From Hylemonella sp. (GTDB taxonomy: Bacteria; Pseudomonadota; Gammaproteobacteria; Burkholderiales; Burkholderiaceae_C), in NCBI GenBank assembly GCA_030695415.1, contig JAUYQZ010000002.1, positions 1-64,000 on the forward strand: a DNA stretch of 64,000 nucleotides, given 5' to 3'. The translations under genes and the position numbers were made by a program. The notes under the pieces were generated by a model. The model searched no databases, had not been told where the DNA came from, and saw only the letters and a program-made list of their open reading frames with translations. Shown one piece after another: positions 1-64,000 of the stretch (its first letter is position 1; the number at the start of each line of letters is the position of its first letter).

Positions 1-641
1 TCCAGCAGCCAGAAATGTTCGCGTTGGATGTAGCGCAGCTCATGGGCCACAGGCGCCAACAGGCCACGCAGTTCGGCCTCATCGGGAAAGTTCTTCAATA
101 CGCGGTGCACCGACCCGTCGGGCAGCGGCCGGTGCTGGTAGGTGTTGCCCTGCGCGTCGGTTTCGGCAATCGGCAACTCGCGGCACTGGGCGGTGGTGTT
201 GTCGAGCAGCAGCACGCGGGCGCCAGGCTCCAACCGCTGGTGCAGGCCGCGCAGAAAATCCGCGCGCGCCTCGATGGGCACGTGCGAAAACCACAGGCCG
301 GCAAAGGCGGCGTCGAAGTGACCCAGGTCGTCTGGCAAGGCGTACACGTCGGCCTGGCGGAAGAACACGTTTTCAGCGCCCGGCCGCAGCCGCGCCAAAG
401 CCATGGGTTCTTCGTTGGCATCGGTGGCAAGCACGGACAACGCGGTGGCGGCGATGCCCGGCGTCCAGTAGCCGGTGCCACAGGCCAGCTCCAGCACCCG
501 GCGGCCGGCCAGTCGCTGGGGGATGTGGCGCTGGAAAAACGCAATGTCGTCCTGCCGCTCAGGCCGCCGGTACACCGCGTCGTACATGGGTGCGCGGGCC
601 GCGTAGTAGGCCAGCATGTCGGGGGAGGTGTGGGCGGTCAT
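1..641 (-). CDS. Class I SAM-dependent methyltransferase (3' end beyond window)
   Basis: The reading frame begins at the ATG at 641 and runs off the left edge. The translated N-terminus shows a Rossmann SAM-binding motif, LELACGTGYWT, near residue 46, then an acidic residue typical of strand 2 (ATDAN) and the FxHVP-type post-motif I region, as in Methyltransf_25/11 proteins. The ATG overlaps the TGA of the upstream acetyltransferase gene (ATGA), so translation is probably coupled. The substrate cannot be read from the sequence. Its position after imuA-imuB-dnaE2 and a GNAT gene may simply reflect a shared transcript. The family is fairly certain; the function is unknown. Confidence 0.8.
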   Translation of the reverse strand, partial: MTAHTSPDMLAYYAARAPMYDAVYRRPERQDDIAFFQRHIPQRLAGRRVLELACGTGYWTPGIAATALSVLATDANEEPMALARLRPGAENVFFRQADVYALPDDLGHFDAAFAGLWFSHVPIEARADFLRGLHQRLEPGARVLLLDNTTAQCRELPIAETDAQGNTYQHRPLPDGSVHRVLKNFPDEAELRGLLAPVAHELRYIQREHFWLL

Positions 642-1177
642 GGTGGGTTCGGGTGTGGCACTATGCCCACGCTCAACGGGCACCACATGTGTTGCTTGTA
701 GACGAAGCCCTCGCCCACCCGCACGGCCATGGGTTCGCGGCCCCAGGCTTCGAAGCCGGCCGAGCGGTACAGCGCGATGGCGCCGGCATTGCCGTCGGTG
801 ACGGTGAGTTGCAGCAGCCCGATGTCGGGGCACACACGGGCGTGAGCCAGCACCGCATCCACCAACAGGCGCCCCAGGCCGTGACCACGCAGCTCAGGCC
901 GCACGTACATGCCAAACAACGTGGCCTTGTGGCGCACTTTCTCGCGCCGTTCGAAGGACAAGCCGGCCACGCCCTGGATGTTTTCGCCCACCACACTGGC
1001 CCACACAACCTCGGCGGCGTCCGGCCCTTCGGCCAGGCGGGCCTGCCACCAGGCCAGTGGCAAGGCGGCACGTTCATCGGCGCTGGAGGTGAAGGCGTCG
1101 GGGTGCCGGGCATAGGCGTCGAGCATCAAGGCGCGGTAGGCGGGGGCGTGGTGGGGGGTGAGGCGGGCGATGGTCAT
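638..1177 (-). CDS. GNAT family N-acetyltransferase
   Basis: About 179 residues starting at MTIARL. The GNAT acetyl-CoA signature is visible as V-R-P-E-L-R-G-H-G-L-G-R-L-L near residue 94 (Q/RxxGxG/A), followed by the common NAGAIALYRSAGFE motif that closes the fold. It would acetylate an amine of a small molecule or protein; the substrate is unknown. A GTG four codons upstream (1189) is an alternative start; neither has a clear Shine-Dalgarno sequence. It lies 30 bp after dnaE2 and overlaps the next methyltransferase gene by 4 bp, so it is probably part of the same transcript as the mutasome genes. Confidence 0.8.
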   Translation of the reverse strand: MTIARLTPHHAPAYRALMLDAYARHPDAFTSSADERAALPLAWWQARLAEGPDAAEVVWASVVGENIQGVAGLSFERREKVRHKATLFGMYVRPELRGHGLGRLLVDAVLAHARVCPDIGLLQLTVTDGNAGAIALYRSAGFEAWGREPMAVRVGEGFVYKQHMWCPLSVGIVPHPNPP

Positions 1178-1207
1178 GGGAGTTTGCACCCGCAGTGTAG
1201 GGGCGCC

Positions 1208-4200
1208 TCAATGGAAATCCCGGCTGGCGCTCACCAGACCGCCCAGCAGGGGCGTGAGGTCCACCAGGTGCTGGGCAATCAGGTGGGTCACGGTGTGGTC
1301 GTCTTCGCCGGTGCGCTGCCAGCGGCCGTACACCGCCAGCAGGCGCGCCTGCAGCAGAGGGGCGCGCTGGCGTTCGCGCAAGGCCTTCCAGACGATGACT
1401 TGCACGGTGCCGGTTTCGTCTTCCAGCGTGACGAAGACCACGCCCTTGGCGGTGCCCGGGCGCTGACGGGTGGTGACCAGACCACAGGCGCGCACCAGGC
1501 GGCCGTCGGGGGCGTCGCGCAGTTCGGCGGCCGTGCGCAGGCGCTGGGCCGCGAGCTGCGGGCGCAGCAGGGCCACGGGGTGTTGACGCAGCGTGAGGCC
1601 CAGGCTGGCGTAGTCGTGCACCACGGCTTCGCCCTCGACCGCTTCGGGCAAAGCCAGTGCCGGCTCGTGCACGGGCGCCTCGCGCAGCAGCGCGGGTGCG
1701 GCGTGCAGGGCGCTGGCGGCCCACACCTGCTGGCGGCGGTGGCCAGCCAGGGGGGCCAGGGCGTCGGCGGCGGCCAGGGCTTTGAGGTCGCCGGCGTCGA
1801 GCCGGGCGCGCAGGGCCAGGTCTTGCACGTCGCGGGGCGTGGCGCTCGCGCGGGCCTCGGTGATGCGCTGTGCCACATCCAGTGACAGGCCCTTGACCAG
1901 GGACAGACCCAGGCGCACCGCCGGTGCTTCTGGGCGGCCCGATGCCGGTTCGAGCACGCTGTCCCAGCCGCTCACACACACGTCCACCGGCCGCACTTCC
2001 ACACCATGGCGCCGGGCGTCCTGCACCAGTTGTGAGGGGCTGTAAAAACCCATGGGCTGTGAATTGAGCAGGCCGGCCAGAAAGGCGGCCGGGTGGTGGC
2101 GCTTGAGCCAGGCGCTGCTGTAGACCAGCAGGGCAAAACTGGCGGCGTGGCTTTCGGGGAAGCCGTATTCGCCAAACCCCTCGATCTGGCGAAAGATGGC
2201 CTCGGCAAACTCGGCTGTGTAGCCATTGGCCAGCATGCCTTGCACCACTTTGTGGTGGAACTTGTCGACACCGCCCTTGCGCCGCCAGGCGGCCATGGCG
2301 CGGCGCAGCTGGTCGGCTTCGCCGGGGGTGAAGCCGGCCGCGATCACCGCAATCTGCATCACCTGCTCTTGAAAGATGGGCACGCCCAGGGTGCGCGCCA
2401 GCGCGGGCTTGAGGGCTTCGCTGGGATAGTCCACCTGGCCGCCGGCGCGCACCAGTTCGCGCCGTTGCAAAAAGGGGTGGACCATGCCGCCCTGTATGGG
2501 CCCGGGGCGCACGATGGCGACCTCGATCACCAGGTCGTAAAAGCTGCGCGGCTGCAGGCGCGGCAACATGCTCATCTGGGCGCGGCTCTCGATCTGGAAC
2601 ACGCCCACGGTGTCGGCGCGGCAGATCATCTCGAAGGTGGCCGGGTCGTCTTGGGGGATGTCGTGCAAGGCCATCGCCCTGCCCTGCCCTGAGCCTGCCC
2701 ATGTGCCCACCATGTCGAGCATGCGCCGCAGCGCGCTGAGCATGCCCAGGGCCAGCACGTCCACCTTCATCAGGCCCAGGGCGTCGATGTCGTCCTTGTC
2801 CCATTCGATGATGCTGCGGTCCTTCATGGCGGCGGGCACCACGGGCACGGTGGACGTGAGCCGGTCTTGTGTGAGCACAAAGCCGCCGCTGTGCTGCGAG
2901 AGGTGGCGCGGAAAACCCAGCAGGGTGCGGGTGATGCTGAGCAGCTGGCGCAGGCGCAGGTCGTCCGGGTCCAGGCCGATCTCGATCAGGCGTTCGTGCA
3001 GCAGTTCGGCGCCGTCCCACCACTGCTGGTGTTTGGCCAGGGCATCCACCGTGGCCAGCGGCAGGCCCAGGGCCTTGCCCACGTCGCGCAAGGCGCTGCG
3101 CGGGTGGTAGGTGGCCACGGCGGCGGCAAGCGCCGCGCGGTGGCGGCCGTATTTTCCGTAGAGGTACTGGATGATTTCCTCGCGCCGCTGGTGCTCAAAA
3201 TCCACATCGATGTCGGGCGGTTCGTTGCGCTCCTTGCTGATGAAACGCTCGAACAGCAGGGTGGACTGCGCCGGGTTGACCTCGGTGATGCCCAGGCAGT
3301 AGCAGACCACCGAGTTGGCGGCCGAGCCCCGGCCCTGGCACAGGATGTGTCGGCGGCGGGCCTCGGCCACCACGTCGTGCACGGTCAAAAAGTAAGGCTC
3401 GTAGCGCAGCTCGGCGATCAGGGCCAGCTCTTTCTCCAGCTGCGCGTGCACATCGGGCGGCACGCCTTGCGGGTAGCGCCTGGCCGCACCGCCCAGCGCG
3501 AGCTGGCGCAAATGGCTGGTGGGGGTTTCACCGGGCGGCACCACCTCGTGTGGGTACTCGTAACTCAGCTCGGACAGCTTGAAGTGGCATTGCTCGGCCA
3601 CGCGCAGCGTTTCTTCCAGCAGCTCGCGCGGGTACAGCAGCGACAGGCTCAGGCGGCTGCGCAGATGGGCCTCGGCATGGGGGGCCAGGGCAAAACCGCA
3701 ATCGGCCACGGGCCGGTGTTCGCGGATGGCGGTCATCACGTCCAGCACCGGCTTGCGGCTGCGCACATGCATGAGCGCGCCCCCGGCGGCCACCAGGGGC
3801 AGGCCGGTGGCCTGGGCGGTGGTGCGCAAGCGCGCCAGCCACACGGCATCGTCCAGCCGGCGGTGCAGTGCCACGCCCAGCCAGGCGCGGCCGGCAAAAC
3901 GCTGTGCCACCCACTGCGCGGCGGCGTCGATGTCGGCCGGGCTGCTGCCGTGGGGCTCATCCACGAGTTCGCGCCAGGGCAGCAGCAGGGCCAGCACGTC
4001 GTCCAGCACAGCGTCCGCCAGCGGGGCCTGTTGCCAGTGCAATTGGTAGCGCTGGCGCCCGCGCTGTTCGCGGCCACGCGCGGCGGTGATGAGTTCACAC
4101 AGCTGGCCGTAGCCCCGGCGCGAGCGCGCCAGCAGCACCAGGGTGAAGCCGCCACAGGCCAGTGCGGGCGCGGTGATGCGCAGTTCGGTGCCTATGAGCA

Positions 4201-4396
4201 GTTTCAGGCCTGCGTCCTTGGCGGCCAGGTGGGCGCGCACCACGCCGGCCATGGAGCACTCGTCGGTGATGGCCAGCGCGCTGTAGCCCAAGGCGGCGGC
4301 GCGCGCCACCATCTCGTCGGGGCTGGAGGCGCCGCGCTGGAAGCTGAAGTGGCTCAGCGCGTGCAATTCGGCATAGGCGGGGAGAAACGGGCTCAT
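1208..4396 (-). CDS. dnaE2: Error-prone DNA polymerase III alpha subunit DnaE2 (ImuC)
   Basis: A protein of 1062 residues, the usual size for DnaE2. It has an N-terminal PHP domain (ELHALSHFSFQRG at the start), the catalytic PDIDVDF motif around residue 394, further C-family palm and finger motifs, and a C-terminal OB-fold region. DnaE2 is the replicative-type polymerase that extends past lesions with ImuA and ImuB after SOS induction in bacteria lacking UmuDC. The start is the ATG at 4396, which overlaps the imuB TGA by 4 bp; the open frame extends much further upstream but only as antisense-like sequence inside imuB. Third gene of the imuA-imuB-dnaE2 operon. Confidence 0.97.
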   Translation of the reverse strand: MSPFLPAYAELHALSHFSFQRGASSPDEMVARAAALGYSALAITDECSMAGVVRAHLAAKDAGLKLLIGTELRITAPALACGGFTLVLLARSRRGYGQLCELITAARGREQRGRQRYQLHWQQAPLADAVLDDVLALLLPWRELVDEPHGSSPADIDAAAQWVAQRFAGRAWLGVALHRRLDDAVWLARLRTTAQATGLPLVAAGGALMHVRSRKPVLDVMTAIREHRPVADCGFALAPHAEAHLRSRLSLSLLYPRELLEETLRVAEQCHFKLSELSYEYPHEVVPPGETPTSHLRQLALGGAARRYPQGVPPDVHAQLEKELALIAELRYEPYFLTVHDVVAEARRRHILCQGRGSAANSVVCYCLGITEVNPAQSTLLFERFISKERNEPPDIDVDFEHQRREEIIQYLYGKYGRHRAALAAAVATYHPRSALRDVGKALGLPLATVDALAKHQQWWDGAELLHERLIEIGLDPDDLRLRQLLSITRTLLGFPRHLSQHSGGFVLTQDRLTSTVPVVPAAMKDRSIIEWDKDDIDALGLMKVDVLALGMLSALRRMLDMVGTWAGSGQGRAMALHDIPQDDPATFEMICRADTVGVFQIESRAQMSMLPRLQPRSFYDLVIEVAIVRPGPIQGGMVHPFLQRRELVRAGGQVDYPSEALKPALARTLGVPIFQEQVMQIAVIAAGFTPGEADQLRRAMAAWRRKGGVDKFHHKVVQGMLANGYTAEFAEAIFRQIEGFGEYGFPESHAASFALLVYSSAWLKRHHPAAFLAGLLNSQPMGFYSPSQLVQDARRHGVEVRPVDVCVSGWDSVLEPASGRPEAPAVRLGLSLVKGLSLDVAQRITEARASATPRDVQDLALRARLDAGDLKALAAADALAPLAGHRRQQVWAASALHAAPALLREAPVHEPALALPEAVEGEAVVHDYASLGLTLRQHPVALLRPQLAAQRLRTAAELRDAPDGRLVRACGLVTTRQRPGTAKGVVFVTLEDETGTVQVIVWKALRERQRAPLLQARLLAVYGRWQRTGEDDHTVTHLIAQHLVDLTPLLGGLVSASRDFH

Positions 4397-5739
4397 CCGT
4401 AAATGCCGTGCAGATACCAGGCGGGGTCTTTTCCGTGCAACAGAAAAATCCACACCAACCCCGCCTGCGGGCTCAGGGCCACGTGGTAGTCGCGCTGCAC
4501 CGAGGGGGCTTCGCTGCGCTCGTCCACCCACCAGCCGGTCTCGATGCGCTGCGGCCCGGCCAGCAGGCGCAGCGGGCCGTGGTAGACCGGTTGTTCGCGC
4601 ACGACGGCCAGGCGCAGCGGCTCGCGCAACAGCCAGGGGGGCTGCCAGGCCAGCGTGGCGGGTGGCGGCGTGGCGGGCGCTTTTTTGAGCGCGGTGGCTG
4701 GGGACCAGCGCACCATGGCTTCGGGCCTGTGGTCGGCGCACAGCTGCCCTTGCAACACCTGGTTCGGCCCCAGCCGGGCCATCAGCCGCTCCAGCACCTG
4801 GCCCCAGCCCTCGCCCACTTCGCCGGCACAGCGCGCGTCGGGCAGCAAGCTCAGCGAAGCGGTGGGCAGCGGCGCCACCTGGTTGGCCACCAGGCGCAGG
4901 GCCGTGGCTGGCGCGGCCAGGGTGACGCGGGCCAGGTGTTCGGCCAGCAGGCGCGAGAGGTGGGCCATGTCGCGCGTGGCCTGGGCGGTGCGCAGGGGCA
5001 CCTGGCCGCCGCGCAGTTCGCTGCGGCGCAGGCGGTCGTGTTCCCAGTGCAGGGTGAGCGCCAGCACGCCGCTCTGGCGCGCGGCCAGCCAGGCCTGCAA
5101 GGCGGTCAGCAGACGTTGCGCGCCAAACAGCAGGGCCTGGGCGTGTTCGATGGCGCTGGGGCATTCCAGCCTTTGATCGAAGCGTTCGGGCAGGCTGATC
5201 CAGCGCTGGTTGTCGGGGCGCTGGCCGTGGGCCTGGTCGAGCGCGTTCAGCAGGTCGGCGCCGAAGCGCCGGGCCACTCCCTCGCGCGGCAGGGCGCGCA
5301 CGTCGCCCAGCGTGCGGCAACCGAGCTGGCGCAAGGTGGGGGCATGGGGGCGTGCGGCGCTCAGGTGGTCCAGCGGCAGCGCATCAAGGGTGACGGCCAG
5401 GCGGCGGGTGCCGCAGCCGGTGGCAGGCAGCCGGGGCGCTGGCTCGGCACCGGCACCGGCATCGGCATCGGCGTCGGCGTCGGCATCCAGCTGCCGCAGC
5501 AAAGCCAGCGCCGCCAGGGCCGTGGGCGCGGCGGCCAGGGCCTGGGCCCCCGCGGCGCCAGCTTGGGCACGCAAACGCTGCAACAACACACGCCGGCCGC
5601 CAAACAGGCGCTCGCTGGCGCCCACCTCCAGCAGCACGGCCTCGTCCAGCAGGCACACACGCGGCGTCCATTGCAGGGCCCACCAGGCCAGGGGCAGCGC
5701 GGCCTCAGGCAGCGACGGCAACAGAGCGATCCACCACAT
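4393..5739 (-). CDS. imuB: Y-family DNA polymerase-like protein ImuB
   Basis: A 448-residue member of the DNA polymerase Y family (ImuB/DinP group). The N-terminus has the ImuB-type VCLLDEAVLLEVGASERLFGG pattern (shown at residues 29-49), where true polymerases carry catalytic carboxylates, so it is expected to be a catalytically inactive hub that binds the beta clamp, ImuA and DnaE2. The fingers/little-finger region (LERLMARLGPNQVLQGQ) is typical. It overlaps imuA by 35 bp and dnaE2 by 4 bp. A run of alternating Asp-Ala residues near residue 90 is encoded by a hexanucleotide repeat, which is unusual for this family. Confidence 0.93.
   Translation of the reverse strand: MWWIALLPSLPEAALPLAWWALQWTPRVCLLDEAVLLEVGASERLFGGRRVLLQRLRAQAGAAGAQALAAAPTALAALALLRQLDADADADADAGAGAEPAPRLPATGCGTRRLAVTLDALPLDHLSAARPHAPTLRQLGCRTLGDVRALPREGVARRFGADLLNALDQAHGQRPDNQRWISLPERFDQRLECPSAIEHAQALLFGAQRLLTALQAWLAARQSGVLALTLHWEHDRLRRSELRGGQVPLRTAQATRDMAHLSRLLAEHLARVTLAAPATALRLVANQVAPLPTASLSLLPDARCAGEVGEGWGQVLERLMARLGPNQVLQGQLCADHRPEAMVRWSPATALKKAPATPPPATLAWQPPWLLREPLRLAVVREQPVYHGPLRLLAGPQRIETGWWVDERSEAPSVQRDYHVALSPQAGLVWIFLLHGKDPAWYLHGIYG
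5446..5487. repeat. Hexanucleotide microsatellite inside imuB
   Basis: Seven consecutive 6-bp units of the form GGC(A/G)(C/T)C occur on the plus strand (two GGCACC, two GGCATC, two GGCGTC, one GGCATC). On the coding strand they give alternating Asp-Ala then Gly-Ala residues. Changes in unit number would keep the frame. Confidence 0.85.
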
Positions 5740-6457
5740 GCGCAGGCTCGGGTCTGACCAGGGGGATGGCCGCAGGGGCTGGCCAATGCCTCAGGCAGGC
5801 CAGCACCGGCAACTCGGCCGCCAGGGTGATGGGCCGGTCCATGGGCGGGCCCCGGCGTTTGAACACCTGGACCTGCAGCCCGCCCGCTGCGCTGCGCAGC
5901 AACAGCCGCAGCGGCGCGGGCGAGGCCTGTTGACGTGTCGCCTCCGCGCGCAGGGCAAACAGCAGCGGGCCGGCGTGTTCGGTCGCGCTGGGGACGGCAG
6001 CGCGCGCGGCCAGGTGCAGGCGGCGCAACTGTTCGGGCCGGGCCTGGGGCAGCCACACCAACACGGCGCCCGCCGTGCCGCTGCGCAGCACCTGCTCGGC
6101 GGCCCACAGGCGCTCGTTGTGGCCGGCCGTGTCCACCCACCACAGCCCCTCGGGCGCCACGCCCTGTGCCGCCAGCGCGGCCAGGTGAGGTGGGTGGGGC
6201 GATCCCACCAGCACCAGCGGGCCGTGCCGCTGGACCAGGCGCAACGCGGGCAACAGCAGGCGCCATTCGTGCCAGCCGGCCGGGGGCTGCAGGAGGTCGA
6301 TCAGTTCGCCCGTGGGCCACCCGCCACCGGGCAGTTCAGCGTCCAGGGCGCCATGGCCACTGGCAACCACCGCACCCGGGCTGCCCGCCCAGGCGTCACC
6401 CCGCCACACGCCGGGCAGGGCAAGGGAAGAGAGGGGGGACAACACAGCGGCAGGCAT
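5705..6457 (-). CDS. imuA: Translesion DNA synthesis-associated protein ImuA
   Basis: A 250-residue RecA/SulA-like protein. The N-terminal LPGGGWPTGELIDLLQ pattern, about residues 44-59, and the sequence VRPEPAHVVDRS near the C-terminus are characteristic of ImuA from beta- and gammaproteobacteria. ImuA works with ImuB and DnaE2 in SOS mutagenesis and can bind RecA. It is the first gene of the operon. A LexA box lies 31 bp upstream of its ATG. No good Shine-Dalgarno sequence is visible in the 19 bases between the operator palindrome and the start codon, which are T-rich on the coding strand. Confidence 0.92.
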   Translation of the reverse strand: MPAAVLSPLSSLALPGVWRGDAWAGSPGAVVASGHGALDAELPGGGWPTGELIDLLQPPAGWHEWRLLLPALRLVQRHGPLVLVGSPHPPHLAALAAQGVAPEGLWWVDTAGHNERLWAAEQVLRSGTAGAVLVWLPQARPEQLRRLHLAARAAVPSATEHAGPLLFALRAEATRQQASPAPLRLLLRSAAGGLQVQVFKRRGPPMDRPITLAAELPVLACLRHWPAPAAIPLVRPEPAHVVDRSVAVAA

Positions 6458-6476
6458 GACAAACAGAACAACAGAA

Positions 6477-6520
6477 CAAGGCCATAAATACTGTTTGTTT
6501 ATACAGTATTTATGGCCTTG
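6477..6520. promoter_or_regulatory. LexA (SOS) box embedded in a 44-bp perfect palindrome
   Basis: At 6489-6508 the sequence TACTGTTTGTTTATACAGTA matches the canonical LexA site (CTGT, eight bases, ACAG). Symmetry continues well past the box: the arms 6477-6494 and 6503-6520 are exact reverse complements over 18 bases, with an 8-base centre. It controls imuA-imuB-dnaE2, whose first ATG is at 6457. In RNA read from the minus strand it would form an 18-bp hairpin followed by a U-rich stretch, so it may also terminate transcription from the upstream BMP-like gene. Confidence 0.93.
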
Positions 6521-6548
6521 CAGCCAGCCGCCATCAAGCCAGCTCAGG

Positions 6549-7469
6549 TCAAACCACGGCGGCCATTTCCGGACCTGAAAAGTCCTCGTCGGGCACCACC
6601 TCGCCCGACATCAGCCGCTTGCGCCAGGCCTCGATCTGCGGCCCGAACCGGGCCGCCCCATCGGGTGACATCGACAAACCGACATAGGCGGGATCTTCCA
6701 GCCCATGCACTTTGAGCGACCCTGGCTGAAAGCGGCCCGCCACAAAATCGTCGATGGCCTCGAACACACACAAGCCGGAATGGGCCAGGGCCGATGCCAC
6801 AAACACCTCGGGATCGCGAGCGACCCAGTCCAGCACGTTGCCGATCTGACGGATGGGCCATTCGCGGCAGGCACGGCTGACGCCATCGCGCCCGCCATCG
6901 ATCATGGCAAAGACCAGGTCTGCGCCCTCACGCTGCAAAGCCCGGGTCACTTCGTAGGCCAGTTCGGGGTTGTGCTGTTGGCCGCAGAAGTGGGTCACAA
7001 ACCGGCAATCGGGCGCGACACTGCGAAGCCCATGCGCAAAGGCGGCCCTGCCCTTGAGGCCCGGCCGCACCTTCTCGCCCGACATGTGCCCCACCACGCG
7101 GGTCTGAGAGGCCAGACCAGCCAACACACCGGCCAAAAAAGCCGAGTGCTCCTGAAGCACCTCGTAGCATGCGGTGTTGGCCGAGAGGAAATGACCCTGG
7201 GTGATGGCAAAGCGGGTGCGCGGGAATTCGGGCGCCACCGTCCCCACTGGCACGTCGCCCTGGCCACCGTGGGCCACGAGCAAATCCAGGCCTTGAGCAC
7301 ACAAGGCGCGCAGGGCCTCAGCCCGCTGTGCCCCGTCCAGCGGCGCGATCCAGTGCACCTCCAGCGTGTGGCCAGCGGCGCGTGCGCGCTGGGCGCCCTC
7401 CCAGCCCGACTCGTTGAAGCTGCCCCGCCCCTCGGGGCCGAACAGCACGACCGCGATGCGGGCGCTCAC
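6549..7469 (-). CDS. BMP/Med-like substrate-binding domain protein without signal peptide
   Basis: About 306 residues beginning MSARIAVVLFGPEG. The fold pattern is that of basic membrane protein (PF02608, Med/PnrA type): an N-terminal IAVVLFGPEGRGSFNESGWEG strand-loop (residues 4-24), the GHMSGEKVRP hinge region, and DLVFAMIDGG later. Family members bind nucleosides or purines as periplasmic lipoproteins of ABC importers, but here no signal peptide or lipobox is seen, so a cytoplasmic sensor or enzyme-like role is possible. The GTG at 7469 overlaps the TGA of the upstream Bug gene (GTGA), arguing for coupled translation. A longer in-frame start at 7505 would overlap that gene further. Confidence 0.75.
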   Translation of the reverse strand: MSARIAVVLFGPEGRGSFNESGWEGAQRARAAGHTLEVHWIAPLDGAQRAEALRALCAQGLDLLVAHGGQGDVPVGTVAPEFPRTRFAITQGHFLSANTACYEVLQEHSAFLAGVLAGLASQTRVVGHMSGEKVRPGLKGRAAFAHGLRSVAPDCRFVTHFCGQQHNPELAYEVTRALQREGADLVFAMIDGGRDGVSRACREWPIRQIGNVLDWVARDPEVFVASALAHSGLCVFEAIDDFVAGRFQPGSLKVHGLEDPAYVGLSMSPDGAARFGPQIEAWRKRLMSGEVVPDEDFSGPEMAAVV

Positions 7470-8449
7470 AGGGTGGCTCCGCTGGACTTGACCACCGGCA
7501 GCCATTGCTCGGCCTGCTGCTTCACAAACGCCGTGAAGGCCTCAGGCGACTTGTTTTCCAGCTCGAAACCCATGCCCTGAAGCTTGGCGCGCACGTCGGC
7601 TTGCGCCAGCAGCTGTGCCATCGCCTGCACGATGGCCTGCGACGCGGGGGCGGGCATGCCGGCCGGCCCGGAAATGCCGACGAAGTTTTCAGCGACCAGG
7701 CCGGACTGGCCCAGTTCTTCGAAGGTGGGGATGTCGGGCGCCTGGGCCACACGGCGCGCCGACGAAACCGCCAGCAGCCGCAGCTGCCCCGACTTCTGAA
7801 ACTGGAGGTTTTGCGGCAAGGCATCGACCGCCACCTTGATCTGCCCGCCGAGCAGGTCGCTGCGCATGGGGCCTGCACCTCGGTAGGGAATGTGCGAGAG
7901 CTTCAGGCCGGCTTTCTGGGCCAGCATCTCCCCAACAATATGGCCGACCGACGCTGCCCCGCCGCTGCCAAAGGCAATCGGGTCCTTCTGGCTGCGGGCC
8001 CAGGCCAGGAAACCGGCGAAATCGGTGATGCCGAGGCTGGGATGCACGACGAGCACGGTGGGCACGTCACCGATGTAGACCAGGTGGCGGAAACTCTTGA
8101 TGGGATCGTAGGTGGGCTTGTCCATCAGCGCCGGCGAGATGGACATGGGCGAGGAGTTCGACATCAACAAGGTGTGGCCGCTGGCATCGCCACCGGCCAC
8201 AAAGGCAGCGCCAATGGTGGACCCCGCGCCGGGCCGGTTTTCCACGATCACGGGTTGGCCCAGCCGCTCGGACAGCAGGGGGCCGATCAGGCGCGCCACG
8301 AGGTCGCTGGAGCCGCCCGGAGGAAAAGTCACGACCAGACGCACCGCCTGGCTGGGCCAGGTGGGCGCTTGCGCCGCGGCCGGTCCGGTTGCCAAAGACA
8401 AGGTGGCCAGTCCGGCCGAATGCAGCATGAGTTGACGACGCGTGAGCAT
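7466..8449 (-). CDS. Bug/TctC family periplasmic tripartite tricarboxylate receptor
   Basis: A 327-residue protein. The start at MLTRRQLMLHS is preceded by a GGAG ribosome site and opens a twin-arginine-like (TRRQLM) signal peptide ending near AAAQA. The mature part has the Bug signature: RLVVTFPPGGSSDLVARL, then VENRPGAGSTIGA, and the later GGAASVGHI and YRGAGP ligand-loop motifs. These proteins capture carboxylates or related small molecules in the periplasm, sometimes for a TctAB transporter, but no TctA or TctB gene is near. Many betaproteobacteria carry dozens of orphan copies. It overlaps the BMP-like gene by 4 bp. The ligand cannot be inferred. Confidence 0.9.
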   Translation of the reverse strand: MLTRRQLMLHSAGLATLSLATGPAAAQAPTWPSQAVRLVVTFPPGGSSDLVARLIGPLLSERLGQPVIVENRPGAGSTIGAAFVAGGDASGHTLLMSNSSPMSISPALMDKPTYDPIKSFRHLVYIGDVPTVLVVHPSLGITDFAGFLAWARSQKDPIAFGSGGAASVGHIVGEMLAQKAGLKLSHIPYRGAGPMRSDLLGGQIKVAVDALPQNLQFQKSGQLRLLAVSSARRVAQAPDIPTFEELGQSGLVAENFVGISGPAGMPAPASQAIVQAMAQLLAQADVRAKLQGMGFELENKSPEAFTAFVKQQAEQWLPVVKSSGATL

Positions 8450-8462
8450 GGAATCTCCGTGG

Positions 8463-8508
8463 GCAGGTTGTGAAAACAGCCGAGGATCGGCTTGTTTCGG
8501 CAACCTGC
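8463..8508. promoter_or_regulatory. Nested stem-loop in the leader of the Bug gene
   Basis: An outer 8-bp stem (8463-8470 with 8501-8508) encloses an inner stem (8474-8483 with 8487-8497, one bulged T) whose ends are A- and T-rich. It begins 14 bases before the Bug gene start codon and just before its ribosome site. It could be a transcription terminator for the diguanylate cyclase gene upstream, a leader structure, or both. Confidence 0.55.
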
Positions 8509-8534
8509 ACAAAACGTGCCACGCAGCCACTGCA

Positions 8535-8549
8535 GCGCGCCAGGCGCGC
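8535..8549. terminator. GC-rich hairpin downstream of the GGDEF gene
   Basis: GCGCGC, a CAG loop and GCGCGC form a compact perfect hairpin 14 bases past the stop codon of the GGDEF gene. No T-run follows on the minus strand, so classical intrinsic termination is doubtful on its own. Confidence 0.35.
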
Positions 8550-8562
8550 GCTCAGGGCCCGT

Positions 8563-9756
8563 TCAGGCCCGCGCCCGCGCCGCGCGCCGGTGCGCGAGCT
8601 TCTCGGCGTACATGCGCTTGTCGGCCACCGCCAGCAGGGGCGCCATGTCGTTGCCGTCGGACGGGAACAGGGCCCAGCCGACGCTGGCGCCGGTGGCCAC
8701 CGAAATGCCCAGCGGCAAAAAGGGCTTGGCCAACACGCCGCGCAGCTTGGTGGCCATGCCGTCGAGGTCGGTGTCGGCGTTGACCTTGTCGATGATGAGT
8801 GCGAACTCGTCGCCGCCCACGCGGGCACAGAAGTCGCTGGCGCGTATGACCTTCTGCAGGCGGCTGGCCACGGTTTGCAGCAGCACGTCGCCCACCGCAT
8901 GGCCGTGGCGGTCGTTCACCGGTTTGAAATCGTTGAGGTCGATGGACATGACACCAAAGCGGCTGCCTTCGCGCTCGGCCAGGCTGCGGGTGCGCAGGAA
9001 CACCTGTTCGAAGTAGCGCCGGTTGGCCAGGCCGGTGAGTTCGTCGTGCATGGCCATGTGGCTCATGTACTCCTTGGTGCGGCGCTGCTCCTCCACCGCG
9101 TCTTTCAGGCGCTCATTGAGTTCGATGGCCTCGATGGCGGTCAGGGACATGCGGCGCGCCTTGAGCAGCACCACCGCCAGCCAGACCACCGCCATGACGG
9201 CGAGCAGCAGATGGAAGTCGTCACCGCTGACCACAAACGCATGGCCGTTGTACAAGGCCATGGGCGCCATGCCGATCAGGCCCAGCGTGATGTAGTAGGC
9301 CGGCACCACGGCGTAGCTCAGGGCACCCACCGTCACCACCGTGGCAACAATCAGGAACAGGAACGCGACCTCGGTGTGCAGGCCCGGCTGCGGCAGCATG
9401 AACACCGCCGTGCCGCACAGCAGCGCCACCAGCGCGCCGAGCACAATGCGCCAGCGCAGCAGGCGGCGCGCCGTGGCCACCGACTCCAGCGGCTGACCAT
9501 GCACCCAGGCTTCGTAAAAAATCACCGCCACCGAGGCCAGCACCAGGGCCGAGAACCAGGCCATCAGCCAGGTGTCGCCCACGCCCGCCGACCGCAGCAC
9601 CACCGCGATCAGCACGCCGGCTGCGACGATGCTGAACATGTTGCCAGCGGCGTGTCCAAAAAAGACGCGGATGCGCTCCAGCAGGGTCCGGTCGGACAGG
9701 GTAGGCACATCCTCGGGGTGGACGTCGGTCATGGTGGGGGTTGCGTCGCCAAACAT
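8563..9756 (-). CDS. Membrane-bound diguanylate cyclase (GGDEF)
   Basis: A 397-residue protein with about six hydrophobic segments between residues 38 and 200, a short coiled linker (LNERLKDAVEEQRRTKEYMS) and a C-terminal GGDEF domain. The catalytic VGGDEF lies near residue 313. A product-inhibition I-site (RASD) sits exactly five residues before it, so the enzyme should make cyclic di-GMP from two GTP and be feedback-inhibited. The membrane part resembles the MASE/7TM-type sensors, but no specific sensory domain is recognised. An internal ATG at 9732 is an alternative start. It is transcribed divergently from the kinase gene. Confidence 0.92.
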   Translation of the reverse strand: MFGDATPTMTDVHPEDVPTLSDRTLLERIRVFFGHAAGNMFSIVAAGVLIAVVLRSAGVGDTWLMAWFSALVLASVAVIFYEAWVHGQPLESVATARRLLRWRIVLGALVALLCGTAVFMLPQPGLHTEVAFLFLIVATVVTVGALSYAVVPAYYITLGLIGMAPMALYNGHAFVVSGDDFHLLLAVMAVVWLAVVLLKARRMSLTAIEAIELNERLKDAVEEQRRTKEYMSHMAMHDELTGLANRRYFEQVFLRTRSLAEREGSRFGVMSIDLNDFKPVNDRHGHAVGDVLLQTVASRLQKVIRASDFCARVGGDEFALIIDKVNADTDLDGMATKLRGVLAKPFLPLGISVATGASVGWALFPSDGNDMAPLLAVADKRMYAEKLAHRRAARARA

Positions 9757-9883
9757 CGGGAGAACAGGTGAGCCGGATTATGTCCTGTCACCCGACCCGG
9801 CCAGGGCCTGAAAAGACCGGTGGACAGGGGCTTTCTGTGCAGATGCCGACCGACGGTGCCCCAGTCACGCGCTAGAGTTGCGC

Positions 9884-11449
9884 ATGACCCAGGCCAACGC
9901 CCACGCCGTCCTGATCGAGCACCTGATCCAGCACCTGCAACAGACACAAGTCGGCACAGAAGGCGTGCAGGTGGTGCAGACCCACATCTCCACCGTGCTG
10001 CTGGCGGGCGAATTCGCCTACAAGCTCAAGCGGCCAGTGCGCCTGCCCTTTCTCGATTTCAGCACCCTGGCGCGCCGACACCACTTTCTGCAGGAGGAGC
10101 TGCGGCTGAACCGGCGCACCGCGCCCGAGCTGTACCTCGAGGTGCAGCCTGTCACCGGCCGCCCCGACGCCCCCCGGCTGGGCGGCGACGGTCCGGTCAT
10201 CGACTGGGCTTTGCGCATGCGCCGCTTCGGCCCCGGCGGCGACCTGCGGGCCCTGGCCGAGGCCGGTGCCCTGTTGCCCGGCCACATCGACGCCCTGGCC
10301 GACCACCTGGCCGCCTTTCACCTGGCCCTGCCGCCCAGCGCGGCGGTGCCGGGCAGCAGCCCACACCGCTGGGCCAGCGACAGCCTCGACGAAGTGGCCA
10401 CGTCGGCCCAACGCCCGGCCACCTGCACACCGGCCGACATCGCCCACCTGCGCCAACGGTTGCTGCCGCGCCTGGCAAACCCCCGCCCCAGCGAGGCACA
10501 ACGCCAGGCCGCCGGCTGGGTGCGCGAATGCCATGGCGACCTGCACCTGGGCAACCTGGTCGAATGGCAGGGCCGGGTGCTGGCGTTTGACGCGCTGGAG
10601 TTCGACCCCGCGCTGCGCCACATCGACGTGGTGGCCGACCTGGCCTTTCCCTTCATGGACCTGCTGGCACACGGCCTGCCGGCCCTGGCCTGGCGGCTGG
10701 TGAACCGCCACGCGGAGCACACCGGCGACTTCGAAGGCCTGTGCCTGCTGCCGGCGATGGCCGCCTACCGCGCGCTGGTGCGTGCCAAGGTGGCGCTGTT
10801 GTCACCCGACGGCACCGCCGACTTCATGCGCTGTTGGCCGCTGGCGCAGCGCCTGCTGCAGCCAACGCGCCCGCAGCTGCTGCTGGTGTGTGGCCTCAGC
10901 GGCTCGGGCAAATCCACCCTGGCCCTGATGCTGGCCGAGGCGCTGGGCGCCATCCGGGTGCGTTCGGACGTGGAACGCAAACGCCTGTTCGGCCTGCCCC
11001 CCACCGCGCGACCCGACCCGGCGCTGGGTGTCTACACGCCCGAGGCCACACAACGCACCTACGCCCGCCTGGGCGAACTGGCGCACACCCTGCTGAGCGG
11101 TGGCCTGTCGGTGGTGGTGGACGCGGCCAGCCTGCGCCAGCACGAGCGCACCGCCCTGCGCGCCATCGCACAGTCATGCGGTGCCCCGTTTGTGCTGGTG
11201 AGCTGTGAAGCCACCGCCGAGCGCTTGCAGGCGCGCATCCAGGCGCGGCAAGCCACCCAGCAGGACGCCTCCGACGCCGACCTGTCGGTGCTGGCGCTGC
11301 AGCAGCGCGTGGTGGAGCCCCTGCCCGCCGATTGGGCCGCCTTCAGCCACCGGGTGAACAACGGGGGCGACCTCGACGGGCTGGCCGCACAGGTGTCGGC
11401 TCTTGTGTCGGCTCTTGTGTCGGCCCTGGTGTCGAACATGGGCCCGTGA
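9884..11449 (+). CDS. Bifunctional aminoglycoside phosphotransferase-like/ATP-binding protein (COG2187 type)
   Basis: About 521 residues in two domains. Residues 1-310 resemble the aminoglycoside phosphotransferase fold: FAYKLKRPVRLPFLDFS gives the nucleotide-binding Lys region, and ECHGDLHLGNLV carries the catalytic HGDxxxxN motif. The C-terminal P-loop domain has Walker A GLSGSGKST near residue 337 and resembles Zeta-toxin/shikimate-type kinases. The family is widespread in proteobacteria and its substrate is unknown. The ATG at 9884 is preferred over an in-frame TTG two codons earlier. The C-terminus carries four V-S repeats from a 12-bp tandem repeat. The patatin gene starts 12 bp downstream, so the two are probably co-transcribed. 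Confidence 0.87.
   Translation: MTQANAHAVLIEHLIQHLQQTQVGTEGVQVVQTHISTVLLAGEFAYKLKRPVRLPFLDFSTLARRHHFLQEELRLNRRTAPELYLEVQPVTGRPDAPRLGGDGPVIDWALRMRRFGPGGDLRALAEAGALLPGHIDALADHLAAFHLALPPSAAVPGSSPHRWASDSLDEVATSAQRPATCTPADIAHLRQRLLPRLANPRPSEAQRQAAGWVRECHGDLHLGNLVEWQGRVLAFDALEFDPALRHIDVVADLAFPFMDLLAHGLPALAWRLVNRHAEHTGDFEGLCLLPAMAAYRALVRAKVALLSPDGTADFMRCWPLAQRLLQPTRPQLLLVCGLSGSGKSTLALMLAEALGAIRVRSDVERKRLFGLPPTARPDPALGVYTPEATQRTYARLGELAHTLLSGGLSVVVDAASLRQHERTALRAIAQSCGAPFVLVSCEATAERLQARIQARQATQQDASDADLSVLALQQRVVEPLPADWAAFSHRVNNGGDLDGLAAQVSALVSALVSALVSNMGP
11393..11436. repeat. 12-bp tandem repeat at the 3' end of the kinase gene
   Basis: Units of GTGTCGGCTCTT, with small variations in the last copies, repeat about 3.7 times and encode V-S-A-L four times in a row immediately before the C-terminus. 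The frame is kept if units are gained or lost. Confidence 0.8.
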
Positions 11450-11461
11450 ATAATCGCGCCC

Positions 11462-13729
11462 ATGCCCACCCACCGCCCCCTGCTCCCTTGTCTGATCACG
11501 CTGCTGGCCTGCCTGGTCGGCCTGCTGTTCCCCCCGCCTTCGCAGGCCCAGTCGCCTGATGGCGCGGCATCTCCCGCCCGCCCGCGTGTGGCCCTGGTGC
11601 TGTCGGGCGGCGGCGCGCGCGGCTTTGCGCACGTGGGCGTGCTCAAGGCGCTGGAGGCCGCGCGGGTGCCGGTGGACATGGTGGTGGGCACCTCCATGGG
11701 CGCCATCATCGGCGGGCTGTACGCCACCGGCCTGAGCGCCGACGAGCTGGAGCGCGAGCTGCTGGCGGTGGAGTGGAACGCGCTGTTCAACACCCGCGAG
11801 CCGCGCCAGTTGCTGTCGCAGCGCCGCAAGGAAGAAGACTTCGAGTTCTCGCCGGTGCTGCAACTGGGTTTTCGCGATGGCGAATTCCGTCTGCCCAGTG
11901 GCGCGGTGTCCAGCCGCTCGCTGGAAATGCTGCTGCGCCGCTACACCTTGGGCACGCGCGCCCTGCCCGACTTCGACGCCCTGCCCACACCCTTTCGGGC
12001 GGTGGCCACCGACATGGAAAGTGGCCAGGCCGTGGTGCTGAGTCGCGGCGACCTGGCCGCCGCCATGCGCGCCAGCATGTCGGTGCCCGGCGTGTTCGCG
12101 CCGCTGGAGTTGGACGGCCGCCTGCTGGGCGACGGCGGCCTGGTCAACAACCTGCCGGTGGACGTGGCGCGCGGTCTGGGAGCGCAAGCCGTGATCGCGG
12201 TCAACATCGGCACCCCGCTGGCCGGACGCGAGACCTTGGGCAGCGTGATCGGGCTGACCGCGCAGATGCTCAACATCCTGACCGAGCAAAACGTGCAGCG
12301 CAGCCTGGCCAGCCTCACGCCGCGCGACCTGCTGGTGGCGCCCGCGTTGGGCCGGCTCACCTCGGGCGACTTCGACAAGGCCGGCGATCTGGTCGCGCTC
12401 GGGCTCGACGCCGGCCAGCGTGCCAGCCCCGCGCTGGCCCGCTTTGCGGTGGACGCGGCGCAGTACGCCGCCTGGCGCGCACAACGCCAGCGGGCCAGCG
12501 GCGCACACACCCTGCCGGCCCAACTGGCCTTTGTGGACATCGAAGGCGTGAAGCCCGAGCGTGTGCAGCGCCTGCGCACCCAGATCGAGGCCGCCACCGG
12601 TCAGCCCATGGACCCGGCCCGCGCCGAACAAGACCTGCAGCGCCTGGCCGCCAGCGGCGACTACATGCGCGCCGACTACCGCCTGGCCCAGCGCGCGGAC
12701 GGCGAAGGCCTGATCTACCAGCTGACCGAAAAGGACTGGGGCCGCAACCACTTCCGCCTCGGGCTGGACCTGCGCACCGACTTCCGTGGCGCGGGCGATT
12801 TCAACCTGCGCCTGAGCCACAACCGGCACTGGGTCAACGACCAGGGCGCCGAGTGGCGCAACCGCATCCAGCTGGGCGAAAAAAGTGGCTTCTACTCGGA
12901 GTTCTTTCAGCCGCTGGACCGCAGCGCCGACTACTTCGTGTCCGCCCACTTCGACCACTGGCTGCGCCGCTTCGACCTCTACGGCGACGACGAGAAAGTG
13001 GCCGCCGTCTACCGGCGCCGCGAAACCCGCATCGGCCTGGACCTGGGCACCGAGCTGGGCCGCGACGGCGCCTTGGGCGACGCCCGGCTGGGCTGGTTCG
13101 GTGCCCGCCGCGTGACCATCCCCGACGTGGTGGCCGGCTTGCGCAGCGACGACCTCACACGCCTGGGCTGGACCGAACAAGGCCTGCGTCTGGCCGTGGT
13201 GTCCGACCAGCTCGACCACGCCAACTTCCCGCTGTCGGGCTACCGGCTGCGTTTTGAGGCCGTGACCGGCAGGCGCGACCTGCTGGGGCAGGAGCAGGGT
13301 TTTCACCGGCAGGATGTCACCGCCACCCACGTCACCACGGTCGGGCGCGACACCTACAACCTGCACCTGCGACTGGCGCGTTCCAGCTCGCTGCCGCTGG
13401 GCGCCATCGACGAGTACTCGCTCGGCGGCTTCCAGCAGCTCTCGGGCTACCGCGTGGGGCAGGTGGTGGGCAACAACCTGGCCTTCGGCCGCCTGAGTTA
13501 CTACCGCCGGCTCGACCTCAACCCCGGCATCGCGCGCGCCCTGTTTGCCGGCGCCTCACTGGAGCTGGGCAACGCCTGGGCCAAAAGCAGCGCCATGCGC
13601 CTGAGCGACCTGCGCCTGGGCAGCAGCGTGTTCTTGGGCGCCGACACCGGCGTGGGGCCGGTCTACCTGGCGCTGGTGCACGCGCCCAAGGGCTTTACCG
13701 GGGTGTACTTTTTCCTCGGGCGGCCGTGA
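11462..13729 (+). CDS. Patatin-like phospholipase fused to an outer-membrane barrel (PlpD-like, type Vd)
   Basis: A 755-residue protein with a Sec signal peptide ending near PPSQAQS. The patatin domain (about residues 40-330) has the oxyanion SGGGARG motif, the nucleophile elbow GTSMG near residue 76 and the catalytic DGG near residue 223. A single POTRA-like segment follows (FVDIEGVKPERV, about residue 356), then a 16-strand-type surface-antigen barrel to the end. This is the layout of Pseudomonas PlpD, the type Vd autotransporter, which displays or releases a class A1 phospholipase. The last residue is Pro rather than the usual aromatic. Its stop lies only 5 bp from the stop of the convergent thioesterase gene. 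Confidence 0.93.
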   Translation: MPTHRPLLPCLITLLACLVGLLFPPPSQAQSPDGAASPARPRVALVLSGGGARGFAHVGVLKALEAARVPVDMVVGTSMGAIIGGLYATGLSADELERELLAVEWNALFNTREPRQLLSQRRKEEDFEFSPVLQLGFRDGEFRLPSGAVSSRSLEMLLRRYTLGTRALPDFDALPTPFRAVATDMESGQAVVLSRGDLAAAMRASMSVPGVFAPLELDGRLLGDGGLVNNLPVDVARGLGAQAVIAVNIGTPLAGRETLGSVIGLTAQMLNILTEQNVQRSLASLTPRDLLVAPALGRLTSGDFDKAGDLVALGLDAGQRASPALARFAVDAAQYAAWRAQRQRASGAHTLPAQLAFVDIEGVKPERVQRLRTQIEAATGQPMDPARAEQDLQRLAASGDYMRADYRLAQRADGEGLIYQLTEKDWGRNHFRLGLDLRTDFRGAGDFNLRLSHNRHWVNDQGAEWRNRIQLGEKSGFYSEFFQPLDRSADYFVSAHFDHWLRRFDLYGDDEKVAAVYRRRETRIGLDLGTELGRDGALGDARLGWFGARRVTIPDVVAGLRSDDLTRLGWTEQGLRLAVVSDQLDHANFPLSGYRLRFEAVTGRRDLLGQEQGFHRQDVTATHVTTVGRDTYNLHLRLARSSSLPLGAIDEYSLGGFQQLSGYRVGQVVGNNLAFGRLSYYRRLDLNPGIARALFAGASLELGNAWAKSSAMRLSDLRLGSSVFLGADTGVGPVYLALVHAPKGFTGVYFFLGRP

Positions 13730-13734
13730 CCCGG

Positions 13735-14568
13735 CTATTCCTTGAAGTACACCACCTGGTGTGAGGTGGCGAGCATCACGCCACGCTCGTTCCACACCTG
13801 TGCGGTCTGGTCGAAGAAACCGTTGCGGAACTCCTGCGCCTGGGCCTGGCCGAGCAGGAAGTCGGTGCCGGTGGCCGTCAGTTCGGCGCTGCCGGCGTGA
13901 AAGTACACGGTGATGGACACCGTGCCGGCCGGCACCTGGGCCGCGCGGCGCAGCCAAACACGCGGAAAAAACACGTCACACATGGCAGCGAGCGCGGGAA
14001 AGTCCACCCCACGCGCGGGTTCGTCGCGCATCCACAGTTGCGTCAGGCTGCTGTGGCCACCGCCGTCCCAGGTATGGGGCACCGGGCCGGTGATGGGCCG
14101 CATGTCGTAGCGGCGGAGCCATTCCACGCCTTTGAACATCACGCGGCGTTCCAGCGTCTCGGGCAGCGGCACGGCGGGCATGGGTGTGTCGCTCTGGCTC
14201 CAGGTTTCGCGCCGCGCCGCCGTCACGGCCGTGGCCGTGGTGGACACCACCGGCAGCCCGGCCGGGTCGTTCTGCAACAGGGTCACCGTCCAGTGCTGGG
14301 TGGAGCGGTTGGTGCGCACCGGCGTGACCTGCAGCTCGAACGGGCCATCGGTCAATGCACCGGCGTAGTTGACGGTGAGCGAGAGCGGCTCGCCCAGGCG
14401 CTGCGGGTGGTCCATGATGGCCTGCACGATGGCGGCAGCGGTGATGCCGCCAAAGGGCCCGACCATGTTCCAGTAGGCGGGGCTGGTCTGGCCCGTGAAG
14501 TGGCCCGGCGTGTCTTGCGACAACGCCAGGGCGGCGTCAAAAGGGTGTGAGGTGTGTGGCTTGCTCAT
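13735..14568 (-). CDS. Acyl-CoA thioesterase domain protein (TesB-like double hotdog)
   Basis: A 277-residue protein starting MSKPHTSHPFDAAL. The pattern of two hotdog halves (YWNMVGPFGGITAAAIVQAI in the first half, residues about 33-52; SITVYFHA and a C-terminal GVMLATSHQVVYFKE in the second) is that of the acyl-CoA thioesterase 4HBT_3 family. It would hydrolyse acyl-CoA to free CoA and acid in the cytoplasm. It is the last gene of the fatty-acid oxidation unit, 36 bp after fadA, and could relieve CoA trapping or release unusual acids. Substrate length is not predictable. An in-frame GTG at 14592 is a less likely start. Confidence 0.8.
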   Translation of the reverse strand: MSKPHTSHPFDAALALSQDTPGHFTGQTSPAYWNMVGPFGGITAAAIVQAIMDHPQRLGEPLSLTVNYAGALTDGPFELQVTPVRTNRSTQHWTVTLLQNDPAGLPVVSTTATAVTAARRETWSQSDTPMPAVPLPETLERRVMFKGVEWLRRYDMRPITGPVPHTWDGGGHSSLTQLWMRDEPARGVDFPALAAMCDVFFPRVWLRRAAQVPAGTVSITVYFHAGSAELTATGTDFLLGQAQAQEFRNGFFDQTAQVWNERGVMLATSHQVVYFKE

Positions 14569-14604
14569 GTGGCAAGTTTGCCAGCCCCACACCCGGGTGC
14601 GCTG

Positions 14605-15798
14605 TCACACGCGCTCAAAAATGCCGGCCGCGCCCTGCCCCATGCCCACACACATGGTCACCATGCCGTACTTCTTGTCGTGGCGACGCAGCGCATGCAC
14701 CACGGTGGCCGAGCGGATGGCGCCGGTGGCGCCCAGCGGGTGGCCCAGGGCGATGGCGCCGCCCATGGGGTTGACCTTGCTCGGGTCCAGGCCCAGGCTG
14801 TTGATCACGGCCAGGGACTGGGCCGCGAAGGCCTCGTTGAGCTCGATCCAGTCGATGTCCTCGTGCTTGAGGCCGGCGTAGCGCAGCGCGGCGGGAATCG
14901 CCTCGATCGGGCCGATGCCCATGATCTCGGGCGGCACGCCGCGCGCGGCGAAGCTCACAAAACGTGCCAGGGGCTTGAGGCCGAACTGCTTCACGGCCTT
15001 CTCGCTGGCCAGGATCAACGCGCCGGCGCCGTCGCTGGTCTGCGAGCTGTTGCCGGCCGTGACGCTGCCGCGCGCGGCGAAGACGGCCTTGAGTTTGCCC
15101 AGGGCTTCAAGCGTGGTGTCGGGGCGCGCGCCTTCGTCCAGGCTCACTGTGCGGGTCTTGCTGACGACCTCACCGGTTTCCAGATTGGGGGTGCGCTCGA
15201 CCACGTCGAAGGGCGTGATCTCGGCCGTGAACTCGCCAGCCTTCTGCGCCTTGATGGCGCGCATGTGCGACTCCAGCGCGAAAGCATCCTGCATCTCGCG
15301 CGTGACCTTCCACTGCTGCGCCACCTTCTCCGCCGTCAATCCCATGCCATAGGCGATGCCGACGTTCTCGTCACGCGCAAACACCTCGGGGTTGAAGGAA
15401 GGCTTGACGCCCCCCATGGGCACCAGGCTCATGGACTCGGCGCCGCCGGCAATCAGCACGTCGGCCTCGCCCACGCGGATGCGGTCGGCCGCCATCTGGA
15501 TCGCGGTCACGCCCGATGCGCAGAAGCGATTGACCGTGACGCCGCCGATGGGGTGCGTGAAGGCCAGCCCCACGGCGATGCGCGCCATGTTCATGCCCTG
15601 CTCGGCCTCGGGGAAGGAGCAACCGATGATGGCGTCCTCGATGGCCTTGGGGTCCAGCGTGGGCACCTGCAGCATGGCGCTCCTGATGGCAGCGATCAGC
15701 AGGTCGTCGGGGCGGGTGTTGCGGAAAAAGCCGCGGCCGGAGCGGCCAATGGGCGTGCGCGTGGCGGCAACGATGTAGGCGTCTTGAACTTGTTTCAT
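14605..15798 (-). CDS. fadA: Acetyl-CoA C-acyltransferase (3-ketoacyl-CoA thiolase)
   Basis: A 397-residue thiolase. The acylated Cys is in NRFCASG near residue 90, the active-site His in GHPLGATG near residue 350, and the second Cys in CVGMGQG near residue 380. It cleaves 3-ketoacyl-CoA with CoA to acetyl-CoA and a shortened acyl-CoA, the last step of beta-oxidation. It lies 20 bp after the FadB-like gene, with which it would form a trifunctional complex or a functional pair. All catalytic residues are present and the length is normal. Confidence 0.95.
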   Translation of the reverse strand: MKQVQDAYIVAATRTPIGRSGRGFFRNTRPDDLLIAAIRSAMLQVPTLDPKAIEDAIIGCSFPEAEQGMNMARIAVGLAFTHPIGGVTVNRFCASGVTAIQMAADRIRVGEADVLIAGGAESMSLVPMGGVKPSFNPEVFARDENVGIAYGMGLTAEKVAQQWKVTREMQDAFALESHMRAIKAQKAGEFTAEITPFDVVERTPNLETGEVVSKTRTVSLDEGARPDTTLEALGKLKAVFAARGSVTAGNSSQTSDGAGALILASEKAVKQFGLKPLARFVSFAARGVPPEIMGIGPIEAIPAALRYAGLKHEDIDWIELNEAFAAQSLAVINSLGLDPSKVNPMGGAIALGHPLGATGAIRSATVVHALRRHDKKYGMVTMCVGMGQGAAGIFERV

Positions 15799-15818
15799 GA
15801 TGATTCCTTTACGGCCGA

Positions 15819-18239
15819 TCAGTTGCGCACGGGCTTGCCCGTCGAGAGCATGCCCATGATCCGCTCTTGCGTCTTGGGGTGGACGATGAGCGAGCAGAAG
15901 GCCTGGCGCTCCAGGGCCATCAGATAGCCCTCGTCCACCAGGGTGCCGGCGTCCACGTCACCGCCACAGACCACGTTGGCGATCAGGGTGGCGATGTGAT
16001 AGTCGTGCGCGCTGATGAAGCCGCCGTCGCGCATATTGACCAGCTGCGCCTTGATCGTGGCCAGGCCGTTGCGACCCGCCACTGGGAATGTGCGGCGGTG
16101 CGGGGCGCGCCAGCCGCCCTGGTACATGGCACGCGCCTCATTGAGCGCGGTGTAGAGCAGTTCGTCCTTGTTGGGCACGACGAGGTCGCTGTCCAGCAGG
16201 TAGCCCAGCTTGCGCGATTCCAGCGCGCTGGTGCCCACCTTGGCCATGGCCGCGGCAGTGAAGCCCTCGGTCAGGAAGGGCAGGATGTCCTTGCCCGTGG
16301 AGGCGGCCATGTTCTCGGCCGCGCGGCGCGCGATGTAGGTCAGGCCGCCGGCGCCCGGGATCAGGCCCACGCCCACTTCCACGAGGCCGATATAGGACTC
16401 CATGGCCACCACACGGCGCGCCGAGTGCACGGCCAGCTCGCAGCCGCCGCCCAGCGCCATGCCGCGGATGGCGGACACCACCGGCACGCCAGCGTAGCGG
16501 ATGCGCAGCATGAGGTTCTGCAATTCCTGCTCGGCTCCGTCGATGGCGCTCACGCCAGCGATCATGAAGGCAGGCAGCATGGCCTGCAGGTCAGCACCCA
16601 CGCTGAAGGGCTCGTCGCCGGACCAGACCACCATGCCCTGGTAGTCGGCTTCTGCCATTTCGACACCACGCGCCAGACCTTCGGCCACGGCCGGGCTGAT
16701 CGCGTGCATCTTGCTCTTGATGCTGGCGATCAGCACGCTGCCCGTTGCGGCTTCGCGGTTCTCGTCCAGTGTCCACAGGCGGATGGCCTCGTCCTCGAAC
16801 AGGGTCTTGCCGGCCGTTCTGTAATCGGGCGAGCCGTCGCCACGCAGGCTTTCGCGGAAGTACTGGATGCCGTAGACGGGCAGCTGGCGGCGCGGCTGGA
16901 ACTGGCCCGTGCTCGGGTTGAAGGAGCCCTCGGGCGTGTGCACGCCACCGGCCTTGGCCACCGGGCCTTCGAACACCCACTTGGGCAAGGGCGCCTTGGA
17001 GAGCGCCTTGCCCGCAGCGATGTCCTCCTGGATCATCTTGGCCACGTCGAGCCAGCCGGCTTCCTGCCAGAGCTCGAAGGGGCCTTGTTTCATGCCGAAG
17101 CCCCAGCGCATGGCCAGGTCCACGTCGGCCGCGGTGTCGGCGATGGTGGCCAGGTGCACGGCGGCGTAATGGAAGCTGTTGCGCAGGATGGCCCAGAGGA
17201 ACTGCCCTTGCGCGCCCTCGGCGTTGCGCAGCAGCTTGAGGCGTTCGCCCGCCGGCTTCTTCAGCATGCGCTCGTAGACGGCGTCGGCCTTCTCGCCGCC
17301 GGGCACGTACTCTTTGCCGGCCAGGTCGAAGCGCAGGATGTCGCGACCGACCTTCTTGTAGAAACCGGCCTTGCTTTTCTGGCCCAGGTGGCCCATCTCG
17401 ATCAGGGTCTTGAGGACAGGCGGCGTGCCGAAGCTGGCGTAGAAGGGATCGCTCCTTTCGTCCAGCGTGTCCTGCAGGGTCTTGATAACGTGAGCCATCG
17501 TGTCCAGGCCCACCACGTCGGCGGTGCGGAAGGTGCCCGAGCTGGCGCGGCCCATCTTCTTGCCGGTCAGGTCGTCCACCACGTCATAGCTCAAGCCGAA
17601 GTTCTCGACTTCTTTCATGGTGGCCAGCATGCCGGCGATGCCGACGCGGTTGGCGATGAAGTTGGGGGTGTCCTTGGCGCGTACCACGCCCTTGCCCAGG
17701 CCGCTGGTGACGAAGGTCTCCAACTGGTCCAGGATGATGGGCTGGGTGGTCGGCGTGGCGATCAGCTCCACCAGGTACATGTAGCGCGGCGGGTTGAAGA
17801 AATGGATGCCACAGAAGCGCGGCTTGATGGCTTCGGGCAGCGCCTCACTCAACTTGGTGATGGACAAGCCCGAGGTATTGGAGGCGACGATGGCGTGCTT
17901 GGCGATGTGCGGCGCGATCTTCTTGTAGAGATCGAGCTTCCAGTCCATGCGCTCGGCGATGGCCTCGATGATGAGGTCGCAATCCTTGAGAAGCCCCAGG
18001 TGCTCCTCGTAATTGGCGGCCTGGATCAGGCCGGCATCATCGGCCACGCCCAGGGGCGAGGGCTTGAGCTTCTTGAGGTTGTCGATGGCCCGGGTGACGA
18101 TGCCGTTCTTCGGCCCCTCTTTGGCGGGCAGATCGAACAGGATCACCGGCACTTTGACATTGACCAGATGCGCGGCGATCTGCGCACCCATGACGCCGGC
18201 GCCGAGGACGGCGACTTTTCTGACTTGGAATCGGGACAT
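15819..18239 (-). CDS. 3-hydroxyacyl-CoA dehydrogenase/enoyl-CoA hydratase (FadB-like, FadN type)
   Basis: An 806-residue fusion enzyme. The NAD-binding Rossmann motif GAGVMG is at residues 13-18, followed by the two 3-hydroxyacyl-CoA dehydrogenase domains (HFFNPPRYM catalytic His region near residue 140). The C-terminal third has a crotonase fold (IRGMALGGGCELAVHSARR oxyanion loop, residues about 585-603). This dehydrogenase-first order is that of FadN/YusL, not of classical FadB, whose hydratase is N-terminal. It carries out hydration and oxidation steps of beta-oxidation. It sits between the DUF2147 gene and fadA in one operon. Confidence 0.93.
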   Translation of the reverse strand: MSRFQVRKVAVLGAGVMGAQIAAHLVNVKVPVILFDLPAKEGPKNGIVTRAIDNLKKLKPSPLGVADDAGLIQAANYEEHLGLLKDCDLIIEAIAERMDWKLDLYKKIAPHIAKHAIVASNTSGLSITKLSEALPEAIKPRFCGIHFFNPPRYMYLVELIATPTTQPIILDQLETFVTSGLGKGVVRAKDTPNFIANRVGIAGMLATMKEVENFGLSYDVVDDLTGKKMGRASSGTFRTADVVGLDTMAHVIKTLQDTLDERSDPFYASFGTPPVLKTLIEMGHLGQKSKAGFYKKVGRDILRFDLAGKEYVPGGEKADAVYERMLKKPAGERLKLLRNAEGAQGQFLWAILRNSFHYAAVHLATIADTAADVDLAMRWGFGMKQGPFELWQEAGWLDVAKMIQEDIAAGKALSKAPLPKWVFEGPVAKAGGVHTPEGSFNPSTGQFQPRRQLPVYGIQYFRESLRGDGSPDYRTAGKTLFEDEAIRLWTLDENREAATGSVLIASIKSKMHAISPAVAEGLARGVEMAEADYQGMVVWSGDEPFSVGADLQAMLPAFMIAGVSAIDGAEQELQNLMLRIRYAGVPVVSAIRGMALGGGCELAVHSARRVVAMESYIGLVEVGVGLIPGAGGLTYIARRAAENMAASTGKDILPFLTEGFTAAAMAKVGTSALESRKLGYLLDSDLVVPNKDELLYTALNEARAMYQGGWRAPHRRTFPVAGRNGLATIKAQLVNMRDGGFISAHDYHIATLIANVVCGGDVDAGTLVDEGYLMALERQAFCSLIVHPKTQERIMGMLSTGKPVRN

Positions 18240-18260
18240 GTGTGTCTTCCTGATTGAGTG

Positions 18261-18692
18261 TTACTGCACGCGGATCCAGACCTGGGTCCGGTAAAAGGGG
18301 CCCAGATAGCCGCGGATCTGCAATTGCCTGCCACCGTCGAGCGGCTTCATGCGCAGCCGGTAGCTCTTGCCGTTTTCGGGGTCGAGGATATGACCCCCTT
18401 CCCAGTGGTCTTCGCCCTCGACCTGCTTCGCGCCGCGGATGATTTCCATCCCGAGCTTCGGTTTGCCCTTGCGCTCATCGGTACAGAGATCGCAGTTGGG
18501 TTGCTCGGACGTGACCAGGGCCTTCTCCACAAAACCCGTCACGACGCCATCGGCGCCCGCACGGATGCGGATCTCGGCCTTGGCCGTGCCGGTCTTGTCG
18601 TCGATGCTGCGCCACAAGCCCACGGGTGTAGGTTGTGCCAGAGCCGGCATGGCCGCCAAGGCCAGGCTGCAAACAAGCAGAACGTTGCGCAT
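18261..18692 (-). CDS. DUF2147 family secreted protein
   Basis: About 143 residues starting at MRNVLLVCSLALAAMPALAQ, a clear Sec signal peptide. The mature part matches the DUF2147 pattern: GLWRSIDDKTGTAKAEIRI near the start, two Cys in NCDLC, then GGHILDPENGKSYRLRMK and a final GYLGPFYRTQVWIRV. The biochemical role of the family is unknown; members are periplasmic lipocalin-like barrels. A TTG at 18710 overlapping the fadE stop is an alternative start but would put six extra residues before the signal peptide. Its place inside a beta-oxidation operon is seen in related bacteria and suggests a link to fatty-acid handling, but this is inference. Confidence 0.85.
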   Translation of the reverse strand: MRNVLLVCSLALAAMPALAQPTPVGLWRSIDDKTGTAKAEIRIRAGADGVVTGFVEKALVTSEQPNCDLCTDERKGKPKLGMEIIRGAKQVEGEDHWEGGHILDPENGKSYRLRMKPLDGGRQLQIRGYLGPFYRTQVWIRVQ

Positions 18693-18706
18693 GACGGGCC
18701 TGTGGC

Positions 18707-20503
18707 TCAAGCCAGTGCGAGGTCCGTGTCCATCAGGACCTTGGAGCCGGCACGCGCGGTGCGCATCAGCGACGCGGTCTCCGGCAAGAGCTTGGCAAAG
18801 TAAAAGCGCGCCGTCTGCAGCTTGGCGGGGTAGAAGGGATCCGTGTTGCCCGCGGCGATTTCCTTCAGAGCGACCGAGGCCATGCGGGCAAAGAAATAGC
18901 CGAACACCAGGTGACCAGCCACGCGCAGGTAGTCCACCGCAGCGGCACCCACTTCGTCGGGGTTCTGGAAACCCTTGAAGCCGATCTCGGTGGTGAACTT
19001 GGTCATCTGGTCGCCCAGGTAGGCCAGCGGGTTGATGAACTCGGCCATCTTCTCGTTCACGCCTTCTTCTTCCACCAGCTTGCCGACCAACTTGCCGAAC
19101 TTCTTGAGCGTGGCGCCGTTGTTGCCCAGGATCTTGCGGCCCAGCAGGTCCAGCGACTGCACGGTGTTAGTGCCCTCGTAGATCATGTTGATGCGGGCAT
19201 CGCGCACGAACTGCTCCATGCCCCATTCCTTGATGTAGCCGTGGCCACCGAAGACCTGCTGGCACATGACGGTGGCTTCAAAGCCGTTGTCGGTCAGGAA
19301 GGCCTTGATGATGGGGGTCAGCAGGGCCAGCATTTCGTCGCTTTCCTTGCGCACCTTCTCATCCGGGTGGTAGAGATGCTGGTCCAGCAGCATGGCGCAG
19401 TAGCAAGCCAGGGCACGGCCGCCTTCGGCGTAGGCCTTGGCGGTCAGCAGCATCTTGCGCACGTCCGGGTGCACGATGATGGGATCGGCATCCTTGTCCT
19501 TGGCCTTCACGCCAGAGAGCGAGCGCATCTGGATGCGGTCCTTGGCATAGGCCAGGGCGTTCTGGTAGGCCACTTCGGTCAGGCCCAGGGACTGGTTGCC
19601 CACGCCCAGACGGGCGGCGTTCATCATCACGAACATGGCCTGCAGGCCCTTGTTGGGCTGCCCGACCATCGTGCCGACCGCGTTGTCCAGGATCATCTGA
19701 CAGGTGGAGTTGGCGTGGATGCCCATCTTGTGTTCCAGGCCGCCACAGTAGATGCCGTTGCGCGTACCGAGGGAGCCGTCGGCCTTGACGTTGTACTTGG
19801 GCACGGCGAACAGGCTGATGCCCTTGCTGCCCTTGGGCGCGTCGGGCAGGCGGGCCAGCACCAGGTGCACGATGTTCTCGGCCAGATCGTGTTCACCGGC
19901 GCTGATGAAGATCTTGGCACCGTTGAGCTTGTAAGTGCCGTCGGCCTGGGGCTCGGCCTTGCTGCGCAGCATGCCCAGGTCGGTGCCGCAATGGGGCTCG
20001 GTCAGGCACATGGTGCCGGTCCACTCGCCGCTGACGAGCTTGGGCAGATAGAGTTTCTTCTGCTCGTCGGTGCCGTGGGCGTGCAGGGCTTCGTAGGCGC
20101 CGTGCGAGAGGCCGGGGTACATGGTCCAGGCCTGGTTGGCCGAGTTCATCATCTCGTAGATGCACTGGTTCAGCACGAAGGGCAGGCCCTGGCCACCGTA
20201 GTCAGGGTCGCAACTCAGCGCAGCCCAGCCGCCTTCCACATATTGGGCGTAGGCTTCCTTGAAGCCCTTGGGCGCCGTGACCTCGTGCGTGGTCTTGTCC
20301 AGCTTGCAGCCTTCGGCGTCACCGCTGATGTTGAGCGGGAAGATCACATTGGCGGCGAATTTTCCGCCCTCTTCGAGCACCGCGTTGATGGTGTCGGCGT
20401 CGGTGTCGGCGTGGCGCGGGATCTGCTTGAGTTGTTCGGTGACGTTGAGCACTTCGTGCATCACGAACTGCATGTCGCGCAAGGGCGGGTTGTAGGTGGG
20501 CAT
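18707..20503 (-). CDS. Acyl-CoA dehydrogenase with C-terminal extension domain
   Basis: A 598-residue enzyme of the DmdC/FadE type with AcylCoA_DH_N, M, 1 and C-terminal domains. CLTEPHCGTDLGMLRS, about residues 163-178, and KIFISAGEHD are the FAD/acyl-CoA contact region; the catalytic-base region near MIYEGTNTVQSLDLLGRK is intact. It oxidises acyl-CoA to trans-2-enoyl-CoA, passing electrons to ETF. A GGAG site precedes the ATG. It starts 3 bp after the TetR stop codon, so the regulator and the enzyme share a transcript. Chain-length preference is unknown. Confidence 0.94.
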   Translation of the reverse strand: MPTYNPPLRDMQFVMHEVLNVTEQLKQIPRHADTDADTINAVLEEGGKFAANVIFPLNISGDAEGCKLDKTTHEVTAPKGFKEAYAQYVEGGWAALSCDPDYGGQGLPFVLNQCIYEMMNSANQAWTMYPGLSHGAYEALHAHGTDEQKKLYLPKLVSGEWTGTMCLTEPHCGTDLGMLRSKAEPQADGTYKLNGAKIFISAGEHDLAENIVHLVLARLPDAPKGSKGISLFAVPKYNVKADGSLGTRNGIYCGGLEHKMGIHANSTCQMILDNAVGTMVGQPNKGLQAMFVMMNAARLGVGNQSLGLTEVAYQNALAYAKDRIQMRSLSGVKAKDKDADPIIVHPDVRKMLLTAKAYAEGGRALACYCAMLLDQHLYHPDEKVRKESDEMLALLTPIIKAFLTDNGFEATVMCQQVFGGHGYIKEWGMEQFVRDARINMIYEGTNTVQSLDLLGRKILGNNGATLKKFGKLVGKLVEEEGVNEKMAEFINPLAYLGDQMTKFTTEIGFKGFQNPDEVGAAAVDYLRVAGHLVFGYFFARMASVALKEIAAGNTDPFYPAKLQTARFYFAKLLPETASLMRTARAGSKVLMDTDLALA

Positions 20504-20506
20504 GGC

Positions 20507-21259
20507 TTACTCCTGATGGGACGGGGTGATTGATCGGGGGGTGGACTTGCGTATCGGTTTGACGATGGCTGGCTTCGATGTCACGGTCTTGACGGCCCGG
20601 CCGTCGGCGCCGTAACGCGCCAGGATCTGCTCGAAGGCCTTGTTGGCGCGCGCCAGCGATCCGGGGGTCTTGAGGAAACGTGCCTCGTAGTGCACGGCCA
20701 GGATCAGGCCGTGGATCTCGAAACCGATCTGTCGCTCGTCGGCATCGGCCAGCAACTGCCCCTCTTCCTTGGCCTGCACCACGGCGCGCTGCACGGCGGC
20801 CAGCCAGGTCTTTACCGAGCTGGCCAGGGCATCGCGCACCGGACCGGGCCGGTCGTCGAAATCAACAGCACCGCTGATGAAGATGCAGCCGGACTGGATT
20901 TCGACCGTGACGCGTTGCATCCAGTTGGAGAACAGGGCTTGCAGGCGGGGCAGACCGCGTGGCTCATTCAGGGCCGGGTAGAAGATTTCGTGCTCGAAGC
21001 GGCTGAAGTACTCGCGGATCACCGAGATCTGCAACTCCTCGCGCGAGCCGAAGTGGGCGAAGACGCCGGACTTGCTCATGCCCGTGACCTCGGCCAGTAC
21101 GCCGATGCTCAGGCCCTCCAGGCCGAGCTGAGCGGCCAGGCCGAGGGCAGCGTCGATGATGGCGAGCTTGGTCTGCTGGCCCTTGTGCAAGGCACGGCCA
21201 TCTTGGCCCGCGTCTCGGCTGCTGCGCTGGGTCTTGGGATCGGGTTCGGCAATGGGCAT
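20507..21259 (-). CDS. TetR/AcrR family regulator of the adjacent fatty-acid oxidation operon
   Basis: A 250-residue protein. The helix-turn-helix is at about residues 33-78 (LAEVTGMSKSGVFAHFGSRE), after a long basic/polar N-terminus; a TetR C-terminal ligand domain follows and the last 25 residues are basic. It is the first gene of the operon leading to acyl-CoA dehydrogenase, FadB-like and FadA genes, so autoregulation with an acyl-CoA ligand is likely by analogy with other TetR regulators of beta-oxidation. Two perfect inverted repeats lie within 100 bp upstream of its ATG. The ligand is not known. Confidence 0.88.
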   Translation of the reverse strand: MPIAEPDPKTQRSSRDAGQDGRALHKGQQTKLAIIDAALGLAAQLGLEGLSIGVLAEVTGMSKSGVFAHFGSREELQISVIREYFSRFEHEIFYPALNEPRGLPRLQALFSNWMQRVTVEIQSGCIFISGAVDFDDRPGPVRDALASSVKTWLAAVQRAVVQAKEEGQLLADADERQIGFEIHGLILAVHYEARFLKTPGSLARANKAFEQILARYGADGRAVKTVTSKPAIVKPIRKSTPRSITPSHQE

Positions 21260-21281
21260 GAAACAGGAAGAAATCGAACGG

Positions 21282-21299
21282 TCGTGCTATTTTGCACGA
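21282..21299. promoter_or_regulatory. Candidate TetR operator 1
   Basis: TCGTGC, six A/T-rich bases and GCACGA form a perfect inverted repeat 23 bp upstream of the TetR start codon, where a self-repressing TetR protein would be expected to bind. Confidence 0.5.
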
Positions 21300-21333
21300 A
21301 AAACACCGCCGAGGGCAAGCGCCGGGGCAAAAA

Positions 21334-21350
21334 GTAACAGTGCCTGTTAC
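21334..21350. promoter_or_regulatory. Candidate TetR operator 2
   Basis: GTAACAGTGCCTGTTAC is a perfect 17-bp inverted repeat (7-bp arms, 3-bp centre) 75 bp upstream of the TetR start. A half-site CTGTTACG recurs at about 21442. Size and symmetry suit a TetR dimer or another repressor acting on the divergent promoters. Confidence 0.5.
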
Positions 21351-21617
21351 CGCTGTTCCAAACTGTGTCTGCAGCATCTCCGCCCTGAACACGGTCGCAC
21401 CCGCGGGCTTCGGGGCGGAAATGGAAACGTCCTGTGAGAACTCTGTTACGAATTGCGTCGACCGCATGCCCGCCCCCACGGTACAAATGACCGTGTCCAC
21501 CGCGGCTATTTTTTGGATTGGGTTCGTGAGCCCTTTGAAAAAATACTCCTCACTACGCCAAGCGTCGCCACGCTGAATATCGCGCTTGAGCGCACCTCAC
21601 CCCAAGGGCATTTTTTT

Positions 21618-22178
21618 ATGGTCGGACTTTTCAAGGCAGTGCTGTTGCCCCTGCTTTTGTCGTTTTCTTTGGCTGCTCAAGCGACGCCGGACACTCCCGC
21701 CGGCGAAGAGCTTCATTGGGATCTGTCGAATCGGCCCGCCGTGGCCATCCTGCTGCCTGGCATGAGCCACCATTTCCAGGCGCCCCAGAACACAAACAGG
21801 CAATGGAACGAGACCCACGCGGGCCTGGGTCTGGAGACGCGCGCCAAGTGGAACGACAGCGGCTGGTACTTCAAGAAGGCGGCTGGCGTGATGCGGGACA
21901 GCGTCGAATCCTGGGGGGCCTACGCGGGCGCCGTCTGGCAGAAACGTGTTTTCGAGAGTGCGTCGTGGACGGTCGACGCCGGTGGCGGCCTGTTTCTTTT
22001 TTACCGGGCGCTGCACTTCGACGGTGAACACCTCTGGCTACCCGGCGCGCTACCCGTCGTGTCCGTGGAGTACAAGAACACGGGTACGGGCTTGAACATG
22101 CTGTACGTACCCCAATTCAAGACCAACGGGGGTGAAATGCCCGCCGTGATTTTCGCCCAGCTGACACAACGGTTCTGA
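21618..22178 (+). CDS. PagP-like outer-membrane beta-barrel protein
   Basis: A 186-residue protein, the same length as E. coli PagP precursor. It has a signal peptide (MVGLFKAVLLPLLLSFSLAA, ending near AQA). The mature chain shows features reminiscent of PagP: an early His pair (MSHHF), RDSVESWGAYAG where PagP has its catalytic Asp-Ser followed by a glycine-rich strand, a LPGALPVVSVEY segment and LNMLYVPQ where PagP has TYIPG. It ends in Phe, as outer-membrane barrels do. PagP moves palmitate from phospholipid to lipid A. The resemblance is by eye and weak, so lipid A acylation is only a suggestion. The ATG at 21618 is chosen because it opens the signal peptide. Confidence 0.6.
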   Translation: MVGLFKAVLLPLLLSFSLAAQATPDTPAGEELHWDLSNRPAVAILLPGMSHHFQAPQNTNRQWNETHAGLGLETRAKWNDSGWYFKKAAGVMRDSVESWGAYAGAVWQKRVFESASWTVDAGGGLFLFYRALHFDGEHLWLPGALPVVSVEYKNTGTGLNMLYVPQFKTNGGEMPAVIFAQLTQRF

Positions 22179-22190
22179 GGCGATGCGGGT

Positions 22191-22210
22191 TCGCCGCCAG
22201 GGAGCGGCGA
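22191..22210. terminator. Possible bidirectional hairpin between convergent genes
   Basis: TCGCCGC, six bases and GCGGCGA form a perfect 7-bp stem 12 bp past the PagP-like stop codon and 26 bp past the end of the convergent hydrolase gene. There is no T-run. Confidence 0.4.
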
Positions 22211-22235
22211 GCAGCGCAGCGTGCCGGGACCCGGT

Positions 22236-23084
22236 TCAGCGCTTGAAAGGCACGACGCGCTGCGTCTGGGTGCCCAGGCCTTCGATACCCAGGGTCATGA
22301 CGTCACCCGCCTTCAGGAAGCGCTGGGGCTTCATGCCCAGCCCCACACCGGGCGGGGTGCCGGTGATGATGACATCGCCCGGCATCAGCGTCATGTACTC
22401 ACTCAGGTGGCTGACGATCTTCGCCACGCTGAAGATCATGGTGCGGGTGTTGCCGGTCTGCATGCGCTGGTCGTTCACATCCAGCCACATGGCCAGCTTC
22501 TGCGGGTTCTCGATCTCGTCCTTGGTCACGAGCCAGGGGCCCAGCGGACCGAAGGTGTCGCAGCCCTTGCCCTTGTCCCACTGGCCGCCACGCTCAAGCT
22601 GGAACTCGCGCTCGCTGACGTCGTTGGACAGGCAGTAGCCGGCCACGTGGTCCAGCGCCGCCTTTTGCGTGACATGGCGCGCCTGCTTCCCGATCACCAC
22701 GGCCAGCTCAATCTCCCAGTCCCCCTTGACCGAGCCCTTGGGCAGCATGACGTCGTCGTCCGGGCCCTGGATGCAGCTGATGGCCTTGCTGAAGACAATC
22801 GGCTCCTTGGGGATGGACATGCCGGCTTCCTTGGCATGGTCGCTGTAGTTCAGACCGATGGCGATGAACTTGCCGATGCCGGCCACCGGGCAGCCCATGC
22901 GCGGTTTGCCACGCACCAGGGGCAGCTTGTCGGTCTTGAGCTTGAGCAGTTTGGCCAGCACGGCGTCCGTGAGCTGGGCCGGGCCGATGTCCGGCACCAC
23001 GGCGCTGAGGTCACGCAGCTTGCCGGCAGCATCGATGAGGCCAGGCTTTTCCTTGCCGGGATTGCCGTAACGCACGAGTTTCAT
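22236..23084 (-). CDS. Fumarylacetoacetate hydrolase family protein
   Basis: A 282-residue protein starting MKLVRYGNPGKEKPGLID. The family signature GLNYSDHAKEAG is near residue 78, the metal ligands are in GDWEIELAVVIGK and NDVSEREFQ, and the C-terminal GDVIITGTPPGVGLG loop is intact. Members (fumarylpyruvate hydrolase, ureidoglycolate lyase-like and 2-keto-4-pentenoate hydratase-like enzymes) cleave or decarboxylate oxo-acids using Mg or Mn. The exact substrate cannot be assigned. It is downstream of argB and slmA with a REP-like repeat in the gap before its start codon. An upstream frame extension to 23126 runs into the repeat and is not used. Confidence 0.88.
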   Translation of the reverse strand: MKLVRYGNPGKEKPGLIDAAGKLRDLSAVVPDIGPAQLTDAVLAKLLKLKTDKLPLVRGKPRMGCPVAGIGKFIAIGLNYSDHAKEAGMSIPKEPIVFSKAISCIQGPDDDVMLPKGSVKGDWEIELAVVIGKQARHVTQKAALDHVAGYCLSNDVSEREFQLERGGQWDKGKGCDTFGPLGPWLVTKDEIENPQKLAMWLDVNDQRMQTGNTRTMIFSVAKIVSHLSEYMTLMPGDVIITGTPPGVGLGMKPQRFLKAGDVMTLGIEGLGTQTQRVVPFKR

Positions 23085-23120
23085 TCTGAGATCCCCAATA
23101 GAGCAATAACAAAGACTGCC

Positions 23121-23197
23121 GCTCACGTTGAGCTTGTCGAAACGCTCTCCATACGGTGCGCCGCCGGGGCTTCGACAGGTTCAGCCGGAACGGTGAA
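23121..23197. repeat. REP-like palindromic repeat
   Basis: The left part (TTGAGCTTGTCGAA) and the right part (TTCGACAGGTTCAG) are inverted copies of the short 'TTCGACAGGCTCAG' type repeat common between genes in many proteobacteria. It separates slmA from the downstream hydrolase gene. Confidence 0.7.
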
Positions 23198-23203
23198 AGC
23201 CTG

Positions 23204-23851
23204 TCAGCGCAGCATCTGGGCCAGGCTGGCGTCCAGGTGCTCGGTCGGCACGCGGCGAAAGCCCGAGCGCGCAAAGCGCTGCAGGCGCCCGACCACGAAG
23301 GCCGTCAGCACCGAGGCCTGCACCTGCCCGTCCGCCGTGGGCGTCATGGAGCCGCCCGCCTGGGCACCGTCGCGCAGGCACTGCTTGAGGGTGGACTCGA
23401 TCTTGTCGAAGAACTGGTTCATGCGCTGCTGCAGGCGCTCGTTCTCGAACACCAGGGCGTCGCCCACCATCACGCGCACCATGCCGGGGTTCTTCTCGGC
23501 GAACTGCAGCAGCATGGTGACGACCTTGCCCGCATGGCGGGTACCGGCGGAGGGGTCGGTAGCGGCGGCCTCGCGCTCGGCGATCTGGCCGACCAGGGTG
23601 AAAACGGCCTGCTCGATGAACTCGATCAGACCTTCGAACATCTGGGCCTTGCTGGCGAAGTGACGATAAAGTGCGGCCTCACTGACCTCCAGCTTGGCGG
23701 CCAGGGCGGCGGTGGTAATGCGCTCAGCGCCCGGCTGCTCCAGCATGCTGGCCAGGGCCTGCAGGATCTGGATCCGGCGCTCGCCTGGCTTGGGACGCTT
23801 GCGGACCGGGATTTCGGCGGGGGCAGCGGTGGTGTTTTCGGCGTCAGACAT
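23204..23851 (-). CDS. slmA: Nucleoid occlusion factor SlmA (TetR fold)
   Basis: A 215-residue TetR-fold protein. The HTH region (ITTAALAAKLEVSEAALYRHF, residues 45-65) and the following FEGLIEFIEQ, FAEKNPGM, ALVFENERLQQRMNQFFDKIE stretches parallel E. coli SlmA closely. SlmA binds specific DNA sites on the chromosome and blocks FtsZ assembly over the nucleoid. It lies downstream of argB, a pairing common in Burkholderiales. The start is the ATG at 23851 (MSDAENTTAAP), giving a slightly longer disordered N-terminus than in E. coli. Confidence 0.88.
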   Translation of the reverse strand: MSDAENTTAAPAEIPVRKRPKPGERRIQILQALASMLEQPGAERITTAALAAKLEVSEAALYRHFASKAQMFEGLIEFIEQAVFTLVGQIAEREAAATDPSAGTRHAGKVVTMLLQFAEKNPGMVRVMVGDALVFENERLQQRMNQFFDKIESTLKQCLRDGAQAGGSMTPTADGQVQASVLTAFVVGRLQRFARSGFRRVPTEHLDASLAQMLR

Positions 23852-23954
23852 GGTGTTCGGAAATCCCTTTTCTTCATTCTCGCACAGGCCCGCTTAGGGG
23901 TTTTTCCTCAGTGGTCGCCCACTCCGGCATGTCGCGTTGTAACCACGCGGCTTA

Positions 23955-23985
23955 TCACCCTCGCCCCTTTGGGGAGAGGGGGTGA
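23955..23985. repeat. GC-rich inverted repeat between argB and slmA
   Basis: CACCCTCGCCCC, TTT, GGGGAGAGGG and GGTGA form an imperfect hairpin six bases past the argB stop codon. It resembles the 'CCCTCACCCC...GGGGAGAGGG' class of intergenic repeats and could slow or end transcription after argB. Confidence 0.6.
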
Positions 23986-23991
23986 ACCCGG

Positions 23992-24882
23992 TCAATGCGA
24001 GCGGATCATGGTCCCGTAGGCCTGCTCGGTCAGGATTTCCAGGAGCATGGCGTGCGGCACGCGGCCGTCGATGATGTGCACCGCGTTCACGCCGCTCTTG
24101 GCCGCGTCCAGCGCGCCGGCGATCTTGGGCAGCATGCCGCCGGAGATGGTGCCGTCGGCCACCAGCTCGTCGATGCGCTTCATGGTCAGTTCGGTCAGCA
24201 GCTGGCCCTGCTTGTCGAGCACGCCGGGGATGTTGGTCAGCATCAGCAGTTTCTCGGCCTGCAGCACGGTGGCCAGCTTGGCGGCCACCACGTCGGCGTT
24301 GATGTTGTAGCTCTCGTTGTGCTCGCCGAAGCCGATGGGGCTGACGACGGGGATGAACTGGTCGTCCTGCAAGGCTTTCACCAGGCTGGGGTCGATGCCC
24401 ACGATGTCGCCGACCTGCCCCACGTCGTACTCCTTGCTGGCGTCCTGCGGGTCGATCAGGCGCAGCTTGCGCGCGTGGATCATGCCGCCGTCGCGCCCAG
24501 TCAGGCCCACGGCCTTGCCGCCGGCCTGGTTGATCAGGCCCACGATGTCCTGCTGCACCTCACCGGCCAGCACCCACTCGACCACCTCCATGGTCTCGGC
24601 ATCGGTCACACGCATGCCCTGGATGAACTCGCCCTTCTTGCCCAGGCGCTTGAGCGCGGCCTCGATCTGCGGGCCGCCACCGTGCACCACCACCGGGTTG
24701 ATGCCCACCAGCTTGAGCAGCACCACGTCCTCGGCGAAGGCGGCCTGGAGAGCCGGGTCGGTCATGGCGTTGCCGCCATATTTGATGACCATGGTCTTGC
24801 CATGGAACTTGCGGATGTAGGGCAGCGCCTGGGCCAGGATTTCGGCCTTGGCGTGGGGGGCGATGGGGGGGGTGTCGGTCAT
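23992..24882 (-). CDS. argB: Acetylglutamate kinase
   Basis: A 296-residue amino-acid kinase. [10 protein letters not shown] near residue 32 is the nucleotide-binding Lys/GG motif, [18 protein letters not shown] (residues about 64-81) binds the substrate, and [18 protein letters not shown] near the C-terminus is the second conserved loop. It phosphorylates N-acetylglutamate in arginine synthesis. The N-terminal helix typical of arginine-inhibited hexameric ArgB ([21 protein letters not shown]) is present around residues 8-28, so feedback inhibition by arginine is likely. It lies 62 bp after the WbpM-like gene and before slmA. Confidence 0.97.
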
Positions 24883-24944
24883 GGGGTTAGGGATTCACGC
24901 AGGCAATGGGTAAATTGTGCCGTATCCGCATGACCGCCCGGAGT

Positions 24945-26825
24945 TCACGCGGCCTGCGGAACGGGCTCGCCATAGCCATGTACACAGGTCTGCAATACCG
25001 CCTTGATGGCTGCCACATCGCTGTGCTCGGCGGCTTGGCGCAGGGTTTGCAGATGCTGGTCCAGCACCGGCCAGGGCAAGAAGTCTTCATGCGCCTTCAT
25101 GATCCGCGGGTGCGGCGTGGGTGTCGGGTTGTCGCCAATCAGCAGTTCTTCATACAGCTTCTCGCCGGGACGCAGCCCCGTGATGGCGATTTCAATATCA
25201 CCCGCCGGGTGGGCCTCATCCCGCACCGACAGGCCCGACAATTCCACCATGCGGCGCGCCAGATCCATGATCTTCACCGGTTCACCCATATCGAGCACGA
25301 ACACCTCGCCGCCCGTGGCCATGGCCCCGGCCTGCAGCACCAACTGGGCGGCTTCGGGGATCGTCATGAAATAGCGGGTCACCTCCGGGTGCGTCACCGT
25401 CAACGGGCCGCCCCGGGCGAGCTGGCCGCGAAACAGCGGCACCACGCTGCCGCTGGAGCCCAGCACGTTGCCAAAGCGCACCATGCCCAAGCAGGTCGTG
25501 CCGTGGCTGGTTTGCGCCGCCAGCGCCTGCAAGACCAACTCGGCCATGCGCTTGCTGGCCCCCATGACATTGGTCGGGCGCACCGCCTTGTCGGTGGACA
25601 CCAGTACAAACCGGTCGGCGCCGCTGTCGATGGCGGCCTGGGCCATGTTGAGGGTGCCAAACACATTGTTGAGAATGCCCTCGGCCGGGTTGGACTCCAC
25701 CATCGGCACATGCTTGTAGGCCGCGGCGTGGAACACCGTGGCCGGACGATAGGTCTCGCAGATTTCCCGTAGGCGGCGCAGGTTGGCCACACTGCCCAGC
25801 ATGGGCACCAGTTCGACCTCCAAGCCCTGGATCTGGCACAGCCCCTGCAACTCCTGGTGAATGGTGTAGAGACCGAACTCGTTGTGGTCCAGCAGCAGCA
25901 ACTGGCGCGGCGGCTGCAGCAGGATCTGCCGGCACAGCTCGCTGCCGATGCTGCCGCCCGCCCCCGTCACCAGCACCACTTTGTCCGCCAGGTTGCGCGC
26001 CAGCAAGGCCGTGTCGGGCGGCACCGGGTCGCGCCCGAGCAAATCCTCGATATCGAGCTCCTTGAAGTCCTGCACCGTCACCCGGCCGCTGGCCAGGTCT
26101 GAAAGTGCCGGTAAGGTACGAATGTGCACCGGCACCGAACGCAGACTTTCAATGATCTTGTTACGGCGCTCCCGGCTGGCACTGGGCAGGGCCAGCAGAA
26201 TGTCGGTCACTCCCAGCCGCGCCACCGCATCCGGGACTTCCGCCGGCGCCAACACCGGCATGCCATTGATGCTGCGCCCCACCTTGGTGACGTCATCATC
26301 CACAAAGCCGAGCAGCACAAACTGGTTGGAGAAACCCAGCGCCGACGCCGTCTGCACCCCCGCCGTGCCAGCCCCGAAAATCAGCAAGCGTCCTTCCGCC
26401 TTGTGCCGGGATTGATCCAGGCCCGCGAGCCAGAACCGGGCCATGGCCCGGCTGGCCCCCACCAGCAGCAGAAAAATCAAGGGCTGCAGCACCCCCAAGC
26501 TGCGCGGCACATTGGGCCAGCGCTGCCACAGCAACACGGCCAGCAGCAAACCGCCATATACCGTAATGGCTTTGGCAGTCGTGATCAACGCCGCCTGGCC
26601 GGTGTACCGAAAAATGGCCCGGTATAGGCCAAACTTCACAAATACTGGCACCGACAGTACAGGCGCCAATGCATACACCCACCATTGCGCCTCTGTGGGC
26701 TGGTGCAGTTCATCCAGTCGCAGGGTAAAGGCAATCCAGGTGGCCGCCAGCGCCATAAGCACGTCCAGCGCAACGACCACCAGCCGCTTGACCGAACGCG
26801 ACCAGCCTAATATGGCGTTTTGCAT
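24945..26825 (-). CDS. Membrane nucleotide-sugar 4,6-dehydratase (WbpM/CapD-like)
   Basis: A 626-residue protein with four N-terminal transmembrane segments (about residues 15-120), a CoA-binding-like Rossmann domain (FGAGTAGVQTASALG near 150) and a C-terminal SDR domain with GAGGSIGSE near residue 285 and STDKAVRPTNVMGASKR near 405, the Met-x3-Lys variant of the catalytic motif seen in WbpM. Family members convert UDP-GlcNAc to UDP-4-keto-6-deoxy-GlcNAc, a precursor of QuiNAc, FucNAc or bacillosamine-type sugars. It closes the polysaccharide locus and faces argB on the same strand. Confidence 0.92.
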   Translation of the reverse strand: MQNAILGWSRSVKRLVVVALDVLMALAATWIAFTLRLDELHQPTEAQWWVYALAPVLSVPVFVKFGLYRAIFRYTGQAALITTAKAITVYGGLLLAVLLWQRWPNVPRSLGVLQPLIFLLLVGASRAMARFWLAGLDQSRHKAEGRLLIFGAGTAGVQTASALGFSNQFVLLGFVDDDVTKVGRSINGMPVLAPAEVPDAVARLGVTDILLALPSASRERRNKIIESLRSVPVHIRTLPALSDLASGRVTVQDFKELDIEDLLGRDPVPPDTALLARNLADKVVLVTGAGGSIGSELCRQILLQPPRQLLLLDHNEFGLYTIHQELQGLCQIQGLEVELVPMLGSVANLRRLREICETYRPATVFHAAAYKHVPMVESNPAEGILNNVFGTLNMAQAAIDSGADRFVLVSTDKAVRPTNVMGASKRMAELVLQALAAQTSHGTTCLGMVRFGNVLGSSGSVVPLFRGQLARGGPLTVTHPEVTRYFMTIPEAAQLVLQAGAMATGGEVFVLDMGEPVKIMDLARRMVELSGLSVRDEAHPAGDIEIAITGLRPGEKLYEELLIGDNPTPTPHPRIMKAHEDFLPWPVLDQHLQTLRQAAEHSDVAAIKAVLQTCVHGYGEPVPQAA

Positions 26826-26855
26826 AGACCTCCCTGCAGTCGCACCAACTCGCGC

Positions 26856-27218
26856 TCAAGCTTTGATCGCAAAGTCTTCCTTCTTTCGCCCTTGCGCCAC
26901 CAACGTGGACAGCCAACGCGGCGTCAGGCCACGACCGCTCCAGGTTTCACCATTGGGACCACGAAATTTTGGCGCAACGACGGACTTGGCTTTCTTCTTT
27001 GCCGCCGCACCAGCGCGCCCGGTCTTGCCGGCAGTTTTCGCCGGCTTGGCTTTGCCGCCACGGCCTTTGCCACCCTGCAAATCCTTGACCGTAATGCCAA
27101 ACGCCTGCATCTTGCCCAGAATCTCCTGCACCGTCTTGTCAAACTCGCGCGCCTTGATTTCCCCGGCCTGCTTCTGCAGCTTTTGAATCTGACTCTGAAT
27201 ATCGATCAAATTACTCAT
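26856..27218 (-). CDS. H-NS family nucleoid-associated protein
   Basis: A 120-residue protein. Residues 1-45 form the predicted coiled-coil oligomerisation domain (IDIQSQIQKLQKQAGEIKAREFD). An Ala/Lys-rich linker follows, and the C-terminal DNA-binding motif FRGPNGETWSGRGLTPRWL is near residue 84-102. The key loop reads GRGL rather than GRGR. H-NS proteins bind AT-rich DNA and silence acquired genes. The gene is embedded at the end of the polysaccharide locus, about 6 kb from its AT-rich core, and 64 bp of AT-rich DNA before its ATG may hold its own promoter. Confidence 0.92.
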   Translation of the reverse strand: MSNLIDIQSQIQKLQKQAGEIKAREFDKTVQEILGKMQAFGITVKDLQGGKGRGGKAKPAKTAGKTGRAGAAAKKKAKSVVAPKFRGPNGETWSGRGLTPRWLSTLVAQGRKKEDFAIKA

Positions 27219-27282
27219 TGCACATTCCTTGCTGTTAAAAAAACCTGCGAAACCCTGAATATTTTATGAAAATATAACCTCG

Positions 27283-27843
27283 TCAATGTGAAACACTCTC
27301 GCGCCTGATCACCTTCACTGCCGTCAGAAAAATAATCTTCAAATCAAATCCCAGCGATTGACGCTGCATATACTCCACGTCCAGCGCCACCTTTTGCGGA
27401 ATTGGCAACTCGTCCCGACCATTGATTTGCGCCCAGCCGGTCAGCCCCGGCAGCAATTGATCCACCCCATATTGCTTGCGCAAGGCAATCAAATCATCCT
27501 GATTGAACAAGGCCGGCCTGGGGCCGACAAAACTCATGTCGCCTTTGATAATGCTCCATAACTGCGGCAATTCATCCAGGCTGCTCTTGCGCAAAAAACT
27601 GCCAATCGGCGTCAGATAGCTTTGCGGGTTATTCAGCAAATGCGTTGCCACTGCCGGCGTGTCCAGCAGCATGCTGCGAAACTTCGGCATCCGATAAATG
27701 ACATCGTTCCTGCCCACCCGATCCGACCAGTACAGCGCCGGGCCCCTCGATGTCAGCCTGACCAGCAAGGCCACGCCCAGGAGCGGAACACAAAGCAGCA
27801 TCAAGGCCACCAAGGCCAGGAACAAGTCCAGTACGCGCTTCAT
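27283..27843 (-). CDS. Polyprenyl-phosphate sugar-1-phosphate transferase (PglC-like)
   Basis: A 186-residue monotopic phosphoglycosyl transferase. An N-terminal hydrophobic segment (residues 1-28) is followed by YRMPKFRSM, SSLDELPQLWSIIKGDMSFVGPRP (residues about 87-110; catalytic Asp-Glu is the DE pair) and LPGLTGWAQINGR. The small size and lack of extra membrane segments match PglC rather than WbaP. It would load a sugar phosphate onto undecaprenyl phosphate to start each repeat unit. A 6-deoxy-HexNAc derived from the WbpM-like product is a plausible first sugar. It lies 15 bp after the C2-epimerase gene. Confidence 0.93.
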   Translation of the reverse strand: MKRVLDLFLALVALMLLCVPLLGVALLVRLTSRGPALYWSDRVGRNDVIYRMPKFRSMLLDTPAVATHLLNNPQSYLTPIGSFLRKSSLDELPQLWSIIKGDMSFVGPRPALFNQDDLIALRKQYGVDQLLPGLTGWAQINGRDELPIPQKVALDVEYMQRQSLGFDLKIIFLTAVKVIRRESVSH

Positions 27844-27858
27844 CCGGCAGCCCTGGCG

Positions 27859-28980
27859 TTACTTGCGCCAGACCGTACGGTTCACGTAGCCGGTGTAGCT
27901 CATGACCAGCCGCACGATCTTGCGCGACACCGCCGGCGCCAGATAATCCGCCACCTGGCGCATGGGTCCATGATCGGCAAATTGCTCGGAGACCACCTTG
28001 ACGGCATCGAGCACCTCTGCGGTCTTGAGCCCACACATGATCAACGTGCCTTCGTCCATGCCCTCGGGGCGCTCATGCGCATAGCGGATGGTGATGGCGG
28101 GGATATTAAGCAAGGTCGATTCTTCTGTAATGGTGCCGCTGTCAGAAATGACACATTTCGCCTCCATCTGCAGCTTCACAAAATCGAAGAATCCCATCGG
28201 CTTGGCGAAGTCCACCAGCCGGTGAATGTCCGTTACACCCAAGGCATCCAACCGTTTGCGAGTACGGGGATGGGTGGAGACGATAACTGGAAATCTGTAG
28301 ACCTCGGCGATGGCGTTTAGCGTGGCGACCAGATCCCGCAGGTTCTCTGGTGTGTCCACGTTTTCCTCGCGATGGGCGCTCACCACAAAAAACTCACCCC
28401 GCTTGAAACCCAGGCGTTGCACCACGTCCGACTTCTCGATGCTCGGCATGTAATGCTTGAGCACCTCGTCCATATGCGAGCCGGTCTTGATAATCGTCTC
28501 GGGCCGGATGCCCTCGGCAATCAGATATCGGCGGGCATGCTCGGTCAACACCAGGTTGATGTCGCTCAGGTGGTCCAGCACCTTGCGGTTGAGTTCTTCC
28601 GGCACCCGCTGGTCAAAGCAGCGGTTGCCGGCCTCCATGTGAAACACGGGGATCTTGCGCCGCTTGGCGGCAATCACGGCCAGGCAGGAATTGGTATCAC
28701 CATAAAGCAGCACCGCCTCCGGTTCTTCTTTAGCGAAGATTTCATCGGACTTCATGATGACCTGCGCAATGGTCTGCGCGGCGTTTTCGCCCACCGCCCC
28801 CAGGAAATGATCCGGCTTGCGGATTTGCAGATCCTCGAAAAAGATCTGGTTCAGTTCGTAGTCGTAGTTTTGTCCGGTGTGGACGAGCACATGGCGGGTG
28901 TGCCGGTCCAACTCGGCGATCACGCGGCTCATCTTGATGAGTTCGGGCCGCGTGCCTACGATGGTCATGACTTTAAGCAT
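27859..28980 (-). CDS. UDP-N-acetylglucosamine 2-epimerase family protein (FnlC/WbvD/CapG-like)
   Basis: A 373-residue non-hydrolysing epimerase of the WecB fold (GTRPELIKMSRVI at the start, LYGDTNSCLAVIAAKRR, HMEAGNRCFDQRVPEE, ISDSGTITEE). The HMEAGNRCFDQRVPEE form is typical of the FnlC/CapG/WbvD subgroup acting on UDP-6-deoxy-L-HexNAc rather than of WecB. It would invert C2 in the last step to UDP-L-FucNAc or UDP-L-QuiNAc. It overlaps the upstream dehydratase gene by 8 bp, forming a three-gene cassette with it and the RmlD-like reductase. Confidence 0.9.
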   Translation of the reverse strand: MLKVMTIVGTRPELIKMSRVIAELDRHTRHVLVHTGQNYDYELNQIFFEDLQIRKPDHFLGAVGENAAQTIAQVIMKSDEIFAKEEPEAVLLYGDTNSCLAVIAAKRRKIPVFHMEAGNRCFDQRVPEELNRKVLDHLSDINLVLTEHARRYLIAEGIRPETIIKTGSHMDEVLKHYMPSIEKSDVVQRLGFKRGEFFVVSAHREENVDTPENLRDLVATLNAIAEVYRFPVIVSTHPRTRKRLDALGVTDIHRLVDFAKPMGFFDFVKLQMEAKCVISDSGTITEESTLLNIPAITIRYAHERPEGMDEGTLIMCGLKTAEVLDAVKVVSEQFADHGPMRQVADYLAPAVSRKIVRLVMSYTGYVNRTVWRK

Positions 28981-29983
28981 GGAGTTCTTCCTTGATGTAA
29001 TCCAGTTTCAGCAACAGTTTCTTGATTTGTTCCACCGACAGCCGGTCCGTGTTGTGCGAGGTGTAGTCGTCCAGATGGGACAGCTTTTCCTCCCCCTCGC
29101 TGAAGTACTGGGCGTAGTTCAAATCCCGGTTGTCGGCCGGGACACGGTAGTAGTCGCCCATGTCTTGCGCCTTGGCCATTTCCTCGCGGGAAATCAGCGA
29201 CTCGTAGAGCTTTTCCCCATGCCGGGTGCCGATGATGCGGACCGGGTTGTCTTTCTTGAAGATCTCCTTGAGCGCCTGGGCCAGGTCGGCCACGGTGGAG
29301 GCTGGTGCTTTCTGCACAAACAGGTCGCCCTGCTTGCCGTGCTTGAAGGCATACAGGACCAGATCCACCGAGTCTTCCAGCGACATCAGGAAGCGCGTCA
29401 TGTTCGGGTCGGTCACCGTCAGCGGCTTGCCGTCCTTGAGCTGCGACACGAACAGCGGAATGACCGAGCCTCGTGACGCCATGACGTTGCCGTAGCGGGT
29501 GGCGCACAGCACGGTTTCGCTTTCGCGCTGGGTGCGGGCTTTGGCCACCATCAGTTTTTCGGCCATCGCCTTGGAGATGCCCATGGCATTGATGGGGTAG
29601 ACCGCCTTGTCGGTGCTCAGCACCACCACCCGCTTGACGTCATTGGCGGTGGCGGCGTTCATGACGTTTTCGGTCCCCAGCACATTGGTGCGCACGGCTT
29701 CCATCGGATAGAACTCGCACGAAGGCACCTGCTTCAAGGCCGCGGCATGGAACACATAGTCCACCCCCTTCATGGCCTGAGAGACGCTATCGTATTCACG
29801 CACATCGCCGATGTAGAACTTCAGCTTGCTGTGGTTGAGCGCAATGCGCATCTCTTCCTGCTTTTTTTCATCGCGGCTGAAGATGCGGATTTCTCGCACG
29901 TCGGTGGCCAAAAAGCGCTTGAGGACGGTATGGCCAAAAGACCCCGTGCCGCCGGTAATCATCAACACCTTGTTATTGAACAT
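28973..29983 (-). CDS. UDP-GlcNAc 4,6-dehydratase/epimerase (FnlA/WbvB/CapE-like)
   Basis: A 336-residue soluble extended SDR. GGTGSFGHTVLKRFL near residue 11 binds NADP, and the catalytic region reads STDKAVYPINAMGISKAMAEK near 124-144, the Met-x3-Lys type of the CapD/FnlA family. It would convert UDP-GlcNAc to 4-keto-6-deoxy sugars of the L series through 5- (and 3-) epimerisation. It overlaps the reductase gene by 11 bp and the C2-epimerase gene by 8 bp, so the three enzymes are produced together. Confidence 0.9.
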   Translation of the reverse strand: MFNNKVLMITGGTGSFGHTVLKRFLATDVREIRIFSRDEKKQEEMRIALNHSKLKFYIGDVREYDSVSQAMKGVDYVFHAAALKQVPSCEFYPMEAVRTNVLGTENVMNAATANDVKRVVVLSTDKAVYPINAMGISKAMAEKLMVAKARTQRESETVLCATRYGNVMASRGSVIPLFVSQLKDGKPLTVTDPNMTRFLMSLEDSVDLVLYAFKHGKQGDLFVQKAPASTVADLAQALKEIFKKDNPVRIIGTRHGEKLYESLISREEMAKAQDMGDYYRVPADNRDLNYAQYFSEGEEKLSHLDDYTSHNTDRLSVEQIKKLLLKLDYIKEELHA

Positions 29984-30869
29984 GCTGTCCTCGTTCTGGT
30001 TGTCCCGTGTTGTGTTGTCTGAAGGCGTGCATCGCCTGAATCAACGCCGGCCAAGCCGCCGGCTTGTAACCCGTCGCCTGGTTAAAGCGGGCCGAGTTGA
30101 GCGAACGATCGATCGAAAATTCATCATCGCGAACGATATCGATCTGCTTGCCATAGGCCTTGGCAATCAGCTTCAGCAGTTCATACTTGCCTATCGGCTC
30201 CGCGCCCACATGGTACAAACCATGCAACTCCGGGCGTGGGATCACCACGTCTCGCACCACGCGCGCGAATTCGGTATTGGGCAGGCCGGAGAAAATGGCC
30301 CGGTTGAACCCCTTGCAGCTCCCCTGTTGCGACAGGAACCACTCCAGCAAACCGTAGGCGCTCTGCAGTTCATGGCCGATGGTCGAGGTCCGCAAGGTGA
30401 TGGCGTGGGGGTAGTCCACTTCGCCCAGATGCTTGGATTTGCCGTACACATCCACCGCATCCGGCGCATCGCCTTCCGCATAGTTGCCTTTGGTTCCGGC
30501 AAAAACGCAGTCGGTACTCACGTGGATCAAGCGGGCCCCGGCCACCGCGCACAGGTCGGCCATGCGGTGCGGCAGCAGCGCATTGAGCGGCAGCGCCAAC
30601 TGCGGATCCTCCGCCTCCTTGTGGTGCTTGGTCAAGCCAATGCAGTTGATCACCACATCCGGGTTCACGCGCGCAAACATCCGCACCAGAGCATCGTGCT
30701 TTTCCACATCAACACCGGCTACCAGCTTGTCTTGTTGGTCGCCCGAGAAAAATCTCTTGGTCTCATCAGCGCGCAATGTGCCCCACACCTGCCACTCGTT
30801 TTTTGCACTGAGCACACGGAACATGGCGCTGCCGATCATGCCGCTTGCGCCGAACACCAAAATCTTCAT
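29973..30869 (-). CDS. RmlD-like 4-keto-sugar reductase (WbvR-like)
   Basis: A 298-residue SDR with FGASGMIGSAMFRVL at the N-terminus, INCIGLTKHHKEAEDP, STDCVFAGTKGNYAEGD and the catalytic YGKSKHLGE near residue 146. It resembles dTDP-4-dehydrorhamnose reductase, but a dedicated RmlD is encoded at 60964. Between the CapE-like and C2-epimerase genes it should reduce the 4-keto-6-deoxy-L-HexNAc. FnlB/CapF proteins are longer, with a C-terminal cupin; this one lacks it and looks more like WbvR of the UDP-L-RhaNAc/UDP-L-QuiNAc route, so L-quinovosamine is favoured over L-fucosamine. That choice is inference. Confidence 0.85.
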   Translation of the reverse strand: MKILVFGASGMIGSAMFRVLSAKNEWQVWGTLRADETKRFFSGDQQDKLVAGVDVEKHDALVRMFARVNPDVVINCIGLTKHHKEAEDPQLALPLNALLPHRMADLCAVAGARLIHVSTDCVFAGTKGNYAEGDAPDAVDVYGKSKHLGEVDYPHAITLRTSTIGHELQSAYGLLEWFLSQQGSCKGFNRAIFSGLPNTEFARVVRDVVIPRPELHGLYHVGAEPIGKYELLKLIAKAYGKQIDIVRDDEFSIDRSLNSARFNQATGYKPAAWPALIQAMHAFRQHNTGQPERGQHVQ

Positions 30870-32104
30870 GCAGTCTCCTCAACCGTCTTGGACATGGCGC
30901 GCAAGTGCGCCATCAACTCATCTACCAGATTGTCATGATCAAAATGCGCCTTGAAGTAGCGCCGCCCATTGGCGCCCAGTTGCGCTCGTTCCTCGGCCGG
31001 CATTTGGTACAACTGCAACACGGCAGCCGCCAGGGCCTGGGCATCCTGCGCCGGCACGCTCAAGCCGGCCTGCGCCTCCGCCACCAGCCGGGCGCCTTCG
31101 CCGTTGAGGCTGGCCAGGATGGGACGGCCCGCCGCCATGTAAGCCTGTACCTTGTTGGGCACCGTCATGGCAAAAATAGGCTCGTCTGCCAAGGTCACCA
31201 ACAAGGCCCCGGCCTTTTGCATCAAACCCGGCATGGTGTTGACCGGAAAGCGCCCCGGCAGATGCAGATTGGTCAGCCCCCGCGCCTGCACCTGCTCGCG
31301 CATCCAATCCCAGCGGCTGCCTTGGCCGAAGACGACGAAACGGATTTGCGGAACATCCTTGAGCAAGACAGCCGCCTCCACCATCACCTCCACCGCTTGG
31401 CCCGCCCCCACATTGCCGGCAAACACCACGGCAAAGCCCTCCTCCAGCGCTGGCACCTCGGGCAGTACAACATCTGGGGAAGGCGGCTCGGCAAACGTGC
31501 CGTCCACTGAGTTGGGGTAATAGGCAATGGGCTTGCCCGGCGCCAGGGCAGCGACGGGCGCCTCGAACGCGCGCGATTGCACCAGCAGCAGATCGGTGTG
31601 GCGGTAGATCCGGCGCACCACCCACTCCACCGCGCGCAGCACCCGGGGGTTGCGCACATAGCCGGTCGCGGAAAGACTTTCGGGCCACAGGTCTTGCACC
31701 CACACGATGAGCTTGCGCCGCTTGATCCAGGCCAGAAAGATGGCCGGGATGGCCAGCAATATGGGAGACAAGCCGTAAACAAACACCACGTCATAGTGGC
31801 GCTTGCGCAGCAGCCAGGGGCCGAAGATCAGGCCCGTGACAATGAACGACAGGTAATTCAACGCAAGACGCAAAGCGCCGCGCGCGCCCCGAGGAAACAG
31901 CGGCACCCGGTAGACTGTGGCGCCAGCCCATGACTCCACCTGGCAACCCCCGGCACGGTAACCATTGAAAACGGCCCCTTCCGGGTAATTGGGCTTACCC
32001 GTGAGCACATCGACTTCAACGCCTTTTTCCACCAATGAGCGCACAACTTCATTGATGCGAAAGCCTTCGGGCCAGAAGTACTGGCTGACTACAAGTACCT
32101 TCAT
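30866..32104 (-). CDS. Glycosyltransferase family 4 (WbuB-like)
   Basis: A 412-residue GT-B enzyme. The N-terminus VSQYFWPEGFRINEV, WVQDLWPESLSATG near residue 150 and the C-terminal donor-site region (VFAGNVGAGQAVEVM, VPNKVQAYMAAGRPILASLNGEG) match WbuB/WbjE-type transferases that add L-FucNAc-like residues. That agrees with the adjacent three-gene L-series aminosugar cassette just downstream. It overlaps its neighbours by 4 bp on each side (ATGA). It acts on the cytoplasmic face of the inner membrane on a lipid-linked acceptor. Confidence 0.9.
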   Translation of the reverse strand: MKVLVVSQYFWPEGFRINEVVRSLVEKGVEVDVLTGKPNYPEGAVFNGYRAGGCQVESWAGATVYRVPLFPRGARGALRLALNYLSFIVTGLIFGPWLLRKRHYDVVFVYGLSPILLAIPAIFLAWIKRRKLIVWVQDLWPESLSATGYVRNPRVLRAVEWVVRRIYRHTDLLLVQSRAFEAPVAALAPGKPIAYYPNSVDGTFAEPPSPDVVLPEVPALEEGFAVVFAGNVGAGQAVEVMVEAAVLLKDVPQIRFVVFGQGSRWDWMREQVQARGLTNLHLPGRFPVNTMPGLMQKAGALLVTLADEPIFAMTVPNKVQAYMAAGRPILASLNGEGARLVAEAQAGLSVPAQDAQALAAAVLQLYQMPAEERAQLGANGRRYFKAHFDHDNLVDELMAHLRAMSKTVEETA

Positions 32105-33420
32105 GCCGCGGCTTGCTCCGTCTTGCCCACGAGCCTGTGAAACAGTTGTTCGAGCTCTTGCGCCTTCACCTGCCTGGACAATGAGTTGATGAACTCATCA
32201 TCAATTTCGGGCTTGAACTCACCTGCCCGCAAGCGCTCCAGGCCACGGAGAATTTCGGCGGTGTCCTCAGACACAACCACACCCAGGCCCGATTGTCTGA
32301 TGTACTGCGCCGCCAGCGAACGCGCGGTAATCTCGGCCACGACTGGTTTTCTGGCGGCCAGATATTCAAAGAGCTTGGTGGTCAGCACACCGCGAGCGCT
32401 GTGCGACGAAAAATCCGAGGTTTCGATGAAGAACAGGGCGTCTGCCGTCAGCATGCCCTGAATCGCACCCATGTAAGGTAGCTGCGGGCAGAAGCGAACA
32501 AAGGGCTCAGCCTGGGGCGCCACTTCAGGCAGCGCGTTGCGCAGCAAAGTGGACTCGCCATAAAACTCGGCCACAACACGCCGCCCGGGCTGTTGATTGA
32601 TTTGGGCCAACGCCTGAAAAAAAGCCACGGGGATTCTGTCCACCGTAATCGTCCCCATGTAGCGGATGACGAATTCATCTGCTGCAGCCTTGGCAGCTTG
32701 ATCGCCGATACGCGCACGGGCCATCTCAAACACACCTTCGTCATAGCCATTTTCGATGCAGGTCACTGCTGGGTGAAACAGCTCGTAGTACTCCTTCATC
32801 GGCCCCGATATCGCGACCACATGGTCTGCGGTCTTGATCAACCAGCGTTCCAGCCCAACTTCAATGGGTCGGGACAAGGCGCTGCCCCGCAAGATGTGGT
32901 TGCCGCTGAACTGGTCACGGTAATCCGCCACCCATCGCCTACCGAATCGGGTCTTGGCCAGCCGGCCAGCCAGATGCGTGGGCCAAGGCGGGCAGGACGA
33001 CATCACGATATCGGCCTCCTTAATTGCCTGTTTGACCTCACCCGCCAGCCACGGAAACGCGAATTGCATGGAAAACAACAGGCGGTGGTCTATCAGTTGG
33101 CCGCCAACCTTCATGAACGAGCGTTTAATTTTCAATAGCAACTGCCCCGCCAGCGACCGGGTCGCCACCGTGCGTTGATTCGCTGCCCTTGTGTTGGCAT
33201 TTGCTTCGGTACTCGCCAGCTTGCCCCAGCCGCCCAACTCCAAAAGAGTCAGGTAGGAAGGCACGTCCTCCGTCAATAAGCCGTCACGCCCGGTTTTGCG
33301 GGTCGTGATCACGGTGATCTGGTGGCCCGTGGCAGCCAGATACTTGGCAAATGCATTAATTCGCCTCGCCCCTGAAGAATTTAGGGGCGGGAAGTAGTGA
33401 ACAAGAAAAACAACTTTCAT
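32101..33420 (-). CDS. Glycosyltransferase (GT4-like)
   Basis: A 439-residue GT-B type protein. The N-terminus MKVVFLVHYFPPLNSSGARR carries the typical glycine/serine loop; ADYRDQFSGNH lies near residue 165 and the C-terminal lobe has GVLTTKLFEYLAARKPVVAEI near 360, equivalent to the donor-binding E-x7-E region. Donor and acceptor cannot be assigned. Its ATG overlaps the wzy stop codon by one base (TAATG) and its stop overlaps the WbuB-like gene start, so it is in the downstream sub-operon wzy-GT-GT-sugar cassette. Confidence 0.87.
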   Translation of the reverse strand: MKVVFLVHYFPPLNSSGARRINAFAKYLAATGHQITVITTRKTGRDGLLTEDVPSYLTLLELGGWGKLASTEANANTRAANQRTVATRSLAGQLLLKIKRSFMKVGGQLIDHRLLFSMQFAFPWLAGEVKQAIKEADIVMSSCPPWPTHLAGRLAKTRFGRRWVADYRDQFSGNHILRGSALSRPIEVGLERWLIKTADHVVAISGPMKEYYELFHPAVTCIENGYDEGVFEMARARIGDQAAKAAADEFVIRYMGTITVDRIPVAFFQALAQINQQPGRRVVAEFYGESTLLRNALPEVAPQAEPFVRFCPQLPYMGAIQGMLTADALFFIETSDFSSHSARGVLTTKLFEYLAARKPVVAEITARSLAAQYIRQSGLGVVVSEDTAEILRGLERLRAGEFKPEIDDEFINSLSRQVKAQELEQLFHRLVGKTEQAAA

Positions 33421-34769
33421 TACCGGCGACCCGACAAATCTTCCGAGACAACAGACGGCCTAAGAACCAATACTAGAAAAATGAAAAACAATAAACCACC
33501 GCCCAAAAGCACACCTAAAAAACCGCCGCCAGATAATTGAAAAAGAAAGAAATAGAGGCAGGCAACTGCTGCGGCGTTCTGTTGCTTCTTAAAAAACGCA
33601 ACGCCAAATCCTATAGCCCCCGATAACAATATTACCCCAATGTAACCAAAATTTATAAAACCATCTACCAAGAAATTTGCATTTGCAGCCGCAGACTGTC
33701 CCGGAGCGAGTCCAAACTGGTAAGCAAAAATATTTCGCTCCATCGGAAATTGCTCAACCCCAGTTAGCTTGCTGACGAGAAGACTCGTGCTACCCATCGC
33801 ATAATTTCGCCCCATCTCCTCATCAAAATACTTAAGCCAATCATAAGCCGTAATATATGGTATCCAAAGCATTCTATTAACCAAATATCCCAACCCAGTT
33901 TTTCCTCTCAGCGGATAGTACTTAAGAACATGCTGCCGCAGCGTCATCATCTCACCCCCTTGACGCAAATTTATTCGCCTGTTGAAATTAACATCACCAA
34001 CAGTGGCATCCCCTGAACTGTAATACACATCAATCGTGCTTACCGATATATTTCCACCGGAAGCGCCATTATCGCTTCCTCTCGCCAATTGGTTCATGCC
34101 AACCAGGTTCACAATTGCAAGCAAAGGCACTATGTACAGCATTCGCTTTGGTACATATCCATTTGCAGCCAGCAAAAACATGGGGAGCAACGCCTTAAGA
34201 ATTAGGGCTTTTTCAAGTGAGAGCGTTAAGCTGAGTGCGAATACCGCAAACAATGGCCACGCCATCTTGCTTTGCCGAATAAAGCAAAGCATAACAACAT
34301 ATGGCATGAATGCAGATGAAAGTATGGATGAGAGATAGAGTAGCGAACGCCCATCACTGCGACTGCGAAACAACATCTCCCTTGCCTGCGCAATTTCAAA
34401 TGATGTCGCCCCCCTTAGCGCCTCCCAAAGTGCGACCTTCTCCGCCGTTACCAACGCGATCAATATCAAAGAAAAATATAAAAAAGAAATAGAACTCACG
34501 CAAAATATAAAGAAGTCGTCGCTTCTTTCCTGCGCAAGAAATTGCTTATTTATTTTTATATATTTATCACCAGCCTTGACCGCCATCCAATACACAACCA
34601 TTCCCAATACAAAAATGGCTAAAAATTCATAGGCTGCTCGACCTCCAAGAAAGGCGATCCCAGCCAATGACTGGAAGCCAAAAAATATGATCATGAGGCA
34701 TGGGAGAAATATCTCAACCCTACCAAATGACGACGCATTTATTCTATTTAAGATAATTCTTATATTCAC
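33420..34769 (-). CDS. wzy: O-antigen/oligosaccharide repeat unit polymerase (Wzy-like)
   Basis: A 449-residue integral membrane protein with about ten to twelve hydrophobic segments and a large polar loop of roughly 110 residues in the second half (around residues 235-345), the shape of Wzy polymerases. Wzy proteins share little sequence, so the call rests on topology and on location among repeat-unit genes. It would join flipped repeat units in the periplasm. The start is a GTG with a good GGTGGGGAT ribosome site upstream. Base composition is far more AT-rich than the flanking sugar genes, as is usual for polymerase genes. Confidence 0.85.
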   Translation of the reverse strand: MNIRIILNRINASSFGRVEIFLPCLMIIFFGFQSLAGIAFLGGRAAYEFLAIFVLGMVVYWMAVKAGDKYIKINKQFLAQERSDDFFIFCVSSISFLYFSLILIALVTAEKVALWEALRGATSFEIAQAREMLFRSRSDGRSLLYLSSILSSAFMPYVVMLCFIRQSKMAWPLFAVFALSLTLSLEKALILKALLPMFLLAANGYVPKRMLYIVPLLAIVNLVGMNQLARGSDNGASGGNISVSTIDVYYSSGDATVGDVNFNRRINLRQGGEMMTLRQHVLKYYPLRGKTGLGYLVNRMLWIPYITAYDWLKYFDEEMGRNYAMGSTSLLVSKLTGVEQFPMERNIFAYQFGLAPGQSAAANANFLVDGFINFGYIGVILLSGAIGFGVAFFKKQQNAAAVACLYFFLFQLSGGGFLGVLLGGGLLFFIFLVLVLRPSVVSEDLSGRR

Positions 34770-34849
34770 AAAATCCCCACCCTTGCAATACTAAAAAAGC
34801 AGCCCGAAGTACATTCACGCCAAGCGAAAAACCACGCCTCAAAACATTA

Positions 34850-34881
34850 GCAATAATTAACCAGCTCCGCTTAGGAGTTGG
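34850..34881 (-). terminator. Candidate intrinsic terminator after the first asparagine synthase gene
   Basis: On the minus strand, an 8-bp stem (CCAACTCC, loop TAAGC, GGAGCTGG, one G-T pair; 34861-34881) follows the stop codon by 4 bases and is followed by the T-rich TTAATTATT. The rest of the 116-bp gap to wzy is AT-rich and could hold a promoter, but none is clear. Confidence 0.5.
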
Positions 34882-34885
34882 CTTG

Positions 34886-36904
34886 TCAACTTACGGCCAC
34901 ACTAAATTTTTTGATCCAGATTCCAAAACTAATCATTCGCCAGATACGATAATCGAAGGGCCTTGTTCCGTCGATCATCCCATCGAGTATTTCTAGTGCC
35001 TTTTGATTAATGATTCCACCAGAAATTCCTATTGCATCTTTAAGTGCAACCCTGAATTCAGATGCAGCACCATGCCGCATCCAGTCCTCTTCAGGAGTTA
35101 CAAAGGCCATTTTATCCATTCGCTTGGTGACACGTTCTGGCAGCAAATCACGCATGCCTTCACGCAGAACGCGCTTAGTTACCCCCTCAAGCAACTTGAA
35201 TTCATCAGGCAATCCAAGGGCATACTCAACCAGCCTGTAGTCAAGGAACGGGACTCGAGATTCAATCGAATGCGCCATCGAATCGCGGTCTTCCCAATGC
35301 AACAACATTTGCAGGTTCGACGCTGTGAGTTGTCCGTAAGAGAACTCCCTTATGGAGTCCGTCTTGCCACCGATCATCGCAAAAGGATCAACAGGAACGG
35401 CACCCAGCTTCTCCAGCGAAAGCCAGTCAGGCCTGGCATTCGCCTTGCCGGAATGAGCACGCAATCGCTGTCTCAGCCCTTCGGGCAATAAGATGTTGGC
35501 AATGCGCTTCACGGCGTTGAACTCGGAATATCCGTGCAGTCGCTTCACCGCGCGTATTTCCCGATACAAGCGAATCCATCGCCCACGTTTGAACAAGTTT
35601 GCAAGGTGTGGAGCAAAGAAATTGTGATAACCAGCCAATTGCTCGTCAGCACCCTGCCCATCGAGCATCACCTTGACGCCATTTTCGGACGCCAACTTAA
35701 AGACATGCCATTGCGCATAAATACTGCTTGACGCATAGGGCTCATCTTGATGCCATGTGATTTTTTCTTGTGTGGCAAATAGGTCCTCGAGACGCGGATA
35801 AACGTAATGTGCATCAACCCCGGTTTTATGCACTACTTCGTCGATGTACTCCCGCTCATCGAAACGATCTACATTAGCGCAGGCGGAAAAGGTTTTCTGC
35901 TGTGAATTGGCGTTTTTCTCACGCAACAGCTGGGTCATGATGACGACTATCGAAGATGAATCAAGCCCCCCCGACAGACAGGATCCGACCGGCACGTCGG
36001 AACGTAATCGCAAACGGACCGAATCACGCAGTCGATCACGCAATCCATCCGCCGCTTGGTCAAAGCCACCATCGAACGGCTCGGGCGTCAGTCTGTACCA
36101 AGCGAAGACTGGCAAACGCTTCCCAACCAAAGTCGCGAGGGTTGATATATCTGAAAGTGCGAGTTCGAGCGCCTGCCCACCTCGCAACTGGAAGACCCCA
36201 TCAAATAGCGTCTCATCTGTATGATCAGTGATTGACCAATTCAAAAAATCGTACGCGCGCTGCCCGTTCACGCGGGCCTGCCAGCCAGGCAAAACAGTGA
36301 GCTGTTTGATCTCGGATCCGAATCCGATTCCCTCCTTCGATACCCAATAATATAAAGGCTTAACGCCAAAACGATCGCGCGCGGCAAATAGCTTGTTTTC
36401 TTGTCTGTCATAAATCAGGAATGCAAACATTCCATTGAACCTGGACAGGCAGCTCACCCCCCATTCTTGGTATGCAGCAAGAATTACTTCAGTATCGGAA
36501 TGCGAAACAAAACGGCATCCTAAAGACTCCAGTTCCGCGCGCAATTCAATATGGTTGTAGACCTCGCCATTGAAGACTATCCAATAGCGCTGGTCCGACG
36601 AGCACATGGGTTGATGCCCTGCGGGCGAGACATCCACAATCGCCAGCCGTCGGTGGCCCAAGCCCACTTGGAATGAAGCCTGTTCTTGTTGGGCGACATG
36701 CTCTTTCGGAGCATATGCCAGTTCCGATTGGTACGCGGCCGAGGGGGTGTCCTTCCCGCCCAAAATCTTCATTTCACGACCGTTTGATGTGAACAAGGCG
36801 AAGCCTTCGTCATCCGGGCCCCGGTGACGGATGATTTCCGTCATGGCATGCAATTTGTTAGTCGCTTGCCCGGAGAATGCAATATATCCAGTTATCCCGC
36901 ACAT
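34886..36904 (-). CDS. Asparagine synthase-like glutamine amidotransferase (copy 1)
   Basis: A 672-residue protein with the class II amidotransferase domain (nucleophile Cys2 in MCGITGYI; RHRGPDDEG; FNGEVYNH) and the ATP-pyrophosphatase synthetase domain (LSGGLDSSS near residue 306). Between RGPDDEG and GLGHRRLAIVD it carries about 35 more residues than copy 2. Such genes in polysaccharide loci (WbpS type) are thought to amidate a uronic acid on a nucleotide sugar or lipid-linked sugar, not to make free asparagine. The predicted acceptor here would be the 2,3-diacetamido uronic acid made by the wbp set. It starts 11 bp after the fusion gene. Confidence 0.88.
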   Translation of the reverse strand: MCGITGYIAFSGQATNKLHAMTEIIRHRGPDDEGFALFTSNGREMKILGGKDTPSAAYQSELAYAPKEHVAQQEQASFQVGLGHRRLAIVDVSPAGHQPMCSSDQRYWIVFNGEVYNHIELRAELESLGCRFVSHSDTEVILAAYQEWGVSCLSRFNGMFAFLIYDRQENKLFAARDRFGVKPLYYWVSKEGIGFGSEIKQLTVLPGWQARVNGQRAYDFLNWSITDHTDETLFDGVFQLRGGQALELALSDISTLATLVGKRLPVFAWYRLTPEPFDGGFDQAADGLRDRLRDSVRLRLRSDVPVGSCLSGGLDSSSIVVIMTQLLREKNANSQQKTFSACANVDRFDEREYIDEVVHKTGVDAHYVYPRLEDLFATQEKITWHQDEPYASSSIYAQWHVFKLASENGVKVMLDGQGADEQLAGYHNFFAPHLANLFKRGRWIRLYREIRAVKRLHGYSEFNAVKRIANILLPEGLRQRLRAHSGKANARPDWLSLEKLGAVPVDPFAMIGGKTDSIREFSYGQLTASNLQMLLHWEDRDSMAHSIESRVPFLDYRLVEYALGLPDEFKLLEGVTKRVLREGMRDLLPERVTKRMDKMAFVTPEEDWMRHGAASEFRVALKDAIGISGGIINQKALEILDGMIDGTRPFDYRIWRMISFGIWIKKFSVAVS

Positions 36905-36915
36905 GATTTATTGAG

Positions 36916-39342
36916 CTACATTGGTTTACTTGGACCACACACCTTTAGGGCCATCCAGAAATACAGCCCATATAGTAGCGCCTCGTGGATGGCGTATAAG
37001 AGGAGAAACAGCATGATTGGCAAGCCCGCCCAAGCCGCCAAACCAAGCACCGTGAAGCTCGAGCAGAAATAGATTATCTGCCACAAGGTACCGACCTTGA
37101 CCCGATGCACCACCATGAAGATGGTCGAAATCGGAGAGACCCCGAGTCTTATCCAATAAGCCAGAGCAACCCAGCGCGCATAGTCGCCTGCTTCATGCCA
37201 ACTATCCCCAAACACAAATCCAAACACCGCTGGCGCAAAGGCCGCGAACAAAGCAAACAGCGGCAATGAATACAGCAACAGTTTCTTGCTTGTTGTCCAC
37301 AACAGCGATCGCAAATCACCGCCTTCTCTATAGCATTCTGCAGCCCGTTGATAGAACGTCTGCGCCACTGCAGCTCCAACAAATACCATTGGCACCAGCA
37401 ATAGACGGTGTGTCAGCGAGAATTGCCCTAATATATCCTGTGAATAGAATCGCCCCAATATGAAAATGCAAGAATACATTGAGGCAATGTCCAGCAGAGC
37501 TGCTGGGGCTGAATACATTGGATAATGCAAGTATTGCCTGGCGCGGACCAGGATTTCCTTTTGATTGAATGCTTGAAAATTTACAGTCGTTTTTTTTAAG
37601 AAGTACAAGACCGCGAACCAGAGACCGGCGACATGGCCAATCAGCATGCCGCCCCCTCCCATCTTGGTCACTCCCAGCGCAAGACTGGTTGCCGCATTAC
37701 CCGCATTCTGTATCACTCTCCCACTTGCGATATGGGCATAACTCTTTTGCCAATTTAGACGGTTTGACAGAATTTGCATCATTCCTGTTGCAAAAACAGG
37801 TACGGCAATCCAAAACATCCACGGCCCTAACTCCGGCAGCCCCATGAGATTGGCTATAGGCTGCGCCAATACTACGGACACAATACCCAGCACCAGACTC
37901 GTCGCCAGTGCGAAGGTCAGCGCCAGCATCGTTAATCTATCAGCCTCCAAGCGGTTGGCTGCTTGCATGATGGTCATCTCATACCGCCCTGCAATCACTA
38001 CGCCCAACATCGAGACGATCCCAACATACGCCGTCAATAGCGCAAAGTCAGCGGGCGTATAGATCCGGGTCAGGAGTGGCATCACTGCCATGGAAATACC
38101 TTGCGCAATAGCGGTACCTCCAACCAGGGTCATTATGTGCCGCCGAAAACTTCCAGCACTGACTTTTCCTATTGATGGATCATCGCTTGCGTTCTTCGCT
38201 GGGACTTCTGTTTTGGTCTTTATAGACTCATATTCCAGCTTCATGAAACTTGCTATCCGCAAGGGATCATGCCATCTCTCGACGTAGCGGCGGCTCTCAA
38301 CCCCCTTTTTATATAACTGCTCCACTCCACTGGTCATCCAATATTCCAGAACGTCGGCAATCGTCGCTGTCGTTGCATTGATGATAGGAAGATCATCCCT
38401 CATTTGCTCCGGAATAAATTTAAAGTCCTCCTCGCGGATGTAACAAATAACCGGCTTGCCAAGCGCCATCAATTCAACGGCAAGGCCGCCGTACCAGCCT
38501 GCAAATAGTTGATCTATAAGTAAATCGGCACGTTCGTATTGTTTTTTTGCTTCGGAATTGGACATTCCCTCAACCAATACGAACTCGAAGGCTATGCCCT
38601 TGCGTTTTAGCCGATCTACCGCCTCAAGAATGAATCTTGTTCCCTTGACGCCTTTGTGGCTCGGTGCATGCAACACAACAGGTAGCCTTCTCTCCATTCT
38701 TCTTTCTGGCACCATCGCCCATTTATTCAGATCGATGTGCGAATACTGGAGAAATTGCGCCTTTGGCGGCAGTACGTGCATCAAGTCCGGATTCAATGCG
38801 AATATTTTGTCCGCCAATTTTGCAAATTTGGCAATACGTTTTCGCTTCATTTCATCCGCAATTGGACTGTAATAATCCTCACCCACCTCTGTAGCTGCTG
38901 TTATTTTGAAATTATTTCGACAATAATCACCTTGTCGGGCATCATCCCCCTGATAAGTGACTATTATTTTCTTCCCTAACAACTTCAACAACCGAACGTC
39001 GAGTAGCTCTAATCCATTAGAATATGCATGGATCAAAAACCGAGTTATCAGTGAATAGCCTTTGAGCCGCTTGTCTTTATAGTGAAGCGCGGAAGGCATG
39101 ATCGATTGCCCGAAGTTATAGTGAATAACGTCATACGTGAACGCACGCCAGAAGAGCTTCCACCTTGCTAATTCAAGTCTTAATCTGCCCGCATTTAAAG
39201 GCAGCAGAACTTCATCAGCCTCATAAGCAAAATAGGTCTGCCTGAAAGCGATCGCCTTGCTTTCCAAGCCCAATTCCCTTTCGGATCGGGCAAGTTGCTG
39301 GGCATTTCCGGCAACGATCTCCGGGCAGTGCAACACCCTCAT
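36916..39342 (-). CDS. Glycosyltransferase-Wzx flippase fusion protein
   Basis: One uninterrupted frame of 808 residues. Residues 1-375 form a GT-B glycosyltransferase-like part: VTYQGDDARQGDY near 128, SHKGVKGTRFILEAVDRLKR near 228-247 and GWYGGLAVELMALGKPV near 282-298. A polar linker (about 376-397) leads to a complete MOP-superfamily flippase domain of some 410 residues with 12 or so membrane segments, starting GGTAIAQGISMAVMPLLTRIY. The two activities are normally on separate proteins. The transferase part is related to the separate transferase at 44176-45486, which itself overlaps a separate flippase gene. It would add a sugar and then flip the lipid-linked unit. The ATG overlaps the methyltransferase stop (ATGA). 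Confidence 0.88.
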   Translation of the reverse strand: MRVLHCPEIVAGNAQQLARSERELGLESKAIAFRQTYFAYEADEVLLPLNAGRLRLELARWKLFWRAFTYDVIHYNFGQSIMPSALHYKDKRLKGYSLITRFLIHAYSNGLELLDVRLLKLLGKKIIVTYQGDDARQGDYCRNNFKITAATEVGEDYYSPIADEMKRKRIAKFAKLADKIFALNPDLMHVLPPKAQFLQYSHIDLNKWAMVPERRMERRLPVVLHAPSHKGVKGTRFILEAVDRLKRKGIAFEFVLVEGMSNSEAKKQYERADLLIDQLFAGWYGGLAVELMALGKPVICYIREEDFKFIPEQMRDDLPIINATTATIADVLEYWMTSGVEQLYKKGVESRRYVERWHDPLRIASFMKLEYESIKTKTEVPAKNASDDPSIGKVSAGSFRRHIMTLVGGTAIAQGISMAVMPLLTRIYTPADFALLTAYVGIVSMLGVVIAGRYEMTIMQAANRLEADRLTMLALTFALATSLVLGIVSVVLAQPIANLMGLPELGPWMFWIAVPVFATGMMQILSNRLNWQKSYAHIASGRVIQNAGNAATSLALGVTKMGGGGMLIGHVAGLWFAVLYFLKKTTVNFQAFNQKEILVRARQYLHYPMYSAPAALLDIASMYSCIFILGRFYSQDILGQFSLTHRLLLVPMVFVGAAVAQTFYQRAAECYREGGDLRSLLWTTSKKLLLYSLPLFALFAAFAPAVFGFVFGDSWHEAGDYARWVALAYWIRLGVSPISTIFMVVHRVKVGTLWQIIYFCSSFTVLGLAAWAGLPIMLFLLLYAIHEALLYGLYFWMALKVCGPSKPM

Positions 39343-40220
39343 TCAATGCTTCTCTTTCCCCGGACAGTTATGCCGTAAAAATCGACACATTCCTGCGTGA
39401 TCTTGAGCCCCAATTTATCAAACCAGGCCCGTACTTCTTCAAGAGTATGCCTTGAACAAAGTTGTGGGTGATACCAGTCGTAATTAATCACCACATTATC
39501 ATTTTGATTCAACTCCTCATTCCAATAACACTTCATGAAAAAATGATAAATAAAGCGCTGCAAGTCATATTCGCCCGCCTTGATCTCAAGTAAGTCGACG
39601 CCCGGCACCTTGATCTTTATCTTGGCATCAGCCAACGCTTTCCCCAAAGCAGTTATTTGCTCACAGACCTTATATGCACTTTCGTAAGGCAAACCCCCAA
39701 TCCTGTCGCGAACATAGTCGTCCACAAACTCGCGCATTGGCGCCTTTTGCTTATATACATAAATTGCGATTTCACCGTCATCTGTTAGCTGATTCACCAA
39801 GTTAGCAAATGCTTGCTCAGGATCCGCCGTGTGATGCAAAACCTCTTGACAGTAGATGAAATCGAACAGCCCTAGATCGGTCAAATTTCCTAACAGGTCT
39901 TTTGTCACGAATGCCATATTCTTGGCATCTCCGAGGTTTTTCTGAGCTATATCAGCAGCCACCAAATCAATTCCAATGACCTGCGTCTTTTCCTCGTTCG
40001 AATATTTTCGCAACAAGGCGGTCACTCGACCATTTCCACAACCTGCATCTAGAATTCTTTTTTTAGTGCCAAGATACTCCGCAAGTTGATCCCCATTTTC
40101 GAATCCATTACGATTTAATATCCACTCAAAAACACTTGACCCTTCGTCCAACGTTTGATCAAAGGCCAATTCTGGATTGTTCATCCATTTATTTTTGAAA
40201 CTTCGTTCCGTATTTGTCAC
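39339..40220 (-). CDS. Class I SAM-dependent methyltransferase
   Basis: A 293-residue protein with motif I ILDAGCGNGRVTALL near residue 56, IGIDLVAAD for the ribose-binding acidic residue, and IYCQEVLHHTADPEQAF near 121-137 for motif II/post-II. This resembles methyltransferases that modify sugars or lipid-linked intermediates in O-antigen clusters. The C-terminal half (KVPGVDLLEIKAGEYDLQRF) is specific and not recognised. It sits between the LpxD-like gene (7 bp gap) and the fusion gene (4 bp overlap) in an AT-rich block. Confidence 0.85.
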   Translation of the reverse strand: MTNTERSFKNKWMNNPELAFDQTLDEGSSVFEWILNRNGFENGDQLAEYLGTKKRILDAGCGNGRVTALLRKYSNEEKTQVIGIDLVAADIAQKNLGDAKNMAFVTKDLLGNLTDLGLFDFIYCQEVLHHTADPEQAFANLVNQLTDDGEIAIYVYKQKAPMREFVDDYVRDRIGGLPYESAYKVCEQITALGKALADAKIKIKVPGVDLLEIKAGEYDLQRFIYHFFMKCYWNEELNQNDNVVINYDWYHPQLCSRHTLEEVRAWFDKLGLKITQECVDFYGITVRGKRSIE

Positions 40221-40227
40221 AATAACC

Positions 40228-41106
40228 TCAAATAGTTTTCAATATTTTGGCCGGGTTCCCCGCCACCGTTGCCTCCGATGGCACATTTTTAGTTACCACT
40301 GCACCAATCCCAACGAATGCCTTGTCCATTATTTCAATACTATTAATAATTGACACGTTTGGACCGATCCAACAATCACTACCAATCCGAACACTGCCGC
40401 TGATCTCAGCACACGCTGTTATCAGCGTTCTTGCTCCAACTTTTACATTGTGTGCAATATGAACGTGGTCATCGGTCTTCACATAGTCGCCAATCACCGT
40501 AGGCTCTACTGTCCCTGAAACTATTGTGTTATTTGCACCTATTTCCACATCACTCCCGATCACGACGCCCCCCAAATGAGGCATCGCAATGGGAATTCCA
40601 GCCTCGTCCCGCTCAAATCCAAAACCCTTTGCACCTATGGTCGTATTAGACTTGATATGACAATTTCGACCAATCACGACATTCCTGTAAATGACGACAT
40701 TGTGATCAATTACCGTATTTTCATTAACTGTCACCCCATCCTCTATTACAACGTGATGACCTATTCGCACACCTTTCCCAATATGCGCATTTCCAATTTT
40801 CGCGCTACTTGATATTTCAGCCACATTCTCCGGCACAAAGTATTTTTGAACTATTCTTGCAAAGGCTAGGCGTGGGCTATCAACTTGCACACTGGAAAAC
40901 GGATAGCTTGATATTGCCGAATTATGAATAACCAAGATAGGGGCATTCTCTGCAATTGAAGAGATATGATTTTGATCGAGCTTCCTAGCAAACAAAATCT
41001 TGCCCATTTTCGGATTTTCCAGCGTGCATGCGCCGACCACTTCGAAATCCTTTCCATGCAATGCAACGCCAAGAAAAGACGCTATATCGTTAGCCGTTGG
41101 TGTCAT
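40228..41106 (-). CDS. LpxD-like left-handed beta-helix N-acyltransferase
   Basis: A 292-residue protein. The N-terminal half ([28 protein letters not shown]... start; residues 1-95) matches the LpxD uridine-binding domain, and residues 100-290 form hexapeptide repeats with the catalytic His in [13 protein letters not shown] near residue 215. LpxD adds 3-hydroxyacyl chains to UDP-3-O-acyl-glucosamine in lipid A synthesis and is normally encoded with lpxA and fabZ. This copy, shorter and inside an AT-rich polysaccharide block, probably acylates an amino sugar in the repeat unit. The acyl donor is unknown. Confidence 0.85.
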
Positions 41107-41858
41107 ACATTATCCCGCTCATCAATCTTGATGACTATTTTTCTTGCGCCACCGTAAGCTCCCTCTGTGGCCAAAAATTGCTTTTGTGCCTGCATAAAAT
41201 TTGACACGATGACCTTATCCCAAACAGCGTATGTCGTTTTTTCATCGCCATACACCCACCACATTGGATGAATCAGCAGTTGAATCCTGCTGAAATGTTT
41301 TCGCGCAAACTCTTCAGTAGGATGCATATTGCGCCAACAACGGTTTGAGTCTGATATGTAATGGAATCCCGGAAGATGAGATTTAGAATACGTATTGATC
41401 CGTCTTCCGGTCGATACATTGCCTTGGAGAACAGCGCTTCCTGGCTGGTGAAACGAGACCGCTTCAATTGGCATCCCAAACATTCTTTCAATCATCGCCG
41501 CTTCTGATTCGATCCATTCCTCAGTTGAGTGTCCACTCATTGGATCAAATCCTTGATCATAGTGAAGTCCTATCCAATGCCCTAATGCCAGAATTTCTTG
41601 TACAGCCCGATGATTTCCCCTTGCCATAAGGTTATAAATTGGCGACCGTGTCATAAAAAAATAAGTCGACTTGACTCCAAGAGCGTGCTCAATTTTCGCC
41701 ATTTCTAACGCAGCACAGACATCAGCATCTACATCATGGCGTAACAAACAAATTAGATCAGTACTCGCATCCCGAGCCATTCCAAATGATTTGAATTTGT
41801 AGCCAGATTCAAGCCCCACTTTGAGCATGGTGCCATATGAGTTCAAGGTGAAAGACAT
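41103..41858 (-). CDS. Polysaccharide deacetylase-like (NodB-like) protein
   Basis: A 251-residue protein. [20 protein letters not shown] near residue 37 holds the His-Asp-x-Asp metal-binding motif 1 of NodB-like deacetylases, and [12 protein letters not shown] near 93 is the second metal motif. VSFHQPGSA and LLIHPMWW follow as later conserved strands. It would remove an N- or O-acyl group from a sugar. It is next to, and overlaps by 4 bp, the LpxD-like acyltransferase, so one may deacetylate and the other re-acylate the same amino sugar. The subfamily is common but uncharacterised in surface-glycan loci. Confidence 0.78.
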
Positions 41859-41862
41859 GGCC

Positions 41863-42738
41863 TTAACTCTCTCGGATTAGATCTCTGATTCCATCTGCAA
41901 ACTTTGTATCAGGTGCGCAAAGCATCTTCTTCATGCTTTCGGTGTCTGCGATCAGATTACCCGGTGATGCCGATCTGTTGATCTGGAATATGGGTTGCAC
42001 ACCGACCTTGCTTCCGATCGTGTAGCATATCTCTCGAAGCGAAACGACAGCCGGCCCAGCCACATTGATTCGATGGCAGCCATGTAAATTGAGTGCGGCT
42101 TGTGTCGCCCGAACAGCGTCCGATACATGCACCGGGTTGATCCTGATGCCGTCCTCGCCTTGCAGGGTGATGGCCTTTCCATCGCGGATATTGTCCACCA
42201 AACGCGGGATTAGCATGCTGCGTTTCTGCCCGGCACCATAGACAAAGAAAAAGCGCAGTATCACGACATCCATGAATGGTGCGTAGTTCTCGGCCAGTAT
42301 TTCCGCGCACAATTTGGTAGACAGATAAAATCCAAGGTTCCCACTGGCGGGTATGGTGACGTCTTCCGACACGCCTTTTTCCGGGAAGCCGTATACGCCG
42401 CCGCTGGAGGCAAATACGAAGTTCTTGATCCCCGTTGTTCGGGCGAAATCGAGCGCCCTCAAGACCTGAACCGTATTGACCTGGAAGATTTCCAGCGCTT
42501 TGGCGGGGAAGTCGCGGAAATGATCTGACTGTGCCAGATAGATCAGTGCATCCGCATCTTGCGGCAACGAAGAGTAGTCAACCTCGCTATCCAGATCCAC
42601 AGCATGCCATGTCGTATTCGAGTTGGTCGGTACGATCTTGCTGCGGGACAGCGCATGAACTTCGTCGGCATGGGAAAGTGCCGCAACAAGGTGCGATCCC
42701 ACCAAGCCGCTGGCGCCAGTCACGATTATTTTTCTCAT
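41863..42738 (-). CDS. NAD(P)-dependent SDR (sugar epimerase/reductase)
   Basis: A 291-residue extended SDR: VTGASGLVGSHLVAAL at the N-terminus, FASSGGVYGFPEKG near residue 110 and the catalytic YLSTK near residue 137. Near the C-terminus NPVHVSDAVRATQAAL matches nucleotide-sugar reductases and epimerases. It could reduce the 4-keto-6-deoxy sugar made by the WbpM-like enzyme (the WbpV/WbpK role), but this is inference. It begins one base after the flippase stop codon and ends 4 bp before the deacetylase gene. Confidence 0.82.
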   Translation of the reverse strand: MRKIIVTGASGLVGSHLVAALSHADEVHALSRSKIVPTNSNTTWHAVDLDSEVDYSSLPQDADALIYLAQSDHFRDFPAKALEIFQVNTVQVLRALDFARTTGIKNFVFASSGGVYGFPEKGVSEDVTIPASGNLGFYLSTKLCAEILAENYAPFMDVVILRFFFVYGAGQKRSMLIPRLVDNIRDGKAITLQGEDGIRINPVHVSDAVRATQAALNLHGCHRINVAGPAVVSLREICYTIGSKVGVQPIFQINRSASPGNLIADTESMKKMLCAPDTKFADGIRDLIRES

Positions 42739-42739
42739 C

Positions 42740-44182
42740 TTAGCTCCTCGCGGGAAATAACACCCCTAGCCATCTTTTGTCAATTATTCCGAGCATCCAG
42801 GCGCCGCCAATCACAGCGCCAAGCAACAGCAACTTGCCAATAATCAACACTGTGCTCATCTCGCTTGTATGGATCAAATGAGGGAACAACAGGCCGATGA
42901 TTACCACACAGCCGCTATAGATCAATTTACGGCGCTCCAGCGGCAATGGGTGTAGTTGCTGCGTCCAATACAAAAAGAAACTCGTCAGTAGCGCATAAGA
43001 CACCAAGGTTGCGAAAGCCGAACCCAATGCGCCATAAGTTGGTATCAATGCCACGTTTAATAGAAAATTGACCAACGCTGTAAGCCATGCGCCGTACATC
43101 AACAGTTTGGTTTTCTTCTCCAGCGAAATACCCAGCGCTGTTACCTGAGTCGTTCCGAACAGCACCACGCCCATAGCCACCACCCCCATCGTTGTTGATG
43201 CGGGCCAATATTCTCTTGGCGTGAACAGCATCAAGAATTCATCCGCGAACAGGGCAATGGCACAACCAATGATCGCCAGCAAAAAGAACCAGATCGAGAA
43301 AATTCCACTATAGGTTTGACGGTAATTCTTATCGTCCCGCATCAACTTGATCGCAAACGGACTCCAAGCGAGGCTGAAAGCGCCATTTACAAAAGTCACG
43401 ACGGCCGCAAACTTGAATGCGATGCTGTACAACCCCACCTCCGTCGCATTGCTCAACTCTGCCAGCATCCAACGATCCATGGAGCCGAATATCCAATAGG
43501 CCATCCCAGCGAATACAAAAGGGTACCCGAAGTGAAATATTTTTCGCGCGATCGCTTTGTCGAACTGCCACACCAATTCTCGACGAATAAACCACAAAGC
43601 TACTGGAACCGAAAGCACAGAGGCAATCAAGGCGCCACCGAAAAAACCGTAGAGTCCTTTATCAAGTCCGACTATCAGCCACAGCCCCAGTGCAACCCCC
43701 ATAATGTTCTTCAAGAACGACAGGATCATGAAACGTACTGGAGTGAAATGCAACCTTATCGTGTCTAGCGCGTACTGCAATATCTGGTCTGGAAGTATCG
43801 TGAGCAATGCAAGAACGAGCAGCCCCCATTCGATGCCGTAGCGCTCATCGATCGATGATCGTACGACGTACAACACGACGAGCAAAGCCAGGAGTGCCAC
43901 GAATCCGACCCCAACCAGTTGCCGCAAGCCGGTCGATACCAGCACCGCACGCTGACTCTCTTGGGTTTCCGGATCCCAGTAAAACCGCTGCACAGAGTTG
44001 TTCACACCCACATTTACCAACATACCGACCAATCCCGCCAAGACGCCCAACAAGGCCATCAGCCCATAGTCAGCCACGGAAAAAACGTGGGCATAGATTG
44101 GGAAGACCGCGAAGCCAACTACTTTGAACAAAAAATCAGCGCCGCCATAGATGGCTACATCCTTGCTTAATTTTTTCAGCAT
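42740..44182 (-). CDS. wzx: Oligosaccharide flippase (Wzx-like), separate copy
   Basis: A 480-residue membrane protein of the MOP superfamily with about 14 hydrophobic segments. It opens with the amphipathic LKKLSKDVAIYGGADFLFKVVGF, positions 2-24, typical of Wzx and RfbX proteins, and continues FPIYAHVFSVADYGLMALL. It would move the finished lipid-linked repeat unit to the periplasm. The gene overlaps the upstream glycosyltransferase by 7 bp. It is one of two flippase domains in this locus; the other is fused to a transferase at 36916-39342 and looks like a different subfamily. Confidence 0.9.
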   Translation of the reverse strand: MLKKLSKDVAIYGGADFLFKVVGFAVFPIYAHVFSVADYGLMALLGVLAGLVGMLVNVGVNNSVQRFYWDPETQESQRAVLVSTGLRQLVGVGFVALLALLVVLYVVRSSIDERYGIEWGLLVLALLTILPDQILQYALDTIRLHFTPVRFMILSFLKNIMGVALGLWLIVGLDKGLYGFFGGALIASVLSVPVALWFIRRELVWQFDKAIARKIFHFGYPFVFAGMAYWIFGSMDRWMLAELSNATEVGLYSIAFKFAAVVTFVNGAFSLAWSPFAIKLMRDDKNYRQTYSGIFSIWFFLLAIIGCAIALFADEFLMLFTPREYWPASTTMGVVAMGVVLFGTTQVTALGISLEKKTKLLMYGAWLTALVNFLLNVALIPTYGALGSAFATLVSYALLTSFFLYWTQQLHPLPLERRKLIYSGCVVIIGLLFPHLIHTSEMSTVLIIGKLLLLGAVIGGAWMLGIIDKRWLGVLFPARS

Positions 44183-45486
44183 CGCCGCAGCTGTTCAGGC
44201 GGCAATCTGTTTGCCACCAATGGGTGATCGACGCGCGGCTTCCTTTTGGAAAATTCCGATTTGAGCGGATGAAAAAGATTCATCAAATCTATCTCTTTGC
44301 CATTCAAGATCTTGTCGTACACCGCGCCAAACAAGTACTGCGTCGCCTCGTAAGAATGGTACTTTTCTACATACGCTCGACTCGCCCGTCCCAGCTCGCT
44401 CCTCAACTGAGGACTCCTCACCAGCAACTCCAAATCATCAATGATTGTTTCTGGTGTCGATGAGAAGATAGGACACTCCTGAAGAAAGGAGAATCGTCTA
44501 AAGATGGTCGTGTAACGGTGATCAGACAGATTCGCAATCACCGGGAGCCCGGAAGCCATCGCTTCGACGGCAGACATTCCATAACCGGGCAAAATCAACT
44601 GATCCGCGTGAATATCGGCAGACTGCATCACCTCCATTACTTTACTGTTTTGTACACCTTGCAGCAGCACCAGTTCGACCTTCAGTCCCCTCTGTTGCAA
44701 TACGTTCACCGCATTGAGAATGAATTCACTGCCTTTGACCCCCGTATGGTTCGGGTTGTGCAATATGCGCACTGCATCGCCAGTTCCATCGGCACTAGAA
44801 TAGGATTGCTTCGCCGACCACTTGGTGCTATCAATGGCAAGCATATTCCCCGCAGGGACATCCCACCTTGCGATGCCCTCCAAAGTAAAGCCCACCAAGA
44901 TTACGTCCGCATGCTCGACCCAGTAGTTGACGTGAGCACGAACGTTGCGTTCGTTTTTCGCAGCCTGGGGATAAGAAAGCAAAAGCCCGTTTCTTATACA
45001 TGGGTCAAATATTTGGGAGTACATGTACATGTCACCCCCATATGGAATGATCACCGTCTTGATCTTGGCGAGACGGTATAGGTATGACTCCAGGCGCCAC
45101 AGCAAAGAATTTCTTAAGACACCGCCATAGAATGGCAGATGCAATACGCGCGCATGCTTTGCCAGATAAAGCATCACCAACCAGGGAAGTAGCAGGCGGT
45201 GAAGAATACGCGGCCTTACAAGAGGGAAAATATCATCAAAGTAAAGATCGAAATCCTGCCTCTTATTAATCTTGGAATAAAAACCCGACATCAGCGTCCA
45301 GGAGTGAAAGCCGGCTCCGCGCATTGCATCGGACCAGTACTTGTTGTTGATGATGGGTGTGTGCCCCCAGATCAAGCCATTTTTCTCGCCCAAACGGGAG
45401 ACAATGAATATCAAAAGAACGAAAATTGGGGCCACAAAGATCAGCCCAATATCTCTCATCCAACGATAAACAGTATGTGCAGTCAT
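44176..45486 (-). CDS. Glycosyltransferase with N-terminal membrane anchor (GT4-like)
   Basis: A 436-residue protein. Residues 10-30 form one transmembrane segment (GLIFVAPIFVLLIFIVSRLG), followed by a GT-B-like chain: IPYGGDMYMYSQIF near 155, HNPNHTGVKGSEFILNAVN near 255 and PGYGMSAVEAMASGLPVIAN near 320. The middle and C-terminal parts line up with the transferase half of the fusion protein at 36916-39342 (VKGTRFILEAV versus VKGSEFILNAV). Start: ATG at 45486, overlapping the previous TGA by one base; a GTG one codon earlier is an alternative. It overlaps the flippase gene by 7 bp. Confidence 0.85.
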   Translation of the reverse strand: MTAHTVYRWMRDIGLIFVAPIFVLLIFIVSRLGEKNGLIWGHTPIINNKYWSDAMRGAGFHSWTLMSGFYSKINKRQDFDLYFDDIFPLVRPRILHRLLLPWLVMLYLAKHARVLHLPFYGGVLRNSLLWRLESYLYRLAKIKTVIIPYGGDMYMYSQIFDPCIRNGLLLSYPQAAKNERNVRAHVNYWVEHADVILVGFTLEGIARWDVPAGNMLAIDSTKWSAKQSYSSADGTGDAVRILHNPNHTGVKGSEFILNAVNVLQQRGLKVELVLLQGVQNSKVMEVMQSADIHADQLILPGYGMSAVEAMASGLPVIANLSDHRYTTIFRRFSFLQECPIFSSTPETIIDDLELLVRSPQLRSELGRASRAYVEKYHSYEATQYLFGAVYDKILNGKEIDLMNLFHPLKSEFSKRKPRVDHPLVANRLPPEQLRRC

Positions 45487-46415
45487 CACTCTTCCAAGAC
45501 CGCCAAACCAAAACCATTCTTGCCGAAATTATTGCCGTTGTAGAACATGTATTTTTTGCCTTCATGCCGAACAACGCATGGATAAGCCTGCATCTCGCCA
45601 TCAAATCCGTCCGGCGTGACATCAATTCCTGAATCTTGATCCTTTCGAATCCAGTTCACGCAATCTGCTGACTCCGCATAGCCAATTCTGTATTTGAAGT
45701 GAGGCGCTTTAATATAGGAATACCACATTTTGTATTTCCCAGCCTCTTTGATGACTGCCGATCTGGCAATATTGGATTCATCCGAAGAGGCAAAGTCTAT
45801 TGCGACTTTGCCCTCTCGACGCCAATCGATTCCATCTGATGATTCTGCATATTTGATGTGGTAGAAAGACTTGAGATTGCCATTCGGTGTCTCTTCCCAG
45901 CGCATTCCAGACACGTACGTCATCCGCCAAATTTCACCATCCCTGAAAACATTGGGTGAGGTGACCAAGCAAGGATCAAATTGACTCCGCGCCATGATGG
46001 GCGAAGGCCAGTAGCGGGTAAACGTTTCACCACCATCTTCGCTAATGGCCAATCCTATTGATGCATAAAACAAAGGCTGTCTGTTGCCCTGATTCCAGCC
46101 TATGTAATAGAGATATTTCTTGTTCCCCACCGTAACAATAGATGAGGGATAAACACCATGTTCATCAAAAAAACCTATTGGCCCAGGGGACAAGACAGGC
46201 TTCTGGGAAATTTTCCTTTGAGGCGCCGGATCTTTTATGTCCAGATCAACGAAACCAACATGGGAGTATTGGCGTTTATCGCGGGCAGCAAAATAGACCC
46301 GAAAAATATCTCCGCCGATATGATCTGCAACGGGCAGTTGGCAATGGGATACCACCCAATCTAGACCCTTTGGTGGCTGAAATATCAGGCCGAGCTTTTT
46401 CCATTTCCCTTGCAT
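45486..46415 (-). CDS. Five-bladed beta-propeller glycosidase-fold protein
   Basis: A 309-residue protein without a signal peptide. Repeated blade motifs are visible: FYASIGLAISEDGGETFTRY, IKYAESSDGIDWRREG and IGYAESADCVNWIRKD, each of the form Y-A-x-S-x-D-G-x-x-W, as in GH43/GH32/DUF1861-like propellers. Such cytoplasmic propeller proteins recur in polysaccharide loci and might act as glycosidases, phosphorylases or carbohydrate-binding assembly factors. No catalytic triad could be confirmed. It lies between a methyltransferase and a glycosyltransferase gene on the same transcript. Confidence 0.72.
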   Translation of the reverse strand: MQGKWKKLGLIFQPPKGLDWVVSHCQLPVADHIGGDIFRVYFAARDKRQYSHVGFVDLDIKDPAPQRKISQKPVLSPGPIGFFDEHGVYPSSIVTVGNKKYLYYIGWNQGNRQPLFYASIGLAISEDGGETFTRYWPSPIMARSQFDPCLVTSPNVFRDGEIWRMTYVSGMRWEETPNGNLKSFYHIKYAESSDGIDWRREGKVAIDFASSDESNIARSAVIKEAGKYKMWYSYIKAPHFKYRIGYAESADCVNWIRKDQDSGIDVTPDGFDGEMQAYPCVVRHEGKKYMFYNGNNFGKNGFGLAVLEE

Positions 46416-46428
46416 TGCGCCCCCTTTT

Positions 46429-47061
46429 TTATAACTTCACCAACATCGTCCACTCGTACAGTGGATAGTCGTGAATCAGGGTTACCTTACGGGAGAGGTT
46501 TTTCTTGCAAAAATTAAAGAACTCCATCGGATCTGCGTAAAAAAGATTCTCCTGTTTCCAATCCACATAGGTCGTCAGCAGGTTGAATGCCAGGCCGCGT
46601 GTTGTCTTTTCAGCCAACTTTTGCAGCGTCTCTTTAACATGCGCGCTCCAGGCCTCGTCCGATTCGCTGAATTTAACGTTGAAGGTGCCGGAAACAAAGG
46701 TGTAATCGGCACTCGTCGAGACATCTGCTGATTGAATAAGTTCGAGGTCATCGGCCGGATGAAGTTCTCGCGCCTTGTGCAGCATATCGGCACTGATATC
46801 GTAGCCGTAGTATTTTTTGCAGCCAGGTTTCTTCTCTTGCAAGAAATCGTACATGGCCGCATAGCCACAGCCCCAATCAGCCACCGTGTAGGAATCTGTG
46901 TTTCCAGGTATTACTTCCGCGAGTTTTTCGAAACGAAGTAACTGCGACTCCTGATCTTTCCAGCCAACCGCCTTGGAATTTACGCCATGCTGCGAAAGAT
47001 TGCCCTCGTACAGATCCTTGATCTTTACCAGGGTTTCCTTGATGCTTTTTTCATCATTCAT
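46429..47061 (-). CDS. Class I SAM-dependent methyltransferase
   Basis: A 210-residue protein with motif I VADWGCGYAAMYDFL near residue 60, YYGYDISADMLHKARELH near 84-101 and DYTFVSGTFNVKF near 118. The sequence resembles small methyltransferases that act on sugars or on acylated sugars in O-antigen loci. The C-terminal IHDYPLYEWTMLVKL is typical of the class. The acceptor is unknown. It lies between the NeuD-like acetyltransferase gene (9 bp gap) and the propeller gene (13 bp gap). Confidence 0.82.
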   Translation of the reverse strand: MNDEKSIKETLVKIKDLYEGNLSQHGVNSKAVGWKDQESQLLRFEKLAEVIPGNTDSYTVADWGCGYAAMYDFLQEKKPGCKKYYGYDISADMLHKARELHPADDLELIQSADVSTSADYTFVSGTFNVKFSESDEAWSAHVKETLQKLAEKTTRGLAFNLLTTYVDWKQENLFYADPMEFFNFCKKNLSRKVTLIHDYPLYEWTMLVKL

Positions 47062-47070
47062 CGTTAGGCC

Positions 47071-47733
47071 TCAAAAACTTATCTGGTCGCTGTTTCGGCG
47101 AAAAGGTTTGGTTGGGTCTGCCACATAGACTTCCTTTTCCTTGGTGGACTTCATGAGCAAAGTACCTGCGCCGATGATGCAGGACGGCGCTACCGTGATG
47201 CCATCGCGAAGCGTGGCATTGACGCCGATGAAACAATAGTCGCCGATCTGGCAACTGCCAGAAATTACGGCATGGGAAGCGATGAAGCAGTGCCGCCCAA
47301 TTTTGGAATGGTGCCCCACATGGTTGCCACTCCACAAAATGGTGTCGTCACCTATCTCGACAAAAGGCTGTATGGTGTTGTCTTCAAAAATAAAGCAGTT
47401 TTCGCCGACCTTATTGTTCGGCCACAGCTTCACACTCGGATGTACATACGATATGAACCCGTACCCTCTTGCTTTTAATTGCAGGAAAAAACCCGCCCGG
47501 ACAGTATTGACATTTTTATATCCGATGGCAATGAATATCTTGCAACCGTCGGGAGCGAAGTGCTCTTCCAGGTTCTCAAGCGGCACGACCGGCAGTGACA
47601 AGAATTCGGGATGCTTGATGTGTTCCTGGCTCTGGGAGAATCCAACAACTTCATACCTCCCGTCGGAGCTCAGATAACAGTGGATGACTTCGGCAAAAAG
47701 ACCTGCGCCAACAATGACTACTTTTTCTTTCAT
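47071..47733 (-). CDS. NeuD/PglD-like sugar O/N-acyltransferase
   Basis: A 220-residue protein beginning MKEKVVIVGAGLFAEVIHCY, the Rossmann-like nucleotide-sugar-binding domain of NeuD/PglD enzymes, followed by left-handed beta-helix hexapeptide repeats (residues 105-210; VGHHSKIGRHCFIASHAVIS) with the catalytic His in GNHVGHHSK. It would acylate an amino sugar nucleotide; the DegT aminotransferase at 50680-51819 is the obvious partner. The ATG overlaps the FemAB-like gene stop (ATGA), supporting this start over an in-frame TTG four codons upstream. Confidence 0.85.
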   Translation of the reverse strand: MKEKVVIVGAGLFAEVIHCYLSSDGRYEVVGFSQSQEHIKHPEFLSLPVVPLENLEEHFAPDGCKIFIAIGYKNVNTVRAGFFLQLKARGYGFISYVHPSVKLWPNNKVGENCFIFEDNTIQPFVEIGDDTILWSGNHVGHHSKIGRHCFIASHAVISGSCQIGDYCFIGVNATLRDGITVAPSCIIGAGTLLMKSTKEKEVYVADPTKPFRRNSDQISF

Positions 47734-48797
47734 ATCGTCTCGCAATTCTTGAGTTGATTGAATGGCAGTACGTAGAAGTTGGGGTACTCCGAAAGCAATT
47801 GCGCCTGCGTCAGAGTGCGGAGCTCGTCTCGATACAGCCTGGAGTAGTAGAAATATGGATGGTCAACCGTCCCCCATCGTTTCTTGAAGTCATACACGCC
47901 GCTTTGCGTCAGCCAGGTTCCACCCCAATTCCAATAGCGATAGTGTTCGGCTGCCGCGTCCTTCATGGCCTCAAAAATCACGAGGCTTAACGGCTGTTGT
48001 GTTCGATAACCATCGAGGATGGTCGGCGTGAAGTATTCGATCGTATGGTTGTAATAGAACAGCAACAACGCGGCAACCTGCTGGCCTTCGATATCTGCGC
48101 AGTAAATTTTGTAATTCTCGGCCGGCGTAGTGGCCAACACTTGATCGAAGAATTTCCGTTCCTTCGGAATTCCACCAATGGCCAGAATGTTTTGGCGATG
48201 GGTATCGTATAGAAAATCCATGTCGCCACTGTCTCGTGACCATCTGATTTTCACCCCCGATTTGACAGCCTTTTTGATGTTTCTCGGGCGTGGGTCTGAG
48301 AACATGCTGAGAAGATGATTGGCAAGGCTCTCCGACTGCTGAGGCAGGGGTGTAATCTGCCCGATTCTTTGATCTTTGAAATCAAAAACCGCATTTCGCT
48401 CGTACAGATCGCCGTGCGGCTCCAGCGGCGAAGTGATGATGGTCGTGGCAGCACACTCTAGTTGTCGGGCCACCTCATCAAAGAACTTCAATAATCCTTT
48501 CTGGACCTCGGCGTTGCCTTGGTGTTCGATAACGCCACCATTGCTGCCGTAAAACGGCAGCGAATTGATGATGTTGCCATGCCGTTCGTTCTTTTTCAAA
48601 AAGGCTGGCAGCACACCCAGCAACCTGCCATGGACATCCTTGGCGCCGAGATAAACAGGCTCCGCCTCCAGGTAAGCCGTCAGAAGCTTGCGGTAGGCCA
48701 CCGATGCATATAGCAGCGTCGTGGGGCTTTGATGCAGAAAACGCTCATATTCAGCATCCCAGCTCTCGTCCAGCCTGAAGTACTGCACATTGGTCAT
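47730..48797 (-). CDS. FemAB/GNAT-type aminoacyl- or acyl-transferase
   Basis: A 355-residue protein with two GNAT-like halves: residues 20-160 (LLYASVAYRKLLTAY, GVLPAFLKK) and residues 170-330 (ADIEGQQVAALLLFYYNHTIEYFTP, then NWGGTWLTQSGVYDFKKRWG). The last motif is characteristic of the FemAB-related proteins found in exopolysaccharide loci. FemAB proteins transfer amino acids from aminoacyl-tRNA to glycan-linked groups; in this setting it may attach an amino acid or acyl group to the polysaccharide. It overlaps the second asparagine synthase gene (ATGA) and the acyltransferase gene by 4 bp each. Confidence 0.8.
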   Translation of the reverse strand: MTNVQYFRLDESWDAEYERFLHQSPTTLLYASVAYRKLLTAYLEAEPVYLGAKDVHGRLLGVLPAFLKKNERHGNIINSLPFYGSNGGVIEHQGNAEVQKGLLKFFDEVARQLECAATTIITSPLEPHGDLYERNAVFDFKDQRIGQITPLPQQSESLANHLLSMFSDPRPRNIKKAVKSGVKIRWSRDSGDMDFLYDTHRQNILAIGGIPKERKFFDQVLATTPAENYKIYCADIEGQQVAALLLFYYNHTIEYFTPTILDGYRTQQPLSLVIFEAMKDAAAEHYRYWNWGGTWLTQSGVYDFKKRWGTVDHPYFYYSRLYRDELRTLTQAQLLSEYPNFYVLPFNQLKNCETI

Positions 48798-50677
48798 GTA
48801 AGTTCGTTGGCCTTCAGCCAACTTTCTACATTCAGCAGAGACCAGATAAACAGCCTGCGGTTCTGGGCGCCACTGAGATGCTCGTTCAGCAACGACACCA
48901 CAGACTCTCTGTCTAATAGCTGGTAGATGGTGGCGTTCTTGTTCAGCAGAGTGCTCTTCACATAATCGATGCTCTCGCCTTTGAACCAGCTTGCGTCTGG
49001 TGCGGAGAAGCCCTGCTTTTCGGCATTCACGATGGAGTCTGGGATGTATTTGCTCATGGCGCTGCGAAGCAGTTTTTTGCCATCTTTGTTTTTCTCGAAA
49101 AAGATCCGGGTCTTGGGACCGGGCTCGTTCTCGTTGATGCGCACAACTTGCTGCAGGTTGTCCAGTTTCAGACTGACGGGCACCCGCATCGAAAAATCCA
49201 CCAGGTCATTGTCCAGAAACGGAACCCGACTCTCCAGTCCATGCGCCATGCTGAGCTTGTCTTCCACGACCAGGAGGCCGTGCAAGAAGGTCTTGGCTTC
49301 AAAGTAAAGGGAGTGGTTGACGTAGTCCTCGGGTCTGGTCAGCTCCGGCGCATGGTGCTGGAAAACATCGCGGAAGATGTCTCGCGTCCACACGTGCTTG
49401 ACATCACCCCAAATCGGCGAAAACACCTGCTTGATTTGTGAGTTGGGTATGAGCCGCTGCCAAAACTGGTAATACTTATCAACGTAATGTTCAAAATCAT
49501 CATTGACCACCGCACGGTAATAGCGCCACGGATAGCCGCCAAACAACTCGTCTCCCCCAGCGCCTGACAACACCACCTTGACGAACTTGGATGCCAGTTT
49601 CGCCGCATAGTAGTTTGGGTAACTCTGCCCTACGCGGGGCTCTTCCAGATGCCAAGCCAGCTTGGGCATGACGCGCTCCATATCTCCTGCCTTGAGCACC
49701 ATTTCATAGTGTTCGGTCTTGAAGATATATGACATGTATTCAGCTTTGGCTCGCTCGTCAAAAACAAGCTCGATGCCGGAGGCTGAGTTGAGGTCAAAGC
49801 CACAGGTAAACGTTTTCATGTACGGATACGACTGTGCGGCAATGGCCGTGATCGATCCAGAGTCCATACCCCCACTCAGGTAACTGCCGAGCTCTACGTC
49901 GGTCACAAGCTGGCGGTTGACCGCCTGCCTGAAGAGGCGATCCAGCTCTTCCCGGTATTCGTCATCGCTTGCCCGCGTGGTCGGCTCGCGGAAATCGAAG
50001 TCCCAGTACTGGGTCAGGGCCAGGGCCGGTTGGCCGCGTGACAGGTCAATAACGCCGTAGTGCCCCGCCGGAAAAAGATTGACCTCTTCCAGGAGCGTTC
50101 GGTCAGTGAAAATATTCTGGAAAGTGAAGTATTCGAGCAGGGCCGCTTTGTCGACACGCTTCTGGAAGTTGGGCTTGGCTAGGATGGCCTTCTGCTCCGA
50201 TGCAAATGCGAAATCACGCCCCTGGGCGCTGTAATACAAGGGCTTGACACCATAGCGATCACGGCCCAAAAGCAGCTTTCGGGCGTGACGGTCCCAAAGA
50301 CCAAGCGCAAACATCCCATTGAAACGCTCGAACGCTTTTGGGCCCCACTCCACCAAGGCGGTGAGTACGACTTCAGAATCCGAGGCTGTATAGAACCGGT
50401 GTCCTTTGGACTCCAGTTCCGTCCGCAGTTCGCGGAAGTTGTAAACCTCGCCGTTGTAGGTCAGGACATACCGTTGATCTTTGGAAACCATGGGCTGATG
50501 CCCACCCGGCGAGAGGTCGATGATGGCCAAGCGCCTGTGGCCTATGCCCACATTGCCTTCTATCCACTGGCCTTCACCATCAGGACCGCGGTGGGCAATG
50601 GCGTCCGTCATCTTGCGCAACACCACGGGCGAGACCGCCGCTCCGTCGAGGTGGACAAGGCCCGCAATGCCGCACAT
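48794..50677 (-). CDS. Asparagine synthase-like glutamine amidotransferase (copy 2)
   Basis: A 627-residue protein, the common size for AsnB of the glutamine-hydrolysing type. Cys2 of MCGIAGLVH is the glutaminase nucleophile; RHRGPDGEG and TYNGEVYNFRELR follow, and the synthetase PP-loop SGGMDSGS is near residue 268. It would amidate a carboxylate using glutamine and ATP. Located 2 bp after the DegT aminotransferase and overlapping the FemAB-like gene, it is likely devoted to glycan modification. Compared with copy 1 it lacks the roughly 35-residue insert after RGPDGEG. Confidence 0.88.
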   Translation of the reverse strand: MCGIAGLVHLDGAAVSPVVLRKMTDAIAHRGPDGEGQWIEGNVGIGHRRLAIIDLSPGGHQPMVSKDQRYVLTYNGEVYNFRELRTELESKGHRFYTASDSEVVLTALVEWGPKAFERFNGMFALGLWDRHARKLLLGRDRYGVKPLYYSAQGRDFAFASEQKAILAKPNFQKRVDKAALLEYFTFQNIFTDRTLLEEVNLFPAGHYGVIDLSRGQPALALTQYWDFDFREPTTRASDDEYREELDRLFRQAVNRQLVTDVELGSYLSGGMDSGSITAIAAQSYPYMKTFTCGFDLNSASGIELVFDERAKAEYMSYIFKTEHYEMVLKAGDMERVMPKLAWHLEEPRVGQSYPNYYAAKLASKFVKVVLSGAGGDELFGGYPWRYYRAVVNDDFEHYVDKYYQFWQRLIPNSQIKQVFSPIWGDVKHVWTRDIFRDVFQHHAPELTRPEDYVNHSLYFEAKTFLHGLLVVEDKLSMAHGLESRVPFLDNDLVDFSMRVPVSLKLDNLQQVVRINENEPGPKTRIFFEKNKDGKKLLRSAMSKYIPDSIVNAEKQGFSAPDASWFKGESIDYVKSTLLNKNATIYQLLDRESVVSLLNEHLSGAQNRRLFIWSLLNVESWLKANELT

Positions 50678-50679
50678 GA

Positions 50680-51819
50680 TTACCCCAAAGCCTTGATGGC
50701 GTTTACAACGTATTGGTAGTCTTCCGCGCTCATCCGGTTATGCAAGGGTATCGCCATGGAGCAATCATTGGCGATTTGGGCGCCAGGATAGTCCGAAGGT
50801 TTGAGCTTGTACTTGTTACGGTAGTAGGCCAGCATGTGCACTGCATGGGTGCCGGGCCGCGTGGAAATACCTTGCGCCTGAAGCTGTTCCATGATTTCGT
50901 TGCGCGCCATCGGGGCCTTGGCCTGATCTACCAGCGTTACATAGCTTTGCCAGCCGTGCCGGTAGGCAGGCGTATGGCTTGGGGTTCGAAGCCACGAAAT
51001 CTCGGCCAGTTCCTGGTTGTAATACTTAGCCCAGCGATCACGTTCGTCTATGAAGGTATCCAGCTTCTTCATCTGGACGACACCCACCGCGCCCTGAAGA
51101 TCTGTCATGCGGTAGTTGTAGCCCAGCATATTGAACTCGGGCAGGATGTAAGGACGCGGCCCCAGATGTCGCTGCTCTTCGGAGACGGAGGCTCCGTGAT
51201 TGCGCAGCATGCCTATGACTTCAGCAAGACGGTCGTCATTGGTGGTGACCATGCCGCCTTCCCCAGTCGTAATGGACTTCCGCGGATGAAAAGAAAAGCA
51301 GCCAATGGCGCCCAGGCCACCCGCTGGCACGTCCCGATAGGCGGCGCCTGCAGCACAGGCCCCGTCTTCCACCAGAGGGATATCGCCCGCGATGGCCCGA
51401 ATGGCATCCATATCGGCGCACAAGCCGAAAAGATGGACCGGGATGATGGCCCGGGTACGCGGCGTGATGCGTCGGCGCAGATCCGCAGGGTCAATATTGA
51501 AGGTCTCCGGGTTCACGTCGACAAGGACGACCTTGGCGCCGCAATATTCCACCACATTGGCCGTTGACACCCAGGTGAAAGCGGGCACGACAACTTCGTC
51601 TCCCGGCCCCACACCCAAGGCGACCAGCGCCAGATGCAACGCCGTTGTGGCACTGGTCACCGCAAGCGCATGCTTGACCTGATGGCGCTGGGCAAAGAGC
51701 TGTTCAAATTCCCGCACCTTGGGGCCAGAGGTCAGCCAGCCGGTCATCAGTGGCTCACGCGTGGCTTGCCATTCCTCTTCGCCCGTCACGGGCAGGGAGA
51801 TCGGGATGTTTCGTTTCAT
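50680..51819 (-). CDS. DegT/DnrJ/EryC1 sugar aminotransferase
   Basis: A 379-residue PLP enzyme. The typical N-terminal LPVTGEEEW and GWLTSGPKVREFEQ motifs, LVALGVGPGDEVVVPAFTW and the Schiff-base Lys in SFHPRKSITTGEGG near residue 181 are present. It would aminate a keto-sugar nucleotide with glutamate as donor; the substrate is probably the product of a 4,6-dehydratase in the locus, giving a 4-amino sugar acylated by the NeuD-like enzyme at 47071. The ATG at 51819 is preferred over a GTG two codons upstream. Confidence 0.9.
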   Translation of the reverse strand: MKRNIPISLPVTGEEEWQATREPLMTGWLTSGPKVREFEQLFAQRHQVKHALAVTSATTALHLALVALGVGPGDEVVVPAFTWVSTANVVEYCGAKVVLVDVNPETFNIDPADLRRRITPRTRAIIPVHLFGLCADMDAIRAIAGDIPLVEDGACAAGAAYRDVPAGGLGAIGCFSFHPRKSITTGEGGMVTTNDDRLAEVIGMLRNHGASVSEEQRHLGPRPYILPEFNMLGYNYRMTDLQGAVGVVQMKKLDTFIDERDRWAKYYNQELAEISWLRTPSHTPAYRHGWQSYVTLVDQAKAPMARNEIMEQLQAQGISTRPGTHAVHMLAYYRNKYKLKPSDYPGAQIANDCSMAIPLHNRMSAEDYQYVVNAIKALG

Positions 51820-51835
51820 GGTCACGCAGCTCTGT

Positions 51836-52837
51836 TTAATCCGGCAACCCCACCGCGTGGCGACGCGCGGCGACTTCGGCTTTGTGGTTGGCCCGCCATT
51901 CGATCAGACGTTTGAGGCCTTCGTTCAGATCCACCTCGGCGGTAAATCCAATCTCAGCGGAAGCACGCTTGGGGCAACCGACACGGTTGCGAACCAGCGT
52001 GGCCTGGCTGCGAGGCGCGTAGTTGATGGGCTTGTTGCACTTGGTCAGAACCAGCAGCATTTCAGCCAATTCCTTGAGCGAGGTGCGCTTGCCCGTGCCC
52101 ACGTTGTAAAAACGATCTGTGGCTTCAGACTTCATGGCACTGACGTTGGCCAGTCCGCAGTCTTGCACGGCCACAAAGTCAAAGGCTTCTGATCCATCAC
52201 CCATGATGGTCGGACTGTCACCCTTGTCGATGGCATCGAGCATTTTCATGATGACGGCAATGTAGGCACCGTGATAGTCCTGCCGCGGTCCATAGACATT
52301 CATGTAACGGAGGCCAACGTAGTTCAGTCCATAGCGATGATGGAATGAGCGCAGGAAAGCCTCACCCGCGATCTTGGTGGCGCCGTAGAAGTTCTTGTTA
52401 TTAAAGGGGTGGTCTTCGGTCATGGGCTCCTGCACGGCATCGCCGTAGACCGACGCAGAAGAGGAATACACCAGGCGCTTGACGCCTTTCTTGACGCAAG
52501 CCTCCATGACATTGAAGGTGCCGCGCACATTGACGTCAAAGGCGCTTCTCGGAAATTCATGACACTGCAGCAACCACAAGGCTGCCAGATGAAAAACCCC
52601 ATCCGCCCCGTCAATGGCGGCCTCAAGAATATCCGTCTGGAGAACGTCGCCGCCCACGTCGAAAACCTTGACGCGCGGATCTTTCAGCGCATTATTCAGG
52701 TTTTCGACCCGGCCCCGGACAAAGTTGTCGTAAATCACGACTTCTTTGACATCTTCCTGAATCAGCCTGTCTACCGTGTGGGAGCCAATCAGACCGGCGC
52801 CTCCAATTACAACCAGTTTCTTGCCTTTGATATCCAC
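51836..52837 (-). CDS. NAD-dependent sugar epimerase/dehydratase (GalE/WbpP-like)
   Basis: About 333 residues. VVIGGAGLIGSHTVDRL near the start binds NAD, VYSSSASVYGDAVQEP near 125 and the catalytic YGATK near residue 150 follow. RYMNVYGPRQDYHGAYIAVI near 176-195 and FDFVAVQDCGLANV near 222 mark UDP-sugar epimerases. The start is a GTG with GGAG seven bases before it; a TTG eight codons further upstream is less likely. It may epimerise C4 of one of the UDP-sugars of the locus. It lies 51 bp after the WbpI-like gene. Confidence 0.85.
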   Translation of the reverse strand: MDIKGKKLVVIGGAGLIGSHTVDRLIQEDVKEVVIYDNFVRGRVENLNNALKDPRVKVFDVGGDVLQTDILEAAIDGADGVFHLAALWLLQCHEFPRSAFDVNVRGTFNVMEACVKKGVKRLVYSSSASVYGDAVQEPMTEDHPFNNKNFYGATKIAGEAFLRSFHHRYGLNYVGLRYMNVYGPRQDYHGAYIAVIMKMLDAIDKGDSPTIMGDGSEAFDFVAVQDCGLANVSAMKSEATDRFYNVGTGKRTSLKELAEMLLVLTKCNKPINYAPRSQATLVRNRVGCPKRASAEIGFTAEVDLNEGLKRLIEWRANHKAEVAARRHAVGLPD

Positions 52838-52888
52838 AATGATTCTCCAAAAAATAATCAAACAACTGACGTGTCAATTTCTCAACAA

Positions 52889-53974
52889 TCAATGCGCTTT
52901 AAGCACGGAGACAATCTTGCCGGCAGCATGACCATCTCCATAGGGTTCTGAGCTACTCTGATGCAGAGCACTTTTCATGCTGGCCTCAACAGCTTCAAGA
53001 AGGACGGCACGAGACGCCCCGACCAGCCGATTCGCCCCCAACTCAACTGTTTCGACCCACTCGGTCTCGTCCCGCATCGTGACGCAGGGCACCCCATAAA
53101 AGAAGGCTTCCTTCTGCACACCACCTGAATCCGTCAGGATGATGCGGGCAGCCTGTTCCAGCGCCACCATATCCAGGAATGGCAGTGGCTCGGTCACGGC
53201 CAGAGCCTTCAGGTGGTGAGACAAACCATACTCGCCGACCAGCTTGCGGGTCCGAGGGTGCAGAGGCAATACAAGGGGCATCTGTCCGGCCACATCAGCC
53301 AAGGCCGAAAGAATCTCGCCCAGTCTTTGGGGGTCGTCGGTGTTCTCAGCCCGGTGACAGGTAGCCAGGGCGAAGCCCCCGGGGGTTACCCCCAGAGTTC
53401 GCAAAATCCTGCTTTGTTGGCGGGCGCGGTCCCGGTAGAACAGTGCGACGTCATACATGACGTCGCCCACGTTATGCACACCTTTGCTGACGCCCTCAAG
53501 CTTCAGGTTATTGACTGCCGTTTCCGTGGGGCAAAACAGCAGGTTGGAAACACGGTCGGCAAGAATGCGGTTGATTTCTTCAGGCATGCGCATGTTGAAG
53601 GAGCGCAGGCCGGCCTCTACGTGCGCCACCGGGATGTGCAACTTGGCTGCAGCCAGGGCGCCGGCAAGGGTGGAGTTGGTGTCTCCATAGATCAGCAACC
53701 AGTCGGGCTTCTCTTGCAGCAGGACGTTTTCAACCGCCTCCAGCATGCGGCCCGTCATGGCGCCGTGTTGCCCACCCGAGATCTCGAGGTTGTATTTGGG
53801 CTGCGGGATGTCGAGCTCTTCGAAGAAAACTTTCGACATGTTTTCATCGTAATGCTGGCCGGTATGGACCAGCACTTCTTCGATCTTGCCGGGGTAGCCA
53901 TCACGGATCACCCGCGATATGGCGGCCGCCTTGATGAACTGGGGGCGCGCCCCGACAACGGTGACGATCTTCAC
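52889..53974 (-). CDS. wbpI: UDP-N-acetylglucosamine 2-epimerase family protein (WbpI-like)
   Basis: A 361-residue non-hydrolysing epimerase: VVGARPQFIKAAAISRVI at the start, IYGDTNSTLAGALAA near 94, HVEAGLRSFNMRMPEEINR near 117 and LTDSGGVQKEAFFYGVPC near 276-293. The sequence is of the WbpI/Cap5P fold. With wbpA, wbpB, wbpD and wbpE homologues directly upstream, the expected reaction is the C2 inversion of UDP-GlcNAc3NAcA to UDP-ManNAc3NAcA. It overlaps the wbpE-like gene by 4 bp (ATGA). A plain WecB role is possible but less likely in this order. Confidence 0.9.
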   Translation of the reverse strand: MKIVTVVGARPQFIKAAAISRVIRDGYPGKIEEVLVHTGQHYDENMSKVFFEELDIPQPKYNLEISGGQHGAMTGRMLEAVENVLLQEKPDWLLIYGDTNSTLAGALAAAKLHIPVAHVEAGLRSFNMRMPEEINRILADRVSNLLFCPTETAVNNLKLEGVSKGVHNVGDVMYDVALFYRDRARQQSRILRTLGVTPGGFALATCHRAENTDDPQRLGEILSALADVAGQMPLVLPLHPRTRKLVGEYGLSHHLKALAVTEPLPFLDMVALEQAARIILTDSGGVQKEAFFYGVPCVTMRDETEWVETVELGANRLVGASRAVLLEAVEASMKSALHQSSSEPYGDGHAAGKIVSVLKAH

Positions 53975-55059
53975 GCCACCGCCCTAGCCAGCGCAGATAC
54001 GACCGACTGCTGCTCCCGTTCGGCAAGCGACGGATGCATCGGCAGACTCATCACATCACCAGCCACAGCATCACCCATCGGCAAAGATACCGAAGCGTCC
54101 TGGACGGCAGGCTGCTTGTTGAGCGGGATCGGATAGTGGACAGCCGTCGGAACACCGGCTTCCGCAAGGCGCCTCTGAACCACGTCCCGGTTCGGCACCC
54201 GGACGGTGTACTGTGCCCAAGCACTCATGTTGTGGGGCTCGACGTAAGGCGCGGTACTGATGCCTGCCTCGTTCAGCAGCCTGGCGTAACGCGCGGCGAC
54301 TTCCTGGCGCTGGGCCATCTCCTCGTCAAGGACTGCCAGCTTGGGCAGCAGGATGGCGGCCTGCAAGGTGTCGAGCCTGCTATTCACGCCGACCCGCACG
54401 TGGTGATAACGGCGGTCCTGGCCGTGGCGCGCGATCTGACGCAGCACCTTTGCCAGTTCGTCATCGCTGGTGAAGATTGCACCACCGTCACCATAGCAAC
54501 CAAGGGGCTTGCTCGGGAAAAAGCTGGCACAACCGATGGTCGTCAGGTTGCAGCTTTTCCGCCTTTTGTAGCTGGCACCGAAGCTTTGCGCAGCATCCTC
54601 GATGACGGGGATGCCGTGGCGCGCTGCGATGGCGTTGATGGTGTCGAAATCGGCGCACTGACCGTACAGGCTGACAGGAACGATAGCCTTGGTTCGCGGC
54701 GTGATGGCCGCCTCCAGCAGGGCCGGGTCGAGGTTGTAGGTACGCGCGTTGATGTCCACGTAGACTGGCTTGGCGCGCAGCAAAGCCACGGTTTCGGCGG
54801 TGGCGATGTAGGTGAAGCCGGGGGTGATGACTTCATCGCCCGGACCGACTCCCAGCGCCATCAGCGCGATCTGCAACGCATCCGTGCCGTTGGCCACGCT
54901 GATACAGTACTTGGCACCGGTGTAAGCGGCGAGCTTTTCCTCCAGCTCGGCCACTTCGGGACCGAGGATGTACTGGCCGTGGTCCAGCACGCGCTGGATG
55001 GCGGCGTCGATCTGGGGTTTGAGCCGCTGATACTGGCTCTTGAGGTCGATGAATTCCAT
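53971..55059 (-). CDS. wbpE: UDP-3-keto-sugar aminotransferase (WbpE-like)
   Basis: A 362-residue DegT-family PLP enzyme starting MEFIDLKSQYQRLKPQIDAA. LMALGVGPGDEVITPGFTYIA is near residues 64-84, EDAAQSFGASYKRRKSC near 157-173, and the PLP Lys in FFPSKPLGCYGDGGA near residue 185. It would transfer an amino group from glutamate to UDP-3-keto-GlcNAcA. It ends with a 4-bp overlap to wbpI and starts 22 bp after wbpD. A longer upstream frame (to 55155) is contained within wbpD and has no ribosome site. Confidence 0.92.
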   Translation of the reverse strand: MEFIDLKSQYQRLKPQIDAAIQRVLDHGQYILGPEVAELEEKLAAYTGAKYCISVANGTDALQIALMALGVGPGDEVITPGFTYIATAETVALLRAKPVYVDINARTYNLDPALLEAAITPRTKAIVPVSLYGQCADFDTINAIAARHGIPVIEDAAQSFGASYKRRKSCNLTTIGCASFFPSKPLGCYGDGGAIFTSDDELAKVLRQIARHGQDRRYHHVRVGVNSRLDTLQAAILLPKLAVLDEEMAQRQEVAARYARLLNEAGISTAPYVEPHNMSAWAQYTVRVPNRDVVQRRLAEAGVPTAVHYPIPLNKQPAVQDASVSLPMGDAVAGDVMSLPMHPSLAEREQQSVVSALARAVA

Positions 55060-55081
55060 ACTGGCTGTTTCCTGTTCCCGG

Positions 55082-55660
55082 TCAGGCCACGAGATGACAC
55101 TTCCCGTTTCGCAATTCGTAGCGTTGCCCCGTGTGCTGGCAAACCGTCTGTGCATCGCCCGTCAGGGGCAAGTCCAGCTTCTCGCCGTGCTCGCTCATCC
55201 AGCCGATCTGGCGCGCCGGCACGCCAACCACCAAGGCGTAATCGGGCACCTCGTGGTTCACCACGGCACCCGCGCCAACAAAGGCGTACCGGCCGACCGT
55301 CGCGCCACAGACGATGGTGCAGTTGGCCCCCAGCGTCGCGCCCTGCCGGATCAGCGTGCGCCGGTACTCTTCCTTGCGGATGACGGCGCTGCGCGGGTTG
55401 TAGACGTTGGTGAACACCATGCTGGGGCCGCAGAAGACATCGTCCTCCAGCGTCACGGCGTCGTACACGCTGACGTTGTTCTGGACCTTGACGTTGTTGC
55501 CGATGACCACGTCGTTGCCGACGAAGACGTTCTGGCCGAAGGAGCAGTCGCGGCCGATGCGCGCGCCAGCGCAGATGTGCACCCAGTGCCAGACGCGGCT
55601 GCCTTCTCCAATCTGTGCACCGGCATCAACGATGGCCGAGGGATGGACGGTGTAGCTCAT
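55082..55660 (-). CDS. wbpD: UDP-sugar 3-N-acetyltransferase (WbpD-like)
   Basis: A 192-residue left-handed beta-helix acetyltransferase, the size of Wbp[19 protein letters not shown] opens the hexapeptide region; [19 protein letters not shown] and [17 protein letters not shown], shared with P. aeruginosa WbpD, follow near 20-85. It uses acetyl-CoA to acetylate the 3-amino group of UDP-GlcNAc3NA. The ATG at 55660 gives the WbpD-like N-terminus; a GTG three codons upstream overlaps the wbpB stop (GTGA) and could be used through coupling. Confidence 0.92.
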
Positions 55661-55665
55661 GTCGC

Positions 55666-56724
55666 TCACAGCTCCAGCGGCAGGCCGACGCGCACGCCAT
55701 CGCGGGCTGAACGATAGGTGGCGATCAGGACCTCCAGCGATTTCAGGCCTTCCCGGCCATCCACATCGGGCTCGGCCTCGCCGCGCAGGACGTCGATGAC
55801 GTTACGGTAGTACAAAGGATGGCCAAAGCCGTAGACGCTGGTGGTCTCGTAGCTGGCCGCCTTGATTTTTTCGTCGTTGGGATCGCTGTCGGCGAACTGC
55901 CATTCCTGGATCTCGTTCACCGCCACGCCGCCCACGCGCACCGTACCCTTCTCGCCCAGGATGGTGATGGAACCTTCCAGGTTCTTGGGGTAGGTCAGCA
56001 TGGTGCAGTTGAGGGAGCCCAGCGCGCCGTTGCGCCACTTGACGCTCAGCACACCCGTGTCTTCGGCCTCGATGTCACGCGCCAGCGTGGCGGTGTAGGC
56101 GTGCAGGGAGTCAATAGGGCCAATAAGCCATTCGAGCAGGTCCACGTAATGACTGGCCTGGTTCATGAAGGCGCCGCCGTCCAGTTCCCAGGTGCCGCGC
56201 CACTTGGCCTGGTCGTAGTAGCCCACCTGGGGGCGCTGCCAGAAGACGTTGAGGGTGACCATGTAGATCTGGCCGAAGCGTTTCTGGTTGACAGCCTGCT
56301 TGAGCAACTGCAGCGTGGCGTTCTTGCGGTTCTGCTTGACGACGAAGAGGTGCACACCGGCATCTTCGCAGGCGCGCACCATGCGCAGGCCGTCTTCCCA
56401 CTTGGTGGCCATGGGCTTCTCGCTGAGCACATGGCGCCCCGTACGCGCCACCTCAATGGCCTGCTGCGGGTGGATGCCGCTGGGCGTGGTCAGGATGACG
56501 CAGTCAGCCGTAGTCTTCTGCAGCAGCGCCGTCAGGCTGCCATGCCCCGCCGCGCCAGTCGCCTGGACCGCCTTTTGCAAGGCCACCGGGTCGATGTCGC
56601 AGACGTCTGCCAGTTCAGCGCGGTCGGCATGCTGGTGAATCGAATCGAAATGGTTCTTGGCAATCCGGCCACAGCCGACCAAGGCGAAGCGGATCTTGCG
56701 ATCGGTGATCGGGGTGTTGCTCAT
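55666..56724 (-). CDS. wbpB: UDP-GlcNAcA 3-dehydrogenase (WbpB-like oxidoreductase)
   Basis: A 352-residue Gfo/Idh/MocA protein starting [35 protein letters not shown] holds the dinucleotide-binding glycines, [12 protein letters not shown] near residue 97 holds the catalytic Lys, and [18 protein letters not shown] near 190 binds substrate. It oxidises C3 of UDP-GlcNAcA with bound NAD, which in WbpB is recycled by 2-oxoglutarate. A GTG at 56736 overlaps the wbpA stop (GTGA); the ATG at 56724 gives the family-typical start. Confidence 0.92.
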
Positions 56725-56732
56725 GGCGGGAA

Positions 56733-58028
56733 TCACAGTCGGAACACGGTAAAGCCTGCGGCCGCCGCGGCGTGGCGGTCATAAAGGCTCTTCACATCGG
56801 CTAGCACGGGCTTGGCGCCGCGGCACAGAGTGCGCAGATCTGCCAACTTGGCGTGCCGGTATTCGTTGTGTCCCACCGCGACCACCAGCGCATCCACGGG
56901 GCGGGCCGCGTCGATCACGCCAAGCTTCAGGCCGTACTCGTGCTGCACCTCCGCTGCGTCGGCCCAGGCGTCGGCCACCACGACCTCCACACCCCAGGAC
57001 TCAAACTCACGCACCATGTCGACCACCTTGCTGTTGCGGATGTCGGGGCAATTCTCCTTAAAGGTGATGCCAAGCACACCGACCCGACAACGCGGTACGT
57101 CCATGCCACTCTGCAGCATGAGCTTAATGGCATTGCGCGCCACGTAACGCGCCATGTTGTCGTTGATACGACGGCCGGCCAGGATGACCTGCGGGTGGTA
57201 GCCCACCTCCTCGGCCTTGTGCGTCAGGTAGTACGGATCCACGCCTATACAGTGTCCGCCCACCAAGCCCGGACGGAAGGGCAAGAAGTTCCACTTGCTG
57301 CCCGCGGCCTCCAGCACATCCAGCGTATCGATGCCTAGTCGGGCGAAGATGACCGACAGTTCGTTGATGAGCGCGATATTCAGGTCTCGCTGAGTGTTTT
57401 CGATCACCTTGGCAGCTTCTGCCACCTTGATACTGCTGGCCTTGTGGGTGCCGGCCGTGATGATGCTGCGATAGAGCGCGTCGACCGCGTCGGCCACTTC
57501 GGGCGTACTGCCACTGGTGATCTTCTTGATCTTGGTCAGCGTGTTGACCTTGTCGCCCGGGACAATGCGCTCCGGGCTGTAGCCACAGAAAAAATCCTGG
57601 TTGAATTTGAGACCAGAGAATTTTTCCAGCACGGGCACGCAGACCTCTTCCGTAGCGCCGGGATAAACGGTGGATTCATAAATGACCACCGCGCCTTGGG
57701 ACAAGACCTTACCGACTGTTTCACTAGCCTTGACCAGCGGCGTCATGTCAGGCCGGTTGGCCTGGTCAACGGGCGTCGGCACGGTAACGATGAACACCTT
57801 GCAGGCACGTAGCTCTTCTAGGTCGGTCGAATACCTCAGGTGCCTGGCGTGAGCCAACTCATCGGCGGTTACTTCAAGGGTGCTGTCCCGGCCAGCCTGC
57901 AATTCCGCTACGCGCGCGGCATTGATGTCGAAACCCAGCACACTGCCGTGCTTCCCGAACTCCACGGCCAAGGGTAAGCCAACATAGCCCAACCCAATGA
58001 CAGCAATCTCTTGCTTTCCCAGATTCAT
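56733..58028 (-). CDS. wbpA: UDP-N-acetylglucosamine 6-dehydrogenase (WbpA/TviB-like)
   Basis: A 431-residue nucleotide-sugar dehydrogenase. IAVIGLGYVGLPLAVEFGK (residues 8-26) is the NAD site, FIVTVPTPVDQANRPDM near 80, ESTVYPGATEE near 118 and GYSPERIVPGD near 150 follow, and the catalytic Cys is in LVGGHCIGVDPYYLTHK near residue 262. It makes UDP-GlcNAcA by two oxidations at C6. It heads the wbpA-B-D-E-I set and starts 27 bp after manC. Members of this group also include UDP-GalNAc dehydrogenases, so the sugar is inferred from the neighbours. Confidence 0.92.
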   Translation of the reverse strand: MNLGKQEIAVIGLGYVGLPLAVEFGKHGSVLGFDINAARVAELQAGRDSTLEVTADELAHARHLRYSTDLEELRACKVFIVTVPTPVDQANRPDMTPLVKASETVGKVLSQGAVVIYESTVYPGATEEVCVPVLEKFSGLKFNQDFFCGYSPERIVPGDKVNTLTKIKKITSGSTPEVADAVDALYRSIITAGTHKASSIKVAEAAKVIENTQRDLNIALINELSVIFARLGIDTLDVLEAAGSKWNFLPFRPGLVGGHCIGVDPYYLTHKAEEVGYHPQVILAGRRINDNMARYVARNAIKLMLQSGMDVPRCRVGVLGITFKENCPDIRNSKVVDMVREFESWGVEVVVADAWADAAEVQHEYGLKLGVIDAARPVDALVVAVGHNEYRHAKLADLRTLCRGAKPVLADVKSLYDRHAAAAAGFTVFRL

Positions 58029-58055
58029 ACTCTCAACTCCCTTTGTTTGAGTTTA

Positions 58056-59486
58056 CTACCTTCCATATGCGTCCTCGTAGCGCACGATGTCATCCTCGTC
58101 CAGGTACGCGCCACTCTGCACCTCGATGATCTCCAGCGGGACCTTGCCCGGATTGGCGAGGCGATGCACCTGCCCGATGGGGATGTAGGTGCTCTGGTTT
58201 TCGCTCAGCACCATGACTTTGTCGCCGTTGGTCACCTCGGCCGTGCCGCTGACGACCACCCAGTGCTCGGCCCGATGGTGATGCATCTGCAGCGAGAGCG
58301 AGGCCCCGGGCTTGACGGTGATGCGCTTGACCTGATGGCGAGGGCCAAGATCGATGCTGTCGTACCAGCCCCAGGGACGGGCCACGCGGCGGTGCTGCAC
58401 CGCCTGCGATGCGTCCAGGGACTCCAGCTTGGCCACCACTTCCTTGACGGCCTCGGCGTGGGACGCATCCGCCACCAGCAGCGCGTCGGGCGTGTCGATG
58501 ACCAGAAGATTCTTCGTACCCAACGCCACCACGGGGCGCTGGCCGCCGGCATGGATGTAGGTATCTTTGGCGCGTAGATGGTGGGCATGCGGCACCTCGC
58601 CGCCAGCGCGGTTGCCGTTGGCATCCGGCTCGGCCAGCTGCGCCACGGCGTTCCAGCTGCCCACGTCGCTCCACACGCCAGCAAAGGGGAAGACGCTGAC
58701 ATTGTGCGCGCGTTCCATGACGGCATAGTCGATGGACTGGCTGCGGCAGGTGGCGAAGGCCTTGGCGTCGGGCCGCAGGAAGAGGCCGTCGCGCTGGGAC
58801 TGCGACATGGCCTGACGACAAACGTCCAGGATGTCCGGTGCATGAGCCTGCAACGCGTCCAGCAGGGCCTGCGCGCGCATCAGAAAGATGCCGGCATTCC
58901 AGAGGTACTGGCCACTGGCCAGGAATTCAAGCGCCTTGTCCTGCGCCGGCTTCTCGACGAAGCGGGCCACATCGAAGACATCACCGGCTGCCGCACCCTT
59001 CTGGATGTATCCATAGGCTGTACTAGGGAAACTGGGCTGTACACCGAAGGTCACCAGACGGCCCGTACGCGCTGAAGCCGCAGCCCCCCGGACCATCGCG
59101 ACAAAAGCCTGGACGTCCGGAATGTGATGGTCGGCCGGGCAGAACAGCAGCAGAGCCTCGCCTGGCGCCGCGAGCGCCGCCAACGCCATTGCTGCGGCCG
59201 TATTCTTTGCCTGGGGCTCCAGGATCTGCCGCACAGCCAAACCTGCCTGCGCCGCTACATCGGCCACCAGGAAGCGATGCTCTTCGGCTGCCACGCAGGT
59301 GATGGCCTCGGCTTCACCCTCGGCCAGCGGCGCCACGCGCTCCAGCGTCAGCTGCAGCAGCGACTTGTCGCCCAGCAGGGGGATGAACTGCTTGGGAAAA
59401 GCCTGGCGCGAAAGCGGCCACAGACGCGTGCCGCTGCCACCGCAAAGGATGACGGGACGGATCGCAGGAGGTGCTGTTGCTGTCAT
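58056..59486 (-). CDS. manC: Mannose-1-phosphate guanylyltransferase/mannose-6-phosphate isomerase
   Basis: A 476-residue bifunctional protein. LCGGSGTRLWPLSRQAFPKQ (residues 14-33) is the nucleotidyltransferase signature, FVEKP near 174 the second motif, and the C-terminal cupin (RPWGWYDSID, VKPGASLSLQMHHHRAEHW near 388-406) the isomerase. It makes GDP-mannose. No phosphomannomutase gene and no GDP-mannose-modifying gene was seen in the window, so the use of GDP-mannose here is open. The ATG at 59486 overlaps the rmlC stop (ATGA); a longer frame upstream lies within rmlC. Confidence 0.95.
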   Translation of the reverse strand: MTATAPPAIRPVILCGGSGTRLWPLSRQAFPKQFIPLLGDKSLLQLTLERVAPLAEGEAEAITCVAAEEHRFLVADVAAQAGLAVRQILEPQAKNTAAAMALAALAAPGEALLLFCPADHHIPDVQAFVAMVRGAAASARTGRLVTFGVQPSFPSTAYGYIQKGAAAGDVFDVARFVEKPAQDKALEFLASGQYLWNAGIFLMRAQALLDALQAHAPDILDVCRQAMSQSQRDGLFLRPDAKAFATCRSQSIDYAVMERAHNVSVFPFAGVWSDVGSWNAVAQLAEPDANGNRAGGEVPHAHHLRAKDTYIHAGGQRPVVALGTKNLLVIDTPDALLVADASHAEAVKEVVAKLESLDASQAVQHRRVARPWGWYDSIDLGPRHQVKRITVKPGASLSLQMHHHRAEHWVVVSGTAEVTNGDKVMVLSENQSTYIPIGQVHRLANPGKVPLEIIEVQSGAYLDEDDIVRYEDAYGR

Positions 59487-60028
59487 GCGTACACCTCGGC
59501 CTGCGCCAGCAGCAGCCCCTGCTGGTCCTTGGCTGACAGGGATGGTGTCCCTTCCAAAGGCCACTGGATACCGATGGCCGGGTCGTCCCAAGCGATGCAA
59601 CGCTCGTGCTCCGGCGCGTAGTAATCGGTGGTTTTGTACAGAAAATCTGCCGACTCGCTGGTGACGAGGAAGCCGTGCGCAAAACCGGCGGGCACCCACA
59701 TCTGGCGGTGGTTGTGCTCGCTCAGCTCCACGCCGACCCATTTGCCAAAATGGGGCGAGCTCTTGCGCAGGTCCACCGCCACATCAAAGACACTGCCACG
59801 AACCACGCGCACCAGCTTGCCCTGCGGCTGCTTGAGCTGGTAGTGCAGGCCCCGCAGCACACCCTTGGCACTGCGGCTGTGGTTGTCCTGCACGAAGGGG
59901 AGGTCCAGGCCGGTGGCCTGATTGAAGACGCGCTGGTTGAAGCTTTCAAAGAAAAAACCACGGGCGTCACCGAACACTTTCGGCTCGATGATGAGGACGT
60001 CGGGAATGGCGGTGGGGATGATGTTCAT
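59483..60028 (-). CDS. rmlC: dTDP-4-dehydrorhamnose 3,5-epimerase
   Basis: A 181-residue RmlC cupin. DVLIIEPKVFGDARGFFFES near residue 10 and the active-site region (FVQDNHSRSAKGVLRGLHYQ near 45-64; VPAGFAHGFLVTSESADFLYKTTDYY near 115-140) are intact. It is the third enzyme acting on dTDP-glucose in dTDP-L-rhamnose synthesis. It overlaps manC by 4 bp and starts 19 bp after rmlA, so the rml genes, manC and the wbp set are probably one transcript. Confidence 0.97.
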   Translation of the reverse strand: MNIIPTAIPDVLIIEPKVFGDARGFFFESFNQRVFNQATGLDLPFVQDNHSRSAKGVLRGLHYQLKQPQGKLVRVVRGSVFDVAVDLRKSSPHFGKWVGVELSEHNHRQMWVPAGFAHGFLVTSESADFLYKTTDYYAPEHERCIAWDDPAIGIQWPLEGTPSLSAKDQQGLLLAQAEVYA

Positions 60029-60047
60029 GAAAGATCCCTGGCAGCCC

Positions 60048-60953
60048 TCACCCCTGCCCTCTCCCAGAGGGGGAGGGCGCCTCCTTCAGCAGGCGCTGCA
60101 GGTACTGGCCGTAACCGTTCTTGGCCAGCGGCTGCGCGAGCTTTTCGAGTTGCTCGCTGCTGACCCAACCATGCCGCCAGGCAATTTCCTCCGGGCAGGC
60201 GATCTTCAGGCCCTGGCGGTGCTCCAGCGTGGCGATGAACTGGCTGGCCTCCAGCAGGCTGTCGTGGGTGCCGGTATCCAGCCAGGCATAACCCCGCCCC
60301 ATCATCTGCACGCTGAGTTGGCCGCGGTCCAGGTACATCTGGTTGACTGTGGTGATTTCCAGTTCGCCCCGGGCGCTGGGTTTGACGGCCTTGGCGATGT
60401 CCACGACCTGCTGGTCGTAGAAATACAGGCCGGTGACGGCGTAGTTGCTCTTGGGCGCCTTGGGCTTTTCCTCGATGCTGCTGGCCTTGCCTTGGGCATC
60501 AAAGGCCACCACGCCGTAGCGCTCGGGGTCGTTCACGTGGTAGGCAAACACCGTGGCACCCTGGGTCTTGTCATCCGCAGCGCCCAGCAGGCCCTGGAAG
60601 TCGTGGCCGTAGTAGATGTTGTCGCCCAGCACCAGCGCGCTCGGGCTGTTGCCCACGAATTGCTCGCCGATGATGAAGGCCTGGGCCAGCCCGTCCGGGC
60701 TGGGCTGCACGGCGTACTGCAGGTTCAGGCCCCACTGGCTGCCGTCACCCAGCAGCTGCGTGAAGCGCGGCGTGTCCTGCGGGGTACTGATGAGGAGAAT
60801 GTCGCGCATGCCCGCCAGCATCAGTGTGCTCAGCGGGTAGTACACCATGGGCTTGTCGTACACCGGCAGCAGCTGCTTGCTCATGGCCAAGGTGGCCGGG
60901 TGCAGCCGGGTGCCGGAGCCGCCGGCCAGGATGATGCCCTTGCGTTGAGTCAT
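60048..60953 (-). CDS. rmlA: Glucose-1-phosphate thymidylyltransferase
   Basis: A 301-residue nucleotidyltransferase with [20 protein letters not shown] at residues 9-28, [15 protein letters not shown] near 108 and [21 protein letters not shown] near 159. It makes dTDP-glucose from dTTP and glucose-1-phosphate. The family-typical end is [13 protein letters not shown]; the final eight residues or so (PSPSGRGQG) come from a palindromic repeat that has fused to the gene. It starts 10 bp after rmlD. Confidence 0.97.
60056..60078. repeat. GC-rich palindromic repeat overlapping the rmlA 3' end
   Basis: A 10-bp stem (60056-60065 with 60069-60078, one G-T pair) around an AGA loop. It is the 'CCCTCACCCCTGCCCTCTCCC' type of intergenic repeat. 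Here it supplies the last codons of rmlA and lies just before the rmlC gene. Confidence 0.75.
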
Positions 60954-60963
60954 ATGAAAGTTC

Positions 60964-61872
60964 TCAGAAAATCTCTTGCAGCATGCGCGCCACCCCGACC
61001 TGCCAGTGCGGCAGCGTCAAGCCGAAAGAGTTTTGCAGCAATGTGGTGTCCAAGCGCGAATTGTGCGGCCGTTTGGCCGGTGTCGGGTAGGCCGAGGTCG
61101 GGATCGGCAGCACCTGCTCCGGCCCCGCCTTCAAGACCCGGCCCAAATCTTGGGCTTGTTGCAGCACGAAGCGCGCATAACCGTGCCAGGAGGTTTCGCC
61201 GGCCGCGGCCACGTGATAGATACCGGAAGGCGTCAGATCGTTACGCCGCATCGGCGGCAACACATGCCGAATGGCATGAGCCGTCACGTCGGCCAGCAGG
61301 TCGGCCCCGGTGGGGGCGCCGATCTGGTCGGCGATGACCCTGAGTTCGTCTCGTTCGGCGGCCAGACGCAACATGGTCTTGGCGAAGTTGCCGCCACGCG
61401 CGCCATAGACCCAGCTGGTGCGCAGGATCAGATGCCGGCAGCCGCTGGCGGCGATGGCCTGCTCGCCCTCCAGCTTGCTGCGGCCGTAGACGCTCAGGGG
61501 CGCTGTGGCGTCGGTCTCCTGCCAGGGCCGGCTGCCACCGCCGTCGAAAACATAGTCGGTGCTGTAGTGGATCAGCCAGGCCCCCAGTCGCCGCGCCTCC
61601 TGCGCCAGCACTTGCGGCGCGAGGGCGTTGAGGGTACGCGCAAGCCCGGGCTCGCTCTCGGCCTTGTCCACGGCCGTGTGCGCTGCCGCATTGACAATGA
61701 CCTGGGGCTGCACGCTGCGCACGGTCTGCGCCAGCGCCGCCAGATCGGCCAGGTCGCCGCACAAGCCATCCGCCCCCTGCCGGTCCAGCGCCACCACCTC
61801 GCCCAGCACGGCCAGGGAACGCTGCAACTCCCAGCCGACCTGGCCGTTTTTTCCAAGCAGAAGAATCCTCAT
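60964..61872 (-). CDS. rmlD: dTDP-4-dehydrorhamnose reductase
   Basis: A 302-residue SDR starting [35 protein letters not shown] near residue 63, [18 protein letters not shown] near 102 and the catalytic YGRSKLEGE near 125 match RmlD. It reduces dTDP-4-keto-L-rhamnose to dTDP-L-rhamnose. The start at 61872 is set by the conserved N-terminus; the frame extends further into the upstream repeat region. Order here is rmlB-rmlD-rmlA-rmlC. Confidence 0.96.
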
Positions 61873-61899
61873 ATCAATCAGGCACTCCACACCAGGCAT

Positions 61900-62001
61900 C
61901 GGAGAGACCCAACACGCCATCAAGCACACACCACGGAACCGGCTTTGCCGGTCCGTCGGTGTGGTCTCCCTGGGGGGAAGACGCGCAGCGGCTCAGGGGG
62001 G
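61900..62001. repeat. Intergenic palindromic repeat between rmlB and rmlD
   Basis: A strong hairpin at 61927-61963 (about 16 base pairs, ACCGGC-TTT-GCCGGT at the tip, one bulge per arm) is followed by CCCTGGGGGGAAG and CGCAGCGGCTCAGGGGGG, the type of G/C-rich intergenic repeat often found in Comamonadaceae. It occupies nearly all of the 129-bp gap. Confidence 0.65.
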
Positions 62002-63057
62002 TCATCGATACTGCTTGCTCACCCAGTCGCGGTAGCTGCCGGACTGCACGTGCGCCACCCAGTCCGGGTGGTCCAGGTACCACTGCACCGTCTTGCGGAT
62101 GCCGGTCTCGAAAGTTTCGGCCGGCTTCCAGCCCAGCTCCTTCTCGAGCTTGCGCGCGTCGATGGCGTAGCGCCGGTCGTGGCCCGGGCGGTCCTTCACG
62201 TAGCTGATCTGCTCGCGGTAGCTCTTGCCGTCGGCGCGCGGGCGCAGCTCGTCGAGCAGTGCACACAAGGTCTGGACGATCTCGATATTGGGTTTCTCGT
62301 TCCAGCCACCCACGTTGTAGACCTCGCCCAGCTGGCCGGCGGCCAGCACGCGGCGGATGGCACTGCAGTGGTCCTTGACGTAGAGCCAGTCACGGATCTG
62401 CATGCCGTCGCCGTACACCGGCAGAGGCTTGCCGGCCAGGGCGTTGACGATCATCAGCGGAATAAGCTTCTCGGGGAAGTGGTAGGGGCCGTAGTTGTTG
62501 CTGCAGTTGGTGGTGAGCACCGGCAGGCCATAGGTGTGGTGGTAGGCGCGCACCAGATGGTCGCTGGCGGCCTTGCTGGCGCTGTAGGGGCTGTTGGGCT
62601 CGTAGCGGTGTTCTTCGGTGAAGGCCGAATCCGTGGCGGCCAGGGAGCCGTAGACCTCGTCGGTGGACACATGCAGGAAACGGAAGGCCGCCTTGCCGGC
62701 TTCGTCCAGGCCGCCCCAGTGGGCGCGCACGGCCTCCAGCAGCCGGAAGGTGCCGACGATATTGGTCTGGATGAAGTCTTCCGGGCCGTGGATGGACCGG
62801 TCCACGTGCGATTCGGCGGCGAAGTTGACGACGGCGCGCGGACGATGTTCGGTCAGCAGGCCTTGGAGCAAGGCGCCGTCGGCGATGTCACCCTGTACGA
62901 AGACGTGGCGTGGGTCGCCCTGCAAGGACGCCAGATTCTCCAGGTTGCCGGCGTAGGTCAGCTTGTCGAGGTTGAGCACCGGCCCATCGCTTTGCGCCAG
63001 CCAATCCAGCACGAAGTTGGCACCGATAAACCCTGCGCCGCCGGTGACAAGAATCAT
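62002..63057 (-). CDS. rmlB: dTDP-glucose 4,6-dehydratase
   Basis: A 351-residue extended [23 protein letters not shown] opens the protein, [19 protein letters not shown] near 80 and the catalytic [10 protein letters not shown] near 161 are typical of RmlB, with HVSTDEVYG near 130. It converts dTDP-glucose to dTDP-4-keto-6-deoxyglucose. A GGGGATTCC segment precedes the ATG and supplies the ribosome site. It is the first gene of the polysaccharide locus on this strand and diverges from the phasin gene across a gap of about 168 bp, where the locus promoter should lie. Confidence 0.97.
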
Positions 63058-63225
63058 GGAATCCCCTGTTGCCGGGCTGGCCCGCCTTGTGCCGGCCCCT
63101 GGCTGTTTGTGATCGACCAAGTTTATCGCATGGGCGCCCCGCAAAATCCTGCCGCGGACCACTGGCGCCGTCGCCCAACTCGGCGTAAAGTCCGGTCACC
63201 ACTGTCCATCCGGGAGTCCATGTCC
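63058..63225. promoter_or_regulatory. Divergent promoter region of the polysaccharide locus and the phasin gene
   Basis: The gap between rmlB (minus) and the phasin gene (plus). It must hold the start of both transcripts. GATAAACTTGG-like sequence at about 63118-63128 (minus strand) might be part of a -10 element, but no complete sigma-70 pair and no JUMPstart/ops element was found. Confidence 0.35.
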
Positions 63226-63732
63226 ATGAGCAGCAAATCAAGCCCTCGCAGCAGCAACCCGTCCAGCGCCAGCGCCGACCCGGTGCGTGATTCGGCCCAC
63301 CACATCTGGCTGGCCGGCCTGGGCGCCTTCACCAAGGCCCAGGAGGAAGGCAGCAAGATGTTCGATGCCCTGGTGCAGGAAGGCCAGGCCATGCAGCGCA
63401 AGGCCCAGGCCACGGCCGAGGAGAAGCTGAGCGAGGCCAGCCAGAAGATGAGCAGCCTGGCGCAGGAAATCGAGAGCCGGGCCACCGGGCAATGGGACAA
63501 GCTCGAGGGTCTTTTCGAAGACCGCGTCGCCCGTGCCCTGCTGCGCCTGGGCATCCCCTCCTCGCGGGACATTCATGCGCTGGCCGATCGTATGAGCGAG
63601 CTGGAGAAGCAGTTGGCCGGACGGACCACGCGCACCACCGCGGCCACGAAAGCCCCGGCCAGGAAGACCGCGGCCGCCAAGAAAGCCGCCCCGGTCAAGA
63701 AGGCTGCGCCGCGCAAGGCGGCCCGCAAATAA
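63226..63732 (+). CDS. Phasin family protein (PhaF/PhaI-like)
   Basis: A 168-residue protein. Residues 20-110 resemble the poly(hydroxyalkanoate) granule-associated phasin domain (HIWLAGLGAFTKAQEEGSKMFDALV near 25-50), with a coiled amphipathic stretch, and the C-terminus is an Ala/Lys-rich tail (KAPARKTAAAKKAAPVKK) like that of PhaF, which binds DNA and tethers granules to the nucleoid. The ATG at 63226 is nine bases from a GGGAG ribosome site; an ATG two codons earlier is too close to it. No PHA synthase is in view. A TetR-type regulator gene follows 36 bp downstream. Confidence 0.87.
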   Translation: MSSKSSPRSSNPSSASADPVRDSAHHIWLAGLGAFTKAQEEGSKMFDALVQEGQAMQRKAQATAEEKLSEASQKMSSLAQEIESRATGQWDKLEGLFEDRVARALLRLGIPSSRDIHALADRMSELEKQLAGRTTRTTAATKAPARKTAAAKKAAPVKKAAPRKAARK

Positions 63733-63768
63733 GCGGCCGGCTGAACGAGGCCGCCACCCGCACCGCCA

Positions 63769-64000
63769 ATGAGCCGCAAAGCGCCGCGCCGCACTGCCGA
63801 GCGCATCCAGGAAGCGGCGCTGGCCTTGTTCAACCGCTACGGCGAGCCCAACGTCTCCACCACCCAGATCGCCGGCGAACTGGGCATCAGCCCGGGCAAC
63901 CTCTACTACCACTACCCGGCCAAGGACGGCCTGGTCAACGCCCTGTTTGAGCAATACGAGCAGGCCCTGGCCGGCCTGCTGCCAGCCGCCGGGGACGTGC
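63769..64000 (+). CDS. TetR/AcrR family regulator (3' end beyond window)
   Basis: Only the first 77 residues are in the window. The helix-turn-helix of TetR proteins is complete: RRTAERIQEAALALFNRYGE, then VSTTQIAGELGISPGNLYYH near residues 29-48 and YPAKDGLVNALF. It lies 36 bp after the phasin gene on the same strand and is probably co-transcribed. The target genes cannot be inferred. Confidence 0.88.
   Translation, partial: MSRKAPRRTAERIQEAALALFNRYGEPNVSTTQIAGELGISPGNLYYHYPAKDGLVNALFEQYEQALAGLLPAAGDV

Follow-up and report, generated by a model that had tools for sequence, protein, structure and literature searches.

A predicted GT-B glycosyltransferase and a predicted Wzx-type flippase joined in one open reading frame in a Hylemonella glycan gene cluster

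The cluster and the joined frame

The window, i.e., the whole 64,000-nucleotide stretch of Hylemonella sp. DNA analysed here, carries on its minus strand parts expected of a Wzx/Wzy-type cluster: an initiating sugar-phosphate transferase, at least four glycosyltransferases (GTs; the fused one included) and two flippases, with a candidate Wzy polymerase recognized by place and hydropathy only. One of the flippases is joined to one of the GTs in a single open frame, a new combination of known parts that unites two tasks usually divided between separate proteins. The features are as follows.

27283..27843, minus strand: initiating sugar-phosphate transferase (Bac_transf, PF02397), cluster member
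30866..32104, minus strand: WcaI-like glycosyltransferase, cluster member
32101..33420, minus strand: GT4-type glycosyltransferase, cluster member
33420..34769, minus strand: membrane protein with 8 hydrophobic segments, candidate Wzy polymerase
34886..36904, minus strand: asparagine-synthase-like (asnB-like) gene, directly downstream of the fusion
36916..39342, minus strand: GT–flippase fusion gene, 808 aa, one open frame from ATG to stop
36916..38166, minus strand: predicted MOP-superfamily (Wzx-type) flippase domain, residues ~393-808, by Pfam, alignment and model
38167..38214, minus strand: polar linker, residues ~377-392, beyond the homology of both halves
38215..39342, minus strand: predicted GT4-like, GT-B glycosyltransferase domain, residues 1-376, by 9-sequence alignment, profile match and fold match
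39339..40220, minus strand: methyltransferase, directly upstream of the fusion
42740..44182, minus strand: second, separate, complete flippase, 480 aa
44176..45489, minus strand: GT4-type glycosyltransferase, a distant paralog of the fused GT (37% identity over ~150 residues)

The genes around the fusion are co-directional and tightly packed, with 10 of 11 junctions overlapping or at most 11 bp wide; the fusion gene and the methyltransferase gene upstream of it overlap by 4 bp, start codon on stop codon, and the asnB-like gene begins 11 bp 3' of the fusion gene. The candidate polymerase has no match in Pfam or NCBIfam. An earlier note on this DNA took the fused enzyme for the last GT of the pathway, a claim that finds no support here, as the cluster holds at least three other GT4-type genes in addition to the initiating transferase, and their order of action is not readable from sequence. 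In blocks of 50 codons the G+C content of the fusion gene ranges from 39 to 55%, against 60% for the whole window.

The joining of GT and flippase in one frame is confirmed as real: in the sequence as given, the 808 codons contain no internal stop or frameshift, and the same reading frame carries homology on either side of a polar linker of ~16-20 residues. GT homology ends at about residue 376, and flippase homology begins, in the best matches, at about 391-401. The earlier note had described just such a two-domain protein with an uninterrupted polar linker; both the layout and the linker stand, and its boundaries (375/398) lie close to ours (~376/393). When the bases of the flippase stretch were shuffled, none of 2000 shuffles stayed open for 418 codons. 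The frame would be expected to yield one polypeptide in the cell.

Starts near the join were also examined. No ATG, GTG or TTG lies in frame between codons 367 and 404. Codon 404 is an in-frame ATG just ahead of the first hydrophobic segment and the only plausible separate flippase start in the frame, yet a start there would remove N-terminal residues that the aligned flippases possess. Frame 2 of the linker stretch has no start codon, while frame 1 has four up to codon index 407, each running into a stop 3-13 codons on; among them is a mid-linker ATG at codon index 387, four codons before its stop. The one indel artefact still conceivable from the sequence would lie close behind this ATG. In that case the GT reading would continue in frame 2 as far as codon index 431 and overlap the flippase by ~40 codons, an unusual arrangement. 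By Shine-Dalgarno-like pairing the true start could not be told from the internal ones.

The two halves

The GT half is identified by its stand-alone relatives and its predicted fold. Three stand-alone proteins, 378-381 residues long, share 58-64% identity with it over residues 1-374 or 1-376; they come from the genomes G351 (locus L033, 64%), Mariprofundus erugo (L011, 60%) and a Mariprofundaceae MAG (L012, 58%), and five further stand-alone relatives are 36-49% identical. The M. erugo protein (NZ_VBRY01000001, L011:6001-7146, 381 aa), aligned over residues 1-374, also has an asnB-like gene as its downstream neighbour, but it ends in a stop with no flippase attached. The nine sequences align with long invariant runs, including QGxDxR, HAPS (with KG a few residues on) and AGWYGG. 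The family is rare: in the phylum sample of 339 genomes, a profile search found four with full-length members, one of them being the window's, which alone of the four lies in a frame longer than 442 residues.

The earlier note had proposed Pfam and structure prediction as checks on both halves. On Pfam the flippase half passed and the GT half did not: no family scored above its curated cut-off, Glyco_transf_4 reaching 16.6 bits with the whole protein and 21.1 bits with residues 1-379 alone (cut-off 28.5) and Glycos_transf_1 reaching 12.7 bits (cut-off 26.4), though the stand-alone homologues and the GT-B fold match point to a GT nonetheless. Compared with the PDB, the family profile matched the GT4-type enzyme 7qsg at a whole-sequence E of 4.3e-4 with no single stretch passing alone; the match is weak and lies in the C-terminal donor-site region, to GT4 enzymes. 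In structure prediction both halves resembled the expected folds. The AlphaFold2 model of the GT half, which in the full-length model has pLDDT of at least 70 in 28 of the first 37 ten-residue blocks, matches in Foldseek the GT-B GT4 enzymes BshA, PimA, MshA and GlgM, with E ~1e-10 against the first three and TM-scores by target of ~0.55-0.62 for most. These proteins share the GT-B fold with the fused GT but have no membrane domain, and they differ from it at the EX7E motif of GT4 enzymes: its first Glu is replaced by Gly in all nine aligned family members, the fused GT among them, while the second, E290, is invariant. The catalytic detail of the GT half is therefore uncertain, and we regard it as a predicted GT4-like GT-B glycosyltransferase on the strength of alignment and modelled fold.

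The flippase half matches Pfam Polysacc_synt_3 at residues 423-718 (E 1.7e-23, 83.7 bits against a cut-off of 23) and Polysacc_synt at residues 402-661 (29.8 bits against 28.2). Its relatives are ~30% identical, and when it was aligned with 14 other flippases no internal gap exceeded 4 residues and 20 columns were invariant over all 15 rows. By a simple scale it has 10 strong hydrophobic segments, compared with 6-11 in the 14 relatives at equal threshold; a second model gives it 14 helices, some short or long, and the Wzx of P. aeruginosa is described with 12 transmembrane segments (PMC3412221). The fused flippase keeps 38 of the 52 columns (73%) conserved in at least 12 of the 14 relatives. 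When each relative was left out and scored in the same way, two were about as low (44/60 and 46/64) and 12 were higher, the top one keeping 52/52. Mean pLDDT over this half is 56.9 in the full-length model and 61 in a separate model of the half, and this modest-confidence model matches MATE transporters, WzxE (9g9p, TM-score up to 0.67), whose structure has been reported (PMC11706664), and MurJ (TM-score 0.56-0.65 among the matches listed). The fold match to WzxE and MurJ extends over the whole flippase half, but these are separate proteins with a sequence identity of ~14%. Pfam and fold together suggest a complete Wzx-type MOP flippase, for which transport is predicted.

Related clusters and other flippase–enzyme fusions

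Six related clusters were compared with the window's: L033 (G351), L011 (M. erugo), L012 (Mariprofundaceae MAG), L034 (G210), L036 (G013) and L037 (G026). Five of them have the stand-alone GT directly followed by an asnB-like gene, with gaps of 1 bp (L033), 3 bp (L011 and L034), 22 bp (L037) and 136 bp (L012). In the sixth, L036, the asnB-like gene lies 3.2 kb from the GT, and no intervening ORF with at least 6 hydrophobic segments was seen. The closest counterpart is G351, where the genes follow each other as flippase, epimerase, methyltransferase, GT and asnB and their products are 60-75% identical to those of the window. Orthologs of the methyltransferase immediately precede the stand-alone GT in L033 (75%), L012 (68%) and L034 (59%), and asnB-like counterparts directly downstream are 60% (L033), 57% (L011) and 51% (L034) identical, those in L037 and L012 being more distant (~36%). 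Only one of the seven clusters, the window's, has a flippase joined to the GT; L011, L012, L036 and L037 each show a single flippase-like ORF in the stretch, separate from the GT.

Since five of the six relatives have the GT directly before asnB with no flippase between, the fusion looks recent and lineage-specific. The simplest history is that a flippase gene was inserted behind the GT and the intervening stop and start were lost; no donor of the fused flippase was found, the nearest flippases being ~30% identical. The second flippase of the window (42740-44182) has orthologs in L033 (60%), L012 and L036 (44% each) and L037 (35%), and L011 has one at 26%, whereas its matches to the fused flippase are short and weak. 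Because the cluster keeps this separate flippase, orthologous to that of its relatives, the fused one is an addition. A further frame beside the related cluster of G351 (L033:13286-15730, 815 aa, 21 hydrophobic segments) was considered as a flippase–polymerase fusion and rejected, its supposed flippase half having a profile probability of 3.4% and Pfam giving nothing over cut-off.

The window-type fusion was found in none of 59, 398 and 368 other genomes (overlapping samples; in the two larger searches no more than two candidates from any genome were scored), and among 72,556 plasmid records 17 match one half but none covers 80%. A scan of genome contigs with short peptide patterns returned two loci, both stand-alone GTs. 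The earlier note knew of no protein of this kind; the absence of the same layout from the sampled genomes and plasmids bears out its rarity, and full-text searches of the open-access PMC library turned up no description of a GT–flippase fusion.

Other flippase–enzyme fusions exist in genomes, so the class is not unique to the window. Searching 339 genomes with a flippase profile at E 1e-20 gave 19 with a match, the window's included, and one further fusion, in G987 (L088:1792-4305, minus strand), where a single frame of 838 residues combines a MOP flippase (Pfam E 7e-11) with a TupA-like ATP-grasp domain (Pfam E 4.2e-31). Like the window's protein it has a MOP flippase in frame with a cytoplasmic glycan-assembly enzyme, but its flippase is N-terminal and the partner is the ATP-grasp domain instead of a GT; no plasmid record covers 80% of it. 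A second frame, in G530 (L056:12822-15110, plus strand, 763 residues), has a flippase of the same MOP subfamily as the window's (30% identity) followed by ~350 residues that are tentatively GT4-like, the reverse domain order. The GT4-like label comes from a profile match over 71 columns (E 1.1e-4, probability 56%) and is tentative. Pfam finds no GT in this part; CoA_trans (E 0.0032, 17.3 bits where 23 is required) and TPR_AP5Z1 (E 0.12) both fall below cut-off, and the CoA_trans match is no help to the GT label. The C-terminal part has one weak match in the PDB (8pjy, E 0.002), no relative in 55 other genomes or in plasmids, and no NCBIfam match. The genome has 30% G+C, which makes a chance open frame unlikely.

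We consider it unlikely that fusions of MOP flippases with cytoplasmic glycan-assembly enzymes recur with at least three independent origins (the window, G530 tentatively, and G987) and that the fused enzyme marks an export-licensing step; if so, such fusions would reveal which assembly step couples to flipping in each cluster.

Several other long frames were set aside. By composition and by eye, the upstream in-frame part is not protein-like in the flippases of G299 (806 residues), G068 (793), G390 (651), G734 (660) and G232 (612), nor in G247 (604 residues), a stand-alone GT. A Polysacc_synt_3 survey of 398 genomes gave at least 11 frames of at least 638 residues among the matches listed; of ten inspected (G1048 left out), six had an upstream part judged not protein-like in the same way, and in the other four the frame ran upstream into N stretches. 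A frame of G631 listed at 971 residues was set aside as well, its translation showing stops between frames of 481 and 460 residues.

A possible coupling of assembly and export

How MOP flippases select their substrates has been described as unclear, in work on pneumococcal flippase specificity (PMC8561386), and it is undecided whether the last glycosyltransferase passes its units to them directly (PMC7589315). No GT–flippase fusion was met in work on the interaction networks of PssG and PssI (PMC9961541), Wzy polymerases (reviewed in PMC12004945), sphingan clusters (PMC5399355), cyanobacterial export proteins (PMC4594306) or the Myxococcus pathways (PMC7310880). A fusion that occurs in nature binds a single assembly enzyme to a single flippase, which makes flippase selection testable by cutting the tether, and would serve as a natural template for a two-domain assembly–export protein.

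The reading we tentatively favour, at somewhat below an even chance, is that of a protein with two functions, which would lengthen a lipid-linked glycan and hand it to its own flippase domain, the tether favouring export. As MOP flippases have a cytoplasmic N-terminus, the GT would be placed at the flippase's opening to the cytoplasm, the site of assembly of the lipid-linked glycan. There, at the cytoplasmic face of the inner membrane, the GT-B domain would add a sugar to an undecaprenyl-diphosphate-linked oligosaccharide, and the flexible linker of ~16-20 residues would keep it beside the flippase domain, which would move the extended glycan to the periplasm. The tether would raise the local concentration of product at the transporter, and export would then favour glycans bearing the sugar of the fused GT, while the separate flippase (42740-44182) probably handles the same or the unextended unit. 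Both domains would have to be active for this, and a coupling of building to export is plausible: homology keeps to one frame on either side of the linker, both halves are full length, and flippase–enzyme fusions occur in G987 and, tentatively, in G530. In Rhizobium leguminosarum, two-hybrid assays of the terminal galactosyltransferase PssJ against flippase and polymerase were ambiguous and contact was not excluded by the authors, and it was proposed that the last GT may touch the flippase system (PssL, Wzx) (PMC7589315); PssJ and PssL, however, are separate proteins and PssJ has a GT-A fold, in contrast to the one frame and GT-B fold of the window. A MOP flippase can also monitor the state of its substrate, as described for the gatekeeper TacF (PMC13385700).

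Against such coupling, the fused flippase may be dispensable because the cluster has another complete flippase, and the fusion is known from one genome, with no relatives by which to gauge selection on it. The departures of the flippase half from conserved columns, and the missing first EX7E Glu and sub-cut-off Pfam scores of the GT half, count against it as well. Nor is coupling a general need, as loss of the terminal galactose in Rhizobium, in the account given of PssJ, did not block later steps (PMC7589315). The earlier note had suggested that the fusion could explain the specificity of the flippase, but it had missed the separate flippase; with a second flippase present, the fused one is not the cluster's sole exporter, and the fusion cannot simply explain specificity.

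Given that the cluster has a second flippase and that the fusion is a singleton, neutral fusion and a membrane-anchor role are serious rivals to the coupled bifunctional protein. Under the former, to which we give a modest but appreciable chance, a flippase gene was inserted downstream of the GT, the flippase start and the GT stop were lost, and the two domains would work independently with a functionless tether. Bacterial glycan clusters recombine often, which counts in its favour, as do the absence of the layout from all three genome samples and the single flippase-like ORF, apart from the GT, in each of L011, L012, L036 and L037. The frame, however, stays open through an unconserved linker, and comparable flippase–enzyme fusions occur elsewhere.

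Alternatively, the flippase half would mainly tether a soluble GT to the membrane, leaving flipping to the 42740-44182 protein. The presence of a complete flippase apart from the fusion, with orthologs in four related clusters, and the departure of the fused one from 14 of 52 conserved columns accord with this, but the flippase half is full length and shares the 20 columns invariant over 15 rows, and stand-alone relatives of the GT exist without such an anchor; we judge this distinctly unlikely.

Least probable, and in our view very unlikely, is that the join is a sequencing or assembly error (a missed GT stop, or a base lost or gained in the linker) or that the flippase is also initiated at codon 404: although the frame is known from one assembly with an estimated genome contamination of 7.81%, an error in the short stretch behind the mid-linker frame-1 ATG could have joined two genes, and M404 lies right before the first hydrophobic segment, such an error would imply the long GT overlap to codon index 431, the other out-of-frame linker starts end after 3-13 codons, frame 2 offers none, an M404 product would lack N-terminal residues that aligned flippases have, and the adjoining epimerase, methyltransferase, first flippase and asnB-like genes are intact when compared with those of G351.

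Sugar-nucleotide and other genes of the window cluster

Besides the glycosyltransferase-flippase frame, the window cluster carries the following genes (window coordinates):

27859-30869, minus strand: three sugar-nucleotide genes (UDP-GlcNAc 2-epimerase-like; Polysacc_synt_2 with Polysacc_syn_2C; RmlD-like)
34886-36904 and 48794-50677, both minus strand: two asparagine-synthase-like genes
40228-41106, minus strand: LpxD-like hexapeptide acyltransferase (NF002060), inside the glycan cluster
41103-41858, minus strand: 251-residue protein
45486-46415, minus strand: 309-residue protein with a weak, above-cut-off match to the glycosyl hydrolase family 32 N-terminal domain

The three sugar-nucleotide genes, which adjoin the gene for a WcaI-like glycosyltransferase, are of the type used in UDP-L-FucNAc synthesis, and L-FucNAc may be part of the glycan unit built by the cluster. 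The LpxD-like acyltransferase scores 202.4 bits against NF002060, slightly below the cut-off of 207, and in the related loci it has only weak partial matches. Pfam and NCBIfam scans of the 251-residue protein returned no match; a relative at 32% is encoded in the related cluster of genome G351 (L033:2652-3446). The gene for the 309-residue protein overlaps the neighboring glycosyltransferase gene by 4 bp, and the asparagine-synthase-like gene at 48794-50677 shares 77% identity with one in G351.

Flippase fusions in other genomes

In genome G987, a single 838-residue frame (L088:1792-4305, minus strand) joins a MOP flippase to a TupA-like ATP-grasp domain, each part scoring above its Pfam cut-off; among plasmid records, no match to this fusion with at least 80% coverage was found. 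In genome G530 (G+C content 30%), one frame (L056:12822-15110, plus strand) holds a MOP flippase followed by about 350 residues, and this C-terminal part tentatively resembles a GT4 glycosyltransferase. The same locus encodes a second flippase (L056:3946-5196) of the same subfamily.

An 815-residue protein beside the G351 cluster

Downstream of the related asparagine-synthase-like gene asnB, G351 encodes an 815-residue protein (L033:13286-15730, plus strand), for which a Pfam scan gave no family above cut-off and in which 21 hydrophobic segments were counted.
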